DNA of 53,731 bases from Candidatus Eisenbacteria bacterium (GTDB taxonomy: Bacteria > Eisenbacteria > RBG-16-71-46 > SZUA-252), in contig VBOZ01000002.1 of the NCBI GenBank assembly GCA_005893305.1, forward strand, positions 1,285 through 55,015, given 5' to 3'. Under the pieces are notes generated by a model. That model was not told the DNA's origin. It did not search any database and was given only the letters and a program-made list of their open reading frames with translations. Positions 1-53,731 of the stretch are shown here, one piece after another. Position 1 is the first letter of the stretch. The number at the start of each line of letters is the position of its first letter. A program made the translations under genes and the position numbers.

Positions 1-1
1 G

Positions 2-673
2 GCGATGGAGCGGAAGGTCTGGCTCAAGAAGGGCGGCTACATCACCATCGACCAGACCGAGGCGCTCGTGGCGATCGACGTGAACACGGGCCGCTTCACG
101 GGGAAGAAGAGCCAAGAGGAGACGATCTTAAAGACGAACCTCGAGGCGGCCGAGGAGGCCGCGCGACAACTTCGGCTCCGCGACCTGGGCGGCATCATCG
201 TCCTCGATTTCATCGACATGGAGGAGGAATCGAACCGGAAGGCGGTCGCGGACGCGCTGCGCGGCCATCTGAAGCACGACCGGTCCCGGACGAAAGCATT
301 CGCGATCAGCGAGCTGGGGTTGGTCGAGATGACCCGCCAGAGGCAGCGTCCGAGCCTCGAGAATTACTTTACCGAGAACTGCGCGGCGTGCGAGGGCTCG
401 GGGCGTGTGCTCTCGCTCCCCTCGGCGACGCTCAAGATCGAGCGCATGCTTCGGCGCGTGGGACAGCGCGCGAAGGAGAAGCAGCTGATCCTCCGCGTCC
501 ATCCGGACGTGGCGGTGCACTTGGTGGAGCAGAACGCCGACCGGTTGGGCCGGCTCGAGAGGCAGTTCCGGTTCCGCGTGGAAATTCGGGACGATCCGTC
601 CCTGCGGCGAGATGAGATCCGCCTCTTCCGCGGGAAGACGTTCGAAGAGATCACGAAGCAGTTCGAGCGCTGA
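2..673 (+). CDS. rng: Ribonuclease E/G family protein, C-terminal part (5' truncated)
   Basis: The reading frame is open from the window edge, so only the last 223 residues are seen. RNase E/G enzymes are endoribonucleases acting in rRNA and mRNA processing. The visible part holds the catalytic DNase-I-like half: AIDVNTG and LDFIDM carry the two metal-binding aspartates of the family, followed by the zinc-link motif CAACEGSGR, which in RNase E holds the dimer together, and then the small C-terminal domain. It stops soon after that domain, without the long disordered scaffold of enterobacterial RNase E, so it is more like RNase G (CafA). It lies 13 bases upstream of rplU, a common arrangement (rng-rplU-rpmA). 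The S1 domain would lie outside the window. Confidence 0.93.
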   Translation, partial: AMERKVWLKKGGYITIDQTEALVAIDVNTGRFTGKKSQEETILKTNLEAAEEAARQLRLRDLGGIIVLDFIDMEEESNRKAVADALRGHLKHDRSRTKAFAISELGLVEMTRQRQRPSLENYFTENCAACEGSGRVLSLPSATLKIERMLRRVGQRAKEKQLILRVHPDVAVHLVEQNADRLGRLERQFRFRVEIRDDPSLRRDEIRLFRGKTFEEITKQFER

Positions 674-686
674 AGAAAGGGGTACC

Positions 687-1010
687 ATGACAGAATCGCG
701 CTATGCCGTCATCGAGGCCCAGGGTCTCCAGTACCGGGTGGCGAAGGAGGAAGAGCACATCCTCCCCCACATGGGTGCGGAGCCGGGCCAGGAAGTCACC
801 TTCGACCGCGTGCTTCTGATCGCGGATGGGAAGGGCGTGAAAATCGGACAGCCGTTGGTCGAGGGCGCTTCGGTGAAGGTCCAGGTTCTCGGCACGGAGA
901 GAGGCCCCAAGATCCAAGTCGGCGTCTACAAGCGGCGGAAGAAGTACCGCCGGAAGATCGGTTACCGGGACACCCTGACGCGGGTGAAGATCCTGGACAT
1001 CCGCGGTTAA
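687..1010 (+). CDS. rplU: 50S ribosomal protein L21
   Basis: 107-residue ribosomal protein that binds 23S rRNA in the large subunit. It begins YAVIEAQGLQYRV and ends in the basic stretch KRRKKYRRKIGYRD followed by TxVKI, all typical of bL21; the length is near the usual 103. The ATG at 687 is chosen because a purine-rich Shine-Dalgarno (GAAAGGGG, 675-682) sits just upstream and the family N-terminus begins here; the open frame extends further back to 612 but that part overlaps the RNase gene and has no L21 similarity. Followed by rpmA after 21 bases, the usual rplU-rpmA operon. Confidence 0.97.
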   Translation: MTESRYAVIEAQGLQYRVAKEEEHILPHMGAEPGQEVTFDRVLLIADGKGVKIGQPLVEGASVKVQVLGTERGPKIQVGVYKRRKKYRRKIGYRDTLTRVKILDIRG

Positions 1011-1031
1011 GCGGAGAGGAGCGGGAGAGAA

Positions 1032-2244
<1,213 letters not shown>

Positions 2245-2352
2245 TCTGCGCGGTCCGGTAACAAGCCTAGACGCTGCGCGAAAAGAAGCCCCGGGGAGCC
2301 AACCTCTGGGCTAGTAGCGCCTCGGTTAGATACGGTGGAGTACACTCCTCCG

Positions 2353-3132
2353 ATGGCCCGCATCGTACTCACAACACTCCTCTCAATCATGAGTCTCGCC
2401 GTGTTTCCAGCGTCGGCTAATTCCTCGTGCGAGACTGAAATCGACACCAAATCACGATACCTCAGCTTCATGGCGTATGAGACCCACCCGATAGCCGAAA
2501 CCAATGACAGCACTGGCCTTAGAAATCTGGAAGTCGAGCTCACGAAGATGTGGTCTCGACTGGCGCGAGGGCTGGCGACTGCAGTCAATTGCCAAAGGCG
2601 CGTTGAATCGGACTCGCTCCTTTCGAAAGTCCTCTCTCTCTCGCCAATCTCGCTGATGTCCCAATCAGGTCGACCAATTCAAGCGGTTTCGGACATCGAC
2701 TCGCATGAGGCGGCGCCGAGTGATTCCCTCCTATCGTTATTCCGTGACCTGGACCGCGATTCGTCCGCGGAGCTATTTACCGTATTGCTCGGGTCGTTCG
2801 CTCGGAAGCCGGCCGCCGAATCCTTTATGGTGGGGCTCGGATATTCGCCTGATAGGGAAATCGAACGTTCGGAAGCAAGAATGGATACGACCATGGTCAT
2901 GGACATCGTCTATAGCGACTGTTCCAGGGAGTTCGATCGGGCGAAGCTCTTCATTCTGCCTCGTGAGTTGACGGCCGACGGGAAAGCTTGGGTGCTCAGC
3001 GGGCTCTTCTACTCACATGCCGACGCGCAACGTTCGCTGGGCAGGCACCGGCTACCGGGGAAGAGAAAGGCACAAGTGATACGACTCCGCTTTACAGCGC
3101 AGGTCCTCCGCAGTGCGTTTCCGCTCATTTGA
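2353..3132 (+). CDS. Hypothetical secreted protein
   Basis: Not recognised. The 259-residue product starts with a likely Sec signal peptide (MARIVLTTLLSIMSLAVFPASA, shown here in parts: basic MAR, hydrophobic VLTTLLSIMSLAVF, cleavage after ASA). The rest is polar with a few cysteines (SSCE, AVNC, YSDC) and no motif I can name. The ATG at 2353 is preferred to a GTG at 2335 in the same frame because GGTGGAG lies about 12 bases before it and the signal peptide begins there. GC is visibly lower than in the neighbours (about 50-55 percent in 2341-2460 by hand count), which suggests recent acquisition. Its stop overlaps the proposed TTG start of the next gene. Confidence 0.55.
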   Translation: MARIVLTTLLSIMSLAVFPASANSSCETEIDTKSRYLSFMAYETHPIAETNDSTGLRNLEVELTKMWSRLARGLATAVNCQRRVESDSLLSKVLSLSPISLMSQSGRPIQAVSDIDSHEAAPSDSLLSLFRDLDRDSSAELFTVLLGSFARKPAAESFMVGLGYSPDREIERSEARMDTTMVMDIVYSDCSREFDRAKLFILPRELTADGKAWVLSGLFYSHADAQRSLGRHRLPGKRKAQVIRLRFTAQVLRSAFPLI

Positions 3133-3959
3133 CGCAGCCTGATTCGACGGGTGGTTCACAGGCAATTGGGTCACCCGTCAATTCCGGCCGCACCAATCTC
3201 TGGACCGTGATCGGAATCGGACTCGTCGCCTATGCGGCGTGCGATATGGTGCACGAGGTTCTCGGCCACGGCCTTGCGTGCCTGCTGACCGGCGTCCGGG
3301 CGCTCTCCCTCTCGACCGTCGCCCTGCAAACGGGCACCAGCAATCGCTTCGTGGCGGCGGCCGGGTCGATCGCGAACGTTGCCGCCGGCGTGCTCGCGAT
3401 GTCGCTGTTCCGACGGGGGACGATCTTCGGAGCGACGCGCTACTTTCTGTGGCTGTTCGCAGCGCTCAATTTGCTGAACGGCACCGGCTACCTGCTCTTC
3501 TCCGGGGTACTCGATTTCGGCGACTGGGCCGTCGTGATTGCCGGACTTGAGCCACACGGGGCGTGGCGCGCCATGATGGCGGCGGCCGGCGCAGTGCTCT
3601 ATGTCGGCGCGGTCAGGCTCATCGCCTCGCAGATGATTACCTTGGTGCGGAGCGGGGAGGTGGACCGGCTAGAGGTGCCTCGCCTCGTCTTTCCGGCGTA
3701 CCTGGCGGGCGGACTGCTCTTGGTCGCTGCGGCGACCCTCAATCGGATCAGCCCGAGCCTCGTTCTGATGTCGGGCGTAAGCAGCGGCTTTGGCGCCATG
3801 GCCGGCGTCGCGTTCGTCCCGAGACTCGTCGAGCGTAGGACCGAGGAATCCGCGAGCGCGGTTGCTCCGCTTTCATTCAACCTCGGCTGGGTCGTGGCTG
3901 GGTTGGTGGTGGCGGTCGCCTTCATTGCAGTCCTGGGCCCCGGCGTCCGGCTTTCGTAA
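3129..3959 (+). CDS. Multi-spanning membrane protein, M50-metallopeptidase-like
   Basis: A 276-residue polytopic membrane protein with about six to seven hydrophobic segments. The first contains HEVLGH (His42, Glu43, His47), a metal-binding-like motif with one residue more than the HExxH of site-2-protease (M50) enzymes. A later segment, NLLNGTGY followed by SGVLDFGDW, resembles the second M50 motif with its metal-binding aspartate. I infer an M50-like intramembrane metalloprotein; the activity is unproven. The TTG at 3129 is chosen because it overlaps the upstream stop as TTGA; the frame is open back to 2988, but that part lies inside the previous gene. A GTG at 3207 would cut into the first helix. 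Confidence 0.5.
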   Translation: MTQPDSTGGSQAIGSPVNSGRTNLWTVIGIGLVAYAACDMVHEVLGHGLACLLTGVRALSLSTVALQTGTSNRFVAAAGSIANVAAGVLAMSLFRRGTIFGATRYFLWLFAALNLLNGTGYLLFSGVLDFGDWAVVIAGLEPHGAWRAMMAAAGAVLYVGAVRLIASQMITLVRSGEVDRLEVPRLVFPAYLAGGLLLVAAATLNRISPSLVLMSGVSSGFGAMAGVAFVPRLVERRTEESASAVAPLSFNLGWVVAGLVVAVAFIAVLGPGVRLS

Positions 3960-4065
3960 CGATCCCCGCCGAGCTGGGAGAAGCGCCTCTCAGATCCGAT
4001 TCCAACCTTTCCGTAGGTGGACCCGTCAAACGCACCGAGCGGTTTACCCGCGCCGGAGGGTCTTG

Positions 4066-5020
4066 TTGCGCTTCCTCGCACTCCCGTTCAAGGCAGCCTT
4101 GGTTGCGGGCATTCTCCTGTCGCTGGCTGCCCACGACGTCTGGGCTCAATCGGCCTCCATCCTCGATACGACTGAAGTCCGGCGCTGGCGCGAAGACCTC
4201 GCATTCCTCCGCGCAGAGATGCCGGCCCGGCACGCGAACCTGTTTCACGCGATGACGCACGCGCAGTTCGACAGCGCGCTCCAGAGCATCGATCAAGACC
4301 TGCCTCACCTCGCGCGGCATCAGGTCATCGTGGAGCTGCAACGGTTGGCCGCGCTCGTCGGCGACGGCCATACCAACGTGAGCCCATGGCGTGACACCTC
4401 GGCCGTCTTCCAACAGCTGCCGGTCGCGCTGTACTGGTTTGATGACGGCATCTTCGTGCGCGCAACTACGAAAGACCAAGCATCGCTCCTTGGCGCACGC
4501 GTCGTGCGGATCGGAGGAATTCCGGTGGAGGGGGCGCTGGCGCGAGTACGCCCGCTCGTTAGCCATGACAACGAGATGGGCGTGCGCGCGTGGACGCCGG
4601 TTCTCCTGACCATGCCGGAGGTCCTGCACGCGCTCGGGCTCTCTGAACCGCGACATCGCGCGAAGCCTGATCAAGTCCCGCTATGACTCGCCGGGCCGCC
4701 TCGTGGTGATCACAGGTCGCTGGACCTGGTCCGCGGCACAGATGCTCATCAACGAGCTCGAGAATCTCGCGGATGTCGTGTTCGCCGGCGAGCCGAGCGC
4801 CTCGCGCGGGAACGTCTATGGGGACTCGAAGAAGATCGTGCTGCCGAACAGCCACTTGACGGTGCGGGTCTCCAGCCTCTACTGGCAGCAGTCGGATCCG
4901 CGCGATACCCGCGAGTTCATACCCGTGACCGTATCCGCGCCGCTCACGTTCGCGGACTACGTCGCGGGGCGCGACCCCGCGCTGGAGGCGGCCGAGAGGG
5001 TGGGCGAGGAGAAGAAATAG
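4066..5020 (+). pseudogene. S41-family peptidase remnant (internal deletion plus frameshift)
   Basis: The 5' part (TTG at 4066, five bases after GGAGGG at 4055-4060) encodes a signal peptide ending VWAQ and the N-terminal half of an S41 (tail-specific-protease-like) enzyme, including the core motif VGDGHT. This frame fits the family up to HALG near 4638. The C-terminal half then continues in the +1-shifted frame from about 4640 (SLNRDIARSLIKS, then VVITGRWTWSAAQ with the serine-nucleophile region, then FAGEPSASRGNVYGDS) to a stop at 5018-5020. The roughly 100 residues that normally lie between these halves are missing, so this is a fused remnant and not a simple single-base error. The predicted product of the first frame stops at 4686. 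Could also be an assembly join. Confidence 0.75.
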
Positions 5021-5112
5021 CGCCCGACGCGGGCCACCGCAAAGCTGAGTCGCCCGCGAACGGGAGCGCCGGCGAGGACAAGCGCCCGGAGGTTGACTCC
5101 CCAGGGCCCGCA

Positions 5113-8478
<3,366 letters not shown>

Positions 8479-8482
<4 letters not shown>

Positions 8483-9507
8483 CGAAGAGCCTCTACCGCG
8501 AGAAATCCAAGGCCGGCGTGGAGCCGGCTTCCGAAACCCAGGTCGCCGCGTGGGCCAGGGAGGTTCTGGCTCTTGAGTGCGAGGCGATTCAAGGCCTCAA
8601 GCCTCTAATCGGCAAAGAATTCGAGGCCGCGATTCAGACGCTTTCGAAGGTCCGCGGCCAGGTCCTCACCCTCGGTGTCGGGAAGTCCGGCCTGGTCGCG
8701 AAGAAGATCGCGGCCACCCTCACGGGCACGGGGACACCGGCCACGTTCGTCCATCCGGTCGACGCCGTCCACGGCGACCTGGGTATTGTGTCGCGGGACG
8801 ACGCGGCCATCCTCCTCTCGAAGAGCGGGGAGACGGCCGAGCTGCTGGAGCTTCTGCCCGCCTTCCGGCGTCGCGGGGTCGCCATCATCACGATGACCTG
8901 CCACCCCGAGTCGTCCCTCGGAACCGCGTCGGACCACGTGCTCGACCTGGGCCGCCCGCCCGAGGCCTGTCCCGAGAACCTCGTGCCGACCTCGACCACG
9001 ACCGCGGCCTTGGCGCTGGGCGATGCGGTCGCGATCGTGCTGATGCGGCTCAAGGGATTCACGCGCGAAGATTTCGTCTTCCTCCACCCCGGCGGCGTCG
9101 TGGGCCAGGCCGCGCTCCTCCGCGTCGAGGACCGGATGCACGGCGGCGACGCGCTTCCCCGCGTCGGCACCGAAGCCACGCTCCGGGACGCGCTCCTCGA
9201 GATATTGAACAAGCGCCTCGGCATGACGACGGTGGTGGACCGTTCGGGCGTCCTGCGCGGCATTCTGACGGACGGAGACCTGAAGCGGATCCTGCTTCGC
9301 GGCGACGCCGATCTCGCGCAGGCCGTGGAGAAGGTGATGTCGCGCGCGCCCCGATCGATCGAGGCGGACGCCCTCATCGCGCAGGCGGTCCGGAAGATGG
9401 AGGAGAACGAGGGGGGAGCGATCACGTCTCTCGTCGTGCTCGACCCGGGGGGCCGGCCCCTCGGGGTCATCCACCTCCACGATTGTCTCGATCTCAGGAC
9501 GCGGTAA
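8479..9507 (+). CDS. kdsD: Arabinose-5-phosphate isomerase, KpsF/GutQ type (SIS + two CBS domains)
   Basis: 342-residue enzyme that makes arabinose-5-phosphate from ribulose-5-phosphate, the first step of Kdo synthesis. The SIS domain (about residues 45-180) has LGVGKSGLVAKKIAATLTGTG, the conserved FVHPVDAVHGDLG and SKSGETAE; PTSTTTAALALGDA follows. Two CBS repeats fill the C-terminal third (RMHGGDALPRV, then TDGDLKR and VMSRAPRSI), the usual architecture. Starts at GTG 8479, overlapping the kdsA stop; the frame is open further upstream but only as a shadow of kdsA. In E. coli kdsC (Kdo-8-P phosphatase) would follow; here lptC follows directly. Confidence 0.95.
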
Positions 9508-9511
9508 GGCC

Positions 9512-10099
9512 ATGCGCTGGCACGGGTTTGACCGCGCCGGCAGGTGCGTGATAATGTCGGCGCTCCTCGCGATCGGCCTCGACGGCTGCCGGGGAAAGCC
9601 GAATTCCGCTCCCAGCGAGGCGGAGATTCGGATCCCCGACCAGGAGGCCCGGGATTTCGCGCTCACGGAGAGCTCGGTGGGGAAGAAGAGCTGGACCCTT
9701 CGGGCTTCATACGCGGCCATGTACAACGACCGAAACCTCGTGGACGCTCAGACGGTTCGCATCGAGTTCTTCAACGATAAAGGCGAGACGTACTCGACGC
9801 TCGTGGCCGATCAGGGCCTCGTCCACCAGCGAACGAACGACCTCGAGGCCCGGGGCCACGTCAAGATCGTCACGACGAGCGGCGTGAAGCTGGAAACGGA
9901 TTCGCTCCGGTGGATGAACAACACCGGAAAGATCGTCTCGGACGCGTTCGTCAAGGTCACGCGAAAGAGCGACGTGGTGACCGGCTGGGGTTTCGAGAGC
10001 GACGCCAATCTCGACCATTTCCATCTCTCGCGCGAGGTTCACGCGGAAGTCCGCGAGATGGAAGGGACCGCGGCGGGCGACAGCGGATCGAGCCGATGA
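9512..10099 (+). CDS. lptC: LPS export system periplasmic protein LptC
   Basis: 195-residue protein of the LptBFGC-A-DE bridge that carries LPS through the periplasm. The N-terminus has basic residues, a hydrophobic stretch (CVIMSALLAIGL) and LDGC, which reads as a lipobox, so it may be lipid-anchored and not held by a transmembrane helix as in E. coli. The remainder has the beta-jellyroll pattern of LptC: FALTESSVGKKSWTL, YNDRNLVDAQ, ARGHVKI and LETDSLRW. Assignment rests on this pattern plus position between kdsD and lptB. ATG 9512 is preferred to 9554 because it gives a full signal sequence. The ATGA overlap with lptB indicates coupling. No lptA lies between them. Confidence 0.87.
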   Translation: MRWHGFDRAGRCVIMSALLAIGLDGCRGKPNSAPSEAEIRIPDQEARDFALTESSVGKKSWTLRASYAAMYNDRNLVDAQTVRIEFFNDKGETYSTLVADQGLVHQRTNDLEARGHVKIVTTSGVKLETDSLRWMNNTGKIVSDAFVKVTRKSDVVTGWGFESDANLDHFHLSREVHAEVREMEGTAAGDSGSSR

Positions 10100-10821
10100 C
10101 GGGGCTCGTGGCGCGCGATCTCGAGCGTTACTATGGAAACTGGAAGGTCGTCGACAAGGTGACGATCGAGGTCCAGCGGGGCCAGGTCGTCGGGCTTCTG
10201 GGGCCGAACGGGGCGGGAAAGACCACGACGTTCTATCTGATCGTGGGCCTCCTTCGCGCGGACGGGGGCCGGATCGAGTTCGACGGCCGGGACGTGACGC
10301 GGGCGCCCATGCACGAGCGGGCGCGGATCGGGATCGGCTATCTCCAGCAGGAGCCGTCGATCTTCCGTCGCCTCACGGTGCGGGAGAACATCCTCGCGAT
10401 CTTGGAGACGTTGAAGCTGAGTAAGAAGGAGCGGGCGCAGCGGCTAACGCAGCTTCTCGAGGAGCTGAACATCTCGCACCTCGCGGACCGGAAGGGATAC
10501 AACCTGTCCGGGGGGGAGCGGCGCCGCGTGGAGATCACGCGCGCGCTGGTCACGCAGCCGGGGTATCTCCTCCTGGATGAGCCGTTCGTCGGGATCGATC
10601 CGATCGCGGTCGGAGAGATCCAGGACATCGTCTCGCGATTGCAGAAGAAGGGGTTGGGCATCCTGATCACCGATCACAACGTGCGGGAGACGCTCAGCAC
10701 GACGGACCGCGCGTACATCATGTTCGAAGGCAAAATATTGCTTCACGGCACCAGCGAGGAGCTCGCGCGGGACCCTGTCGCTCGCCAGATCTATCTCGGC
10801 GAGCGGTTCCGATTGGACTGA
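10096..10821 (+). CDS. lptB: LPS export ABC transporter ATP-binding protein LptB
   Basis: 241-residue ATPase that powers extraction of LPS from the inner membrane by LptFG. All ABC motifs are present: Walker A GPNGAGKTT, Q-loop GYLQQEPSIFRRLTVREN (the QEPSIFRxLTV form is characteristic of LptB), signature LSGGERRR, Walker B YLLLDEPFVGIDP and switch histidine ITDHNVRET. The ATG overlaps lptC by 4 bases. rpoN follows after 13 bases, as in many Gram-negative genomes. The permeases LptF/LptG are not in this window. Confidence 0.97.
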   Translation: MTGLVARDLERYYGNWKVVDKVTIEVQRGQVVGLLGPNGAGKTTTFYLIVGLLRADGGRIEFDGRDVTRAPMHERARIGIGYLQQEPSIFRRLTVRENILAILETLKLSKKERAQRLTQLLEELNISHLADRKGYNLSGGERRRVEITRALVTQPGYLLLDEPFVGIDPIAVGEIQDIVSRLQKKGLGILITDHNVRETLSTTDRAYIMFEGKILLHGTSEELARDPVARQIYLGERFRLD

Positions 10822-10834
10822 GGGGCAATTCTCC

Positions 10835-12268
10835 ATGGAAATGAGACATGGCCTGAGAATGCAGCAGAAGCCGACGCTGATCATGACGCAGCGTCTGCAG
10901 CAGGCCTTGAAATTACTACAAATGCCGACCCTCGAGCTCCAGCAGGCGTTGAAGCAGGAGCTGGAGCGGAATCCGCTCCTCGAGGAGGTCGATGAAGTCG
11001 ACGAAGTCGAGGAGATGGAGGAGGTCAAGAAGGAGGCGGGGCAGGAGGACAGCGCCGAGCCGGTCGAGACCGTGGAGCCGGATAAGAACCAGGAGGTCGA
11101 CTGGAACGAGCTCTGGCCGGACCAGTTCGAGGGGCCATCCGCCCCTCGCACGGACGATCCGGACGCCGAGTTCTACGAGCGCGTTCCGGTCACGCGGGAA
11201 AGCCTGGGCGACCACCTGATCGAGCAGCTTCGCCTCCTCTCGCTGGAGGAGGACAATCTTGCGCTCGGCGAATACCTGATCGGGTCGATCGACGAAAACG
11301 GATATCTACAGACGACCGTCGAGGAGGTGGCCGAGACATTCGGCATCGCGCCGGACAAGGTCGAGGACATCCTCGCCGCGATCCAGAAATTCGAGCCCGC
11401 CGGCGTCGGCGCGCGAAATCTCCAAGAGTGCCTCTGGATCCAGCTGGTGCAGCGGAAGCAGGAGACAACGCTCGCGGGTCGGATCGTCCAGGAGCAGTTC
11501 GACAACCTGCTCGCCCGGCGCTTCGGGGAGATCGGCCGGAATCTGAAATGCACCGTCGAGGACGTCCAGGCCGCGGGCGACCTCATCTCCACGTTGGATC
11601 CCCGGCCGGGGCAGGAGATCGCCGCCGAGGAGACCAAGTACGTGACCCCGGACCTGATCGTCGAGCGCGTCGGGGAAGACTTCGTCGTCTCGCTCAACGA
11701 TCGGAACGTGCCGCGGCTCCGGATCAGCGCCGCCTATCAGCAGATGCTTCGCAACAAGACCGCGGGCCAGGACGAGACGCGGAAATTCATCTCCGACAAG
11801 CTGAACTCGGCCAAGTGGCTCATCCAGACGATCGAGCAGCGGCGAAAGACGATGATCAAGGTCATGCGCCGGATCGTGGAGGAGCAGAAGGAGTTCTTCG
11901 AGAGGGGCGTCGAAGGGCTCCGGCCCCTCACGCTCCAGCAGATCGCGAACCAGATCGGGATGCACGAGTCGACCGTCAGCCGCGTGACCACGAACAAGTA
12001 CGTCCAGACGCCGCGCGGCGTCTTCGAGCTGAAGTATTTCTTCTCGAGCGGCCTCGCGACGGAAGAGGGGGACGACGTCTCGGCCAAGGTCGCGAAGGAC
12101 AAGATTCTCACGTTGATCAACAACGAGGACAAGCGCGAGCCGCTGAGCGATCAGCGCGTCGCCGAGATCCTGCACGAGCAGGGGCTCCGGATCGCCCGGC
12201 GCACCGTCGCCAAGTACCGTGAGGCGCTGCGGCTCCTGCCGGCGCGCGCACGGCGGCGTTACGCTTGA
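10835..12268 (+). CDS. rpoN: RNA polymerase sigma-54 factor
   Basis: 477-residue alternative sigma factor that recognises -24/-12 promoters and needs an AAA+ activator. The N-terminal region I is glutamine/leucine rich (MTQRLQQALKLLQMP, then LELQQALKQELERNP), followed by an acidic region II. The core-binding domain contains FEPAGVGARNLQECL; the helix-turn-helix reads MHESTVSRVTTNKYVQTPRG; the DNA-binding RpoN box near the C-terminus is ARRTVAKYRE, close to the classical ARRTVAKYRE/ARRTVTKYRE. Start ATG 10835 gives the conserved N-terminus. No activator gene and no clear -24/-12 promoter was seen in this window. Confidence 0.97.
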   Translation: MEMRHGLRMQQKPTLIMTQRLQQALKLLQMPTLELQQALKQELERNPLLEEVDEVDEVEEMEEVKKEAGQEDSAEPVETVEPDKNQEVDWNELWPDQFEGPSAPRTDDPDAEFYERVPVTRESLGDHLIEQLRLLSLEEDNLALGEYLIGSIDENGYLQTTVEEVAETFGIAPDKVEDILAAIQKFEPAGVGARNLQECLWIQLVQRKQETTLAGRIVQEQFDNLLARRFGEIGRNLKCTVEDVQAAGDLISTLDPRPGQEIAAEETKYVTPDLIVERVGEDFVVSLNDRNVPRLRISAAYQQMLRNKTAGQDETRKFISDKLNSAKWLIQTIEQRRKTMIKVMRRIVEEQKEFFERGVEGLRPLTLQQIANQIGMHESTVSRVTTNKYVQTPRGVFELKYFFSSGLATEEGDDVSAKVAKDKILTLINNEDKREPLSDQRVAEILHEQGLRIARRTVAKYREALRLLPARARRRYA

Positions 12269-12299
12269 CCGGGTTCCGCGACTCACCGAGGGGAGGGGC

Positions 12300-12836
12300 A
12301 TGGAAATCACGATCAAGGGTCGCCACTGGAAGCCGCCGCAGACCTTCCGCGATTACGCCGTCGAGCAGATCGAGAAGCTGAGCCGTTTCAACCCGCGGAT
12401 GATCCGGGCCCAGCTCACGGTCACCCGGGAAGGGTACCGCCACCAGGCGGAGCTCCACCTCCACGGAAACGACATGGATCTTCTGGCGAAGGCGGAGGCC
12501 ACTGATCCGCGCGCGGCGCTCGACATGGTTCTGGTCAAACAGGAGCGGTCGCTCCTACGCCGCAAGGGTCGGATCAAGGACCGGAAGAAGCATGCCCCGA
12601 CGATTCGCCTGCAGCCCCCCGCCGAGGAGATCCGCCCCCTGCCGCGGACGACCGCCGAGCCGATCAACGTCGTGCGCTTGAGGCCGGATCGACCCGTCCT
12701 GAGCGTCGACGAAGCGGCGCGCACGCTGATCTCGACGAAGAAGCTGGTTCTGGTCTTCGAGGAGCAGGGTGGGGAGGGTCTCCGGGTCGCCTACAGGCTC
12801 GGGAACGGCAAGGTCGGTCTGCTTGAGCTCGACTAG
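12300..12836 (+). CDS. hpf: Ribosome hibernation-promoting factor, long form
   Basis: 178-residue protein. The first ~100 residues are an S30AE/RaiA domain (MEITIKGRHWKPP, then EKLSRFNPRMIRAQLTV and a basic segment RRKGRIKDRKK), which binds in the 30S decoding region; the last ~55 residues (NVVRLRPDRPVLSVDEAARTL, ending KVGLLEL in the strand pattern) are the extra domain of long HPF that pairs ribosomes into 100S dimers. The ATG at 12300 follows a strong GAGGGGAGGGG site. It follows rpoN as in many genomes and overlaps hprK by 14 bases. Confidence 0.92.
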   Translation: MEITIKGRHWKPPQTFRDYAVEQIEKLSRFNPRMIRAQLTVTREGYRHQAELHLHGNDMDLLAKAEATDPRAALDMVLVKQERSLLRRKGRIKDRKKHAPTIRLQPPAEEIRPLPRTTAEPINVVRLRPDRPVLSVDEAARTLISTKKLVLVFEEQGGEGLRVAYRLGNGKVGLLELD

Positions 12837-13806
12837 CCCGACGACCCTGACGGTCGCGCAGCTCTACGAGCAGCAGAAGGAGCAACTCTCGCTGGAGCTC
12901 ATCTCGTCCAGCCTGGACTCGAAAGTCCCGATCACCCTGAGCGACATCAATAGGCCCGGCATGGCCCTGATGGGGTTCACGGAGAACTTCCTCGCGGACC
13001 GCATCCAGATCTTCGGCCGGACCGAAATGGCCTACATCAGCACCCTGGGGCCGAAGGAGCGGAAGCCGGCCTACGACCGGTTTTTCCAGTTCCAGGTCCC
13101 CTGCATCATCGTGGCGAAGGGCCTGGAGCTGCCCGACGGCCTGATCGAGCGCTCGAACGACCGTCAGATTCCGGTGCTCCGCACGCCGCAGGACACGACC
13201 CCGTTCATCCACCAGCTGACCGCGTTCCTGGACTTCGTCTTCGCCCCCTCGGTGACCGTCCACGCCTCACTGGTCGACGTCTACGGCGTGGGGCTCCTCT
13301 TCACAGGACGGAGTGGGATCGGCAAGAGCGAAACAGCCCTCGACTTGGTGGAGCGCGGGCACCGCCTCGTGGCGGACGACGTGGTCCGGATCACGCGGCG
13401 CCACGGGGACATCCTGATCGGCGCTGGCAACGAGGTGCTGAAGCACACGATGGAGGTCCGGGGTCTCGGAATCATCGATGTCCAGGCGATTTTCGGCATC
13501 CGCTCGATCCGCGGGCAGAAGCGGGTCGAGGTGGAAGTGCATCTAACCGAATGGAGCGACGCTCGGGACTACGAGCGTGTCGGCCTCGACGATCAGATGG
13601 CCCCGTACCTCGATGTGCAGATCCCGCTGATCACGATCCCGATCTTCCCGGGGAAGAACATCACGGTGATCGCGGAGGTGGTCGCTCTGAACCACCTCGT
13701 GAAGGTGTACGGCTACCACCCGGCGAGGGCCCTGAACGATCGCCTTATGGAGAGTATGCGCATGAAGCTCTTATCGAACCCACTCGTCCGGGACGACACG
13801 GAATAG
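12823..13806 (+). CDS. hprK: HPr kinase/phosphorylase
   Basis: About 327 residues. It phosphorylates HPr on a serine when energy is plentiful and removes the phosphate otherwise, controlling PTS activity. Evidence: N-terminal MurF-like domain, then VTVHASLVDVYG, Walker A GRSGIGKSE (about residues 161-169), LVADD, and the family signature EVRGLGIIDVQAIFGI; the C-terminal helix includes ALNDRLMESM. The start is uncertain: TTG 12823 is the nearest plausible codon before the family start (LTVAQLYEQQ), overlapping hpf by 14 bases; a CTG at 12847 is the next option. Its target HPr with Ser46 is encoded at 16317. Confidence 0.95.
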   Translation: MSSTSPTTLTVAQLYEQQKEQLSLELISSSLDSKVPITLSDINRPGMALMGFTENFLADRIQIFGRTEMAYISTLGPKERKPAYDRFFQFQVPCIIVAKGLELPDGLIERSNDRQIPVLRTPQDTTPFIHQLTAFLDFVFAPSVTVHASLVDVYGVGLLFTGRSGIGKSETALDLVERGHRLVADDVVRITRRHGDILIGAGNEVLKHTMEVRGLGIIDVQAIFGIRSIRGQKRVEVEVHLTEWSDARDYERVGLDDQMAPYLDVQIPLITIPIFPGKNITVIAEVVALNHLVKVYGYHPARALNDRLMESMRMKLLSNPLVRDDTE

Positions 13807-13820
13807 CGCCGGGGGATGCC

Positions 13821-14213
13821 ATGAATCAAACCCGTCCGGTCGCGCTTCTGGTGACGCACGGCGTTTTGGGTGAAGAGCTGGTGCGGACCGTGGCCTCGAT
13901 CCTGGGACCGCAGTCGGACGTCGCCACGGTGAGCAACAGCGGCTTTTCGGCCGATGGGCTCACGAATGCGATCGAGGAGAAGGTCCGGGAGTTTCCGGCC
14001 GATGCGCCGATCGTGCTCTTCACCGATCTCGCGGCGGGGAGCTGCGGCATCGCGTCGCGCCGCCTGGGCGTAGAGGGTCGAATCGTGCGAAAAATCACCG
14101 GCGTCAACCTGCCGATGCTCCTCGAGTTCTTCCACTATCGAGACACGCTCTCCCTGGACGACCTCCTGCCGCGCTTGGAGGCCAAGGGGAGGGCGGGGAT
14201 CATCATCCTCTAA
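13821..14213 (+). CDS. PTS Man-family EIIA domain protein
   Basis: 130-residue cytosolic phosphocarrier of the mannose/fructose/sorbose PTS family. Phosphate is taken from HPr on His13 in VALLVTHGVLGEEL, the position and context of the active histidine in ManX-type EIIA. TDLAAGSCGIASRRL and ITGVNLPMLLEF match the conserved IIA-Man DLxGGSP and GxNLPMLLE motifs, although GGSP has become AGSC. It lies 14 bases after hprK and 1 base before EIIB. In many proteobacteria this position holds a lone regulatory EIIA; here EIIB, EIIC and EIID follow, so transport is likely. Confidence 0.9.
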   Translation: MNQTRPVALLVTHGVLGEELVRTVASILGPQSDVATVSNSGFSADGLTNAIEEKVREFPADAPIVLFTDLAAGSCGIASRRLGVEGRIVRKITGVNLPMLLEFFHYRDTLSLDDLLPRLEAKGRAGIIIL

Positions 14214-14214
14214 G

Positions 14215-14700
14215 GTGCCGCTCCTCCTGGCGCGCATCGACGACCGGCTGATCCACGGCCAGGTGGCCCACGGCTGGGGGAATGCTCTTCATCCCACGTT
14301 TCTCGTCATCGTCTCCGATTCCCTCCGGGCCGACCCCGCCCGGGCCGAGCTCTATCTCTGCGGGGTCCCCGAGGGTGCCCGCAGTCGCGTCGTCTCGGTC
14401 GCGGAGGCGCTCGATCCGGCGTTCCGAAACGAGGTGGACGCCGAGCGGACGATTCTCCTCTTCACCGGTCCCGAGGACGCGCTCCGGCTGGTCACGGGCG
14501 GGTTTCCGCTTCGAGAATTGAACCTGGGCGGGCTTCATCACGCGCCCGGCCGGCGCGAGGTGCTCCCGTACGTGTTCCTCGATGATGCCGACCGCGCCCA
14601 GCTCCGCGAGCTTCAGCGGCGAGGCGTTCGCGTCTACGCCCAGGATCTGCCCTCCAACTCATCGCACGCCATCGACGCCTGGGTAGGCGGGGCGACCTGA
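14215..14700 (+). CDS. PTS Man-family EIIB
   Basis: 161-residue phosphocarrier that passes phosphate from EIIA to the incoming sugar. The N-terminal LLARIDDRLIHGQVAHGW carries the active His14 in the universally conserved RxDxRLIHGQV motif. LNLGGLHH matches the NxGGM-like motif, and the length fits the family (about 160). GTG start at 14215, one base after the EIIA stop. Sugar specificity cannot be read from it. Confidence 0.94.
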   Translation: MPLLLARIDDRLIHGQVAHGWGNALHPTFLVIVSDSLRADPARAELYLCGVPEGARSRVVSVAEALDPAFRNEVDAERTILLFTGPEDALRLVTGGFPLRELNLGGLHHAPGRREVLPYVFLDDADRAQLRELQRRGVRVYAQDLPSNSSHAIDAWVGGAT

Positions 14701-14733
14701 TGCCCGCGGCCGCTCGGGCCGAGAGGACGGACC

Positions 14734-15489
14734 GTGCTTCCTGAGATGGTCCGCGTCGCGATCCTGGGCGGTGCGCTGACCTTGGAGCGGACGGCGGGCT
14801 GGAATCTGATGCTCAGCCAGCCGCTCGTGGGAGCTTGTCTCGCCGGAATTCTATTGAGCCCGGGGCCCGAGTGGGAGCTCTGGGCGCTCCGCGTTCCGAT
14901 CGGGGTCGGCGCGCTTCTCCAGCTCCTCCTCACCGACGCCTCGCTCCCGGCCGCCCAGCGCCAACACGACACGGCGACCGCCGGGGTCGTGGGAACCACG
15001 GTCGCGATCCTGGGAATGGCGCGCCTTCACGAGGCCGCCACCGTCGCGCTGGGCGGCGTGCTCTGGGTGCTCATCGGGGTCGCGGTCGGGCTCGTCTCCG
15101 CGGTCGCCGGCGGTTGGGCCCTCCGCTTTCACCGCGCCCGGAGCCGGACCGACCTGGCGCGCGCCGGGCACCTCGCGGCCGCGGGAGAAGCGGGGGCGTT
15201 CGAGCTCCTCTACTGGGGGGGAGTCCTCCGGGCCTTCGCGGTGGGGGCGCTCTGGGCCTGGGCCGCGACGCTCATCGCTCTCGCCTCGTTGCTCGCGATC
15301 CTCCCGCGGCTCGGCGGCGCCTTGACGGCGCGGCGGATCGGGTTCGTGTTCGCTTCCCTGATCGGTGCGGGTCTCGCGTCCGCGTACCACGCGCACGTCG
15401 CCGGGAGAAAGCAGGCCTTCCGATGGGTCGCGCTCGGCGCCACGACGGCGCTGGTGCTGAGCGTCGTCTTCCGCCGGGGCGCGCCGTGA
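14734..15489 (+). CDS. PTS Man-family EIIC (divergent)
   Basis: 251-residue membrane protein with about six to seven hydrophobic segments, expected to form the sugar channel together with EIID. It aligns by position and by GALLQLLLTDASLP followed by a threonine/valine-rich TATAGVVGT, in place of the canonical GALLQL...VGGxxPPD loop; the PPD is missing. This divergence makes sequence-only assignment moderate, but its place between EIIB and EIID is decisive. GTG at 14734 is the likely start; the end overlaps EIID by 4 bases (GTGA). Confidence 0.83.
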   Translation: MLPEMVRVAILGGALTLERTAGWNLMLSQPLVGACLAGILLSPGPEWELWALRVPIGVGALLQLLLTDASLPAAQRQHDTATAGVVGTTVAILGMARLHEAATVALGGVLWVLIGVAVGLVSAVAGGWALRFHRARSRTDLARAGHLAAAGEAGAFELLYWGGVLRAFAVGALWAWAATLIALASLLAILPRLGGALTARRIGFVFASLIGAGLASAYHAHVAGRKQAFRWVALGATTALVLSVVFRRGAP

Positions 15490-16301
15490 GCGGGCTGCGC
15501 GTCCGAGGGGACGATGTGGCGATCATGACGTCGCGATCGTTTCAGATCCAAGCGCTCCTCACGCCGGAGCGGATGCAGGGAATGGGATTCGCGTTCGCGA
15601 TCCTACCGGCACTCCGCCGCCTCTATCCGGCGAAGGAAGAGCTGGCCCGGGCCTTGACCCGACACCTGGCCTACTTTGCAACGCATCCGATCCTCTCGGG
15701 CTTCGTGCTCGGGGCGACGGCGCGTCTGGAGGAGCGGCGCGCGAACGGAGAGTCGATCGACGACGGGGAGATCGACTCCTTCAAGCGCTCGCTCGCAAGT
15801 CCCCTCGCCGCGCTCGGGGATCCGCTCTTCTGGGTCACGCTCCGACCGTTCGCGGGCCTCGTGGGCGTGCTCGGCATCGCCTTTCTGCCGGGCGCGGACT
15901 TCATCGGCCCCGACCTCCGCGTGCTCCTCTGCCCCCTCCTGACTCTTTTGACGTACAATGCCGTCGCGTTGCCGTTCCGAGTGTTCGGCGTGGCGCGCGG
16001 TTACGCTTCGGCGGACCGGCCCGGCGCGCTCCTCCAGTCGCTCCGGCTCGCCGAGTGGAACCACGCGGTCGCGCGTGCCGGCGCGCTCGGCTATGGCGCG
16101 CTTCTAGCCTTGGTGGCGCTCTCCCTCGACTTCGGCTCGGGGCGGTGGGGCGCCGATGGACGCTCGCGTGTCGCTTCGCTGACGCCGCTCCTCCTCGGCG
16201 CGGTCATCGGGTACGCGGGGTTGAGAAGGTGGCCGGGACGCGGGGTGGAGGTGGGGTTGGGAGTCCTTGCCGCGGCGGCCGTGTTCGCCTTTAGCATGTA
16301 G
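15486..16301 (+). CDS. PTS Man-family EIID
   Basis: 271-residue membrane component unique to the Man PTS family. Conserved blocks are clear: TPERMQGMGFAFAILPAL, RHLAYFATHP, the ASPLAALGDPLFWVTLRP segment (in parts: SPLAALGD, PLFW, TLRP), and a C-terminal group of hydrophobic helices. These match ERMQGLGF, RHLxFFNTHP and GIGDxLFWGTLRP of ManZ. GTG 15486 overlaps the EIIC stop; an internal ATG at 15525 (MTSRSF) could also initiate. HPr follows after 15 bases. Confidence 0.93.
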   Translation: MSGLRVRGDDVAIMTSRSFQIQALLTPERMQGMGFAFAILPALRRLYPAKEELARALTRHLAYFATHPILSGFVLGATARLEERRANGESIDDGEIDSFKRSLASPLAALGDPLFWVTLRPFAGLVGVLGIAFLPGADFIGPDLRVLLCPLLTLLTYNAVALPFRVFGVARGYASADRPGALLQSLRLAEWNHAVARAGALGYGALLALVALSLDFGSGRWGADGRSRVASLTPLLLGAVIGYAGLRRWPGRGVEVGLGVLAAAAVFAFSM

Positions 16302-16316
16302 GAGCGGCCGATCGCC

Positions 16317-16583
16317 ATGATCGAAGCAACCATCGTCATCCAGAACCGGCTGGGCCTCCACGCCCGCGCCTGCTCGGTCTTCGTGAAAGAGGCCGCCAAG
16401 TATGCCAGCCACATCACCCTCTCGCGCGACGGTCTCGAAGTGAACGGGAAGAGCATCCTCGGCGTGATGATGCTCGCGGCCGAGCGCGGCGCGGAGCTAG
16501 AGCTCAAGGCCGACGGCTCGGACGAGCAGCAGGCGATCGCGGCGCTCGTAAAGGTCGTCAACGACAAGTTCGGAGAAGAATGA
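16317..16583 (+). CDS. ptsH: Phosphocarrier protein HPr
   Basis: 88-residue cytosolic phosphocarrier between EI and EIIA. His15 in NRLGLHARACSVF is the EI-phosphorylated residue; the usual HARPA reads HARAC here. Ser46 in EVNGKSILGVMMLAA is the regulatory serine phosphorylated by HprK, matching the consensus NxKSIMGVMxLxA. Length is typical. The ATG at 16317 follows AGGAGCGG, and the stop overlaps ptsI by 4 bases (ATGA), so HPr and EI are coupled. Confidence 0.97.
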   Translation: MIEATIVIQNRLGLHARACSVFVKEAAKYASHITLSRDGLEVNGKSILGVMMLAAERGAELELKADGSDEQQAIAALVKVVNDKFGEE

Positions 16584-18325
16584 CCGTCCTGACGGGAATC
16601 CCGGCATCCCCCGGAATCGGCGTCGGGCCGGTCCACATCGTCGACCACGAGGAGATCGAGGTTCAGGACGGCCAGATCGCCCCGGATCAGGTCGCCGCGG
16701 AGCAGGAGCGGCTGAAGGCCGCGCTTCGCGCGAGCCAGGAGGAGGTCCGCGATCTTCGGGCGAAGATCGCGCTCGAGACCGGCGAGGAGCACGCCCGAAT
16801 CCTCGACGCGCAGGTCGCGATCCTCGAGGATCCGGACGCGCTCGAGCAGGCGATCGAGGCGGTCCGGAAGGAGCGCCGGTCGGCGGCGTGGTGTTATCGG
16901 AGGATCTTGGGCGCGGTCGCGGCGAGGCTCGACGAGGCGGACGGCCAGTATTACCGCGACCGGGCGCTCGACATCCGCGACGTGCGGCGCCGCGTCCTCG
17001 CCCATCTGGGCGGCGTGCGCTCCTACACGCTGAGCGATCTCCGCGTGCCGTCGCTGATCGTCGCCTCGGACATTCCACCCAGCGAAATGGCGCTCGCACC
17101 CCGCGACAAGATTCTCGGCTTCGCCACCGATCTGGGCGGGCGCACCTCGCACACGGCCATCATGGCGCGCGCCCGCGGGATTCCCGCGGTGGTCGGCTTG
17201 AAACAGGCGATGCGGACCGCGCGGGAGGGGGCGGTCGCGCTGGTCGATGGAACGCGGGGGGTCGCGATCTTCGACCCGGAGCCCGAGGTGCTCCAGGAGC
17301 ACGTCCGGAAGCAGCGCCACTACCAGGATCTGGCAAAAAATCTCGCCGCTCTCAAAGATCAGGCCTGTGTCACCCTCGACGGCCGCCGCGTCCACCTGGG
17401 CGCGAACCTCGAGGTTCCCGAAGAGCTGCCGTCCCTCCTGGAAAACGGGGCCGAAGGGGTCGGGCTCTACCGCACCGAATTCTTCTACCTCTCCCGAGCC
17501 ACGTTGCCGACGGAGGAGGCGCAATACAACGCCTACCGGACGATCGCGGAGGCGATGGCGCCGCGTCCGGTCGTCATCCGCACGCTGGACGTCGGGGGCG
17601 ACAAGTTCGCCTCTTACCTGGGCACGCCGGTCGAGCGGAATCCGTTCCTGGGGATGCGGGGGCTTCGGTTCTCTCTGAAGCGGGAGGACATCTTCCGGAC
17701 CCAGCTCCGCGCGATCTTGCGGGCGACGGCGCACGGCAACGTGAAGGTCATGTTCCCGATGGTGGTCGGGCTCGAGGATTTTCGTAAGGCCCGCGCGGTC
17801 GTCGAGCAGGTACGCCAGGATCTGAAGCGCGAGAAGGTCGCGATGGCGGAGCGGGTGCCGCTGGGCGTCATGGTGGAGACGCCCGCCGCGGTCTTCGCGA
17901 TCGACCTCCTCGCGAGCGAGTCCGACTTCGTGAGCATCGGCACGAACGATCTGATCCAGTACGCGCTCGCGGTCGATCGGGGGAACGAGGCCATCGCGGA
18001 GGTCTACGAGCCGCTCCACCCCGCCGTCCTGCGCGCGGTCCGCGCGGTCGTGCAAGCGGGGGAGCGCCGCCCGATCCCGGTCGGCATCTGCGGCGAGATG
18101 GCGGGAGAGCCGCTTTACGCGGTGCTCCTGCTGGGTCTGGGCCTGACCGATTTCAGCGTGAGCCCGTTCCTGGTTCCCGAGATCAAGACGATCCTCCGCG
18201 CATCGACCTACGCCGAAGCCTCGGAGCTCGCGCAGCGCTGCTTAACACTCCCCACGCCGACGGAAGTCCGCGCGGTGGTGACCGAGCACATGAGCCGTCG
18301 ATTCCCGCAGCACTTCGCCGCGTGA
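16580..18325 (+). CDS. ptsI: Phosphoenolpyruvate-protein phosphotransferase (PTS enzyme I)
   Basis: 581-residue enzyme I that moves phosphate from PEP to HPr. The N-terminal part has GIPASPGIGVGPV and the HPr-binding helices; the phosphohistidine is His191 in DLGGRTSHTAIMARA. The PEP-binding TIM barrel shows GLYRTEFFY, IRTLDVGGDK, NPFLGMRGLR, MFPMV, GTNDLIQYALAVDR and the catalytic cysteine in GICGEMAG. Length matches E. coli EI (575). Overlaps HPr upstream (ATGA) and the isomerase downstream (GTGA). Confidence 0.97.
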   Translation: MTVLTGIPASPGIGVGPVHIVDHEEIEVQDGQIAPDQVAAEQERLKAALRASQEEVRDLRAKIALETGEEHARILDAQVAILEDPDALEQAIEAVRKERRSAAWCYRRILGAVAARLDEADGQYYRDRALDIRDVRRRVLAHLGGVRSYTLSDLRVPSLIVASDIPPSEMALAPRDKILGFATDLGGRTSHTAIMARARGIPAVVGLKQAMRTAREGAVALVDGTRGVAIFDPEPEVLQEHVRKQRHYQDLAKNLAALKDQACVTLDGRRVHLGANLEVPEELPSLLENGAEGVGLYRTEFFYLSRATLPTEEAQYNAYRTIAEAMAPRPVVIRTLDVGGDKFASYLGTPVERNPFLGMRGLRFSLKREDIFRTQLRAILRATAHGNVKVMFPMVVGLEDFRKARAVVEQVRQDLKREKVAMAERVPLGVMVETPAAVFAIDLLASESDFVSIGTNDLIQYALAVDRGNEAIAEVYEPLHPAVLRAVRAVVQAGERRPIPVGICGEMAGEPLYAVLLLGLGLTDFSVSPFLVPEIKTILRASTYAEASELAQRCLTLPTPTEVRAVVTEHMSRRFPQHFAA

Positions 18326-19434
18326 GCCCTCGGCCGAAGAAGCCGGCACGAACCCGCCGACCCGCCGGCCCCGCCTCCCCTCTCGACTCGCCCGAGCGCG
18401 CCGCGCGCCTGGACCCCGGCGGCATGGGGGAGCGGATCGAGGGGTTCGCCGATCAACTCCGCGCGGGCGTCTCGATCGCCGGTCCGGTCCTCGCCCGGCT
18501 CGCGCCCCATCGTCCCCGGCGGACCGTCCTCTTCGGCATGGGAGGCTCCGCGATCGCCGGCGATCTGGCACGCTCGATTGTCGATCGGGAGGGCGACTCG
18601 CCACTTCACGTCGTCCGCCACTACGAGCCGCCTGCCTGGCTCACCCCAGAGGACTTCATGATCTTCTCCTCCTACTCGGGACAGACGGAGGAGACCATTG
18701 CCGCCTACCGGAGCCTCCGCTACCTCGGCGCGCGCTCGTGCGTCCTTACGACCGGCGGCACCCTCGCGCGCCTCGCGGGGGACGACGACATCCCGATCGC
18801 GGCGCTGCCACCGGGACACCCGCCCCGTGCAGCTCTCGGCTACTCGTTTTCGACCCTGGTCCAGATCGCCGCGCACCTGGGGCTCCTGGCCGGGGGATCC
18901 GAGCGCTTGGAGGCGGCCGCGGAGGGGGTCGAAGAGGTCGCTTCCGTCTGTGGGATGGGTGTGCTACGATCCCGCAACCCTGCAAAAAGATTGGCGATAC
19001 GCTTGGCCGGTCGGCAGGTGATCCTGCTCGCGAACGAGCGGAGCCTGGGCCCGGTCGCGTGGCGCTGGAAGGGCCAGCTGAACGAGAACTCGAAGCACCT
19101 GGCGTGGGTGGCCCCGCTGCCGGAGATGAACCACAACGAGGTCGATTCGTACGTCCATCCGCAGGGCCTGGTGGGGCGCTTGGCCGCGGTCCTCTTGCGG
19201 GACCCCTCGGACCATCCGCGCGTGCAGGCAAGGTTTCGCTGGCTCGCGGCGTATCTGCGACGGAAGGGAGTTCAGGTCGATTCGGTCGAGGCCAAAGGCA
19301 AGGATCCGATGACGCGGCTCATGACGTGCGCCGCCGTCGGCGATTACGTGAGCTACTACCTGGCTCTCGCCCACGGGACCGATCCGAGCGCGCTTCCGGG
19401 CGTTCAGTCGCTGAAAAAGGCCCTGGGTCGTTGA
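18322..19434 (+). CDS. Bifunctional phosphoglucose/phosphomannose isomerase
   Basis: 370-residue sugar isomerase of the PGI/PMI family, converting glucose-6-P and mannose-6-P to fructose-6-P. Two SIS domains: the first with FGMGGSAIAGD and SSYSGQTEETIAAYR, the second with ILLANERSLGP. The catalytic stretch NENSKHLAW followed by PEMNHNEVDSY has the conserved glutamate and histidine of the family. A basic/proline-rich extension of about 35 residues precedes the domain. GTG 18322 overlaps ptsI by 4 bases, so this enzyme is co-translated with the PTS and probably handles the imported sugar phosphate; that role is an inference. Confidence 0.93.
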   Translation: MSPRPKKPARTRRPAGPASPLDSPERAARLDPGGMGERIEGFADQLRAGVSIAGPVLARLAPHRPRRTVLFGMGGSAIAGDLARSIVDREGDSPLHVVRHYEPPAWLTPEDFMIFSSYSGQTEETIAAYRSLRYLGARSCVLTTGGTLARLAGDDDIPIAALPPGHPPRAALGYSFSTLVQIAAHLGLLAGGSERLEAAAEGVEEVASVCGMGVLRSRNPAKRLAIRLAGRQVILLANERSLGPVAWRWKGQLNENSKHLAWVAPLPEMNHNEVDSYVHPQGLVGRLAAVLLRDPSDHPRVQARFRWLAAYLRRKGVQVDSVEAKGKDPMTRLMTCAAVGDYVSYYLALAHGTDPSALPGVQSLKKALGR

Positions 19435-20414
19435 GGCCGGTCGCGGTGATCCCGGTGGCCGGCGCCGGGACGAGGCTCAAGCCGCTCACGGACAGGACCC
19501 CGAAACCGCTTCTCGAGGTCGCGGGAAAGCCGATCCTGGCCCACATCCTCGACCAGGTCGCGGAAGCGAAGCCCGAGCGTGTCGTTCTGGTCGTCGGGCC
19601 GGGGCCACAGGGAAAGCGGATACACGAATACGCGAGCCGCAGGGGCGACCTGAAGATCGAGCACGTGGTCCAGTCCGAGCCCTTGGGGCTAGGCCACGCG
19701 GTGGCCCAGGCGAAGGATCTCGTCGGCGGCGCCCCGGTCCTCATCGTACTCGGCGATACGATCGCGTTGGCCCCGTTCGCGAGGCTGACCGCAAGCGGCT
19801 CGAGCCTGGGCGTCCGCGAGGTGGACGACCCCCGTCGATTCGGGGTCGCGATCGTGCGGGACGGTCGGATCACGGAGCTCGTGGAGAAGCCGGAGCATCC
19901 GGTGTCGAACCTGGCGCTGGTTGGCCTCTATTACCTGACGAACTCCCCGTTACTCTTTCAATCCCTGGCTTCTCTGGAGGCGGAGGGAAAGCGGACCCGG
20001 GGAGAGCTTCAGCTGACGGACGCCCTCCAGCGCATGATCGAGAAGGGCGAGGAACTGCGCCCGTTTCCCGTCCAAGCTTGGTATGATTGCGGCAAGACCG
20101 ATACGCTTCTCGAGACCAACCGCGCGCTGCTCGACCTTCACGCGGGGCCCGTCTCCCGGCCCGGCGTGGTGTGCTTGCCGCCCGTAGCGCTCGATCCGAG
20201 CGCCGACGTGCTTCATTCGGTGATCGGACCTCACACCTCGATCGGCCCGGGCGCCCGGGTGCGGCGTGCTGTGGTCCGGAACTCGATTATCAACCAAGGC
20301 GCAACCGTGGAAGACGTCCTCCTCGACCTGTCGGTCGTCGGCGAGAAGGCCGTGGTCCGCGGCGACTACCGGCGCCTCACCGTAGGGGAATCATCGGAGG
20401 TCGAGAGTACATGA
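19431..20414 (+). CDS. Sugar-phosphate nucleotidyltransferase with left-handed beta-helix tail
   Basis: 327 residues. The GT-A-like nucleotidyltransferase domain starts [22 protein letters not shown], the nucleotide-binding signature shared by RmlA, GalU-like and archaeal-type bifunctional enzymes; VLGDTI, VEKPEHP and [13 protein letters not shown] follow. The last ~60 residues carry hexapeptide-like turns ([15 protein letters not shown], then [10 protein letters not shown]). This architecture is like long RmlA-type glucose-1-phosphate thymidylyltransferases; the nucleotide (dTTP or UTP) and sugar cannot be fixed here. The TTG start at 19431 overlaps the isomerase stop as TTGA, and the stop overlaps metK as ATGA. 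Confidence 0.88.
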
Positions 20415-21607
20415 CGCTTGAAGCGACGCAGACGAAGCCCGAGGCCAAGCGCGCGCCCGGGACGCGCCACGCCCTGCCGTTCACGTCCGAGTCGGTGACG
20501 GAGGGCCATCCCGACAAGGTCGCGGACCAGATCTCCGACGCCATCCTCGACGCCATTCTCAAGGAGGATCCACTCGGGCGGGTCGCGTGCGAAACCCTCG
20601 TGACCACGGGCCTCGCGCTCGTGTCCGGGGAGGTCACCACGAAGACCTACGTCGACATTCCGAAGGTCGTGCGCGAGACGATCCGGAGCATCGGCTACGA
20701 CAACCCTGTATACGGATTTGACTACGAGACCTGCGCCGTCCTCACATGCATCGACGAGCAGTCGAAGGACATCGCGATGGGCGTCGACCGGAAGGGCGCG
20801 GGGGATCAGGGGCTCATGTTCGGCTATGCCGTGCGCGAGACGCCGGAGCTGATGCCGCTTCCGATCCAGCTCGCCCACAAGCTGACCCGGGCTCTGGCGG
20901 ACGCCAGGCGATCGGGCAAATTCCCGGAGCTTCGGCCCGACGGGAAGTCGCAGGTGACGGTCGATTACGAAGGCGGCGTGCCGAAGCGGATCAACACGGT
21001 GGTCGTCTCGACCCAGCATGTCGAGATGACGGACGCCGAGATCGACCGGTTCCGGGAGCGGATCATCCGCGAGATCATCAAGCCGGTCCTCCCACGCGAG
21101 CTTGTCGACGGCGAGCCGATCTTCCACATCAATCCGACGGGGCGGTTCGTCCTTGGGGGGCCCCGCGCGGACACGGGTGTCACCGGCCGCAAGATCATCG
21201 TCGACACGTACGGCGGCTCCGCCTGCCACGGCGGCGGCGCGTTCAGCGGAAAGGATCCGTCGAAGGTGGACCGCTCGGCCTCCTACGCGGCGCGCCACGT
21301 GGCGAAGAACTTAGTCGGAGCGGGCCTCGCGGACAGGTGCACCGTCCAGGTCGCGTACGCGATCGGGGTGGAGCAGCCGGTGTCGGTCATGGTCGACTCG
21401 CACGGCACGGGGAAAGTGCCGGATACGCGGCTCTCCGAGCTTGTCCGGAAGCATTTCGACCTGAGCCCGGCGGGGATCATCCAATCCCTCGACCTTCGCA
21501 AACCGATCTATCGCAAGACCGCAGCTTACGGACACTTCGGCCGTGAGAACGAGGGGTTCCGGTGGGAGCTGCTCGACCGCGTGGAGGACTTGAAGCGTGA
21601 CGCCTGA
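20411..21607 (+). CDS. metK: S-adenosylmethionine synthetase
   Basis: 398-residue enzyme making AdoMet from methionine and ATP. Family motifs: [18 protein letters not shown] (ATP and methionine binding, in the N-terminal domain), [12 protein letters not shown], the P-loop-like [17 protein letters not shown] and [12 protein letters not shown]. The first ~20 residues before HALPFTSE are a short extension. ATG 20411 overlaps the upstream stop by 4 bases. ahcY starts 11 bases before the metK stop, so the AdoMet-making and AdoHcy-removing steps are coupled. Confidence 0.98.
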
Positions 21608-22883
21608 TGCCGCCGTTGCCATGGGCCCGCAAGGGCATGTCCTGAACGCCAAGCTCGCCGACGAGGGCGTCAATCGAATCGAATGGGCGGAGCGCGAGAT
21701 GCCGGTTCTCCGCCAGGTGAAGGCGCGGTTCCAGAAGGAGCTTCCGCTGAAGGGCCGGCGCGTGGCGGCGTGCCTCCACGTGACGACCGAGACCGCCAAC
21801 CTCATGCTCACCCTCCAGGCGGGCGGCGCCGACGTGACGCTCTGCGCCTCGAACCCGCTCTCCACGCAGGACGACGTGGCCGCGGCGCTCGCGCACCGGT
21901 ATCGGGTTCCGACGTTCGCGATCAAGGGCGAGGACGCCGACACCTACTACAAGCACATCAACGCGGCGCTGGACGCCAAGCCCGAGTTCACGATGGATGA
22001 CGGCGCCGATCTCGTGACCGTCCTCCACACGAAGCGCGCGGAGCAGGCGAAGCAGGTGATCGCCGGCACCGAGGAGACGACGACCGGCGTGATCCGCCTT
22101 CGGGCCATGGCCCGCGAGGGGGCGCTCCGGTATCCGATCCTCGCGGTGAACGACGCGAAGACGAAGTACCTCTTCGACAATCGCTACGGCACGGGGCAGA
22201 GCACGATCGACGGAATCCTGAGGGCCACGAACCGCCTCCTCGCGGGCTCGCGGTTCATCGTCCTGGGTTATGGCTGGTGCGGCCGCGGGGTCGCGAGCCG
22301 GGCGCGCGGCATGGGCGCCCACGTCGCGATCACCGAGATCGATCCGCTGCCCGCGCTCGAGGCGGTCATGGACGGCTTCGAGGTCGTGCCCGCCGCGGAG
22401 GCCGCGAAATTCGGCGACATCTTCGTGACCGTGACCGGGAACATCAACGTTCTTCGGATGGAGCACTTCCGCGCCATGAAGGACGGGGCGATCATCGCGA
22501 ACTCGGGACACTTCAACGTCGAGCTCGACCTCGAATCGCTTCGCAAGGAGGCCCGCTCCATCCGCACGGTCCGCCCCTTCGTGGAAGAGGTGACGCTCGA
22601 GGGCTCGAAGCGGATTTTCGTCCTCGGCGAGGGGAGACTGATCAACCTGGCCGCCGCGGAGGGACACCCCGCGTCCGTGATGGACATGAGCTTCGCGAAC
22701 CAGGCGCTGGGAGTCGAGTATCTGCTGGCGCACTCGCGCGAGCTCAAACCGACCGTCTATCCCATCCCGAAGGCGCTCGACGAGGAGATCGCCCGCCTCA
22801 AGCTGGAGGCCCTGGGGGTGCGCATCGATGTCCTCACCCCGGAGCAGAGCGCGTACCTCGCCTCCTGGCAGCACGGGACGTAG
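21597..22883 (+). CDS. ahcY: Adenosylhomocysteinase
   Basis: 428-residue NAD-dependent enzyme that splits S-adenosylhomocysteine to adenosine and homocysteine after methyl transfer. Seen: [41 protein letters not shown], the hinge segment [19 protein letters not shown] and the NAD-binding [10 protein letters not shown], then [10 protein letters not shown]. It ends YLASWQHGT and lacks the KPDHYRY tail that reaches the neighbouring NAD site in eukaryotic and many bacterial enzymes, resembling the shorter archaeal/thermophile type. GTG start at 21597 lies inside the metK 3' end. Confidence 0.96.
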
Positions 22884-22901
22884 GCCAGGGGCCTGCCGCC
22901 C

Positions 22902-25235
22902 ATGTGGCTCCTGGGCCGGGTTTCAGTTCGGCGCAAATACCAGATCCTGGGGCTCTGCCTCCTTTCGCTCGCGCTGTTCCTCATCCTCGCTCTCTGTAGC
23001 CATGACCCGCGGGACACGGCCGCGGACCTGGTCGGGACCGGGGCGGTCCGAAACCAGGCCGGCGTTCTCGGCGCGTTCGCGGCGGCCGGCTTGGCCGCCG
23101 CCTTCGGCGCGTGGGGCGCGTGGCTGATCCCGGCGGGATTCTTGGCGTGGGGTTGGAACCGGCTTCGAGTCGGCCCGGCCGGCGAGCTCTGGCTTCGAAC
23201 CGCGCTCGCCGCCGCCGCCGCGCTCAACGCGATGGGGCTCGCCTATCTCCTCTCGGGAGAGAATCAGGCCAACGTCGGCCGGCTCGGCGAAGGGGTCGGC
23301 CGGATCGCGTCCCACCTTCTGGGGAAGGTCGGGGCCGAGCTGCTCCTCGGCACGGCGCTCCTCGTCGTCGGTGTGATCGCGTTCGAGATCGGCTCCTCGT
23401 CGCCTCTCCGGAAACTCCTCGGCTCGCTGTTGGGGCAATTCAGTCCCGCGCGGGGGAAGGCGAAGCGCGCTCTTGCAGAGGAGCCGGTCGGAGATGATCC
23501 CGACGCGCCAGGCGCCGTAGCGCGCCGCGGCCGGAAGGGTCCCGCCGAGGAAGAAGAGGACCTCCGGCGAGCCTTCACGCTGGCGGAGGAGGCTCCCGGC
23601 AAGAAGGAATCGCGACCCCGGATCGTCGCGCGCCGCGAAGGCGAGCCGCGCCCGGAATCGCTTTCGATCCCGTTCCCTCCGCCCGCTTCGCGCTCGGAAG
23701 GTGAGCGCGGAGCCCCGCGGGAGGAGCGCCGGCGCGGTGCCGACGCGGCTCCCGAGAGCGGTCTCAAGCTCAACCCCGCGTCCGCCCCCGAGGCGGCCCT
23801 TCCTCCGCTCGATCTCCTCGATCGCCACGACTCCAAGCGCATGGCGATCGAGGAATCCGAGCTATTCGAGCTCTCGCGCGTTCTCGAGCGGACCCTTTCC
23901 GACTTCGGCGTGGCGGGGAAGGTCTCGGAGGTCCACCCCGGGCCCGTCATCACGCTCTTCGAGTACGAGCCGGCCCCGGGCGTCAAGGTGAACCAGATCA
24001 TGAACCGCCAGGACGACCTGGCGCTCGCGCTCCGGGCGCAGCGGATCCGGATCGTGGCGCCGATTCCGGGGAAGGCCGCGGTCGGGGTGGAGATTCCGAA
24101 TCGGGTCAAGGCCTTGGTCTCGTTTCGCGAGATCGTCGCCTCCGCCCCGTTCCAGCAAACCCGGGACGCGCTCCCGTTCGCGCTGGGGAAGGACGTCGCC
24201 GGCGTTCCGTTCACCGCTTCGCTCGAGCGAATGCCGCACCTCCTCATCGCCGGCGCCACCGGCTCGGGGAAGAGCGTGTGCATCAACGCGCTCATCATGA
24301 GCCTCCTCTTGAAGCGAACGCCGAGCGAGCTTCGCTTCATCCTGATCGATCCGAAGATGCTGGAGCTGACGCCCTACAACGGAATTCCTCATCTGCGGAT
24401 GCCGGTGGTCACGGATCCGAAGAAGGCCGCGCAGGCGCTCCGCTACTGCGTGAAGGAGATGGAGCGCCGCTACCAGGTCCTGGCCCGCCGCGGCGCGCGG
24501 AACATCGAGGCGTATAACCGGCTCGGGCTCGACCCCGCGACGGTCGAGGACGCGAAGCTCCCGTACCTGGTCGTGGTCGTGGACGAGCTCGCCGATCTGA
24601 TGGCGCTTCTGCCGGCCGAGATCGAGGAGCCGATCGGCCGCCTCGCGCAGATGGCGCGCGCCGTGGGAATCCACCTGATCCTCGCGACGCAGCGTCCCTC
24701 GGTGGACGTGCTGACGGGCGTGATCAAGGCGAACTTCCCCTCGCGGATCGCCTTCCAGGTCGCGAGCCGCACCGACTCGCGCGTGATCCTGGACATGAAC
24801 GGCGCCGAGAGCTTGCTCGGGAACGGCGACAGCCTCTACCTTCCCGCCGGGAAGCCGGAGCCGGACCGGGTGCACGGCTCCTACGTCTCGACCGAGGAGA
24901 TCGAGCGTGTGGTGACGTTCCTGAAGGGACAGGGCGGGCCGGTGGCCGTCGACGACAGCGCGCTCGAGCAAACGGTCACGCTGGACTCGGACGCCGACGA
25001 CGACCTCTACGAGGAGGCGATGCGGCTGGTCGTGCTCCACCAGCAGGCCTCGACGTCCATGCTCCAGCGGCGGCTCAAGGTCGGATACTCCCGCGCGGCG
25101 CGGCTCCTGGACCTCCTCGAGGAGCGGGGCGTGGTCGGCCCGCCCGACGGCGCCAAGGGCCGCGAGGTGTTCGTGACCGAGCAGGAGCTCGAGGCCCGCC
25201 GCGCGCGGGGCTCCGAGGTGGAGAGCGGCACGTGA
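22902..25235 (+). CDS. ftsK: DNA translocase FtsK
   Basis: 777-residue membrane-anchored ATPase that pumps chromosomal DNA through the closing division septum. Four hydrophobic helices lie in about the first 165 residues, then a charged, proline/glutamate-rich linker (to about residue 310), then the motor: alpha domain, Walker A AGATGSGKSVCINALI with Lys457, FILIDPKMLEL, Walker B VVVVDELADLM and LATQRPSVDVLTGVIKANFP. The last ~70 residues form the gamma winged helix (STSMLQRRLKVGYSRAARLLD) that reads KOPS sequences in E. coli. It overlaps rimO by 4 bases (GTGA). Confidence 0.97.
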   Translation: MWLLGRVSVRRKYQILGLCLLSLALFLILALCSHDPRDTAADLVGTGAVRNQAGVLGAFAAAGLAAAFGAWGAWLIPAGFLAWGWNRLRVGPAGELWLRTALAAAAALNAMGLAYLLSGENQANVGRLGEGVGRIASHLLGKVGAELLLGTALLVVGVIAFEIGSSSPLRKLLGSLLGQFSPARGKAKRALAEEPVGDDPDAPGAVARRGRKGPAEEEEDLRRAFTLAEEAPGKKESRPRIVARREGEPRPESLSIPFPPPASRSEGERGAPREERRRGADAAPESGLKLNPASAPEAALPPLDLLDRHDSKRMAIEESELFELSRVLERTLSDFGVAGKVSEVHPGPVITLFEYEPAPGVKVNQIMNRQDDLALALRAQRIRIVAPIPGKAAVGVEIPNRVKALVSFREIVASAPFQQTRDALPFALGKDVAGVPFTASLERMPHLLIAGATGSGKSVCINALIMSLLLKRTPSELRFILIDPKMLELTPYNGIPHLRMPVVTDPKKAAQALRYCVKEMERRYQVLARRGARNIEAYNRLGLDPATVEDAKLPYLVVVVDELADLMALLPAEIEEPIGRLAQMARAVGIHLILATQRPSVDVLTGVIKANFPSRIAFQVASRTDSRVILDMNGAESLLGNGDSLYLPAGKPEPDRVHGSYVSTEEIERVVTFLKGQGGPVAVDDSALEQTVTLDSDADDDLYEEAMRLVVLHQQASTSMLQRRLKVGYSRAARLLDLLEERGVVGPPDGAKGREVFVTEQELEARRARGSEVESGT

Positions 25236-26626
25236 TCCAACCGATCGCGTTCGCGCCGCCGCGGCCGGCCGGGAAGGAAGCCCCTGCGCGGGTCGCGCTC
25301 GTGACCTTAGGCTGCGCGAAGAACCTCGTCGACTCCGAGATCATGGCGGGGCTCATGGCGCGGGGCGGGTTCGTCCTGACCGCGAACCCCGCGGACGCGG
25401 ACGTCGCGGTCGTGAACACCTGCGCGTTCATCGGGCCGTCGCAGAAGGAGTCGATCGACCGGATCCTCGAGCTCGCCGCCCTGAAGCGCGAAGGAGTTCT
25501 GCGGGGGCTCATCGTGGCGGGCTGTCTCGCGCAGCGCTACCAGTCGGAGCTGCTCCGGGAAATTCCGGAAGTCGACGCGGTCGTGGGAACGGGGCAGGTC
25601 GATGCCATCGCGCGCGTCGCCCATCGCGTCCGCCATGGTGGGGCCGCGATTCTCGAGGTGGGCCCGCCGGGTACGGCGGTCGACCTCGCGTCGCACCGCG
25701 CCGTCTCCACGCCGCGCCACCTCGCCTACCTCCGGATCGCGGACGGCTGCGATTTCCGCTGCACGTTCTGCATCATCCCCAAGCTGCGGGGCGACCTGCG
25801 GAGCCGGCCGTTCGAATCGGTCCTCGAGGAGGCCCACCGCCTCGCGGAAGGCGGGGTGAAGGAGCTCCTCCTGATCGCCCAGGACTCCACGTCCTACGGA
25901 GAGGACATCTACGGGACGGCTCGGCTGCCGGAGCTTCTCCGTGGCCTCGCGGCGATCGACGGGATCGAGTGGCTGCGCGTCCACTACACGCACCCGAAGA
26001 CGTGGAGCGAAGAGCTGATTCGGGTGTTTGAAGAGGAGCCGAAGGTTTGCCGCTACGTCGACATCCCGCTCCAGCATGTGACCGACCGGATGCTCCGCCG
26101 GATGCGGCGGGAGGTCGTCGCGGTAGAGCAGGAGCGGCTCATCGAAACCCTTCGGCGGCGGCTTCCCGAGATCGCCATCCGGACGCATTTCATCGTCGGC
26201 TTTCCGGGAGAGACGGAGGAGGACTTCGAGGCGCTCCTCGAGGCGGTCGGCCGGGAGTCGTACGACCACGTCGGGTGCTTCGCGTACTCGCGAGAAGACG
26301 GTACGCCGGCCGGGCGCATGGGCGAGCAGGTGCCGGAGCGGACCAAGCTCGAGCGCCGGCGTCGGCTCATGGCGGCCCAGCGCGATCTGGCGGCCCGGGT
26401 CTGGGGACGCTGGGTGGGGCGAACCGTGGATGTTCGGATCGATGGAGCCGTGCCGTCGCGCGCGGGGAGCTTCATCGGCCGAGTGGAGCAGCAGGGCTAC
26501 GAAGTGGACGGCGTGACGCGCGTGCGCGCGGTCCGCGGAGCGCCCGAGCCCAGGGCGGGGGAACGGACGCGCGTCCGCATCGTGCGGGCGCGGCACTACG
26601 ATCTCGAGGCGGAGGTGACGGGGTGA
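25232..26626 (+). CDS. rimO: Ribosomal protein S12 methylthiotransferase RimO
   Basis: 464-residue radical-SAM enzyme that methylthiolates an aspartate of ribosomal protein S12. The N-terminal MTTase domain carries three cysteines for the auxiliary cluster (TLGCAKNLVDSE, VNTCAFIG, VAGCLAQRY); the radical-SAM motif is CDFRCTFC; the C-terminal TRAM domain follows (RVEQQGYEVDGVTRV). CAKNxVDSE and FIxxAxxES-like stretches favour RimO over MiaB. A ~20-residue extension precedes the family start. GTG 25232 overlaps ftsK, and the stop overlaps the next gene (GTGA). Confidence 0.95.
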   Translation: MIQPIAFAPPRPAGKEAPARVALVTLGCAKNLVDSEIMAGLMARGGFVLTANPADADVAVVNTCAFIGPSQKESIDRILELAALKREGVLRGLIVAGCLAQRYQSELLREIPEVDAVVGTGQVDAIARVAHRVRHGGAAILEVGPPGTAVDLASHRAVSTPRHLAYLRIADGCDFRCTFCIIPKLRGDLRSRPFESVLEEAHRLAEGGVKELLLIAQDSTSYGEDIYGTARLPELLRGLAAIDGIEWLRVHYTHPKTWSEELIRVFEEEPKVCRYVDIPLQHVTDRMLRRMRREVVAVEQERLIETLRRRLPEIAIRTHFIVGFPGETEEDFEALLEAVGRESYDHVGCFAYSREDGTPAGRMGEQVPERTKLERRRRLMAAQRDLAARVWGRWVGRTVDVRIDGAVPSRAGSFIGRVEQQGYEVDGVTRVRAVRGAPEPRAGERTRVRIVRARHYDLEAEVTG

Positions 26627-27294
26627 GACGCACGTTCTGGGTGTGCGCGGTCGTGATCGGGCTCCACCTGGCCACCTCGGCGGCGGTCGCGCGCGCGGGG
26701 CACTCGCCTCCCATGACCCACGGGATGGCGCTCGACTCCGTGGCGGCCATCGTCGCGCAGGACCTCCTGCAAGGGGTCTCGATTCCGCCGGGGCGGCCGG
26801 TCGTGCTTCGCTCTCCGGCGCCCGGCGATACGCTCGGGCTCCTCACGAAGCAGCTCGTGGATCGTCTGCGCGCGCAGAACGTGACGGTACGGTTTCCGGC
26901 CGCATCCGCGGCCGCGGGCGATTCGTCCGTGGCGGCGGCCACGAGCGCCGACGGCCCGCTTCACCTCGACCTCCAGGTCGACGGCTCGGGCGTGAGCTAC
27001 GTTCGGCGCGTCGGGTCATTTCCGTTCGGCACGAGGGGCTACGAGCGCCTCGCCGCGATGCGCGCGAACGCGACGCTTCTGGATCCCGCCAACGGGGAGG
27101 TCCTCTGGACCCGGTCGGCGACGCGGGCCGCGACCGACCTGGTCCCCAAGAGCGAGGTCGTCTACGCCGCCAGCGGATCGGGCCCGCTCAATCCGCAGGT
27201 GCCGCGGGGCGGCGGGACGCGTTGGCTCGAGCCGATGATCGTCGTGGGCGTGGTGGCAGGGCTGGTCGTGCTCTTCTACTCCAATCGAAACTGA
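26623..27294 (+). CDS. Hypothetical envelope protein with signal peptide and C-terminal membrane anchor
   Basis: Not recognised. The 223-residue product begins with a signal peptide (basic RR, hydrophobic VCAVVIGLHLATSAAVA, cleavage near ARAG). The middle has an alpha/beta pattern in which a 'low-number' domain (LDSVAAIVAQDLLQG, later LHLDLQVDGSGVSYV and LLDPANGEVLWTRS) recalls small periplasmic domains such as those of FlgO/CsgG-like proteins, but I cannot confirm this. It ends in one hydrophobic helix (EPMIVVGVVAGLVVLFY) with only four residues after it, so the protein would face the periplasm with a C-terminal anchor. GTG 26623 overlaps rimO as GTGA; a TPR protein and bamD follow, suggesting an envelope role. 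Confidence 0.75.
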   Translation: MRRTFWVCAVVIGLHLATSAAVARAGHSPPMTHGMALDSVAAIVAQDLLQGVSIPPGRPVVLRSPAPGDTLGLLTKQLVDRLRAQNVTVRFPAASAAAGDSSVAAATSADGPLHLDLQVDGSGVSYVRRVGSFPFGTRGYERLAAMRANATLLDPANGEVLWTRSATRAATDLVPKSEVVYAASGSGPLNPQVPRGGGTRWLEPMIVVGVVAGLVVLFYSNRN

Positions 27295-27330
27295 GGGCGG
27301 AGGCGTGACGTGGGTCCAGGGAGGGTCACC

Positions 27331-28059
27331 ATGAGCGTGGCTGCCAAGCAGCACCAGGTCTTGGCTCGGGACTATTTCGGCAAGGGCCTCTATCCCCAGG
27401 CGGTGGGCGAGATCCGCGAGGCGATCAAGCTCAATCCGGAGTTCCCGGATCTCCACAACCAGCTGGGGCTCGCCCTCAGCATGAACGGCGACCGGGAGAC
27501 CGCGGTCGCGGAGTTCCAGCGCGCGCTCCACTTGAATCCGCACTACGTGGAGGCACGCCTGAACCTCGCGATCATCCTGAACGACCTGGGGCGCTACGAG
27601 GACGCGCTCCGGGAGTTTCACTCGGAGCGCCTGGACGATCCCGATCACGAAAACCTCTCGCCGGAGGTTCGGTCCCACCTGGCGGAAGCTCACACGCTCC
27701 TGGGCGACACGTACCGGAACCTCGGCCTCGCCGTCGACGCTTCGCAGGAATACCGGAAGGCGCTCCGTCACGCGCCTCAATTCCTCGACATCAAGAACAA
27801 GCTCGGCGCGGTCTACGCCGAGATGGGGCTCTATCAGGACGCCGAGACCGTGCTGGCCGAGGCCCTGGCGCAGAATCAGCGCTACGTCGACGCACGGATC
27901 ACCCTCGGGGTGGTCTACTTGAAGTCGGGGCGCCTCGCCCGCGCCCGCGAAGAATGGGAGCGCTGCCTCCTCGAGAACAAGGACGACGTCCGGGCCCGCT
28001 CGTACATCGACATGCTGGAGCGCGAGGAGGAAGCCGCGGACGATCCGCGGGGCCAATGA
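27331..28059 (+). CDS. TPR-repeat protein
   Basis: 242 residues made almost wholly of tetratricopeptide repeats: about six 34-residue helix pairs, for example YPQAVGEIREAIKLNPEFPD, then NQLGLALSMNGDRETAVAEF and NLAIILNDLGRYEDALREF. No signal peptide or membrane segment, so probably cytosolic, acting as a protein-protein scaffold. ATG 27331 is chosen over GTG 27310 because CCAGGGAGGG lies 5-10 bases before it. The stop overlaps bamD by 4 bases (ATGA), which suggests a function linked to outer-membrane assembly or simply operon membership; the partner is not known. Confidence 0.88.
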   Translation: MSVAAKQHQVLARDYFGKGLYPQAVGEIREAIKLNPEFPDLHNQLGLALSMNGDRETAVAEFQRALHLNPHYVEARLNLAIILNDLGRYEDALREFHSERLDDPDHENLSPEVRSHLAEAHTLLGDTYRNLGLAVDASQEYRKALRHAPQFLDIKNKLGAVYAEMGLYQDAETVLAEALAQNQRYVDARITLGVVYLKSGRLARAREEWERCLLENKDDVRARSYIDMLEREEEAADDPRGQ

Positions 28060-28829
28060 TCCGATACGCGGCGCGCCGAGCCCTGGCGAGAGCCGGGGTC
28101 GCGGCGCTCCTTGTGCTCGCGTCCGGTTGCGGGGGGTCGCTCCGCGAGGCGGCGGTCGGCGGCGTCGCCAGCTTCGACCGCGGCAAGGAGGAGTTCGACC
28201 GAGGCCAGTGGCTGGACGCGATCGCCGACTTCAAGGCGTACGTCGAGCAGTTTCCCGGCACCGAGAAGACGGACGACGCTCTCTTCTACCTGGGTGAAGC
28301 CTATTTCCGGACGAAGGACTACGCGCTGGCGTCCGGACAGTACGACCGGCTGATCCGCGATTTCCCCGGATCGCCCCTCCATCCCGACGCGCTCTTCCAG
28401 CTCGCGCGCTGCGACGATCTGCAGTCCCGCCCGGCGCCCCTCGACCAGGCCGAGACCATCCGCTCGATATCGCGCTACAAGGAATTTCTCGAGCTCTACC
28501 CGGAGCACAAGCGCGCCGCCGAGGCCAAGCTTCGCCTCGAAGCGTTGACCGACCGTCTCGCGGAGAAGCGTTGGCGGAACGGCCGCCTCTACTTCCGCCT
28601 GCGACACTACGATGCCGCCGAATACTACTTCCGGAGCGTGATCCAGAATTACCCCGCGTCGTCGTGGGCCAGCGAGTCGCAGCTCTTCCTGGCCGACGTA
28701 CTCGTGCGGAAGAAGAAGCGCGCCGAAGCGGTTACGGTGCTCCGCGCGGTCGAGGAGAGCGTCGCCTCCGCCGATGTGAAGGCCCGCGCCCAGAAGCGCC
28801 TGCGGGAGCTCGAGGGAGCGAAGGAGTGA
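28056..28829 (+). CDS. bamD: Outer membrane protein assembly factor BamD (TPR lipoprotein)
   Basis: 257-residue lipoprotein of the BAM complex that inserts beta-barrels in the outer membrane. The signal sequence ends in the lipobox LASGC. TPR-like helices follow with the typical BamD phrases: FDRGKEEFDRGQWLDAIADF, YVEQFPGTEKTDDALFYLGE, SGQYDRLIRDFPGSPLHPDA, then a longer segment around the third repeat and YYFRSVIQNYPASSWASE. Length fits the family (about 245-270). Overlaps the TPR gene (ATGA) and nadD (GTGA). YbgF/CpoB-type proteins share the repeats, but the lipobox and the repeat spacing favour BamD. Confidence 0.88.
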   Translation: MIRYAARRALARAGVAALLVLASGCGGSLREAAVGGVASFDRGKEEFDRGQWLDAIADFKAYVEQFPGTEKTDDALFYLGEAYFRTKDYALASGQYDRLIRDFPGSPLHPDALFQLARCDDLQSRPAPLDQAETIRSISRYKEFLELYPEHKRAAEAKLRLEALTDRLAEKRWRNGRLYFRLRHYDAAEYYFRSVIQNYPASSWASESQLFLADVLVRKKKRAEAVTVLRAVEESVASADVKARAQKRLRELEGAKE

Positions 28830-29431
28830 CGCGCCGTCCGGCGCGCACGGGCATCTTCGGCGGGACGTTCGATCCGATTCATGTGGGGCACCTCATCATG
28901 GCGGACGAGGTCATGTCCCGCCTCAAGCTCCAACGGCTCCTCTTCATGCCCGCCTCCCGCCCCGCCCACAAGCGCTCGCGAGCCCTGACGAGCGTCGAGG
29001 ACCGGATCGCGATGCTTCGGCTCGCCATCCGCGGACACCAAGGCTTCGCGGTGTCGCGGATCGAGGCCGACGGCTCGGGCGTCTCGTTCACGGCGCGGAC
29101 TCTCGAGACCCTCGCGGCGAAGCTGCCCGGGGAGCTCTACTTCATCATGGGCCAGGACAGCCTGGAGGAGTTTCACACCTGGAAGGATCCCGAGCGGATC
29201 ACCCGCCTCGCGCGCCTGGTCGTGCTTCCAAGGGGCGACCACGATCTCCCGTCCCTCGATCCGTCGCTTCGCCGCAGGGTCGTCTTTCTTAGGCCGCCCC
29301 GAATCGGCATCTCCTCCACCGAGATTCGACGCCGGATTCGCCGCGGGCTCCCGGTCCGCTATTGGATTCCCGATGCGGTCCTAAGCTACGTGACGCGCCA
29401 TGGTCTCTACGGAATCCGCCGGCGCGGCTAA
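28826..29431 (+). CDS. nadD: Nicotinate-nucleotide adenylyltransferase
   Basis: 201-residue enzyme that joins nicotinate mononucleotide and ATP in NAD synthesis. The nucleotidyltransferase signature GIFGGTFDPIHVGHL with its T/HxGH motif is at the start; PASRPAHK, EDRIAMLRLA and the ISSTEIRRRIRRGLPVRYWI segment (SSTxIR nucleotide-binding motif) follow. GTG 28826 overlaps bamD (GTGA). The last 32 bases overlap the start of polA in another frame. Confidence 0.96.
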   Translation: MTRRPARTGIFGGTFDPIHVGHLIMADEVMSRLKLQRLLFMPASRPAHKRSRALTSVEDRIAMLRLAIRGHQGFAVSRIEADGSGVSFTARTLETLAAKLPGELYFIMGQDSLEEFHTWKDPERITRLARLVVLPRGDHDLPSLDPSLRRRVVFLRPPRIGISSTEIRRRIRRGLPVRYWIPDAVLSYVTRHGLYGIRRRG

Positions 29432-29503
29432 GAGCCTCCTCCTCGTTGACGGATCGGCTCTCCTCTACCGCTCTCACTTTGCGTTCATCCGGAACCCGCT
29501 CCG

Positions 29504-29622
29504 GAACGCGAAGGGCGAGCCGACGAGCGTGCCGTACGGGGTGCTCCAGACGCTCGTGCCTCTTCTGGACTCAAAGCATCCGGACCGGGTCGCCGTCGTG
29601 TTCGACACCGCCGCGCCGACGT
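29504..29622 (+). repeat. 119-bp direct repeat, copy 1 (native, polA 5' nuclease domain)
   Basis: Identical over 119 bases to 30662-30780, 1158 bases downstream. This copy encodes AKGEPTSVPYGVLQTLVPL and what follows up to FDTAAPT, which is what the PolA 5' nuclease domain has at this point (family: KGEPTxAVYGF ... FDxGAPTFRH), so it is the original. Confidence 0.95.
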
Positions 29623-30661
29623 TCCGCCACAAGGTGTACCCGGAATACAAGGCGCACCGCCCGCGGATCCCCGATGAGCTCAAGGCGCAGATACCGCGCG
29701 CGCGCGAGGCGATCCGGCTTCTCGGGATTCCGATCGTGGAGCAACCCGGCGTCGAGGCCGATGACCTGATCGGGAGCCTGGCCCGCGAGGCGGAGAGGGA
29801 CGGCGCCGTCGCGATGATCGTGACGGGCGACAAGGACTTCTTCCAGCTGGTCTCCGAGAGGGTGCAGGTGCTCGCGCCGCAGAGTCGGGGCGAGCTGGTG
29901 CCGATCGGCCCGGCGGCGGTGCGCGAGCGCTACGGCGTGGCCCCGGAGGAGATGGTCGACCTTCTGTCGCTCATGGGCGACGCTTCGGACAACGTGCCCG
30001 GCGTTCCCGGCATCGGCGAGAAGACGGCCGCGCAGCTGATTCAGCGGTTTCACTCGGTCGACGCGCTCTATCAGTCCCTGGATCAGGTGGAGCGCGTATC
30101 GCTGCGCGAGAAGCTTCAGAAGCACCGGGAGAGCGCCCTCCTGAGCCGGCAGCTTGTCACCATCCGTTCCGACCTTCCGCTGGACCGGCACTGGTGGGAG
30201 CTGGAGCGCGAGCCGGTCCGGGTCCGGGAACTCCATCGCCTCCTCGACGACCTCGACTTCCGCGCGCTCAAGCGCCGCTTCGCCTCCGAGATCGCGGAGC
30301 CCGTCCCGGGGGAGCTCTTCGCCCCCGCGCCCCCTCCGGGCGAGCTTTTCCCTCGGCCGGCTCCGGCCTCCGTCCCCGCGCGGGCGCCGTTCGGCGAATA
30401 CAAGGTGGTCCGCACCGAGGAGGAGCTCACGGCTCTTTCGCGCGAGCTTCTGGAGGCGGAGGGCCCGGTCGCGTTCGACACCGAGACCACGGGATTGAAT
30501 CCGCTCCGCGCGGACCTGGTCGGAATCTCCGTGGCGACCGCGCCCGGGCGGGCCTACTACCTCCAGGTGGGGCATGAGGCCGGTCCCAACCTCGATCCGG
30601 ATCACGTGCGCGCGGCGCTCCGTCCCTTCTTCGATTCACCTCGGGCCCAGCGCGTCGCGCA

Positions 30662-30780
30662 GAACGCGAAGGGCGAGCCGACGAGCGTGCCGTACGGGGT
30701 GCTCCAGACGCTCGTGCCTCTTCTGGACTCAAAGCATCCGGACCGGGTCGCCGTCGTGTTCGACACCGCCGCGCCGACGT
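30662..30780 (+). repeat. 119-bp direct repeat, copy 2 (misplaced, polA exonuclease domain)
   Basis: Exact copy of 29504-29622. It begins within the codons for QNAK, where PolA would read QNxKYD, and ends just before LDALA, so it replaces about 38-40 codons of the exonuclease domain. Between the in-frame points 30663 and 30781 there are 118 bases, not a multiple of three, so it also shifts the frame. Confidence 0.95.
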
Positions 30781-32240
30781 CTGGACGCGCTTGCCGCCTC
30801 CCGCCTGGGTCTTCAGAAGATCACGACGGAGTCGCTCATCGGCTCGGGCCGGGACCAGGTGACGATGGCCCAACTTCCGGTCGATCGGGTCGCCGAGTAC
30901 GCCGCCGAGGATGCCGACGCCTGCCTCCGCCTGGAGCCGGTCCTCCGCAAGGAGATGGAAGCGACCGGCGTCCTCCCGCTCTTCAGCGAGGTGGAGATGC
31001 CGCTGGTCGGCGTGCTCACGCGGATGGAGCGCGCCGGCGTGAAGATCGACACGCCGCTCCTCGAGTCGATGTCGGCCGATCTGGGCCGCGAGCTCGCGGG
31101 CCTGGAAGAGCAGATTCAGGAAGCAGCGGGGGTTCCGTTCAACGTGAACTCGACGCGGCAGGTCGCGGAGGTCCTCTTCGAGCGCCTCAAGCTCCCCAAG
31201 GGCAAGCGGACGAAGGACGGGTACTCGACCGACGTGGAGGTGCTGGAGCAGCTGGCCCCTCTCCACCCGCTCCCCAAGCTTCTCCTGGCCCACCGCCAAT
31301 TTCAGAAGCTGAAGACCACCTACGTGGACTCCCTTCCGCGCCTGGTGAATCCCGAGACGGGGAGGGTGCACACCACCTTCCATCAAACGGTCGCCTCGAC
31401 GGGGCGGCTGAGCGCGAGCGACCCAAGTCTCCAGAACATCCCGATCCGCACCGAGGAGGGGCGGGCCATCCGGCGCGCGTTCGTCGCGGAGGGGGAGCGC
31501 GGGCTCCTGGCATCCTTCGACTACTCGCAGGTGGAGCTTCGTCTCCTGGCCCACCTCTCCCACGATCCGGTCTTGACCGAGGCGTTTCGCACCGGGGGCG
31601 ACGTCCACGCGACGACCGCGTCGCGCCTCTTTGGGCTCGCGCCGGAGGCGGTCACGCCCGGGCAGCGCGCCCAGGCGAAGGTCGTGAACTTCGGGATTCT
31701 GTATGGGATGGGGCCCGCCCGCCTCGCGCGCGAGCTCTCCTTGTCCCGGGCACTCGCCGCCGCCTTCATCGAGGAGTACAAGCGGACGCTCTCGGGCGTG
31801 GCCGCGTACCTCGATCAGGTGCTCGAAACGGCGCGCCGGACCGGATACGTCGAGACCATCCTGAAGCGCCGCCGCCCGCTTCCTGGGCTCCGGGCGGAAG
31901 GGGCCCGTCGGGCCGACGCGGAGCGCGCCGCGATCAACGCGCCGATCCAGGGCTCGGCCGCGGATCTGGTCAAGGTGGCGATGGTCAAGATCGACTCGCT
32001 TCTCGCGGAGCAGGGGTACCGCACGCGACTCATCCTCCAGCTGCACGACGAGCTCCTCTTCGAGACCGACGAGGACGAGATCGGGGCGGCGTCGTCGATC
32101 ATCCGGGAGGTGATGGAGCACGCGATCCCGCTCCGCGTGCCCCTCGTGGTGCACCAGGGGCAGGGGCGCACGTGGGCCGACGCCCATGCGTGACGGGATT
32201 CGGCTTGACCCTGCGCCGTGCCGACCGATAGGTTGAAACG

Positions 32241-32855
32241 ATGGTCCGGATCGGCGTGACCGGGCGCATGGGCTCGGGGAAGTCGACGGTGGCGCGGCGC
32301 TTCCAGGAGAAGGGGGCGACGCTGGTCGACGGCGACACGCTGGGCTGGGAGGTTCTCCGCCTCCCGGACGTGAGGGAAGCGATCGCGGCCTCGATGGGGC
32401 CGGATGTCATCGATCGCGGAGGGCAGGTCGATCGGGCGCGACTCGGTCGAGTGGTCTTTCGCGATCCGGGAGCGATGGAGCGGCTGAACGGGATCGTCCA
32501 GCCGGTTCTGCTTCGGCGCGTTCGAGAGGTGTTGGAGGCGCCGGGGCAGGGGGTGCTGGTCCTCGACGCGGCCGTGCTTCCGGCTTGGCGTTTGGAGCCG
32601 GAGCTGGACGGCGTCATCGAGGTGGTCGCCTCCGAGGATACCCGGGTGCGGCGGATTCGCGCCGCGCGAGGATTCACGGATCAGGAGGCGCGCGAGCGCA
32701 TCCAAGGACAGAAGCTGCCCCCGATCCGCGGGGCGCGGCGGCAGTGGCGGATCGAGAACGAAGGGGATCGCGCCGAGCTGAATCGGCGCGCGGACGCGAT
32801 CTGGGAAGAGATCGAGAGCCTGGGACGCTCGGGCGAGAGCGGCTCTCCGGCTTGA
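32241..32855 (+). CDS. coaE: Dephospho-CoA kinase
   Basis: 204-residue P-loop kinase for the last step of coenzyme A synthesis. Walker A GRMGSGKSTVARRF at residues 8-21; VDGDTLGWEVL stands for the conserved D-AD segment that binds dephospho-CoA; LDAAVLPAWRLEPELDGVI matches the family's DxPLLFExG-like region; EDTRVRRIRAARGF is the lid with its arginines. ATG start at 32241 with GATAGGTTGAAACG upstream. It sits between polA and prfB; polA-coaE adjacency is common in bacteria. Confidence 0.93.
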   Translation: MVRIGVTGRMGSGKSTVARRFQEKGATLVDGDTLGWEVLRLPDVREAIAASMGPDVIDRGGQVDRARLGRVVFRDPGAMERLNGIVQPVLLRRVREVLEAPGQGVLVLDAAVLPAWRLEPELDGVIEVVASEDTRVRRIRAARGFTDQEARERIQGQKLPPIRGARRQWRIENEGDRAELNRRADAIWEEIESLGRSGESGSPA

Positions 32856-32874
32856 ACGGAAAGGGGCGTACGAA

Positions 32875-33979
32875 GTGGATTTGATGGAGACGCGAAGGCG
32901 CCTTGAGGACGGCCGCCAGATTCTGGCGGAGCTCCGGAGCTATCTTTGACATCGAGCAGCGCGAAGCGCGCGCCCGGGAGCTCGAGGGCAAGATGGCGGA
33001 GCCGGGCTTCTGGGAGGATCCGGAGAAGGCGCAGAAGGTCGTAGCCGATCTCAAGGCGCTCCGCCGCATCTACGAACCCTACCAGGAACTCCTGCGGCAG
33101 ATCGACGACGCGGAGGGGATGGCGGCGCTCGTGGCGCAGGAGCCCGACGAGTCGATCGCGGCGGAGCTGGAGGAGCAGTCGAAGAGTCTCCTTCCTCGAA
33201 TCCACGCCCTCGAGATGCGGAGCCTTCTCTCCGAGGAGAGCGACGCGCACGGCGCCATCGTGACGATCCATCCGGGCGCCGGCGGGACTGAATCCCAGGA
33301 CTGGGCCGAGATGCTCTTCCGGATGTACACCCGTTACGTGGAGCGGAGGGGCTGGAGCACGCAGGTGCTCGACCTGCAGCCGGGGGACGAGGCGGGGATC
33401 AAGGACGCCACGATTCAGGTGGACGGCGACTTCGCCTACGGCTACCTGAAGGCGGAGCGCGGTGTCCACCGCCTGGTGCGAATCTCGCCGTACGACGCCC
33501 AACACCGCCGGCATACCTCCTTCGCTTCGGTGTTCGTGTTTCCCCAGGTGGGAGAGGACACGAAGATCGACATCAAGGAGAGCGAGATTCGGATCGACAC
33601 CTTCCGCGCCGGCGGGGCGGGAGGCCAGCACGTGAACAAGACCGAGTCCGCGATACGCATCACGCACCTCCCGACCGGCCTCGTGGTTCAGTGTCAGAAC
33701 GAGCGCTCGCAGCACCGAAACCGGGACTCGGCCCTCAAGGTGCTCACGGCGCGCCTCTACGCCATGCGTCTCGAGGAGGACCGCGAGAAATTGAACTCGC
33801 TCGGCGGCGGGAAGAAGGACATCGCGTGGGGGAACCAGATCCGGTCGTACGTCTTCCAGCCCTACACCCAGGTCAAGGACCACAGGACGGACGTCGTCGT
33901 GACCGACGTGCAGTCGGTCATGGACGGCGACCTCGATCCATTCATCGACGCCTATCTGAGGCTGAAGGAGCCCAAGTGA
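32875..33979 (+). CDS. prfB: Peptide chain release factor 2, with programmed +1 frameshift
   Basis: Read as 32875-32946 joined to 32948-33979, giving 367 residues (E. coli RF2: 365). RF2 ends translation at UGA and UAA. The short first frame encodes 24 residues ending LRSYL and meets an in-frame TGA at 32947-32949; skipping T32947 continues DIEQREARARELEGKM. GGQ (residues 249-251, RAGGAGGQHVNKTES) drives peptide release. The codon-reading tripeptide, normally SPF, is SPY (204-206) in VRISPYDAQ. GTG 32875 is preferred because GGAAAGGGG ends 8 bases before it; TTG 32881 and ATG 32884 are alternatives. The stop overlaps the next gene (GTGA). Confidence 0.95.
32936..32950 (+). promoter_or_regulatory. 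prfB +1 programmed frameshift site
   Basis: Sequence GGAG-CTAT-CTT-TGA-C: an internal Shine-Dalgarno-like GGAG (32936-32939), the slippery CTT codon (32944-32946), then TGA and C. This is the known autoregulatory RF2 layout (E. coli: AGGGGGTATCTTTGAC): when RF2 is scarce the ribosome shifts +1 at CTT-T and makes more RF2. The TATCTTTGAC core is identical to the E. coli one; the internal SD is shorter. Confidence 0.95.
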
Positions 33980-35355
33980 ACCCCGAGATCTTCCGCGAAT
34001 ACGATATCCGCGGCATTGCCGATCGCGAGCTGACCGACGACGTGGTCCATTCCGTTGGCCGCGCGTTCGCGCAGCGCATGCGGGAGCAGGGAAAGAGTCG
34101 AATCGCCGTCGGACGGGACGTCCGGCTTTCCTCGCACCGGATCCGCACGGCGCTGATCGAGGGGCTCCGGGATCAGGGAGCTACCGTCCTCGATGTGGGC
34201 ATGGTCCCCACCCCGGCGCTCTATTTCGCGGTCCTCCATCTGAAGGCGGACGGTGGGGTGATGGTGACGGGCAGCCACAATCCGATCGAGTACAACGGGC
34301 TCAAGCTCTCGGACGGCGTCCAGTCACTCCACGGCGAGGATATCCAGGAGATCCGCGAACGGACGGGGTCGGCGGGGGTCCTCGCGGAGCGCGGCACGGT
34401 CGAGGAGGTCTCCGTCGATGAGGCGTACCTTTCGGACCTGGTCGCGCGCGTCGGCCAGGTCGGGCCTTTGAACGTGACCTGCGATCCCGGGAACGGGGCA
34501 GCCAGCATCCTGGGGCCGCGCTTCCTGCGCGCGATCGGGTGCCGGGTGGACGCCATCTTCGCGGAGCCCGACGGCCGCTTCCCGAATCACCTTCCCGACC
34601 CCACGGTGCCCGAGCTGGTTCGCGCCCTCGCGGAGCGGGTCCGGTCGACCCGGGCCGACATTGGTATTGGGTTCGACGGGGACGCGGACCGCGTCGGAGC
34701 GGTGGACGAGCAGGGACGGCTCCTGTTCGGGGACCAGACGCTCGCGCTCTATGCGGCGGACGTTCTCGCGAAGATGCCCGGGAGCCCGATCGTCTTCGAG
34801 GTCAAATGCTCCCAAGGCCTCGTGGAATGGGTCGAGGCCAAGGGGGGGAAGCCGATCATGTGGAAGGCGGGCCACTCCCTCATCAAGGCGAAGATGCGTG
34901 AGCTGAACGCCCCGCTCGGGGGCGAGATGTCGGGGCACATGTTCTTCGCGGACGAGTTCTACGGCTACGACGACGCGCTCTACGCCGCCGGCCGCCTGCT
35001 CCGGATCCTCGCGAGGTCGGGCGGGAAGAAGCTCTCCTCGCTGGTGGACGCCCTGCCGCAGTCGCGCTATTTCGCCACGCCCGAGATCCGCCTGGGCTGT
35101 ACCGACGCCGCCAAATTTGCTATCGTAGACGCGGTGCGCGAGCACTACCGCGCCCAGCACGAGGTGCTGGATGTGGACGGAGCCAGAGTCCAATTCGGCG
35201 ACGGCTGGGGCCTGATCCGGGCTTCCAACACGCAGCCCGTGCTGGTCGTCCGATTCGAGGCGAGGAGCCGGGAGCGCCTGCAAGCGATCTCCCGCGACGT
35301 GTATGAAGTTTTGTCTCGTTACCCCGAGGTGACGATCCCCGCGCTCCACGTCTGA
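33976..35355 (+). CDS. manB: Phosphomannomutase/phosphoglucomutase
   Basis: 459-residue alpha-D-phosphohexomutase interconverting 1- and 6-phosphates of mannose or glucose. Four domain motifs: FREYDIRGIAD at the N-terminus, phosphoserine Ser100 in VTGSHNPIEYNGLK, metal loop GFDGDADRVG, sugar-binding GGEMSGHMFF and phosphate-binding RASNTQP. It is of the AlgC/ManB kind. GTG 33976 overlaps prfB (GTGA). Together with the isomerase and nucleotidyltransferase at 18-20 kb it would supply nucleotide sugars for polysaccharide. Family members differ in sugar preference, so the symbol is tentative. Confidence 0.93.
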   Translation: MNPEIFREYDIRGIADRELTDDVVHSVGRAFAQRMREQGKSRIAVGRDVRLSSHRIRTALIEGLRDQGATVLDVGMVPTPALYFAVLHLKADGGVMVTGSHNPIEYNGLKLSDGVQSLHGEDIQEIRERTGSAGVLAERGTVEEVSVDEAYLSDLVARVGQVGPLNVTCDPGNGAASILGPRFLRAIGCRVDAIFAEPDGRFPNHLPDPTVPELVRALAERVRSTRADIGIGFDGDADRVGAVDEQGRLLFGDQTLALYAADVLAKMPGSPIVFEVKCSQGLVEWVEAKGGKPIMWKAGHSLIKAKMRELNAPLGGEMSGHMFFADEFYGYDDALYAAGRLLRILARSGGKKLSSLVDALPQSRYFATPEIRLGCTDAAKFAIVDAVREHYRAQHEVLDVDGARVQFGDGWGLIRASNTQPVLVVRFEARSRERLQAISRDVYEVLSRYPEVTIPALHV

Positions 35356-35396
35356 GCGTCCGTCGTCTCGCGCCACGCCGGAAAGGGTGGATTTCC

Positions 35397-38123
35397 TTGC
35401 GAGCGGCACGCGGCCTGTTCCTCTTCATCGTCCCACTGATCGCTTTCGCCGCCTCCGCGGTCCCCTGCTTCGCCCAGGACGAGTTCCTGATCAACGACGA
35501 TCGCGTCGACCGCAACCAGTGGGCGCCGCAGGCCGCGCGTGGCTCGACCGGTACCCTGGTCGTGGTCTGGATGGACGGCCGGAACATGACGGGGTCGGTC
35601 GTGGACTTCGACACCTACCTGGTCACGATCCGGAACCCGCAGGCGGTCGGCTCGACGGTGAACCGGCGCCTCAACGACGATCCGCCCGGCGCGCCCCAGG
35701 GATTCCCCTCCATCGACTCGAGCCCGGCGGGCACCTTCTTCTGCGTGTGGGAGGACAGCCGCGCGGGAAACCGGGACATCTACGGGGCGACCCTCGATTC
35801 GATCGGGCTCAGGATCACGCCCAACCTGCGCCTGAATGACGACGCTACTTTCTCGGAGCAGGCCAACCCCATCGTGACGGGCGTCGGCGCGAGCCGGTAT
35901 CTCGCCGCGTGGGGAGATCAGCGGCAGGGTCAAGGCGAGGTGTTCGCAGCCATGCTGACCAGCTCCGGGGCGCCGATCGGACCCAACTTCAAGATCTCGG
36001 CGGACCCGATTTCCGGGGGAAGCTACCAGGGAGAGCCCGCCGCCGACGCGCGGGCGGACGGCAGGACCCTCGTCGCCTGGCTCGACGGCAGGGAAGGTGG
36101 AACGGTGTTCGGCGCGACCTTCGACGTCTACGCGCAATGGCTCGACGGGGACGGTCAGCCGATCGGCGGCAATTTCAAGGTCAACGACACCGTCGGCCCG
36201 CAGCGCGATACGTCGGTCGCGGTCGCGGCCGACTCCACGGGCGGGTTCGTCGTCGCGTGGATCGATCGGCGCAACTTCCCGGGCGACGCGGGCGACGTGT
36301 ACGCCCAGCGGTACGATGCCGGCGGGAATTCGGTCGGAGCCAACGTGCGCGTGAACGACGATGGGCCCGGCCGCGAGCAGCGCGCGGTTCGCGCGGTCGC
36401 CATTCCGGGAGCGGTCTGCCTCATCTGGGAAGACCTCCGGGGAAACCTCGGCCTCGATTCGAACGTCGAGGCGGCGAGGATCCCTTTCGATTCGTCGCCC
36501 CCCGGAGCCAACTTCCGCGTCAACGTCTCCATTCCCGCGAGGCAGGGGACCCCGGGAGGGGTCTGGGACGGCCGAGACGCCATTCTCGCGGCGTGGGAGG
36601 ACGGGAGAAACGGAGCCCCCGACATTTACGCGATCTCGATTCTCTCGGACGGCACCCGGCGCGGGACGGAGACCCAGCTGAACGACGACGCCGCGCCCGG
36701 CGACCAGCGGCGGCCGGAAGTAGGGCGCGGTCCGGGACGTTACGTGGCGACGTGGACCGACCGGCGGAGCGGAACCAACGACCTCTTTGGCCAGTGGATC
36801 ACCTCGGCCGGAGGCCGCGACGGGCCGAATCACCGGATCTGGAAGGACGACGGGATCTCGCGACCGGTGTCGGCCGCTTCGGCGGTCGAGCCCGGAGGAT
36901 CCGCCCTCGTGGCGGTCCACCTGACGCGCGACTCCGACGCGGGGGAGATTCGGGGATTCTCCTACACGACAATCGGGGCGTCTCCGACCTCGAGCTTCTG
37001 GATCTCGGATAGTCTTCCCAGCGCGCAGGCGATTCCGGCGGTCACCGCGACCGCGTCCGGTTTCACGGCGGCGTGGCTCGATTCCCGCGACGGAATCCCT
37101 CGAATCTATGGGCAGCGGCTCTCGATAAGCGGCGCCCGCGTCGGGGGGAACCACGCGGTGCTCGCTGTCGAGCCGGCGGACCCTGTACTCGCCCTCGACC
37201 TGGACGCCGATCCGGCCGGCGGCTACTGGCTCTGCTACGCGGAGGGCATGACCGTCGACCAGCGCCTCTGGATCGTCCACCTGGATGCGAATCTTCTCGC
37301 CGATCGCGGTCCGATCCAGGTGGCGCCCTCGATGCCCGGCACGCGCGCCCACCCATCGATCGGCGTGGGGCCGGACGGCCGCGTCGAGGTTGCGTGGCTG
37401 GGCGCCGGCGTCGGCGGGCGTGGACAGTGCTACCACCAGGCCTTCGATCCGTCCGGCATCCCATTGAGCCCCGAATTCACGCTGGGCCCCGGGGACGGAG
37501 TGGAGACGCAGGCGGCGCCCCGCCTTTCGGTCGCGGGCGAGACGTCGATCGCGACATGGGAAGCCGACCGGGACGGGAATTGGGGCATCTGGCTCCAGAC
37601 ATTCACGCTGGGCGCGGTTCCCAAGTCGGGGGTCATGCGCATCGACCAGGACGTGCTGGGCGCCGACCAGCTCGACCCGAGCCCGGGCCTCGATCCTTCC
37701 GGCCGCGTGATCATCCTTTGGTCCGACGGTCGATCGGCCTCGAGCGGCACCGACATCTTGGGACGTGTGTTCTCATTCGGCACGACCGATGTCATCGAGC
37801 CTCCCTTGCCGCCGCCGGCGCCGCGCCCGGCACCGCCCCGCGCGCTCCGGGTCGGTCCGGCCCGGCCCAATCCGTTTTCCGGTACGATCGGGATTTCGGT
37901 GGAAGTGCCGGCAGCGCGATCGGCGCGCGTCACGGTCCGGGTGGTCAACGTCCGTGGAGAGGTCGTGGCCACGATCTACGATGGCCCGACCGCCGCGGAA
38001 CGGGTCCTGGTACGATGGGATGGTACGGACAGGCACTCGCACAAGGTGGGGAGCGGCGTCTACTGGATCGTCGCGGATGCAGGAGGGGAGCGCCGTGCGC
38101 TTCGCGTCGTCCAGCTTCGGTAG
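35397..38123 (+). CDS. Secreted repeat protein (propeller-like) with FlgD-like C-terminal domain
   Basis: 908 residues. A signal peptide (FLFIVPLIAFAASAVPCFAQ) leads into about 14 units of roughly 56 residues, each centred on [AV]W-x-D-x-R followed by a D-[IV]-[YF]-[GA] strand: clear copies start near 35559, 35744, 35908, 36076, 36254, 36423, 36591, 36749, 37071 and 37717, with weaker ones between. This is what a beta-propeller looks like, but the fold is inferred. The last ~90 residues (ARPNPFSGTI, VRVVNVRGEVV, VRWDGTD, SGVYWI) form a FlgD-Ig / type-IX-sorting-like tail. TTG 35397 follows GGAAAGGGTGG. Function unknown; probably cell surface or released. Confidence 0.85.
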   Translation: MRAARGLFLFIVPLIAFAASAVPCFAQDEFLINDDRVDRNQWAPQAARGSTGTLVVVWMDGRNMTGSVVDFDTYLVTIRNPQAVGSTVNRRLNDDPPGAPQGFPSIDSSPAGTFFCVWEDSRAGNRDIYGATLDSIGLRITPNLRLNDDATFSEQANPIVTGVGASRYLAAWGDQRQGQGEVFAAMLTSSGAPIGPNFKISADPISGGSYQGEPAADARADGRTLVAWLDGREGGTVFGATFDVYAQWLDGDGQPIGGNFKVNDTVGPQRDTSVAVAADSTGGFVVAWIDRRNFPGDAGDVYAQRYDAGGNSVGANVRVNDDGPGREQRAVRAVAIPGAVCLIWEDLRGNLGLDSNVEAARIPFDSSPPGANFRVNVSIPARQGTPGGVWDGRDAILAAWEDGRNGAPDIYAISILSDGTRRGTETQLNDDAAPGDQRRPEVGRGPGRYVATWTDRRSGTNDLFGQWITSAGGRDGPNHRIWKDDGISRPVSAASAVEPGGSALVAVHLTRDSDAGEIRGFSYTTIGASPTSSFWISDSLPSAQAIPAVTATASGFTAAWLDSRDGIPRIYGQRLSISGARVGGNHAVLAVEPADPVLALDLDADPAGGYWLCYAEGMTVDQRLWIVHLDANLLADRGPIQVAPSMPGTRAHPSIGVGPDGRVEVAWLGAGVGGRGQCYHQAFDPSGIPLSPEFTLGPGDGVETQAAPRLSVAGETSIATWEADRDGNWGIWLQTFTLGAVPKSGVMRIDQDVLGADQLDPSPGLDPSGRVIILWSDGRSASSGTDILGRVFSFGTTDVIEPPLPPPAPRPAPPRALRVGPARPNPFSGTIGISVEVPAARSARVTVRVVNVRGEVVATIYDGPTAAERVLVRWDGTDRHSHKVGSGVYWIVADAGGERRALRVVQLR

Positions 38124-40011
38124 ATCCTTCCGGTGCGCCGCGCTGATTCTCGCGTGCGGAACGGCGCGCGCGGGGGCCGCGCCGGCGTGGAGCGGGGAGT
38201 CGCTGCGCTCCGTCGCGCGCGCTCCCGAGGTCCGCGTGGTCACGTCGAGCCGGGCCGGATCGCCGGGCGCGACCGTGGACGCCCTCGAGCACGCCGGCTA
38301 TCACGTCGACGTCGCGGTTCTTCCCGACATTTTCTTCGTTCGCCCGGGCACGCACGCGGCCGGGCTCCCGCCGGGTTTCGCGGACGCCACCCCTCCGGCG
38401 GCGGCGCGGGCACCCGCGGAGACTCCGTTCGATCCGTTCGAGGGACGCGCGGACGCGTTGCCGCCCGCGATCCGTCCTTCGAGGGCTCTCGGCGCGCGCG
38501 GCGCCGGCCGCGCGGCCGGCATCAGGCTGCCGGGCGGGCTGCCGTACGGCGCGCGATGGACCGACACGAGCGAGTTCATGGTCGGCCGGGTGGCGGTGCC
38601 GATCCTGTTCCCGGACAGCGACGGAAGCATCGACGTGAACCGCTACGACTGGACGCCCGCGCTCCGCGACTCGGTGGTCCGATCCGCCGTGAGGGGTTTT
38701 CTCAAGTGGACCGCGATCGCGAGCGCCCACGGCGTGCCGTTGACATTCCTGGTCGAGGTCGAGCCGATCTCGCCGACCCGCTACGAACCGATCGATCGGA
38801 CGATCGCCGATGAGCACCTCTGGTTGGAGGAAGCGCTCGAGCCCCTGGTTGGGTACCAAGGAGACGCGGTGACCATGGCCTATGAGCTGGCCAACGCGGC
38901 GCGCGCGCGTCTCGGCGCGCACTGGGCGGCGGTCCTCGTGGCGGTTCAGAACGACACCGATCCCGACGGATCGTTTCCCGACGGCCTCCGGGAGCACGCG
39001 GTCCTGGGCGGGCCCTACTTCGTGATCACGGTCAAGCCGTCGAACGCGGCGAGCGCGAGCGTCGACTACTATATCGAGCACGAGATGACGCACATGTTCT
39101 GGGCGCTCGATGAGTATCCGGCCGGCAACGCGTGGTGGTCCTGCACGCTCCGCACAGGCTATTTCGCGCAGCCGAATACGAACTCGGACGTGCCGATTCC
39201 GGCGTACTGCTACGGCGCCAACCAGTCTCTCAGGCGGCATTGCTTCATGAAGGACAACTACCCGGACAGCCTCTGCGCCGCGACCGCCCGGCAGATCGGC
39301 TGGGTCGATCTCGATCAGACGGGGGTGCTCGACCTCCTGGAAACGCGCCCGACGGTCCGGCCGGATTCCGTTCAGTTCGCGGGCGGCCTGGGCGCCCCGT
39401 TCACGATTCGGGGCGCGGCGGCCGATGAGGCCCTCCCGAATACGAATCCCTACGAGTTCGAAGCAGGCGATTCGATCACGATCGCGACCGTCGATTCCAT
39501 TCTCTACCGGGTGGACGGCGGCCCGTGGACCTCGGTGAACCCGGACGACGGGATCTTCGACCAGGGATCGGAGCGCTTCACGTTCCTCCTTCCGTCCCCG
39601 GGACTCGGAAATCATCTGCTCGAGTTCCAGGCGCGGAACTCGAGCGGGCGGAACATGCTGATCCCCGCGAGCGCGCTGGTCACCGTCGCGGGGGGCGCCG
39701 CGCCGATCGGCGGCTCCGGCACGGACGACGCGGCCATCCATCCTCGGCTTCACGCCGGCCCCGTCCCGAGCTCGGGCGGCGTGCGCTTCTCCCTCGCCGG
39801 GCGCCGCGGTTCATCGGCGCGGGCCCGGCTTTACGACGTGGCGGGTCGCGTGATCCGCTCCTGGTCGCTCGCGCTGCCCGCGTCGGGCGTCGTCGACTGG
39901 GAGTGGGACGGTCGTCTCTCGGGCGGCGAGCCGGGCGCGGGCGGCCTCTATTTCCTGGTCGTTGAAACCGGGCCGCATCGCCTGAATCGCCGCGTCGTCC
40001 TCCTCCGATAA
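38095..40011 (+). CDS. Secreted zinc metallopeptidase-like protein with FlgD-like C-terminal domain
   Basis: 638 residues. Signal peptide at the start (CAALILACGTARAGA). The central part holds IEHEMTHMFWALDEYP: His329, Glu330 and His333 form HExxH, and D339-E340-Y lies where M64-type peptidases have their DEY, so I infer a metallopeptidase related to that group; substrate unknown. A beta-rich segment and a C-terminal FlgD-like domain (RLYDVAGRVIRSW, WEWDGR, GGLYFLVV) follow. GTG 38095 is chosen because GGAGGGGAG ends 5 bases upstream; ATG 38077 is in frame but has no such site. The start overlaps the previous gene by 29 bases. Confidence 0.8.
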   Translation: MRFASSSFGRSFRCAALILACGTARAGAAPAWSGESLRSVARAPEVRVVTSSRAGSPGATVDALEHAGYHVDVAVLPDIFFVRPGTHAAGLPPGFADATPPAAARAPAETPFDPFEGRADALPPAIRPSRALGARGAGRAAGIRLPGGLPYGARWTDTSEFMVGRVAVPILFPDSDGSIDVNRYDWTPALRDSVVRSAVRGFLKWTAIASAHGVPLTFLVEVEPISPTRYEPIDRTIADEHLWLEEALEPLVGYQGDAVTMAYELANAARARLGAHWAAVLVAVQNDTDPDGSFPDGLREHAVLGGPYFVITVKPSNAASASVDYYIEHEMTHMFWALDEYPAGNAWWSCTLRTGYFAQPNTNSDVPIPAYCYGANQSLRRHCFMKDNYPDSLCAATARQIGWVDLDQTGVLDLLETRPTVRPDSVQFAGGLGAPFTIRGAAADEALPNTNPYEFEAGDSITIATVDSILYRVDGGPWTSVNPDDGIFDQGSERFTFLLPSPGLGNHLLEFQARNSSGRNMLIPASALVTVAGGAAPIGGSGTDDAAIHPRLHAGPVPSSGGVRFSLAGRRGSSARARLYDVAGRVIRSWSLALPASGVVDWEWDGRLSGGEPGAGGLYFLVVETGPHRLNRRVVLLR

Positions 40012-40030
40012 TCGAAAGGAACCTCGCCCC

Positions 40031-42127
40031 GTGAGCTCCCTCGATCGGCTGGCCGTGGCGCCTGCCCCCGGCGCGACCGGTGCCGAGCATCGGCCCCGGC
40101 GGTACGGCGAGGACCGCCTCCACCTTCTCGTCCGCGACCCGCGGTGCGTCTTTGTGACCTGGGAGATCTCTCCGGCGCTCGCGGCGCTCGCCTCGGAGCG
40201 GGCGCGCGAGGAGAGGGCGCCCATCCGGTATCAGATCCGCGTCGAGCGGATCGAGGGCAAGGAAGCGGCAACCAAGGCCAGGGCATCGGCGGCCGGGGAA
40301 CCAGTGGCCGGGGAAGCAGTGGCCACGGTCGACCTCCCGAACGCGCTCGGGGACGACGGCTGGTACGTCGATCTTCCGACCTCGGGGGGAAACGTCCGCG
40401 CCGTGCTGGGGGTTGCTCTCCCGAGCGGCTTTCATACGCTCCTCTTCTCGCGGTGGGCGGCGGTGCCGCCCGAGGGCCCGAGCCTCGAGGAAGGGCGCTT
40501 GGACGCGAACGTCTCGGCGGCGGAGACGGCGCCAATCTCGAATCCCGACCGTTCCGGATATCTTTCAATCCTGCTCCACGCGCACTTGCCGTTCATCCGG
40601 CATCCCGAATACGAGGACTCGCTCGAAGAGCGCTGGCTGGACGAAGCGCTCATCGAAAGCTATCTCCCGCTCCTCCGCATGCTCGAAGGCCGCGCCGAGA
40701 GGCGCGCGCCGGGGCGGATCACCATCTCGCTCTCCCCGACCCTTCTCGCGATGCTCGAAGATCCGCTCCTTCGCCGGCGATTCGCGAAGCGGCTGGAGCA
40801 GCTCACCACGCTCGCCGATCGGGACGTAGCCCGCTATCGGGGCGATTCCCGATTCGGTCCGCTGGCCGAGCACTACGCCGAACGCTTCCGCGCCGCCCGC
40901 GTTCAGTACGAGGAGCGCTATCGCCGCGATGTCGCGGCCGCATTCCGGGAGGTGGAGGCGAGCGGCGTCGCGCGCCTCATCACGTGCGGGGCGACGCACG
41001 GCTTCCTTCCGCTCATGGATCTGCGCGAGCCGTCCTGGCGCGCGCAGCTCGGCGCCGCGGTCCGTGAGTTCGAGCGCCAGATCGGGCACCGCCCCGAGGG
41101 GATGTGGCTTCCCGAGTGCGGTTACGCACCGGGCGTGGAAGCGGTCCTGGCGGAACTCGGCGTCCGCTATTTCGCCGTCGACTCCCACGCGATCGAGCAC
41201 GCGCGCCCGCGGCCGGGGGCGGGGACCTACGCGCCGCTCCATGTCGGGGCCGGCGTCTTCGCCATCGGGCGCGATGCCGAGTCATCGCGGCAGGTCTGGT
41301 CTTCGACGGAGGGTTATCCGGGCGACCCTGACTACCGCGAGTACTACCGCGACCAGGGATTCGATCTGCCGCTGGAGGAGGTCCGAGAGTTTCTTCCGTC
41401 GGGGGGGACCCGGACCCACCTCGGGCTCAAGTACCACCGGATCACCGACCGGCGATTTCCTCACCGCGAGCCGTACGATCCCGAGACGGCGCTCGAGCGC
41501 GTTCGAGCGCACGCGGCGCACTTCGTCCGCGGCCGCGAAGAGCAGGCGCGGGGCGCGGCCCGGGGCATCGGGCAGGCCGCCTTCATGCTGGCCCCCTACG
41601 ACGCGGAGCTGTTCGGGCACTGGTGGTACGAAGGGCCGGAGTGGCTGGACCTGGTGCTCGACGGGATCGGGGCCTCCGACGTGCTGGACGCCACGGATCC
41701 CCTCGATGCGATTCGGCGGCTGCCCCGGGTCCACGCGGGGAGCCCTCACCTGTCAAGCTGGGGAGAGGGAGGCTACTGCGCGGTCTGGCTCGACCCAGTC
41801 AACGACTGGATCTATAAGCCGCTTCTTCGCGCGGCCGAGACGATGCGGGTCCTGGCCAAGGAGGGCGACCGTGGGGAACCGGCCAGAGCGCGCGCGCTCA
41901 AGCAGGCGGGACGCGAGCTCCTCCTCGCTCAGGCCAGCGATTGGGCCTTCATCATGAAGACGGGGACGCTCGTCCCGTACGCCCGCCGGCGCACGGAGGA
42001 GCACCTCGACCGGTTCGAGAGGCTGGCGACGGCGCTCCGCGGGGGAACGATCGACGAGGCGGAAGTCGCTGGAATGGAAGAGCGGTACGGCCTTTTTCCG
42101 GATCTAGACCCCGGGCTTTTCGCTTGA
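40031..42127 (+). CDS. GH57 1,4-alpha-glucan branching enzyme fused to a DUF4912 domain
   Basis: 698 residues, no signal peptide. The first ~160 residues look like DUF4912 (RLHLLVRDPRCVFVTWEIS, then VDLPTSGGNVRAVLG), perhaps a carbohydrate-related module. From about residue 180 it is a GH57/DUF1957 enzyme: LHAHLPFIRHPEYEDSLEERW, then ITCGATHGFLPL, the nucleophile Glu362 in GMWLPECGY, the acid Asp524 in LAPYDAELFGHWWYEGP, and the helical C-terminal part. These match alpha-1,6-branching enzymes of glycogen synthesis; amylase-type activity cannot be excluded. GTG 40031 with AAAGGA upstream. A promoter-like TTGACA overlaps its stop codon. Confidence 0.88.
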   Translation: MSSLDRLAVAPAPGATGAEHRPRRYGEDRLHLLVRDPRCVFVTWEISPALAALASERAREERAPIRYQIRVERIEGKEAATKARASAAGEPVAGEAVATVDLPNALGDDGWYVDLPTSGGNVRAVLGVALPSGFHTLLFSRWAAVPPEGPSLEEGRLDANVSAAETAPISNPDRSGYLSILLHAHLPFIRHPEYEDSLEERWLDEALIESYLPLLRMLEGRAERRAPGRITISLSPTLLAMLEDPLLRRRFAKRLEQLTTLADRDVARYRGDSRFGPLAEHYAERFRAARVQYEERYRRDVAAAFREVEASGVARLITCGATHGFLPLMDLREPSWRAQLGAAVREFERQIGHRPEGMWLPECGYAPGVEAVLAELGVRYFAVDSHAIEHARPRPGAGTYAPLHVGAGVFAIGRDAESSRQVWSSTEGYPGDPDYREYYRDQGFDLPLEEVREFLPSGGTRTHLGLKYHRITDRRFPHREPYDPETALERVRAHAAHFVRGREEQARGAARGIGQAAFMLAPYDAELFGHWWYEGPEWLDLVLDGIGASDVLDATDPLDAIRRLPRVHAGSPHLSSWGEGGYCAVWLDPVNDWIYKPLLRAAETMRVLAKEGDRGEPARARALKQAGRELLLAQASDWAFIMKTGTLVPYARRRTEEHLDRFERLATALRGGTIDEAEVAGMEERYGLFPDLDPGLFA
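40291..40320 (+). repeat. Two tandem 15-bp units in the DUF4912 part
   Basis: GGCCGGGGAACCAGT is followed directly by GGCCGGGGAAGCAGT (one mismatch). In frame they encode AGEPV and AGEAV, forming an alanine/glycine-rich insert in the DUF4912 domain of the branching enzyme; likely recent slippage. Confidence 0.85.
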
Positions 42128-42151
42128 CAGTGGTGCGCGCCTCTTCATACT
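42124..42151 (+). promoter_or_regulatory. Putative sigma-70-type promoter before the EB_dh-like lipoprotein gene
   Basis: A perfect -35 box TTGACA (42124-42129) and a -10-like CATACT (42146-42151, 4 of 6 matches) are 16 bases apart, 44 bases before the ATG at 42196. The -35 overlaps the stop codon of the branching-enzyme gene. Seen in sequence; use as a promoter is inferred. Confidence 0.5.
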
Positions 42152-42195
42152 CTACGGCAGTTCCCCCCCAGGTCCGAATGATCCGAGGAGTCCAG

Positions 42196-43404
42196 ATGTT
42201 TCGCGCGCGCCTCATCCGAGCAGGGATTCTTTTTGCCGTCGCCGCCGCGGGAACGACCTCGTGCGGCAAGACCCAATTCACGCAGCCCAATCTCAAGACC
42301 GGCGTCGTCTCGGTGCAGGGGTTCGAGCAATATTTGAACTCGGCGCAGAAGGAGTCGCGAGAGCTCCTCATCGACGGCCGCGTGACCAACATCGAGTGGG
42401 ACCTGACCGGGAATCCGTCCGTCGTCCTCCTCGAGGGCGGGGCCGGCGGAAACTACTACGTGCTCGTTCGAAGCCTCTGGACGCTCGACAAGTTCGGCGA
42501 GACCGACGGGTTCTACCTGCTCCTCGAGTGGCCGGACCGGATCGAGAACCGTCTGGAACAGCCGCTCGTCACGAGCGCGGACGTGCTCTCCGACACGGGC
42601 GACACCCTCATCGATTGCTCGAGCGACGCGCTCATCCGGGAAAGCTCCTGGTCGCGGTCCCCGCTGAAGGAAGATCAACTGTCGATCGAGCTCTTTTCCG
42701 ACTCCCTCGGCTCCTATCCCGCGGACGTTTGGCGGTGGGGAGCGGAGACGACCGATCCCTGCACCCCCGTCAACGGATCGGAATTCACCGGGGCGATCAC
42801 GGACGGCGACACGCTGGGTTCCACGACCCACCCCGCCGCCGGCTACCTGGAGGACCTCTACGACGTGGGAGGCGGGCCCGTCCGCGACCAGGGGAGCTGG
42901 ACCTACATCTTCGACAACCACAACCCCGGATCGAACGTTCCTCTCTTCATCACCTCGAAGGGGTCACGCGACAGCAGGCTGAATCGCGCCAAGCCGACGG
43001 CCTACGTCCTGTGGCATTCGGTCGAGAAGCCCTTCCAGGCGTGCGAAAACGGTCATCCGCCGGACAATCCGATTCGCGAGGACGACGCGAGCGTAAGGGA
43101 CAAGAGCTGGAATCCCGGGGATTATGTTCCGGCCTTCAGCACCAGCATGCCCACGGAAAGCCAACGCGACGTGATCGGCAAGGGCCAGTGGCTCGCGGGG
43201 AAATGGGCTCTCGAAGTGAGGCGTGATCTCACGACGCTATATCAGCCGCCCGACGTAAACGGTGTGCGTCAGGCTCCAATACCGCGTCTCGACGACGTGC
43301 AGCTCGTGCCTGGCCGCAGGTACATGATGCGGATCTCGATCTACGACGGCACCACCAAAGCGACCAGCCGGTCGCAGTTATTCCCCATCTACCTGAGGCC
43401 GTGA
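42196..43404 (+). CDS. Lipoprotein with ethylbenzene-dehydrogenase-like (EB_dh) haem-binding domain
   Basis: 402 residues. The signal sequence ends in the lipobox-like TTSC, so the mature protein is probably lipid-anchored. The rest follows the EB_dh pattern: LIDGRVTNIEWDL, a short strand-rich YYVLVRSLWT, then SPLKEDQLSIELF, DVWRWGAETT, GKGQWLAGKWALEVRRDL and DDVQLVPGRRYMMRISIYDG. In known members this domain binds haem b as the gamma subunit of ethylbenzene or selenate dehydrogenases; here no catalytic subunit is near, so electron transfer is only a possibility. ATG 42196 is preferred to 42178 because CGAGGAG is 5 bases before it. A putative barrel protein follows after 13 bases. Confidence 0.75.
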   Translation: MFRARLIRAGILFAVAAAGTTSCGKTQFTQPNLKTGVVSVQGFEQYLNSAQKESRELLIDGRVTNIEWDLTGNPSVVLLEGGAGGNYYVLVRSLWTLDKFGETDGFYLLLEWPDRIENRLEQPLVTSADVLSDTGDTLIDCSSDALIRESSWSRSPLKEDQLSIELFSDSLGSYPADVWRWGAETTDPCTPVNGSEFTGAITDGDTLGSTTHPAAGYLEDLYDVGGGPVRDQGSWTYIFDNHNPGSNVPLFITSKGSRDSRLNRAKPTAYVLWHSVEKPFQACENGHPPDNPIREDDASVRDKSWNPGDYVPAFSTSMPTESQRDVIGKGQWLAGKWALEVRRDLTTLYQPPDVNGVRQAPIPRLDDVQLVPGRRYMMRISIYDGTTKATSRSQLFPIYLRP

Positions 43405-43417
43405 GCCCGACCTCCGA

Positions 43418-45025
43418 ATGACATCTACGGCCAGTCCCGCCAAGGGCCGCGCGATCGCGACGGACGCCCTGCCGTATTGCCGGCCGGCGTTCCTGCTGCT
43501 GCTCTCCCTCGCGTTGCTCCACCCTTCGCCCGCCCGCGCGCAGGTCGCCGATGCCTGGCTTCGCTACACGCCGGTGGAAGCTTACGCGGGCAATCGATCC
43601 ACGCGCCTCGACGGGATGGGATCGATGGAGGTCGCGGTCGAAGACGACCGGAACCTGATCGATCCCTATCATTACGGCCGAAACCCGGCCGCGCTCCTGA
43701 TGTCCCGCGACACCTCCGCCGTCGTGATCCCGACCAGCTATCAGAATTTCGACGATCGCTACTACGGCATGGGCCACAGCGCCGTGGGGCGCTCCGCGGG
43801 ATTCCACGGCGAGTTCCGGCCGAATTCCAAGTGGGGGATGGCCGCAGATTTCGATTACGGATCGCTCAACGCGAGCCGCCATGACCTCTGTCCCTCCCCG
43901 GACGACTGCCGCTTCATCCGCGATTTCGATCTGCCCGTGGCCCCTCAGATGGCCCCCGTCACGGGCGATCGGACGTTTGCCGCGGGCGTGCAGACCCCGC
44001 TGGCCACCGTGACCTATGCCCGGAACTTCTTTTCGAACGTGACGCTCGGGGCTCGCTTCGGCTTCCGGCACGAAAAGGAGAACCGGCGCATCCGCGAGCC
44101 GTACGATCTCGACGTGGCCAGCGATGCCACCGAGTTTACTGGCGGCGCCATCTATCCGTTGCCGATCTGGGGCGGATCGGCCACGCTCTCAGGCTTTGCC
44201 GGGTACTTGCGTCACCGGGTCGTGGGCCGGAGTCAGTCGGCGCTCAACGACGACGAATACGCTTGGGATCGTCCGCAGGTCAGCTACGGCGGCGCGATCC
44301 ACGTGAGCCGGGGCAGATGGCTCCAGGGGATCGTCGACGGCCGCCACCGCTCCTTCGACGGGGAAGAGGTCGCGCGCGTCAATTGGGCCCCCCAGTTCTT
44401 CATGAATCCGAACCCCTCGGAGAACGACCAGGCGAACGTGTTCAAGAAGGACTGGTCCGCCTTCCTGAGCGGGTTGCGGCACAACGAGGGAAGCACGCGA
44501 TGGCTGATTGGGCTCCCGGCGCACATTCATCTGGGTCTCAGCTATGCCTATTACCGCGAATACGAGTGGATCCACCCCAACGAGGTCGTCCTTCCGACCG
44601 TCGAGACGCTCGACGTGAGGCGCGCCGGCTACCGTTTCGCGAGCGGCTTCTCGGTGGGCGGTCCCGACCAAGGCTTGGTCGCGGTGGAAGCGCGAATCGC
44701 TCGGGAGTTCCGCCAGGACTTCACGAACCAGCTCCCGGATATCTCCCCCCTCACTTATACCTATCACTTCGGCGCCGAGTATCCGGTGCGGCCGCGCTTC
44801 CCGCTGCGTGGGGGAGTCGAGCTGATCCGCCACGACCCCAACTCGACCGACGCCAACGCGCCCGTGAAGGGGATCGGCGTGACCGCGGGCGCCGGGTATT
44901 TCGGGGGCGGCGCGCGGATCGATCTCGCGTACTCGCACTACCACTTCCATTCCTCGCCGGGCGATCCGTCCGAAGAGATCGGCTTCGGCGACCGCATGAC
45001 GCTTACCATCCAGCGCCTCTTCTAA
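43418..45025 (+). CDS. Putative outer-membrane beta-barrel protein
   Basis: Not recognised as a named family. 535 residues with a signal peptide (hydrophobic AFLLLLSLALLHPSPARAQ after a longer polar n-region). The mature part has alternating hydrophobic/polar strands and many aromatic residues (YYGMGHSAVGRSAGFHGEF, TVTYARNFFSNVTLGARFGF, AHIHLGLSYAYYREYEW), and ends LTIQRLF with a terminal phenylalanine, the usual signal for BAM-dependent barrels. No CxxCH haem motif and no TonB plug. ATG 43418. It follows the EB_dh-like lipoprotein by 13 bases and may work with it. Confidence 0.7.
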   Translation: MTSTASPAKGRAIATDALPYCRPAFLLLLSLALLHPSPARAQVADAWLRYTPVEAYAGNRSTRLDGMGSMEVAVEDDRNLIDPYHYGRNPAALLMSRDTSAVVIPTSYQNFDDRYYGMGHSAVGRSAGFHGEFRPNSKWGMAADFDYGSLNASRHDLCPSPDDCRFIRDFDLPVAPQMAPVTGDRTFAAGVQTPLATVTYARNFFSNVTLGARFGFRHEKENRRIREPYDLDVASDATEFTGGAIYPLPIWGGSATLSGFAGYLRHRVVGRSQSALNDDEYAWDRPQVSYGGAIHVSRGRWLQGIVDGRHRSFDGEEVARVNWAPQFFMNPNPSENDQANVFKKDWSAFLSGLRHNEGSTRWLIGLPAHIHLGLSYAYYREYEWIHPNEVVLPTVETLDVRRAGYRFASGFSVGGPDQGLVAVEARIAREFRQDFTNQLPDISPLTYTYHFGAEYPVRPRFPLRGGVELIRHDPNSTDANAPVKGIGVTAGAGYFGGGARIDLAYSHYHFHSSPGDPSEEIGFGDRMTLTIQRLF

Positions 45026-45047
45026 CCGCGGGGCGCCGCCTTCCGCG

Positions 45048-46496
45048 ATGAAGGATCTCGCCCACCTCGCTCTCGACACGGCCGTCGCGCGCGGCGCCGA
45101 GTTCGCGGACGTCCGGTTCCTCGAATCGGAGCGTGAAGACCTCCAAGTCAAGGACGGACAGGTTGGCGGCGTCGATCGCTCGGAGACGCGCGGGATCGGA
45201 GTTCGCGTTCTCCACCGGGGCGCCTGGGGCTACGCGGGCAGCGACGTGCTCACCCGGCAAGGCGTGGAGGCGTGCGCGGCCCACGCCGTCGCGCTGGCGC
45301 GGGCGAGCGCAACCGTCCGACGCGAGCCGGTCATCCTCGCCCCCGAGCCGCCGCGTCGCGCCACGTGGAGCTCCGACTGCGCCATCGATCCCTTCTCCGT
45401 GCCGCTCGAGAGGAAGCTCGACCTCCTGTTCCGCGTGGATGAGGCGCTGCGCCGCGTGAAGGGCGTCTCGATCGCCGAGGGGTTTCTCACCTTCGTCCGG
45501 AAGCGCCAGCTCTTCCTGAGCTCGGAGGGCTCCGAGATCGATCAGACCACCACCCGATCCGGCGGCGGCTACAGCGCCACGGCGATCTCGGGTGGCGAGG
45601 TCCAGAAGCGGAGCTTTCCCCAGAATGACGGGCAGCACCAGACGCTCGGCTTCGAGTTCATCGAATCGGTTCCCTGGGTGGAGAACGCGACCCGCGTCGG
45701 GGAAGAAGCGGTCGCGCTCTTGACGGCGGATCCCTGCCCCGGCGGGGAAGCCGACATCATTCTCGAGGGCTCCCAGCTCGCGCTCCAGATCCACGAGTCG
45801 GTGGGCCATCCCTCGGAGCTCGACCGCGTCCTGGGCATGGAGGCGAACTACGCGGGGACCAGCTTCCTCACGCTCGACCGTCTCGGGACGCTCCAGTTCG
45901 GATCGGGGATCGTGAACCTCGTGGCCGACGCCACGCTCCCCCACGGTCTGTCGACCTTCGGGTTCGACGACGAGGGCGTTGAGGCCCAGCGCTGGCACAT
46001 CGTGAAGGACGGCCTCTTTTCTGGATACCTGACCTCGCGCGAATTGGCGGGTCGCGTCGGAGAAGGGCGGAGCCGCGGCTGCGTGCGATCCGACGGTTGG
46101 CACCACATTCCGATGATCCGCATGGTGAATCTGGGCCTGATACCCGGGAAGGGATCGCTTGAGGATCTCCTGGCCGACACCGACCGCGGCATCTACATGG
46201 AGACGAATCGGAGCTGGAGCATCGATCAGCTTCGGTACAACTTCCAGTTCAAGACCGAGATCGCCTGGGAAATCCGGAAGGGCCGCCGCGTGCGGATGCT
46301 GCGCAATCCCACGTACCAGGGCATCACGACGAAATTCTGGAATTCGTGCGACTTCATCTGCGGGCCCGAGGCATGGGCGCCCTGGGGCGTGACAAACTGC
46401 GGGAAGGGACAGCCCGGCCAGGTCGCGGAGATGACGCATGGCGCGGCCCCGGCGCGATTCCGCGGAGTCCGCGTCGGCGTGGGCTACGATGACTAG
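45048..46496 (+). CDS. tldD: TldD-type metalloprotease
   Basis: 482-residue subunit of the TldD/TldE peptidase, cytosolic. The zinc site HExxxH is HESVGH (His249, Glu250, His254) in ALQIHESVGHPSELDR; the third-ligand cysteine region is CGKGQPGQ near the C-terminus. The N-terminal domain shows ADVRFLESEREDLQVKDG and SETRGIGVRVL, typical of the family. TldD/E degrades unfolded peptides and matures some ribosomal peptides (microcin B17) in E. coli. The ATG at 45048 lies 22 bases after the barrel gene. The end overlaps tldE by 8 bases. Confidence 0.95.
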   Translation: MKDLAHLALDTAVARGAEFADVRFLESEREDLQVKDGQVGGVDRSETRGIGVRVLHRGAWGYAGSDVLTRQGVEACAAHAVALARASATVRREPVILAPEPPRRATWSSDCAIDPFSVPLERKLDLLFRVDEALRRVKGVSIAEGFLTFVRKRQLFLSSEGSEIDQTTTRSGGGYSATAISGGEVQKRSFPQNDGQHQTLGFEFIESVPWVENATRVGEEAVALLTADPCPGGEADIILEGSQLALQIHESVGHPSELDRVLGMEANYAGTSFLTLDRLGTLQFGSGIVNLVADATLPHGLSTFGFDDEGVEAQRWHIVKDGLFSGYLTSRELAGRVGEGRSRGCVRSDGWHHIPMIRMVNLGLIPGKGSLEDLLADTDRGIYMETNRSWSIDQLRYNFQFKTEIAWEIRKGRRVRMLRNPTYQGITTKFWNSCDFICGPEAWAPWGVTNCGKGQPGQVAEMTHGAAPARFRGVRVGVGYDD

Positions 46497-47835
46497 GGAC
46501 GAGGCGCGGTCGGTTCTCGAGCAGGCGCTGAGCGTCGTCGGCGAAGGGGAGGCCGAGGTCGCCCTCGGCGGCGGCACGAGCCACCTGACGCGCTTCGCCA
46601 ACAACGAGGTGACCCAGAACGTATCGGAGCGCCGGTTCGTGCTCTCGATGCGGGTCGTGCTGGGGAAGCGTACCGGCCGCGCGAGCGGGAACGATCTGAG
46701 TCGAGCAGGCGCGGAGCGTTTGGCCCGGGCCGCGACGGCGGCGGCGCGACTCCAGCCCGAGATCCCCGACCTCCTTCCTCTCCCGGGTCCCCAGACCTAC
46801 CGCACCGTCGACGCGGACGACGAGGCGACGGGCCGTCTCGGGCCGGAGGAGCGCGCGCGCGAGGTCGGCCGCGCCGTGGAGCGCTGCGTCAAGGCCGGCG
46901 TCACCGCAGCCGGGATCTACGAGACGGGGCGGGGAACGATCGGCGAGTACGGCGAGCTGGACACGCTCGCGATCGCGAACAGCCGCGGGCTCTTCGCTTA
47001 CCACCTCGGGACCGACGCCGCGTTTCGAATCTCGGCCCTCGACGGCGCCGCCTCCGGATGGGCCGCGAGGGAAAGCTACCGGGCCGGCGACATCGATGGA
47101 GAGGCGCTCGCGGCGCGCGCCGCCGACAAGACGATCCGCTCGCGCGATCCGGTCTCCTGGGATCCAGGGCGCTACACCGTCGTGCTCGAGCCCGATGCCG
47201 TCGCGGATCTTCTCACCGACATGTCGTGGATCTCGGTGGGTGCGCTCGCGGTGCAGGAAGGTCGGAGCTTTCTCTCCGGACGGATCGGGCAGCGCGTCGT
47301 CGGGGAAAACATCACCCTGAGGGACGATCCGTACCATCCGCTCCACCGCGGCTCCCCGTTCGACGCCGAGGGGATGCCGACGCAGCCGACGACGATCATC
47401 GAACGGGGCGTGGCGAAGACGCCGGTGTACGACCGGCAGACCGCCGCCAAGGATGGGCGCGAGTCGACCGGCCACGGGCTCCCGGTTCCGAATACGATCG
47501 GCCCCCTGGCCCATCATCTCGTGCTGGAGGGTGGGAGCGGCCCGGCCGAGGACCTGATCCGGGGAATCGACCGGGGCCTCTGGGTCACGCGCGTCTGGTA
47601 CACGAACGTGGTCGACCCCAAAACCGTGACCTTGACCGGAATGACCCGCGACGGCCTCTTCGCGATCGAGAAAGGGAAGATCACGCGGGCGGTCCGTAAC
47701 TTCCGATTCAACCAGAGCGTCGTCCAGATGCTGAACGAGGTCGAGGCCATGTCGGCCCCCGAGCGGGCGGGGGGCGTGGTCTGTCCGGGGCTCCGCGTCC
47801 GGAATTTTCATATGTCGAGCGTCACCGAGTTTTGA
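46489..47835 (+). CDS. pmbA: TldE/PmbA-type protein, partner of TldD
   Basis: 448 residues. It has the same fold as TldD but lacks HExxxH: where TldD has the zinc site, it reads EPDAVADLLTDMSWIS. RFANNEVTQNVSERRFVLSMRVVL at the start is characteristic (in parts: RFANNEVTQNV, then MRVVLGKRTG). The C-terminal QMLNEVEAMSAPER is in the position of the TldE-like tail. Overlap of 8 bases with tldD (ATG 46489) gives balanced production of the heterodimer. The non-catalytic subunit closes the substrate channel in the known complex. Confidence 0.93.
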   Translation: MTRDEARSVLEQALSVVGEGEAEVALGGGTSHLTRFANNEVTQNVSERRFVLSMRVVLGKRTGRASGNDLSRAGAERLARAATAAARLQPEIPDLLPLPGPQTYRTVDADDEATGRLGPEERAREVGRAVERCVKAGVTAAGIYETGRGTIGEYGELDTLAIANSRGLFAYHLGTDAAFRISALDGAASGWAARESYRAGDIDGEALAARAADKTIRSRDPVSWDPGRYTVVLEPDAVADLLTDMSWISVGALAVQEGRSFLSGRIGQRVVGENITLRDDPYHPLHRGSPFDAEGMPTQPTTIIERGVAKTPVYDRQTAAKDGRESTGHGLPVPNTIGPLAHHLVLEGGSGPAEDLIRGIDRGLWVTRVWYTNVVDPKTVTLTGMTRDGLFAIEKGKITRAVRNFRFNQSVVQMLNEVEAMSAPERAGGVVCPGLRVRNFHMSSVTEF

Positions 47836-47844
47836 AAAAAGGGC

Positions 47845-47872
47845 TTGCGGGAACGCGAAACCTGGATATACT
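47845..47872 (+). promoter_or_regulatory. Possible upstream promoter in the tldE-TonB receptor gap
   Basis: TTGCGG (47845-47850) and TATACT (47867-47872, 5 of 6 to TATAAT) are 16 bases apart. Together with the stronger pair at 48048-48076 this could give the TonB receptor gene a long leader. The -35 is weak, so this is a guess. The rest of the 291-base gap (47836-48126) holds an inverted repeat, three C-runs and no convincing gene. Confidence 0.3.
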
Positions 47873-47907
47873 TCATTCGTAAGGGCTCTATGTGCCTAAG
47901 CCCCCAT

Positions 47908-47934
47908 CGGTTTCAAGAGTCCCCCCCGAAACCG
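47908..47934 (+). other. Inverted repeat CGGTTTC / GAAACCG
   Basis: A perfect 7-bp stem (47908-47914 with 47928-47934) encloses a 13-base loop ending in seven Cs. It lies between the two promoter-like pairs before the TonB receptor gene. No T-run follows, so it is unlikely to be a simple intrinsic terminator; it may be an RNA leader hairpin or a protein-binding site. Confidence 0.45.
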
Positions 47935-48047
47935 GCTCTAGCTCCCCCCATCCGCCGACGATGTTTTTCTCGGGTCAACTATCGACATTTCCTCGCCGCG
48001 GTGTCGCGGTACAGCGGGTCCAAGCAAGCCTGTTGCAACAAATTGGC

Positions 48048-48076
48048 TTGACTTGACCGGCCAAAGGCGGCATAAA
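48048..48076 (+). promoter_or_regulatory. Putative sigma-70-type promoter of the TonB receptor gene
   Basis: TTGACT (48048-48053, 5 of 6) and CATAAA (48071-48076, 4 of 6) are separated by 17 bases, about 50 bases before the ATG at 48127. A second TTGACC overlaps at 48053-48058 but its spacing to the -10 is too short. Confidence 0.5.
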
Positions 48077-48126
48077 GTAATGACCCCAACGTGATGGCAC
48101 AGCCGACGAAAGGAGCGCTCCACGCC

Positions 48127-50877
48127 ATGCCGAGCTACGCGTCGCGACGCGGCGGCTCCCTCAACAAAACTCCGCCGTCACTCGCCTTCGTTTTTCTCGC
48201 GGTTCTTTCCGTGCTGTTCGCAGACGCCGCGTTTGCCCAAACGGGTACGGTGACCGGAAAGGTCACCGACGCCTCGGGTATTCCCCAGCAGTTCGCGAAC
48301 GTCACGATTCTGGGCGCCCAGAGCGGCGGCCCGACCAACGCGCAGGGCATCTTCACCATCATCAAGGTCCCCGTGGGCGTCTACACGGTGCGCGTCAGCA
48401 TGCTCGGCTTCGCCAAGCAGGAGCGCCCCGGCGTCCGCGTCGACGCGAACAAGACGACGAACCTCGAGTTCAAGCTGACCGAGGAAGTAGTCAAGATGAG
48501 GGTCGTCGATGTCGCGGGCGACCTCAAGATCGCCATTCGCAAGAAGGACAGCTCCACCAAGCAGATCGTCACCGCCCAGGATCTCCACTCTCTCCCGGTC
48601 GACAGCTACAAGGACGCGATCGGGCTCAAGGCCGGCGTCATCAGCCAGGGAGGCGAGCTCCACTTCCGCGGCGGGCGCGCCGATGAGGTCCTCACGGTCG
48701 TCAATGGGATCGCCAGCCGAAACCCGCTCCGCGCCGAGGGCGTGGACCTGGGCCTCCTGGCCGTCTCCTCGAGCGAGCAGGTGCTGGGAGGACTGGACGC
48801 CCAGTACGGGAACGCGCTCTCGGGGGTGATCAACCTGACGACGCGCGAAGGCGGCGACAAGTTCGCGGGCGAAGCGCGGTACTTCACCGATCGCTACGGG
48901 GAGCACGACAAGGAATTCAATAATTTCGAGCGGCTGAGCGTCGGATTGGGCGGGCCGTTCCTCTTCGACAAGACGAAGTACTACATTTCATACGAGGGGA
49001 CGTACACCGACACCTACCTCCGCAACACCACGGTGCACAACGAGCACCGCTTCCTGGATTTCATCCGGGTCGGGCTCCGGCAGGCGAACGCGTCCAACAT
49101 TTCGAGCAAGCTCACGTACAACGTCACGCCGAACGAGAAGTTGAACGTCGAGTTCATTCAGAACAATTCCATCGACAGCCGGTACCACAATCGGTGGAAC
49201 CGGAAGGGATTCGTGCAGGTGATCCAGGACAGCACGGCCCCGACCGACGGGAACGTCACGACCCGCTACGGCCATTGGTCGTACTACCCGGTCGATTCCA
49301 GCTACATTCCGATGAACACGGCGGATCATCTTCCGGTCGTCGACGCGAGCTATCAGCAGGTAGCCCTCACCTGGCGGCACGTCCTTGGATCCCAGAACGG
49401 CGAGATCTACAACATCCGCACCTCGCGCCAGCAGTGGGTGTCCCTCGAGGACGTCCTGGGCCGGCAGCTCTGGGAGTACATGCAGAGCCCCAATCAGTAC
49501 TACGACCCGCTGAACCGGATCGACGGCGCGTACTACGTGACGAACGGCGATTATCCGTTCTACGAGCGCCGTCACACCGTCACCTACACGCTGAACGGCG
49601 ACTACTCGAGAAAGCTCGGCAAACCCATCGAGCAGGGTGGCCATCCGCACAACATCATGGTGGGCGGCGACATCAACTACAACGACCTCTCGTTCCTCCT
49701 CGCCCAGTTCCCGAACGTGCTTGACGCGAACGGCGACTACGGAGCGACCCGGGACGAGTTCCAGAACTACAACCCGGAGGGCTCCTTCTTCGCGCAGGAT
49801 CGCTGGGAGTACGAGGGGATGGTGTTGAACGCCGGGTTCCGCTACGACAGCTTCTCGGTCGGAAACCAGATCTCGTCGGCCGAGGTCGCCCACAAGGTGA
49901 AGACGCAGTGGAGTCCGCGCATCGGGATCGCCTATCCGATCTCGGATCGGGACGTCATGAGCTTCCATTACGGCCGGCTCTTCCAGGTGCCGGATCGCCT
50001 CTATCTCTATCAGGGGCGGAACATCTCCGCGGAAGCGCGTGGGAATCCGAACCTCGAGCCCCAGACCACGATCTCCTACCAGCTGGGCGTGCAGCATCTG
50101 TTCAGCAAGGAGATCTACGGCCAGTTCGGCGTCTACTTCAAGGACATCTACGGCCTCCTGACCACGGTGGACCAGGAGGTGCCGGGGTTCGCGATCACGG
50201 TGCCGACACGCGTGAACGGCGATTACGCCTCCTCGCGCGGCATCGAAGCCACCGTGATCAAGAGGCACAGCCACGGTTTCTCGGGCGAGCTCAACTACAC
50301 CTACAGCAACTCGACCGGGACGGCGTCGGATCCGAATCGCGCCCTCGCGAGCTCGGGCAACATCCGCGACCAGTACAAGCCCACCTCGGAGCAGCCGCTC
50401 GAGTGGGACCAGCGCCACACCATCGCGGCGACGCTCCGCCTGGGGAACGAGAAGGATTGGGCGGCCAGCTTCGTCTACCAGTTCGGCACCGGCCTACCGT
50501 ACACGCGGCAGGAACGGGAGCAGCGCCGGATCGATCCGGCGACCGTGAATGCGAGCAGGCTCCCCACAACCTCCACTCTAGCGGTCCAAGCGGAGCGGTT
50601 CTTCCGTGTCTGGGGTCAGAGCGTGACCTTTTACCTCCAAGGCACCAATCTGCTCGACGCGGAGAACATCACCGAGTTGCAGCCGAGCCTCTGGCCGAAC
50701 AACCAGATCAACGGCACCTCGTATGTGACCTACTACTCAGAGACGGGCCGAGCCGGTGGAGCATTCCTGACCCAGGATCTGAACGGGGACGGTCGTGAAG
50801 ACTGGTTCCCGGTCAACGATCCGCGCGTCTTCCAGCAAGGGCGCGTCATCCGGGTCGGAGTGGGAGTCCAATTCTAA
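48127..50877 (+). CDS. TonB-dependent receptor with N-terminal carboxypeptidase-regulatory-like domain
   Basis: 916 residues, outer membrane. Signal peptide (FVFLAVLSVLFADAAFAQ), then a CarboxypepD_reg-like beta-sandwich (TGTVTGKVTDASGIP, NAQGIFTIIKVPVGVYTV), as in SusC/CirA-like receptors of the FCB group. The plug domain has LKAGVISQGGELHFRGGRADE and LDAQYGNALSGVINLTTREG; the long remainder is a 22-strand-type barrel ending VIRVGVGVQF, with the terminal phenylalanine. The substrate is unknown. ATG 48127 is preferred (AAAGGAGC upstream and a proper signal peptide); GTG 48091 / ATG 48094 are in frame. A surface protein follows after 2 bases, probably its partner. Confidence 0.88.
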   Translation: MPSYASRRGGSLNKTPPSLAFVFLAVLSVLFADAAFAQTGTVTGKVTDASGIPQQFANVTILGAQSGGPTNAQGIFTIIKVPVGVYTVRVSMLGFAKQERPGVRVDANKTTNLEFKLTEEVVKMRVVDVAGDLKIAIRKKDSSTKQIVTAQDLHSLPVDSYKDAIGLKAGVISQGGELHFRGGRADEVLTVVNGIASRNPLRAEGVDLGLLAVSSSEQVLGGLDAQYGNALSGVINLTTREGGDKFAGEARYFTDRYGEHDKEFNNFERLSVGLGGPFLFDKTKYYISYEGTYTDTYLRNTTVHNEHRFLDFIRVGLRQANASNISSKLTYNVTPNEKLNVEFIQNNSIDSRYHNRWNRKGFVQVIQDSTAPTDGNVTTRYGHWSYYPVDSSYIPMNTADHLPVVDASYQQVALTWRHVLGSQNGEIYNIRTSRQQWVSLEDVLGRQLWEYMQSPNQYYDPLNRIDGAYYVTNGDYPFYERRHTVTYTLNGDYSRKLGKPIEQGGHPHNIMVGGDINYNDLSFLLAQFPNVLDANGDYGATRDEFQNYNPEGSFFAQDRWEYEGMVLNAGFRYDSFSVGNQISSAEVAHKVKTQWSPRIGIAYPISDRDVMSFHYGRLFQVPDRLYLYQGRNISAEARGNPNLEPQTTISYQLGVQHLFSKEIYGQFGVYFKDIYGLLTTVDQEVPGFAITVPTRVNGDYASSRGIEATVIKRHSHGFSGELNYTYSNSTGTASDPNRALASSGNIRDQYKPTSEQPLEWDQRHTIAATLRLGNEKDWAASFVYQFGTGLPYTRQEREQRRIDPATVNASRLPTTSTLAVQAERFFRVWGQSVTFYLQGTNLLDAENITELQPSLWPNNQINGTSYVTYYSETGRAGGAFLTQDLNGDGREDWFPVNDPRVFQQGRVIRVGVGVQF

Positions 50878-50879
50878 CC

Positions 50880-53618
50880 ATGACCCAATCGCGAGCGTTG
50901 TTTTACGGGCGACGCGCCGCCTCCTTCGCCGCGGCGTTGATTCTCTGGGCCGGGGTGACGGCGTTCTATCAGCCGCCCGATGATCCCGAGGGTGGTGCGA
51001 AGCAGTACCAGAACAAGACGTTCCGGCTGGACGGAAAGTTCGTTCACAACGTCGGCCGGCTCCATCTCCAAATCACCAACATCGGACAGACCGGGAACGC
51101 GGCGAACCCGTCGCGAACGACGGTCCCGTCCGCGGAGTATCCTCCCGGCTCCGGCTTCGACCATCTCTACGCGGCGGGCCTCTGGGTCGGCGCCATCGAC
51201 GCCAGCGGGATTCCCCATGTGACGACGGCGGCCTACAACGTCGAGTTCTCCCCGGAGACCAACCCCAAGGACGCATGCGTGCCCCTTCCGATCGACCAGG
51301 TCGCGGACGTGCGTGAGGCGTACGAGGGCATCCCCGGGGGAAACCGGGTGATCTCGGCCAGCTTGAGCCCGGACGACGACAACGACGGGCTCGTCGACGA
51401 GGACTTCTTGAACGGAATCGACGACGACGGTGACGGCCTCTGCGACGAGGACTACGCCGCCATCGGCCAGCAGATGTTCTCGTGCGAGTATCGGGACGAC
51501 CTGCCCGCGATACGGCAGATCAACCCGGAGCACGTCGCCCTCGGGATCCGCGTTCGCCAGACCAGCTACGCTTGGTCGACTCCGGGCCAGAGCGATTTCG
51601 TGGGCATGGACTATCGGATCACAAACCAGAGCGGCCGCGCCATCCGGAACGTATACGTCGCGATCTTCGCGGATCCCGACATCGGTAATCGCGCGGTTAC
51701 CGGCTATTTCCAGGACGACGAAGCGGCGCTCTTCGACTCCGTGGTGACGTATCTCGGCCCCGCCGGCGAAACGGTGAAGCGCAGGATCCAAATGGCGTAC
51801 GCCTGGGACAACCCGGACAATCCGGCCCGGCCGCAGGACAACAAGGGCGGCGACGTGCCGGGGGACGGATATTTCGGCTGCATGTTCCTCAACCACACGA
51901 CCGACCCGTCGGGCGCCACGGCGCCTCCCCATGTCGGCATCACGTCGTTCAAGTTCTTCTCCGGCTCGGCCTCGTTCGGAGCCGGAGGCGACCCGGAGAA
52001 CGACGCCCAGCGGTACCAGCTGATGTCGGATCCCCGCTTTAACCCCAACAATCCGAACAACACCATCAACCCGAAGTCGGACCGCCCGCTCGACTACCGA
52101 TTCATCATGGCGACGGGACCCTTCCGGCAGATTCTGCCGGATTCGACGCTCACCGTGTCGGTGGCGTGGGTGGCGGGGCTCGGACACGGCGGCCCGAACG
52201 ACGTGAACCAGACTCTGGTCGGCAACGCTATCTCAGCCCAGCAGGTCTTCGACGGCCTCTACACGGACCTCGACAACGACTTGACGACGGGTACCTGCGG
52301 CAAGGAGACCTGCCTCAGAAACACGAGCGGTGGAAGAGCGTTTACGTACGAGCTTCCCGAGTCCTCGATCTGCCGCATCCGCTTCCACAGCGAGATCCCG
52401 AACGACCCGAAATACGACGGAATCTCGGCATGGGATAACAGCATCCCGTGCGATACCCAGCAGGGAGGGAAGTTCCTCTGCCTCGACAATCCGGGCCCGC
52501 CCCGGCTGACGCACTGCGCCTCGGCGGACACGCTGAACCTGCTCGTCAGCGGTACCCAGTGCACCTACGTGGACTTCGATTGCGACGTCAACACGGGTCA
52601 GGGCGGCCGAGAACAGATCGTGAACTGGGTCGCCGCGGCGCCGCTTCCATCCCCGTTTTTCCAGGGCAACAACGGGAACTCGGAGCCCAGGGATTTCCTC
52701 CCCATATACGAGAGCCATTCGGATTCGGCGCGGATATCGGCCTGGTATTTCCCGGGGGACACCAAGGTTACTTTGAAGTGGAGCAACTTCGCGGAGCAGA
52801 TACGGGATGCCCAGCGGGGAAATCTCAAGGAGTTCGTCGGCTACCGGATCTACAAGGCCGCCGGCTGGAACCGCCCCCTCGGCACGAACGCTCCCGCCCA
52901 AAATCTCTGGACGCTCCTCGGCGAATGGCGGGCCAACCCCAAGGGGACACCGGCCCGACCGCTCGGAGAGCTGATCGATCCCAGCGCGCCCCTCGTGGAG
53001 CGGCACGACGTCAAGGTTCGGTGGGACCCGGTGGCCCGACGCGTCTACTCCGATACGACGAATTACACGGAACGGGACACGCTCTACGCGATCGGGCGCT
53101 ATAGCTACGTCGACGACAGGGTGTTGAACGGGTTCCCCTACTTCTACTCGATCGTTCCGGTTTCGATCGTCCCCGGGGAGACCTCGGCAACCGACGTGAT
53201 CCTGAGCGGGAACCCGAGCGCGACCAACGCGCAGGTGGTCTATCCGCGAGGCTCGTCGCAGGCGACGGAGAAAAACGTCTTCGTCGTCCCGAATCCCTAC
53301 AAGGGACACGCGCAGTGGGATCTGATCCCGCGCGAGGAGGACCCGTCGGGCACCAAGGTGACGTTCATGAATCTGCCTCGGACCAAGGGAACCATTCACG
53401 TCTACACCCTGGCCGGGGACCTGGTGGTCGACATTCCGTTCGACGGCCGGGCCCCCTCCGATCTCCAGTTCGGCAAGGATCCGGTTACGGCCGGACAGGG
53501 CTCGAAAGCGTGGAATCTCATCTCGCGGAACGGCCAGAGAATCGTGAGCGGGATCTACCTCTATTCCGTCGACTCCGAGCTGGGGAGGAAGGTCGGCAGG
53601 TTCGTGATCATACGATGA
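50880..53618 (+). CDS. Large secreted surface protein with Asp-rich calcium-type loop and FlgD-like tail
   Basis: 912 residues. The N-terminus (RRAASFAAALILWAGVTAF) is a signal peptide or anchor. Around residues 160-185 two Asp-rich repeats, DDDNDGLVDEDF and DDDGDGLCDEDY, look like calcium-binding loops. The middle is beta-rich with several cysteines and DYRITNQSGRAIRNVYVA-like phrases seen in large FCB extracellular proteins. The C-terminal part has VFVVPNPYKG, IHVYTLAGDLV and SGIYLYSVDS, a FlgD/type-IX-like sorting domain. It starts two bases after the TonB receptor stop, so the two are co-expressed; it may be a surface substrate-binding protein. Function unknown. Confidence 0.82.
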   Translation: MTQSRALFYGRRAASFAAALILWAGVTAFYQPPDDPEGGAKQYQNKTFRLDGKFVHNVGRLHLQITNIGQTGNAANPSRTTVPSAEYPPGSGFDHLYAAGLWVGAIDASGIPHVTTAAYNVEFSPETNPKDACVPLPIDQVADVREAYEGIPGGNRVISASLSPDDDNDGLVDEDFLNGIDDDGDGLCDEDYAAIGQQMFSCEYRDDLPAIRQINPEHVALGIRVRQTSYAWSTPGQSDFVGMDYRITNQSGRAIRNVYVAIFADPDIGNRAVTGYFQDDEAALFDSVVTYLGPAGETVKRRIQMAYAWDNPDNPARPQDNKGGDVPGDGYFGCMFLNHTTDPSGATAPPHVGITSFKFFSGSASFGAGGDPENDAQRYQLMSDPRFNPNNPNNTINPKSDRPLDYRFIMATGPFRQILPDSTLTVSVAWVAGLGHGGPNDVNQTLVGNAISAQQVFDGLYTDLDNDLTTGTCGKETCLRNTSGGRAFTYELPESSICRIRFHSEIPNDPKYDGISAWDNSIPCDTQQGGKFLCLDNPGPPRLTHCASADTLNLLVSGTQCTYVDFDCDVNTGQGGREQIVNWVAAAPLPSPFFQGNNGNSEPRDFLPIYESHSDSARISAWYFPGDTKVTLKWSNFAEQIRDAQRGNLKEFVGYRIYKAAGWNRPLGTNAPAQNLWTLLGEWRANPKGTPARPLGELIDPSAPLVERHDVKVRWDPVARRVYSDTTNYTERDTLYAIGRYSYVDDRVLNGFPYFYSIVPVSIVPGETSATDVILSGNPSATNAQVVYPRGSSQATEKNVFVVPNPYKGHAQWDLIPREEDPSGTKVTFMNLPRTKGTIHVYTLAGDLVVDIPFDGRAPSDLQFGKDPVTAGQGSKAWNLISRNGQRIVSGIYLYSVDSELGRKVGRFVIIR

Positions 53619-53668
53619 GACCGGCCCGAGCGACCCACCGGTCTGTGGGCAAACTGAGGAGGATTTTC

Positions 53669-53731
53669 GTGAGAATCGCGATGGTGATCGCCGCCTGCCT
53701 GCTGCTCCCATTGACGGCCGAGGGCGCGCAG
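53669..53731 (+). CDS. Start of a secreted protein (3' truncated)
   Basis: Only the first 21 codons are in the window: GTG 53669, seven bases after AGGAGGA (53656-53662). They encode a signal peptide (VRIAMVIAACLLLPLTAEGAQ pattern: basic VR, hydrophobic core, small residues before AQ). Position after the surface protein at 50880 suggests another component of the same unit, but the family cannot be told. Confidence 0.75.
   Translation, partial: MRIAMVIAACLLLPLTAEGAQ

Follow-up and report, generated by a model that had tools for sequence, protein, structure and literature searches.

MAGs are documented to contain artificial repeats and local assembly errors that lack read support (Chen et al. 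2020, PMC7111523), and misassemblies can also be added by gap closing tools (PMC3446322). The repeat described here, within polA, the DNA polymerase I gene of an uncultured bacterium, resembles both. As in the MAG errors, a short foreign internal stretch lies in an otherwise good scaffold and spoils protein-coding genes, and such artificial repeats are detectable with a repeat finder. However, those errors are defined by the lack of read support (PMC7111523), whereas the cases described here were recognised in the assembled sequence, where the stretch out of place exactly matches DNA 0.9–1.6 kb away and has a seed of 10–12 bp at one end. Like wrongly closed scaffold gaps (PMC3446322), a native stretch of approximately 110–140 nt has been replaced by a fill of similar length, and unfilled gaps of 5–105 nt remain in the same assembly. 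Microhomology-mediated template-switch insertions are also similar in that nearby DNA is copied with a short shared word at one junction. However, with three repeats, perfect identity and conserved genes as the targets, an artefact fits better.

The 119-bp repeat in polA

The window, by which we mean the whole 53.7-kb stretch of DNA that was analyzed, consists of bases 1285–55015 of contig 2 in a draft genome of 2.75 Mb and 39 contigs, which scores as 96% complete and 0.15% contaminated. Positions 29504–29622 and 30662–30780 are identical at 119 of 119 bp, as claimed in an earlier note on this DNA, and the ends are sharp, with the bases just outside differing on both sides. The whole window has no further direct repeat, and no inverted one, of 40 bp or longer. 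The next longest exact direct repeat in the 53.7 kb is only 17 bp, and a chance origin of the pair is therefore excluded. The donor is 1.16 kb upstream of the insertion point in polA. The features of the locus are the following:

29400–30661, plus strand: first part of polA in its native frame, with the 5' nuclease domain followed by the N-terminal half of the 3'-5' exonuclease domain (exo I, FDTETT) up to QNAK; from Pfam (PF02739, PF01367, PF01612 positions 1–85) and alignment to relatives
29504–29622, plus strand: copy 1 at its native site, the donor; codons RNAKGEPTSVPYGVLQTLVPLLDSKHPDRVAVVFDTAAPT in the 5' nuclease domain; exact repeat, colinear with relatives
30662–30780, plus strand: copy 2, the misplaced 119 nt; relatives have 112 nt here coding for NAK[YF]DW...DPDQPKN (exo II region), and PF01612 positions 86–117 are missing
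30662–30671, plus strand: 10-bp word GAACGCGAAG, found both in copy 1 and in the native sequence expected at the left junction
30781–32193, plus strand: remainder of polA, frame shifted by one, containing what remains of the 3'-5' exonuclease domain (exo III, YAAEDAD) and a complete polymerase domain; PF01612 positions 118–173 and PF00476 (E=2e-147)
29400–32231, plus strand: open reading frame of 943 aa that passes through copy 2 out of frame; as a gene call it would be a false chimera

The 5'-3' exonuclease N-terminal domain contains copy 1, and there the alignment to relatives is undisturbed; the assignment of copy 1 to the 5' nuclease domain, already made in the earlier note, agrees with both the Pfam match and the colinearity with relatives. 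Copy 2 was said to occupy the site of exo motif II and to shift the frame. The alignment to relatives places its start inside QNAK and its end just before LDALA, and the absence of PF01612 positions 86–117 confirms the claim. The same note described good PolA before and after the copy, and Pfam matches on both sides indicate that the flanks do read normally. The 5' nuclease, 3'-5' exonuclease and family-A polymerase domains are all matched, but in two frames, while in relatives they occupy a single frame. Nowhere is there a complete 3'-5' exonuclease domain in one frame: exo I is read in one frame and exo III in another, and the exo II region between them is replaced. The warning that any gene call here yields a false chimeric protein also holds, as the first frame stays open to 32231 and encodes 943 aa. 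A profile search of the whole genome returns the same gap in the 3'-5' exonuclease domain of polA and no second family-A polymerase, polA being the only one. The missing exo II piece is not found elsewhere in the assembly; a relative's protein used as the query matched the two flanks only.

Comparison with polA of close relatives, a check proposed in the earlier note, was made with seven relatives of the same family in which the exo II region is assembled. A same-genus relative matches a Candidatus Eisenbacteria MAG (record JAEHDN010000008.1). In all seven the interval matching copy 2 is an intact stretch of 112 nt (37 codons and 1 nt), and the protein motif across the region is QNAK-[YF]DW...DPD[QR]PK[NS]-[LI]D[AYH]L. 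Relatives that span the region all have single full-length polA genes. The 119 nt found here in place of 112 nt are a net gain of 7 nt, which accounts for the frame change of +1 between the part that begins at 29400 and the part that ends at 32193. Lost from polA as given are 37 codons and 1 nt, including the Asp of the exo II motif (N-x3-D). A replacement of 38–40 codons had been estimated; the replacement stands, and the count is corrected to approximately 37.

The word GAACGCGAAG starts copy 1, and it is exactly the native left-junction sequence in four of the seven relatives, the other three having a one-base difference. Within the window it occurs at 29504 and 30662 only. A shared seed at this junction is thus present as described, but its length is 10 bp and not 11, since all seven relatives have T as the following native base. 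The right junction of copy 2 has no shared word.

Both parts of polA are under strong purifying selection with no decay (dN/dS 0.17–0.34 versus relatives), and the downstream part (30781–32193) has a normal selection signature, with dN/dS of 0.17–0.30 versus relatives. Given this selection on both parts and two copies that are perfectly identical, a real event would have to be very recent.

Recurrence in the draft genome

We searched forty 20-kb stretches of the genome (800 kb, or 29% of the total; one overlaps the window by 8.3 kb) for exact matches in direct and inverted orientation. Besides polA, the 800-kb sample contains only two pairs of exact repeats longer than 50 bp. In one, 125 bp of trpC (contig 25, locus L208, 12731–12855) reappears reverse-complemented at 11799–11923 inside trpD. 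The insertion point is just after DTCGTGGDGS, approximately 138 nt present in relatives at that place are replaced, and the Pfam match to trpD is split there. The start of the copy has an 11-bp word, GGGACGGCTCG, in common with the native sequence, and the end has GGCG.

In the other pair, 99 bp of a short-chain dehydrogenase gene (contig 7, locus L217, 12101–12199) reappears at 13735–13833. The target is a minus-strand cold-shock gene whose start (VANGT) and end (GERLEFDIVRGPKGLQAANVRKA) are intact, with approximately 122 nt (VKWFN...AEGE) replaced. At one junction the 12-bp word CGAAGGCGAGCG is common with the native sequence of a relative. An RNA gene at this site was considered and rejected; there is no Rfam or tRNA match, and the site is that of the cold-shock gene.

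The replacement recurs in unrelated genes of the same assembly, and in both trpD and the cold-shock gene the copy overwrites conserved codons and shifts the frame. The three cases have a common pattern in which approximately 110–140 nt of a conserved gene are replaced by an exact copy of 99–125 nt, with the donor 0.9–1.6 kb away in either orientation and a shared word of 10–12 bp at one end. All three copies are 100% identical to their donors, although an exact-match search sees diverged copies less well. Apart from the expected window overlap and one repetitive protein, no other 45-bp sharing that would indicate non-local donors is found among the sampled stretches. Repeats of this kind are absent from a 386-kb sample of relatives, which is too small for a significant rate difference.

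Origin of the repeat

Judging from the sequence and its relatives, the second polA copy is in all likelihood an error in the assembly of this draft genome of an uncultured bacterium. With three local copies, each identical to its donor, undecayed and disruptive to a gene, the evidence points to gaps that were filled wrongly. In polA, approximately 112 bases would have been left unassembled, and in closing the gap an assembler or gap filler may have extended the left side through the 10-bp GAACGCGAAG into nearby sequence of the same gene that does not belong there, inserted 119 bases and then joined the right side directly. The same misfilling would have happened at least twice more in this assembly, in trpD and the cold-shock gene. 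The simplest account would be that a local read joined by a short overlap closes some gaps wrongly. The earlier note had offered joining by the assembler at a short shared seed as one of two possibilities; the absence of the exo II piece elsewhere, the intact relatives, the lack of decay in polA and two like cases in a 29% sample all support it. We strongly infer, short of proof, that a gap was wrongly filled and that the gene in the cell is intact. The 119-bp copy is almost certainly not a biological feature, and polA of the living organism is most likely an ordinary one.

The sampled stretches of the genome contain N-runs of 5–105 nt, roughly one per 40–60 kb. These look like scaffold gaps of estimated size, similar to the replaced stretches, although some may instead be sequence that the data holders masked. 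No duplicate flanks with an end-to-end overlap of more than 5 bp are found around the N gaps. An assembler k-mer as the source of the copy length was rejected, as contig-end overlaps vary (35–82 bp) with no fixed k and the other copies are 99 and 125 bp; these variable overlaps do not identify the assembler. Six pairs of contig ends overlap exactly (C16/C23, C2/C28, C7/C8, C32/C38, C15/C25 and C1/C27, by 82, 79, 54, 49, 44 and 35 bp, respectively), suggesting neighbours that could be joined. Separately, a relative genome (G003, contig 22) contains a direct repeat of approximately 555 bp (locus L282, 4594–5148 and 5922–6480); the copies are 1.33 kb apart, and one of them includes an N-run of 269 nt.

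A real and recent mutation would have taken a different course: a template switch at the 10-bp word, 119 bp copied from 1.16 kb upstream, and a switch back, leaving proofreading inactivated and the polymerase domain cut from its start. Such switching would account for a local donor and for microhomology at one junction. However, three events, each 100% identical and each in a conserved gene (polA, trpD, cold shock), would be needed within approximately a third of the genome, with no older, diverged copies among the repeats sampled by exact matching; moreover, the flanking polA sequence is without decay, and polA is the only family-A polymerase. We consider such a mutation very improbable, and a real template switch for polA alone is very unlikely with three perfect cases in conserved genes counting against it. 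It is likewise very improbable that the organism has a true mutational process that starts at words of 10–12 bp and by which conserved genes receive 100–125 bp, in either orientation, from a donor approximately 1 kb away, and that it lives with broken polA proofreading.

A chimera formed in the sequencing library by template switching during amplification, and entering the consensus at low coverage, would still be an artefact. In its favour, both orientations occur and all three cases have short words at one junction, but chimeric reads are normally outnumbered, and replacing rather than adding DNA needs two switches per molecule each time, so that we give this source hardly any chance. The intact open frames of both halves would also fit a real split polA, with a separate 5' nuclease and an internal start of the polymerase domain. 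However, the exonuclease domain is cut mid-way, its exo II region is overwritten by sequence from the same gene, and the relatives spanning the region all have the gene undivided. No promoters or terminators were found between the halves, and the missing promoter-like site argues weakly in the same direction. A split gene is accordingly the most remote of these readings, with a probability close to nil.

Implications and the nearby prfB gene

If the gaps were wrongly filled, at least three misfilled stretches are present in a high-scoring draft genome and every one of them breaks a conserved gene, which serves as a quality warning. Such stretches would pass as gene loss, frameshift or a new chimeric protein. 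They have a signature for which a scan is easily made, an exact repeat of approximately 100–125 bp, in either orientation and within approximately 2 kb, with one copy where a conserved gene breaks.

The window also contains prfB, encoding release factor 2, at 32884–33979. The gene starts in another frame (ATG at 32884 ... LRSYL, then TGA) and continues in the +1 frame at the slip site CTT TGA C (32944–32950), the programmed frameshift site known from prfB. A gene call beginning at 32903 would miss the true start of the gene.

Follow-up and report, generated by a model that had tools for sequence, protein, structure and literature searches.

The window, by which we mean the whole stretch of DNA that was analysed (53,731 nucleotides of a Candidatus Eisenbacteria genome), carries a gene for a predicted lipoprotein that is followed, after a gap of 13 bases, by a gene for a putative outer-membrane β-barrel of 535 residues. 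Both open reading frames, and the gap between them, are as the original prediction had described them. The genes and features of the locus are the following.

42124 to 42151, + strand: promoter-like sequence TTGACA-16-CATACT, from a motif search and a comparison of family upstream sequences; the GH57-type gene before it ends within its TTGA
42196 to 43404, + strand: predicted lipoprotein of 402 amino acids (ATG at 42196, stop at 43404), a remote EB_dh (PF09459) homologue without haem ligands
42262 to 42264, + strand: codon of the predicted lipidated Cys23 (TTSCG), read from the sequence and invariant in a five-row alignment
42694 to 42723, + strand: shortened loop, residues 167 to 176, where alignments place GCx3CH in relatives and a Met in haem b gamma subunits
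43345 to 43377, + strand: C-terminal loop, residues 384 to 394, in the place of the Lys ligand or of the HxGS His; Thr390 aligns with that His
43418 to 45025, + strand: putative outer-membrane β-barrel of 535 amino acids (ATG at 43418, stop at 45025) with an N-terminal FadL/PorV-like motif, the core gene of the locus
45048 to 46496, + strand: TldD-type metallopeptidase, lying between barrel and TonB receptor in families f1 and f6 (profile match and locus comparison)
46438 to 47835, + strand: its TldE/PmbA-type partner (profile match and locus comparison)
48091 to 50877, + strand: TonB-dependent receptor with an N-terminal CarboxypepD_reg domain (Oar-type architecture), conserved downstream of the barrel
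50880 to 53618, + strand: secreted protein of 912 amino acids, a relative of which has a weak FlgD-Ig/T9SS-type C-terminal domain

The lipoprotein, the barrel and their upstream region

The N terminus of the 402-residue protein reads as a hydrophobic leader that ends in TTSCG. S22, C23 and G24 are all invariant in the five-row alignment, and C23 is nearly invariant in an alignment of the lipoproteins that bear CX3CH. A leader peptide with a conserved cysteine identifies the product as a predicted lipoprotein. Against the EB_dh profile it scores 24.2 bits (E = 3.9e-5, residues 174 to 390), below the curated cut-off of 33.3 bits. Within the window's family the cut-off is exceeded by G006 (39.3 bits; 42.8 bits for L028, which is G006) and by G005 (35.2 bits, in a frame that includes neighbours), and relatives in the class reach up to 81 bits. 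Because orthologues pass the cut-off and class relatives score so high, the homology proposed in the original prediction is real, and the window protein is a true but remote EB_dh homologue rather than a scoring member. It is the only PF09459 match in the window's genome (2.75 Mb, 95.8 percent complete), and its only significant solved relative is NXR-C (7b04_C; profile E = 1.2e-7). An AlphaFold model from five sequences has a mean pLDDT of 34.4.

The model of the 535-residue protein has 18 strands at low confidence (mean pLDDT 47.5). In VIA-align it gave Z scores of 14 to 17 (up to 16.9) to outer-membrane porins and TonB receptors, which lead the best 50 matches listed without FadL being singled out among them, whereas Foldseek ranked FadL first with low TM-scores of about 0.3. 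On these Z scores the modelled protein has the closed fold of a transmembrane barrel, in line with the barrel that had been proposed. Its N-terminal RLDGMGSMEVAVEDDRNLIDPYHYGRNPAAL can be aligned with the motif found in the PorV-family protein encoded at this locus (hhalign probability 54 percent, E = 1.2e-4). Toluene_X is matched weakly by 3 of 20 members of the barrel family (E up to 0.1), no Pfam family was found for the window's barrel, and against PorV_fam it scores 18.9 bits with a cut-off of 90. Kinship to FadL rests on the short N-terminal motif and the Foldseek rank, since a search of the barrel profile against PDB sequences gave no match and VIA-align did not single out FadL. The barrel has a FadL/PorV-like N terminus and is a member of neither family.

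The original prediction had also placed a promoter-like sequence of its own ahead of the pair. TTGACA-16-CATACT occurs once, against 0.4 ± 0.7 in shuffled sequences, and is not significant alone; the −35-like hexamer TTGACA is kept in all six upstream regions of the window's family, although four of its bases (TTGA) also belong to the last codons and stop codon of the gene before it. What supports the prediction here is the conserved hexamer. Two further elements recur ahead of the lipoprotein start in the family (42150 to 42195 in the window), a C tract of about CCCCCC and a stretch resembling GATCCGAGGA. The gene directly upstream (40031 to 42127) encodes DUF4912 fused to a GH57-type branching enzyme, a relative of which occupies the same place in f6 loci. 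Two further proteins adjoin the locus, one encoded at 35397 to 38123, whose relatives were grouped from family f1 loci only, and one in a frame ending at 40011, with a FlgD_ig C terminus.

Haem ligands and their loss

The haem b of the gamma subunit of EbDH is ligated by Met and Lys (PMC8840923), and that of NXR-C by Met155 and Lys305 (PMC8387239). In the window the first ligand loop is shortened to FSDSLGSYPADVW, and in the alignment it holds no Met, His or Cys in any of the seven members of the window's family. The C-terminal loop of the window protein reads TTKATSRSQ. The column of the Lys ligand is occupied by Gln in the alignment with NXR-C and by Ala in that with L078, and none of the seven members has Lys at the EbdC/NXR-C ligand position in either alignment tried. 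The Met and Lys axial ligands of an EbdC/NXR-C-type haem b gamma subunit are thus absent. L078, a gamma subunit in Eisenbacteria that served as positive control, retains FMMG in this loop and, close to its C terminus, KHWS; its gene comes after a frame with many cysteines of the iron-sulphur type. Haem binding by the window lipoprotein, against which the original prediction had itself counted missing ligands, is therefore not borne out.

The same loop holds GCx3CH, a predicted haem c site, in 13 of the 22 Eisenbacteria lipoproteins and in none of the seven of the window's family. In ten aligned motif-bearing relatives GC...CH is invariant, with CX3CH spacing. CX3CH is missing from nine lipoproteins (the seven, G012 and G014), and by different routes: in the window's family the loop is shortened, in G012 it is kept with Cys and His replaced, and in G014 it is deleted. 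A His in the C-terminal HxGS loop accompanies CX3CH in 12 of 13 cases (the exception, G020, has Gln in its place) and is found in none of the nine proteins that lack the motif. Outside the phylum, L139, L144 and L145 retain this His without CX3CH, so the residue is not a strict haem marker and need not be a ligand. CX3CH was also seen in EB_dh proteins outside the phylum (L141, L134, L135, L133, L136, L138 and L143); that of L141 follows a region resembling HEAT repeats, and L143 has three EB_dh frames in tandem.

A tree built without the motif columns and without L078 (L079, which had no match to the lipoprotein profiles, was left unused) requires the motif to have changed twice within the phylum, once on the branch leading to f1 and G012 (support 89/91) and once in G014; G012 forms a long branch. 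CX3CH is present in 7 of 12 outgroup rows, and this distribution favours loss, with at least two changes inside the phylum. A sign test on the joint loss of CX3CH and the HxGS His gave p = 0.5, from only two independent pairs and hence with no power. Cytochrome c assembly (PF01578) has three matches in the window's genome and is kept in G014, and none was seen in G012 or in the motif-bearing G020. Lack of this machinery as the cause of haem loss is rejected for the window's genome and for G014, both of which keep it.

With the Met and Lys positions, CX3CH and the C-terminal His all absent, no known mode of haem b or haem c ligation in the EB_dh fold is left. The haem-less gene is nevertheless no relic: it is under purifying selection, with dN/dS of 0.16, 0.21, 0.23 and 0.32 in four haem-less pairs of the window's family, where pairs of the barrel gene gave 0.13, 0.19 and 0.30.

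Distribution of the pair and its surroundings

The phylum sample comprises 47 genomes, 22 of which, from nine families, carry the lipoprotein. In all 22 the barrel gene follows directly on the same strand, mostly at short spacing and after about 210 bases in family f6. A failure of the two genes to occur together elsewhere, which the original prediction would have taken as refuting it, is thus not seen for the lipoprotein, but the barrel also stands without a lipoprotein. Families f8 (20 genomes) and f11 (one genome) gave matches to the barrel profile and none to the lipoprotein, and in all 15 loci recovered (14 of the 20 f8 genomes and the f11 genome) the TonB receptor comes next after the barrel, with no lipoprotein detected. 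A phosphomannomutase gene lies upstream of the barrel in 13 of these 15 loci, the other two beginning inside the region, and a methylpurine-DNA glycosylase gene lies between the two in both f8 loci tested. Four genomes outside f8 and f11 that gave no lipoprotein match (G001, G008, G022 and G031) have contigs that end beside or inside the locus, with the barrel of G022 at a contig edge, and say nothing on absence. Within the phylum the lipoprotein is thus tied to the barrel, which can itself do without a lipoprotein; since the barrel stands without one in f8 and f11, it is the core of a phylum-wide locus to which the lipoprotein is an add-on. Outside the phylum, weaker lipoprotein relatives were found in 14 of 338 genomes, and no barrel of this family was seen at the 14 loci taken from 10 of those 14 genomes.

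Downstream of the pair the order is the TonB receptor (preceded by TldD/TldE in f1 and f6), a large protein and a PorV-family protein. The receptor with CarboxypepD_reg is present in 18 of the 18 loci that reach so far, the large protein, of roughly 810 to 950 residues, in 15 of 15, and the PorV-family protein in 9 of 10. The exception is G019, in which the large-protein gene is a 247-residue open frame (L152) and no PorV match occurs in 8.5 kb; masked bases are present there. On the window's contig the PorV-family gene is found at the window end and beyond it and is followed by a gene for a GWxTD-domain protein, and the PorV-family proteins of two relatives score 194 to 196 bits against the NCBIfam cut-off of 90. 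The comparison shows the barrel to be part of a phylum-wide locus of barrel, Oar-type TonB receptor, large secreted protein and PorV-family protein.

The large protein of the window matched no Pfam or NCBIfam family, and one of its relatives has a weak type IX sorting tail (18.5 bits, cut-off 23). SprA, of the type IX translocon, exceeds its cut-off in the window's genome (G000) and in 38 of the 47 phylum genomes in all; two published abstracts describe type IX secretion as confined to Bacteroidetes. SprA-family genes were noted at G000:C17:189626-193924 and in 42 other phylum genomes. GldM (the GldM/PorM motor subunit) matched none of the 47 genomes, and the control genomes were likewise without a match. 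As the original prediction stated, no molybdenum enzyme accompanies the pair: neither molybdenum alpha nor Fe-S beta subunits were seen among the neighbouring genes examined. Apparent type II DMSO-reductase-like operons with an EB_dh gamma subunit of their own occur elsewhere in the phylum (L162 in G022 and L163 in G020). Receptors of the Oar subclass bear PF13620, and Oar is required for secretion of the protease PopC in Myxococcus (PMC6434023).

Interpretation and comparison with known systems

Taken on their own, the neighbours favour an export or assembly role for the locus in which the lipoprotein would be accessory to the barrel, with uptake as the main rival; what points to surface export or assembly is the Oar architecture, SprA in the genome and the weak type IX tail in a relative. 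At a probability of about 0.5, the window encodes a lipoprotein of the EB_dh fold which, having lost its haem, has been kept as an accessory subunit of the barrel in a surface export or transport locus. The ancestral lipoprotein of the phylum would have carried one covalent haem at GCx3CH. The window's family would later have lost the loop, with purifying selection still acting on the protein, so that what was conserved would be the β-sandwich and its partner. The lipoprotein may sit in the outer membrane docked on the barrel, capping or guiding it, while the locus would export or assemble the large surface protein, a cargo on which the TonB receptor and the PorV-family protein would act as well. 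Neither the lipoprotein nor the haem is essential to the locus, because f8 and f11 lack the former and the window's family the latter. Adjacency does not prove contact, since barrel and lipoprotein may both be simply inherited vertically.

The original prediction was of a lipoprotein that binds haem b through Met and Lys and forms with the barrel an outer-membrane haem or electron-transfer pair. The EB_dh homology, the conservation of the gene pair and the c-type haem motif in 13 of the 22 orthologues all speak for it, but the ligand loop has neither Met nor His nor Cys in the seven family members, all of which also lack the Lys ligand; with the barrel, besides, conserved without any lipoprotein in f8 and f11, such a pair is highly improbable in the window. 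Ligation of haem or another metal by different residues is very unlikely too. His212 is invariant in the family alignment, and His residues also remain in EB_dh proteins from other phyla that lack CX3CH; against this, His212 is the sole invariant His, no Met is invariant, and it lies in a stretch not common to the haem-bearing relatives. That the two are merely adjacent envelope genes, sharing a promoter and not a function, would agree with the entry of other genes, TldD/TldE, into the same locus and with a barrel that manages without the lipoprotein in f8 and f11. It is an unlikely account of a lipoprotein that never occurs without an adjoining barrel in 22 genomes of nine families, at a spacing that is mostly short, though not in f6.

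The EB_dh fold resembles CBM9/DOMON-type sandwiches, and a haem-less version might have become a ligand-binding domain that serves SusCD-like uptake together with the TonB receptor. The retention of the lipoprotein without haem would fit, as would the downstream receptor with its CarboxypepD_reg domain and, in the window, a weak SusC/RagA score. However, the same receptor locus occurs without the lipoprotein in f8 and f11, the family profile search gave no SusD or carbohydrate family match for the window lipoprotein, and no glycan utilisation genes were seen at the locus beyond the GH57 branching-type enzyme of some families; uptake is rather unlikely on this evidence. For the window we retain the haem-less accessory subunit of an export or transport locus. 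The haem-bearing relatives are a candidate outer-membrane redox module. It may tentatively be supposed, at well below even odds, that most families have an undescribed module of this kind. In it an EB_dh cytochrome, held by a lipid anchor and carrying one haem c on the unusual CX3CH motif, would dock on a porin-like barrel in a protein-export locus, and at least two lineages, that of the window included, would have turned it into a structural subunit without haem.

The EB_dh domain and the barrel types are already known kinds, as is the haem c variant found among EB_dh-like proteins (PMC3578206). As far as the searches show, the combination of lipoprotein and barrel with haem loss in place is undescribed in the open-access literature searched. 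It presents a cytochrome-like domain retained beside a barrel after the loss of its cofactor, and it draws attention to an envelope locus that is conserved in an uncultured phylum. In the haem-bearing versions the idea of a single-haem protein within an outer-membrane locus can be put to the test, and the window copy is a warning that an EB_dh match alone does not mean haem.

The window lipoprotein has a domain homologous to that (PF09459) of EbdC, NXR-C and DdhC, the haem b gamma subunits of type II DMSO reductases. It differs from them in lacking the Met and Lys ligands, in being a predicted lipoprotein and in having a barrel as partner, with no molybdenum enzyme seen at the locus. The alternative NxrC of Nitrospina combines a DMSO-reductase-like haem domain with haem c binding sites (PMC3578206), and in this it resembles the Eisenbacteria relatives with GCx3CH; the window copy lacks the motif, and its partner is a barrel rather than an NXR complex. 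With FadL/TodX and PorV-family barrels the window's barrel has in common an N-terminal MGG...D...NPAG-like motif, whereas it has about 18 modelled strands and does not reach the family cut-offs. Cyc2 has a single haem. It is a fused cytochrome-porin (PMC10654088). The haem-bearing Eisenbacteria relatives resemble it in pairing one predicted haem c domain with one barrel. Here, in contrast, the genes are separate, the haem domain is a different one and the window copy is haem-less, so that the haem-bearing partner of an Mtr/Cyc2-type porin-cytochrome conduit is missing from the window. The CarboxypepD_reg receptor likewise recalls the Oar-subclass TonB-dependent transporter (PMC6434023) and stands here beside a probable secreted protein. 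Export by this locus is putative, and to the Oar arrangement this locus adds a barrel, a lipoprotein and a PorV-family protein.
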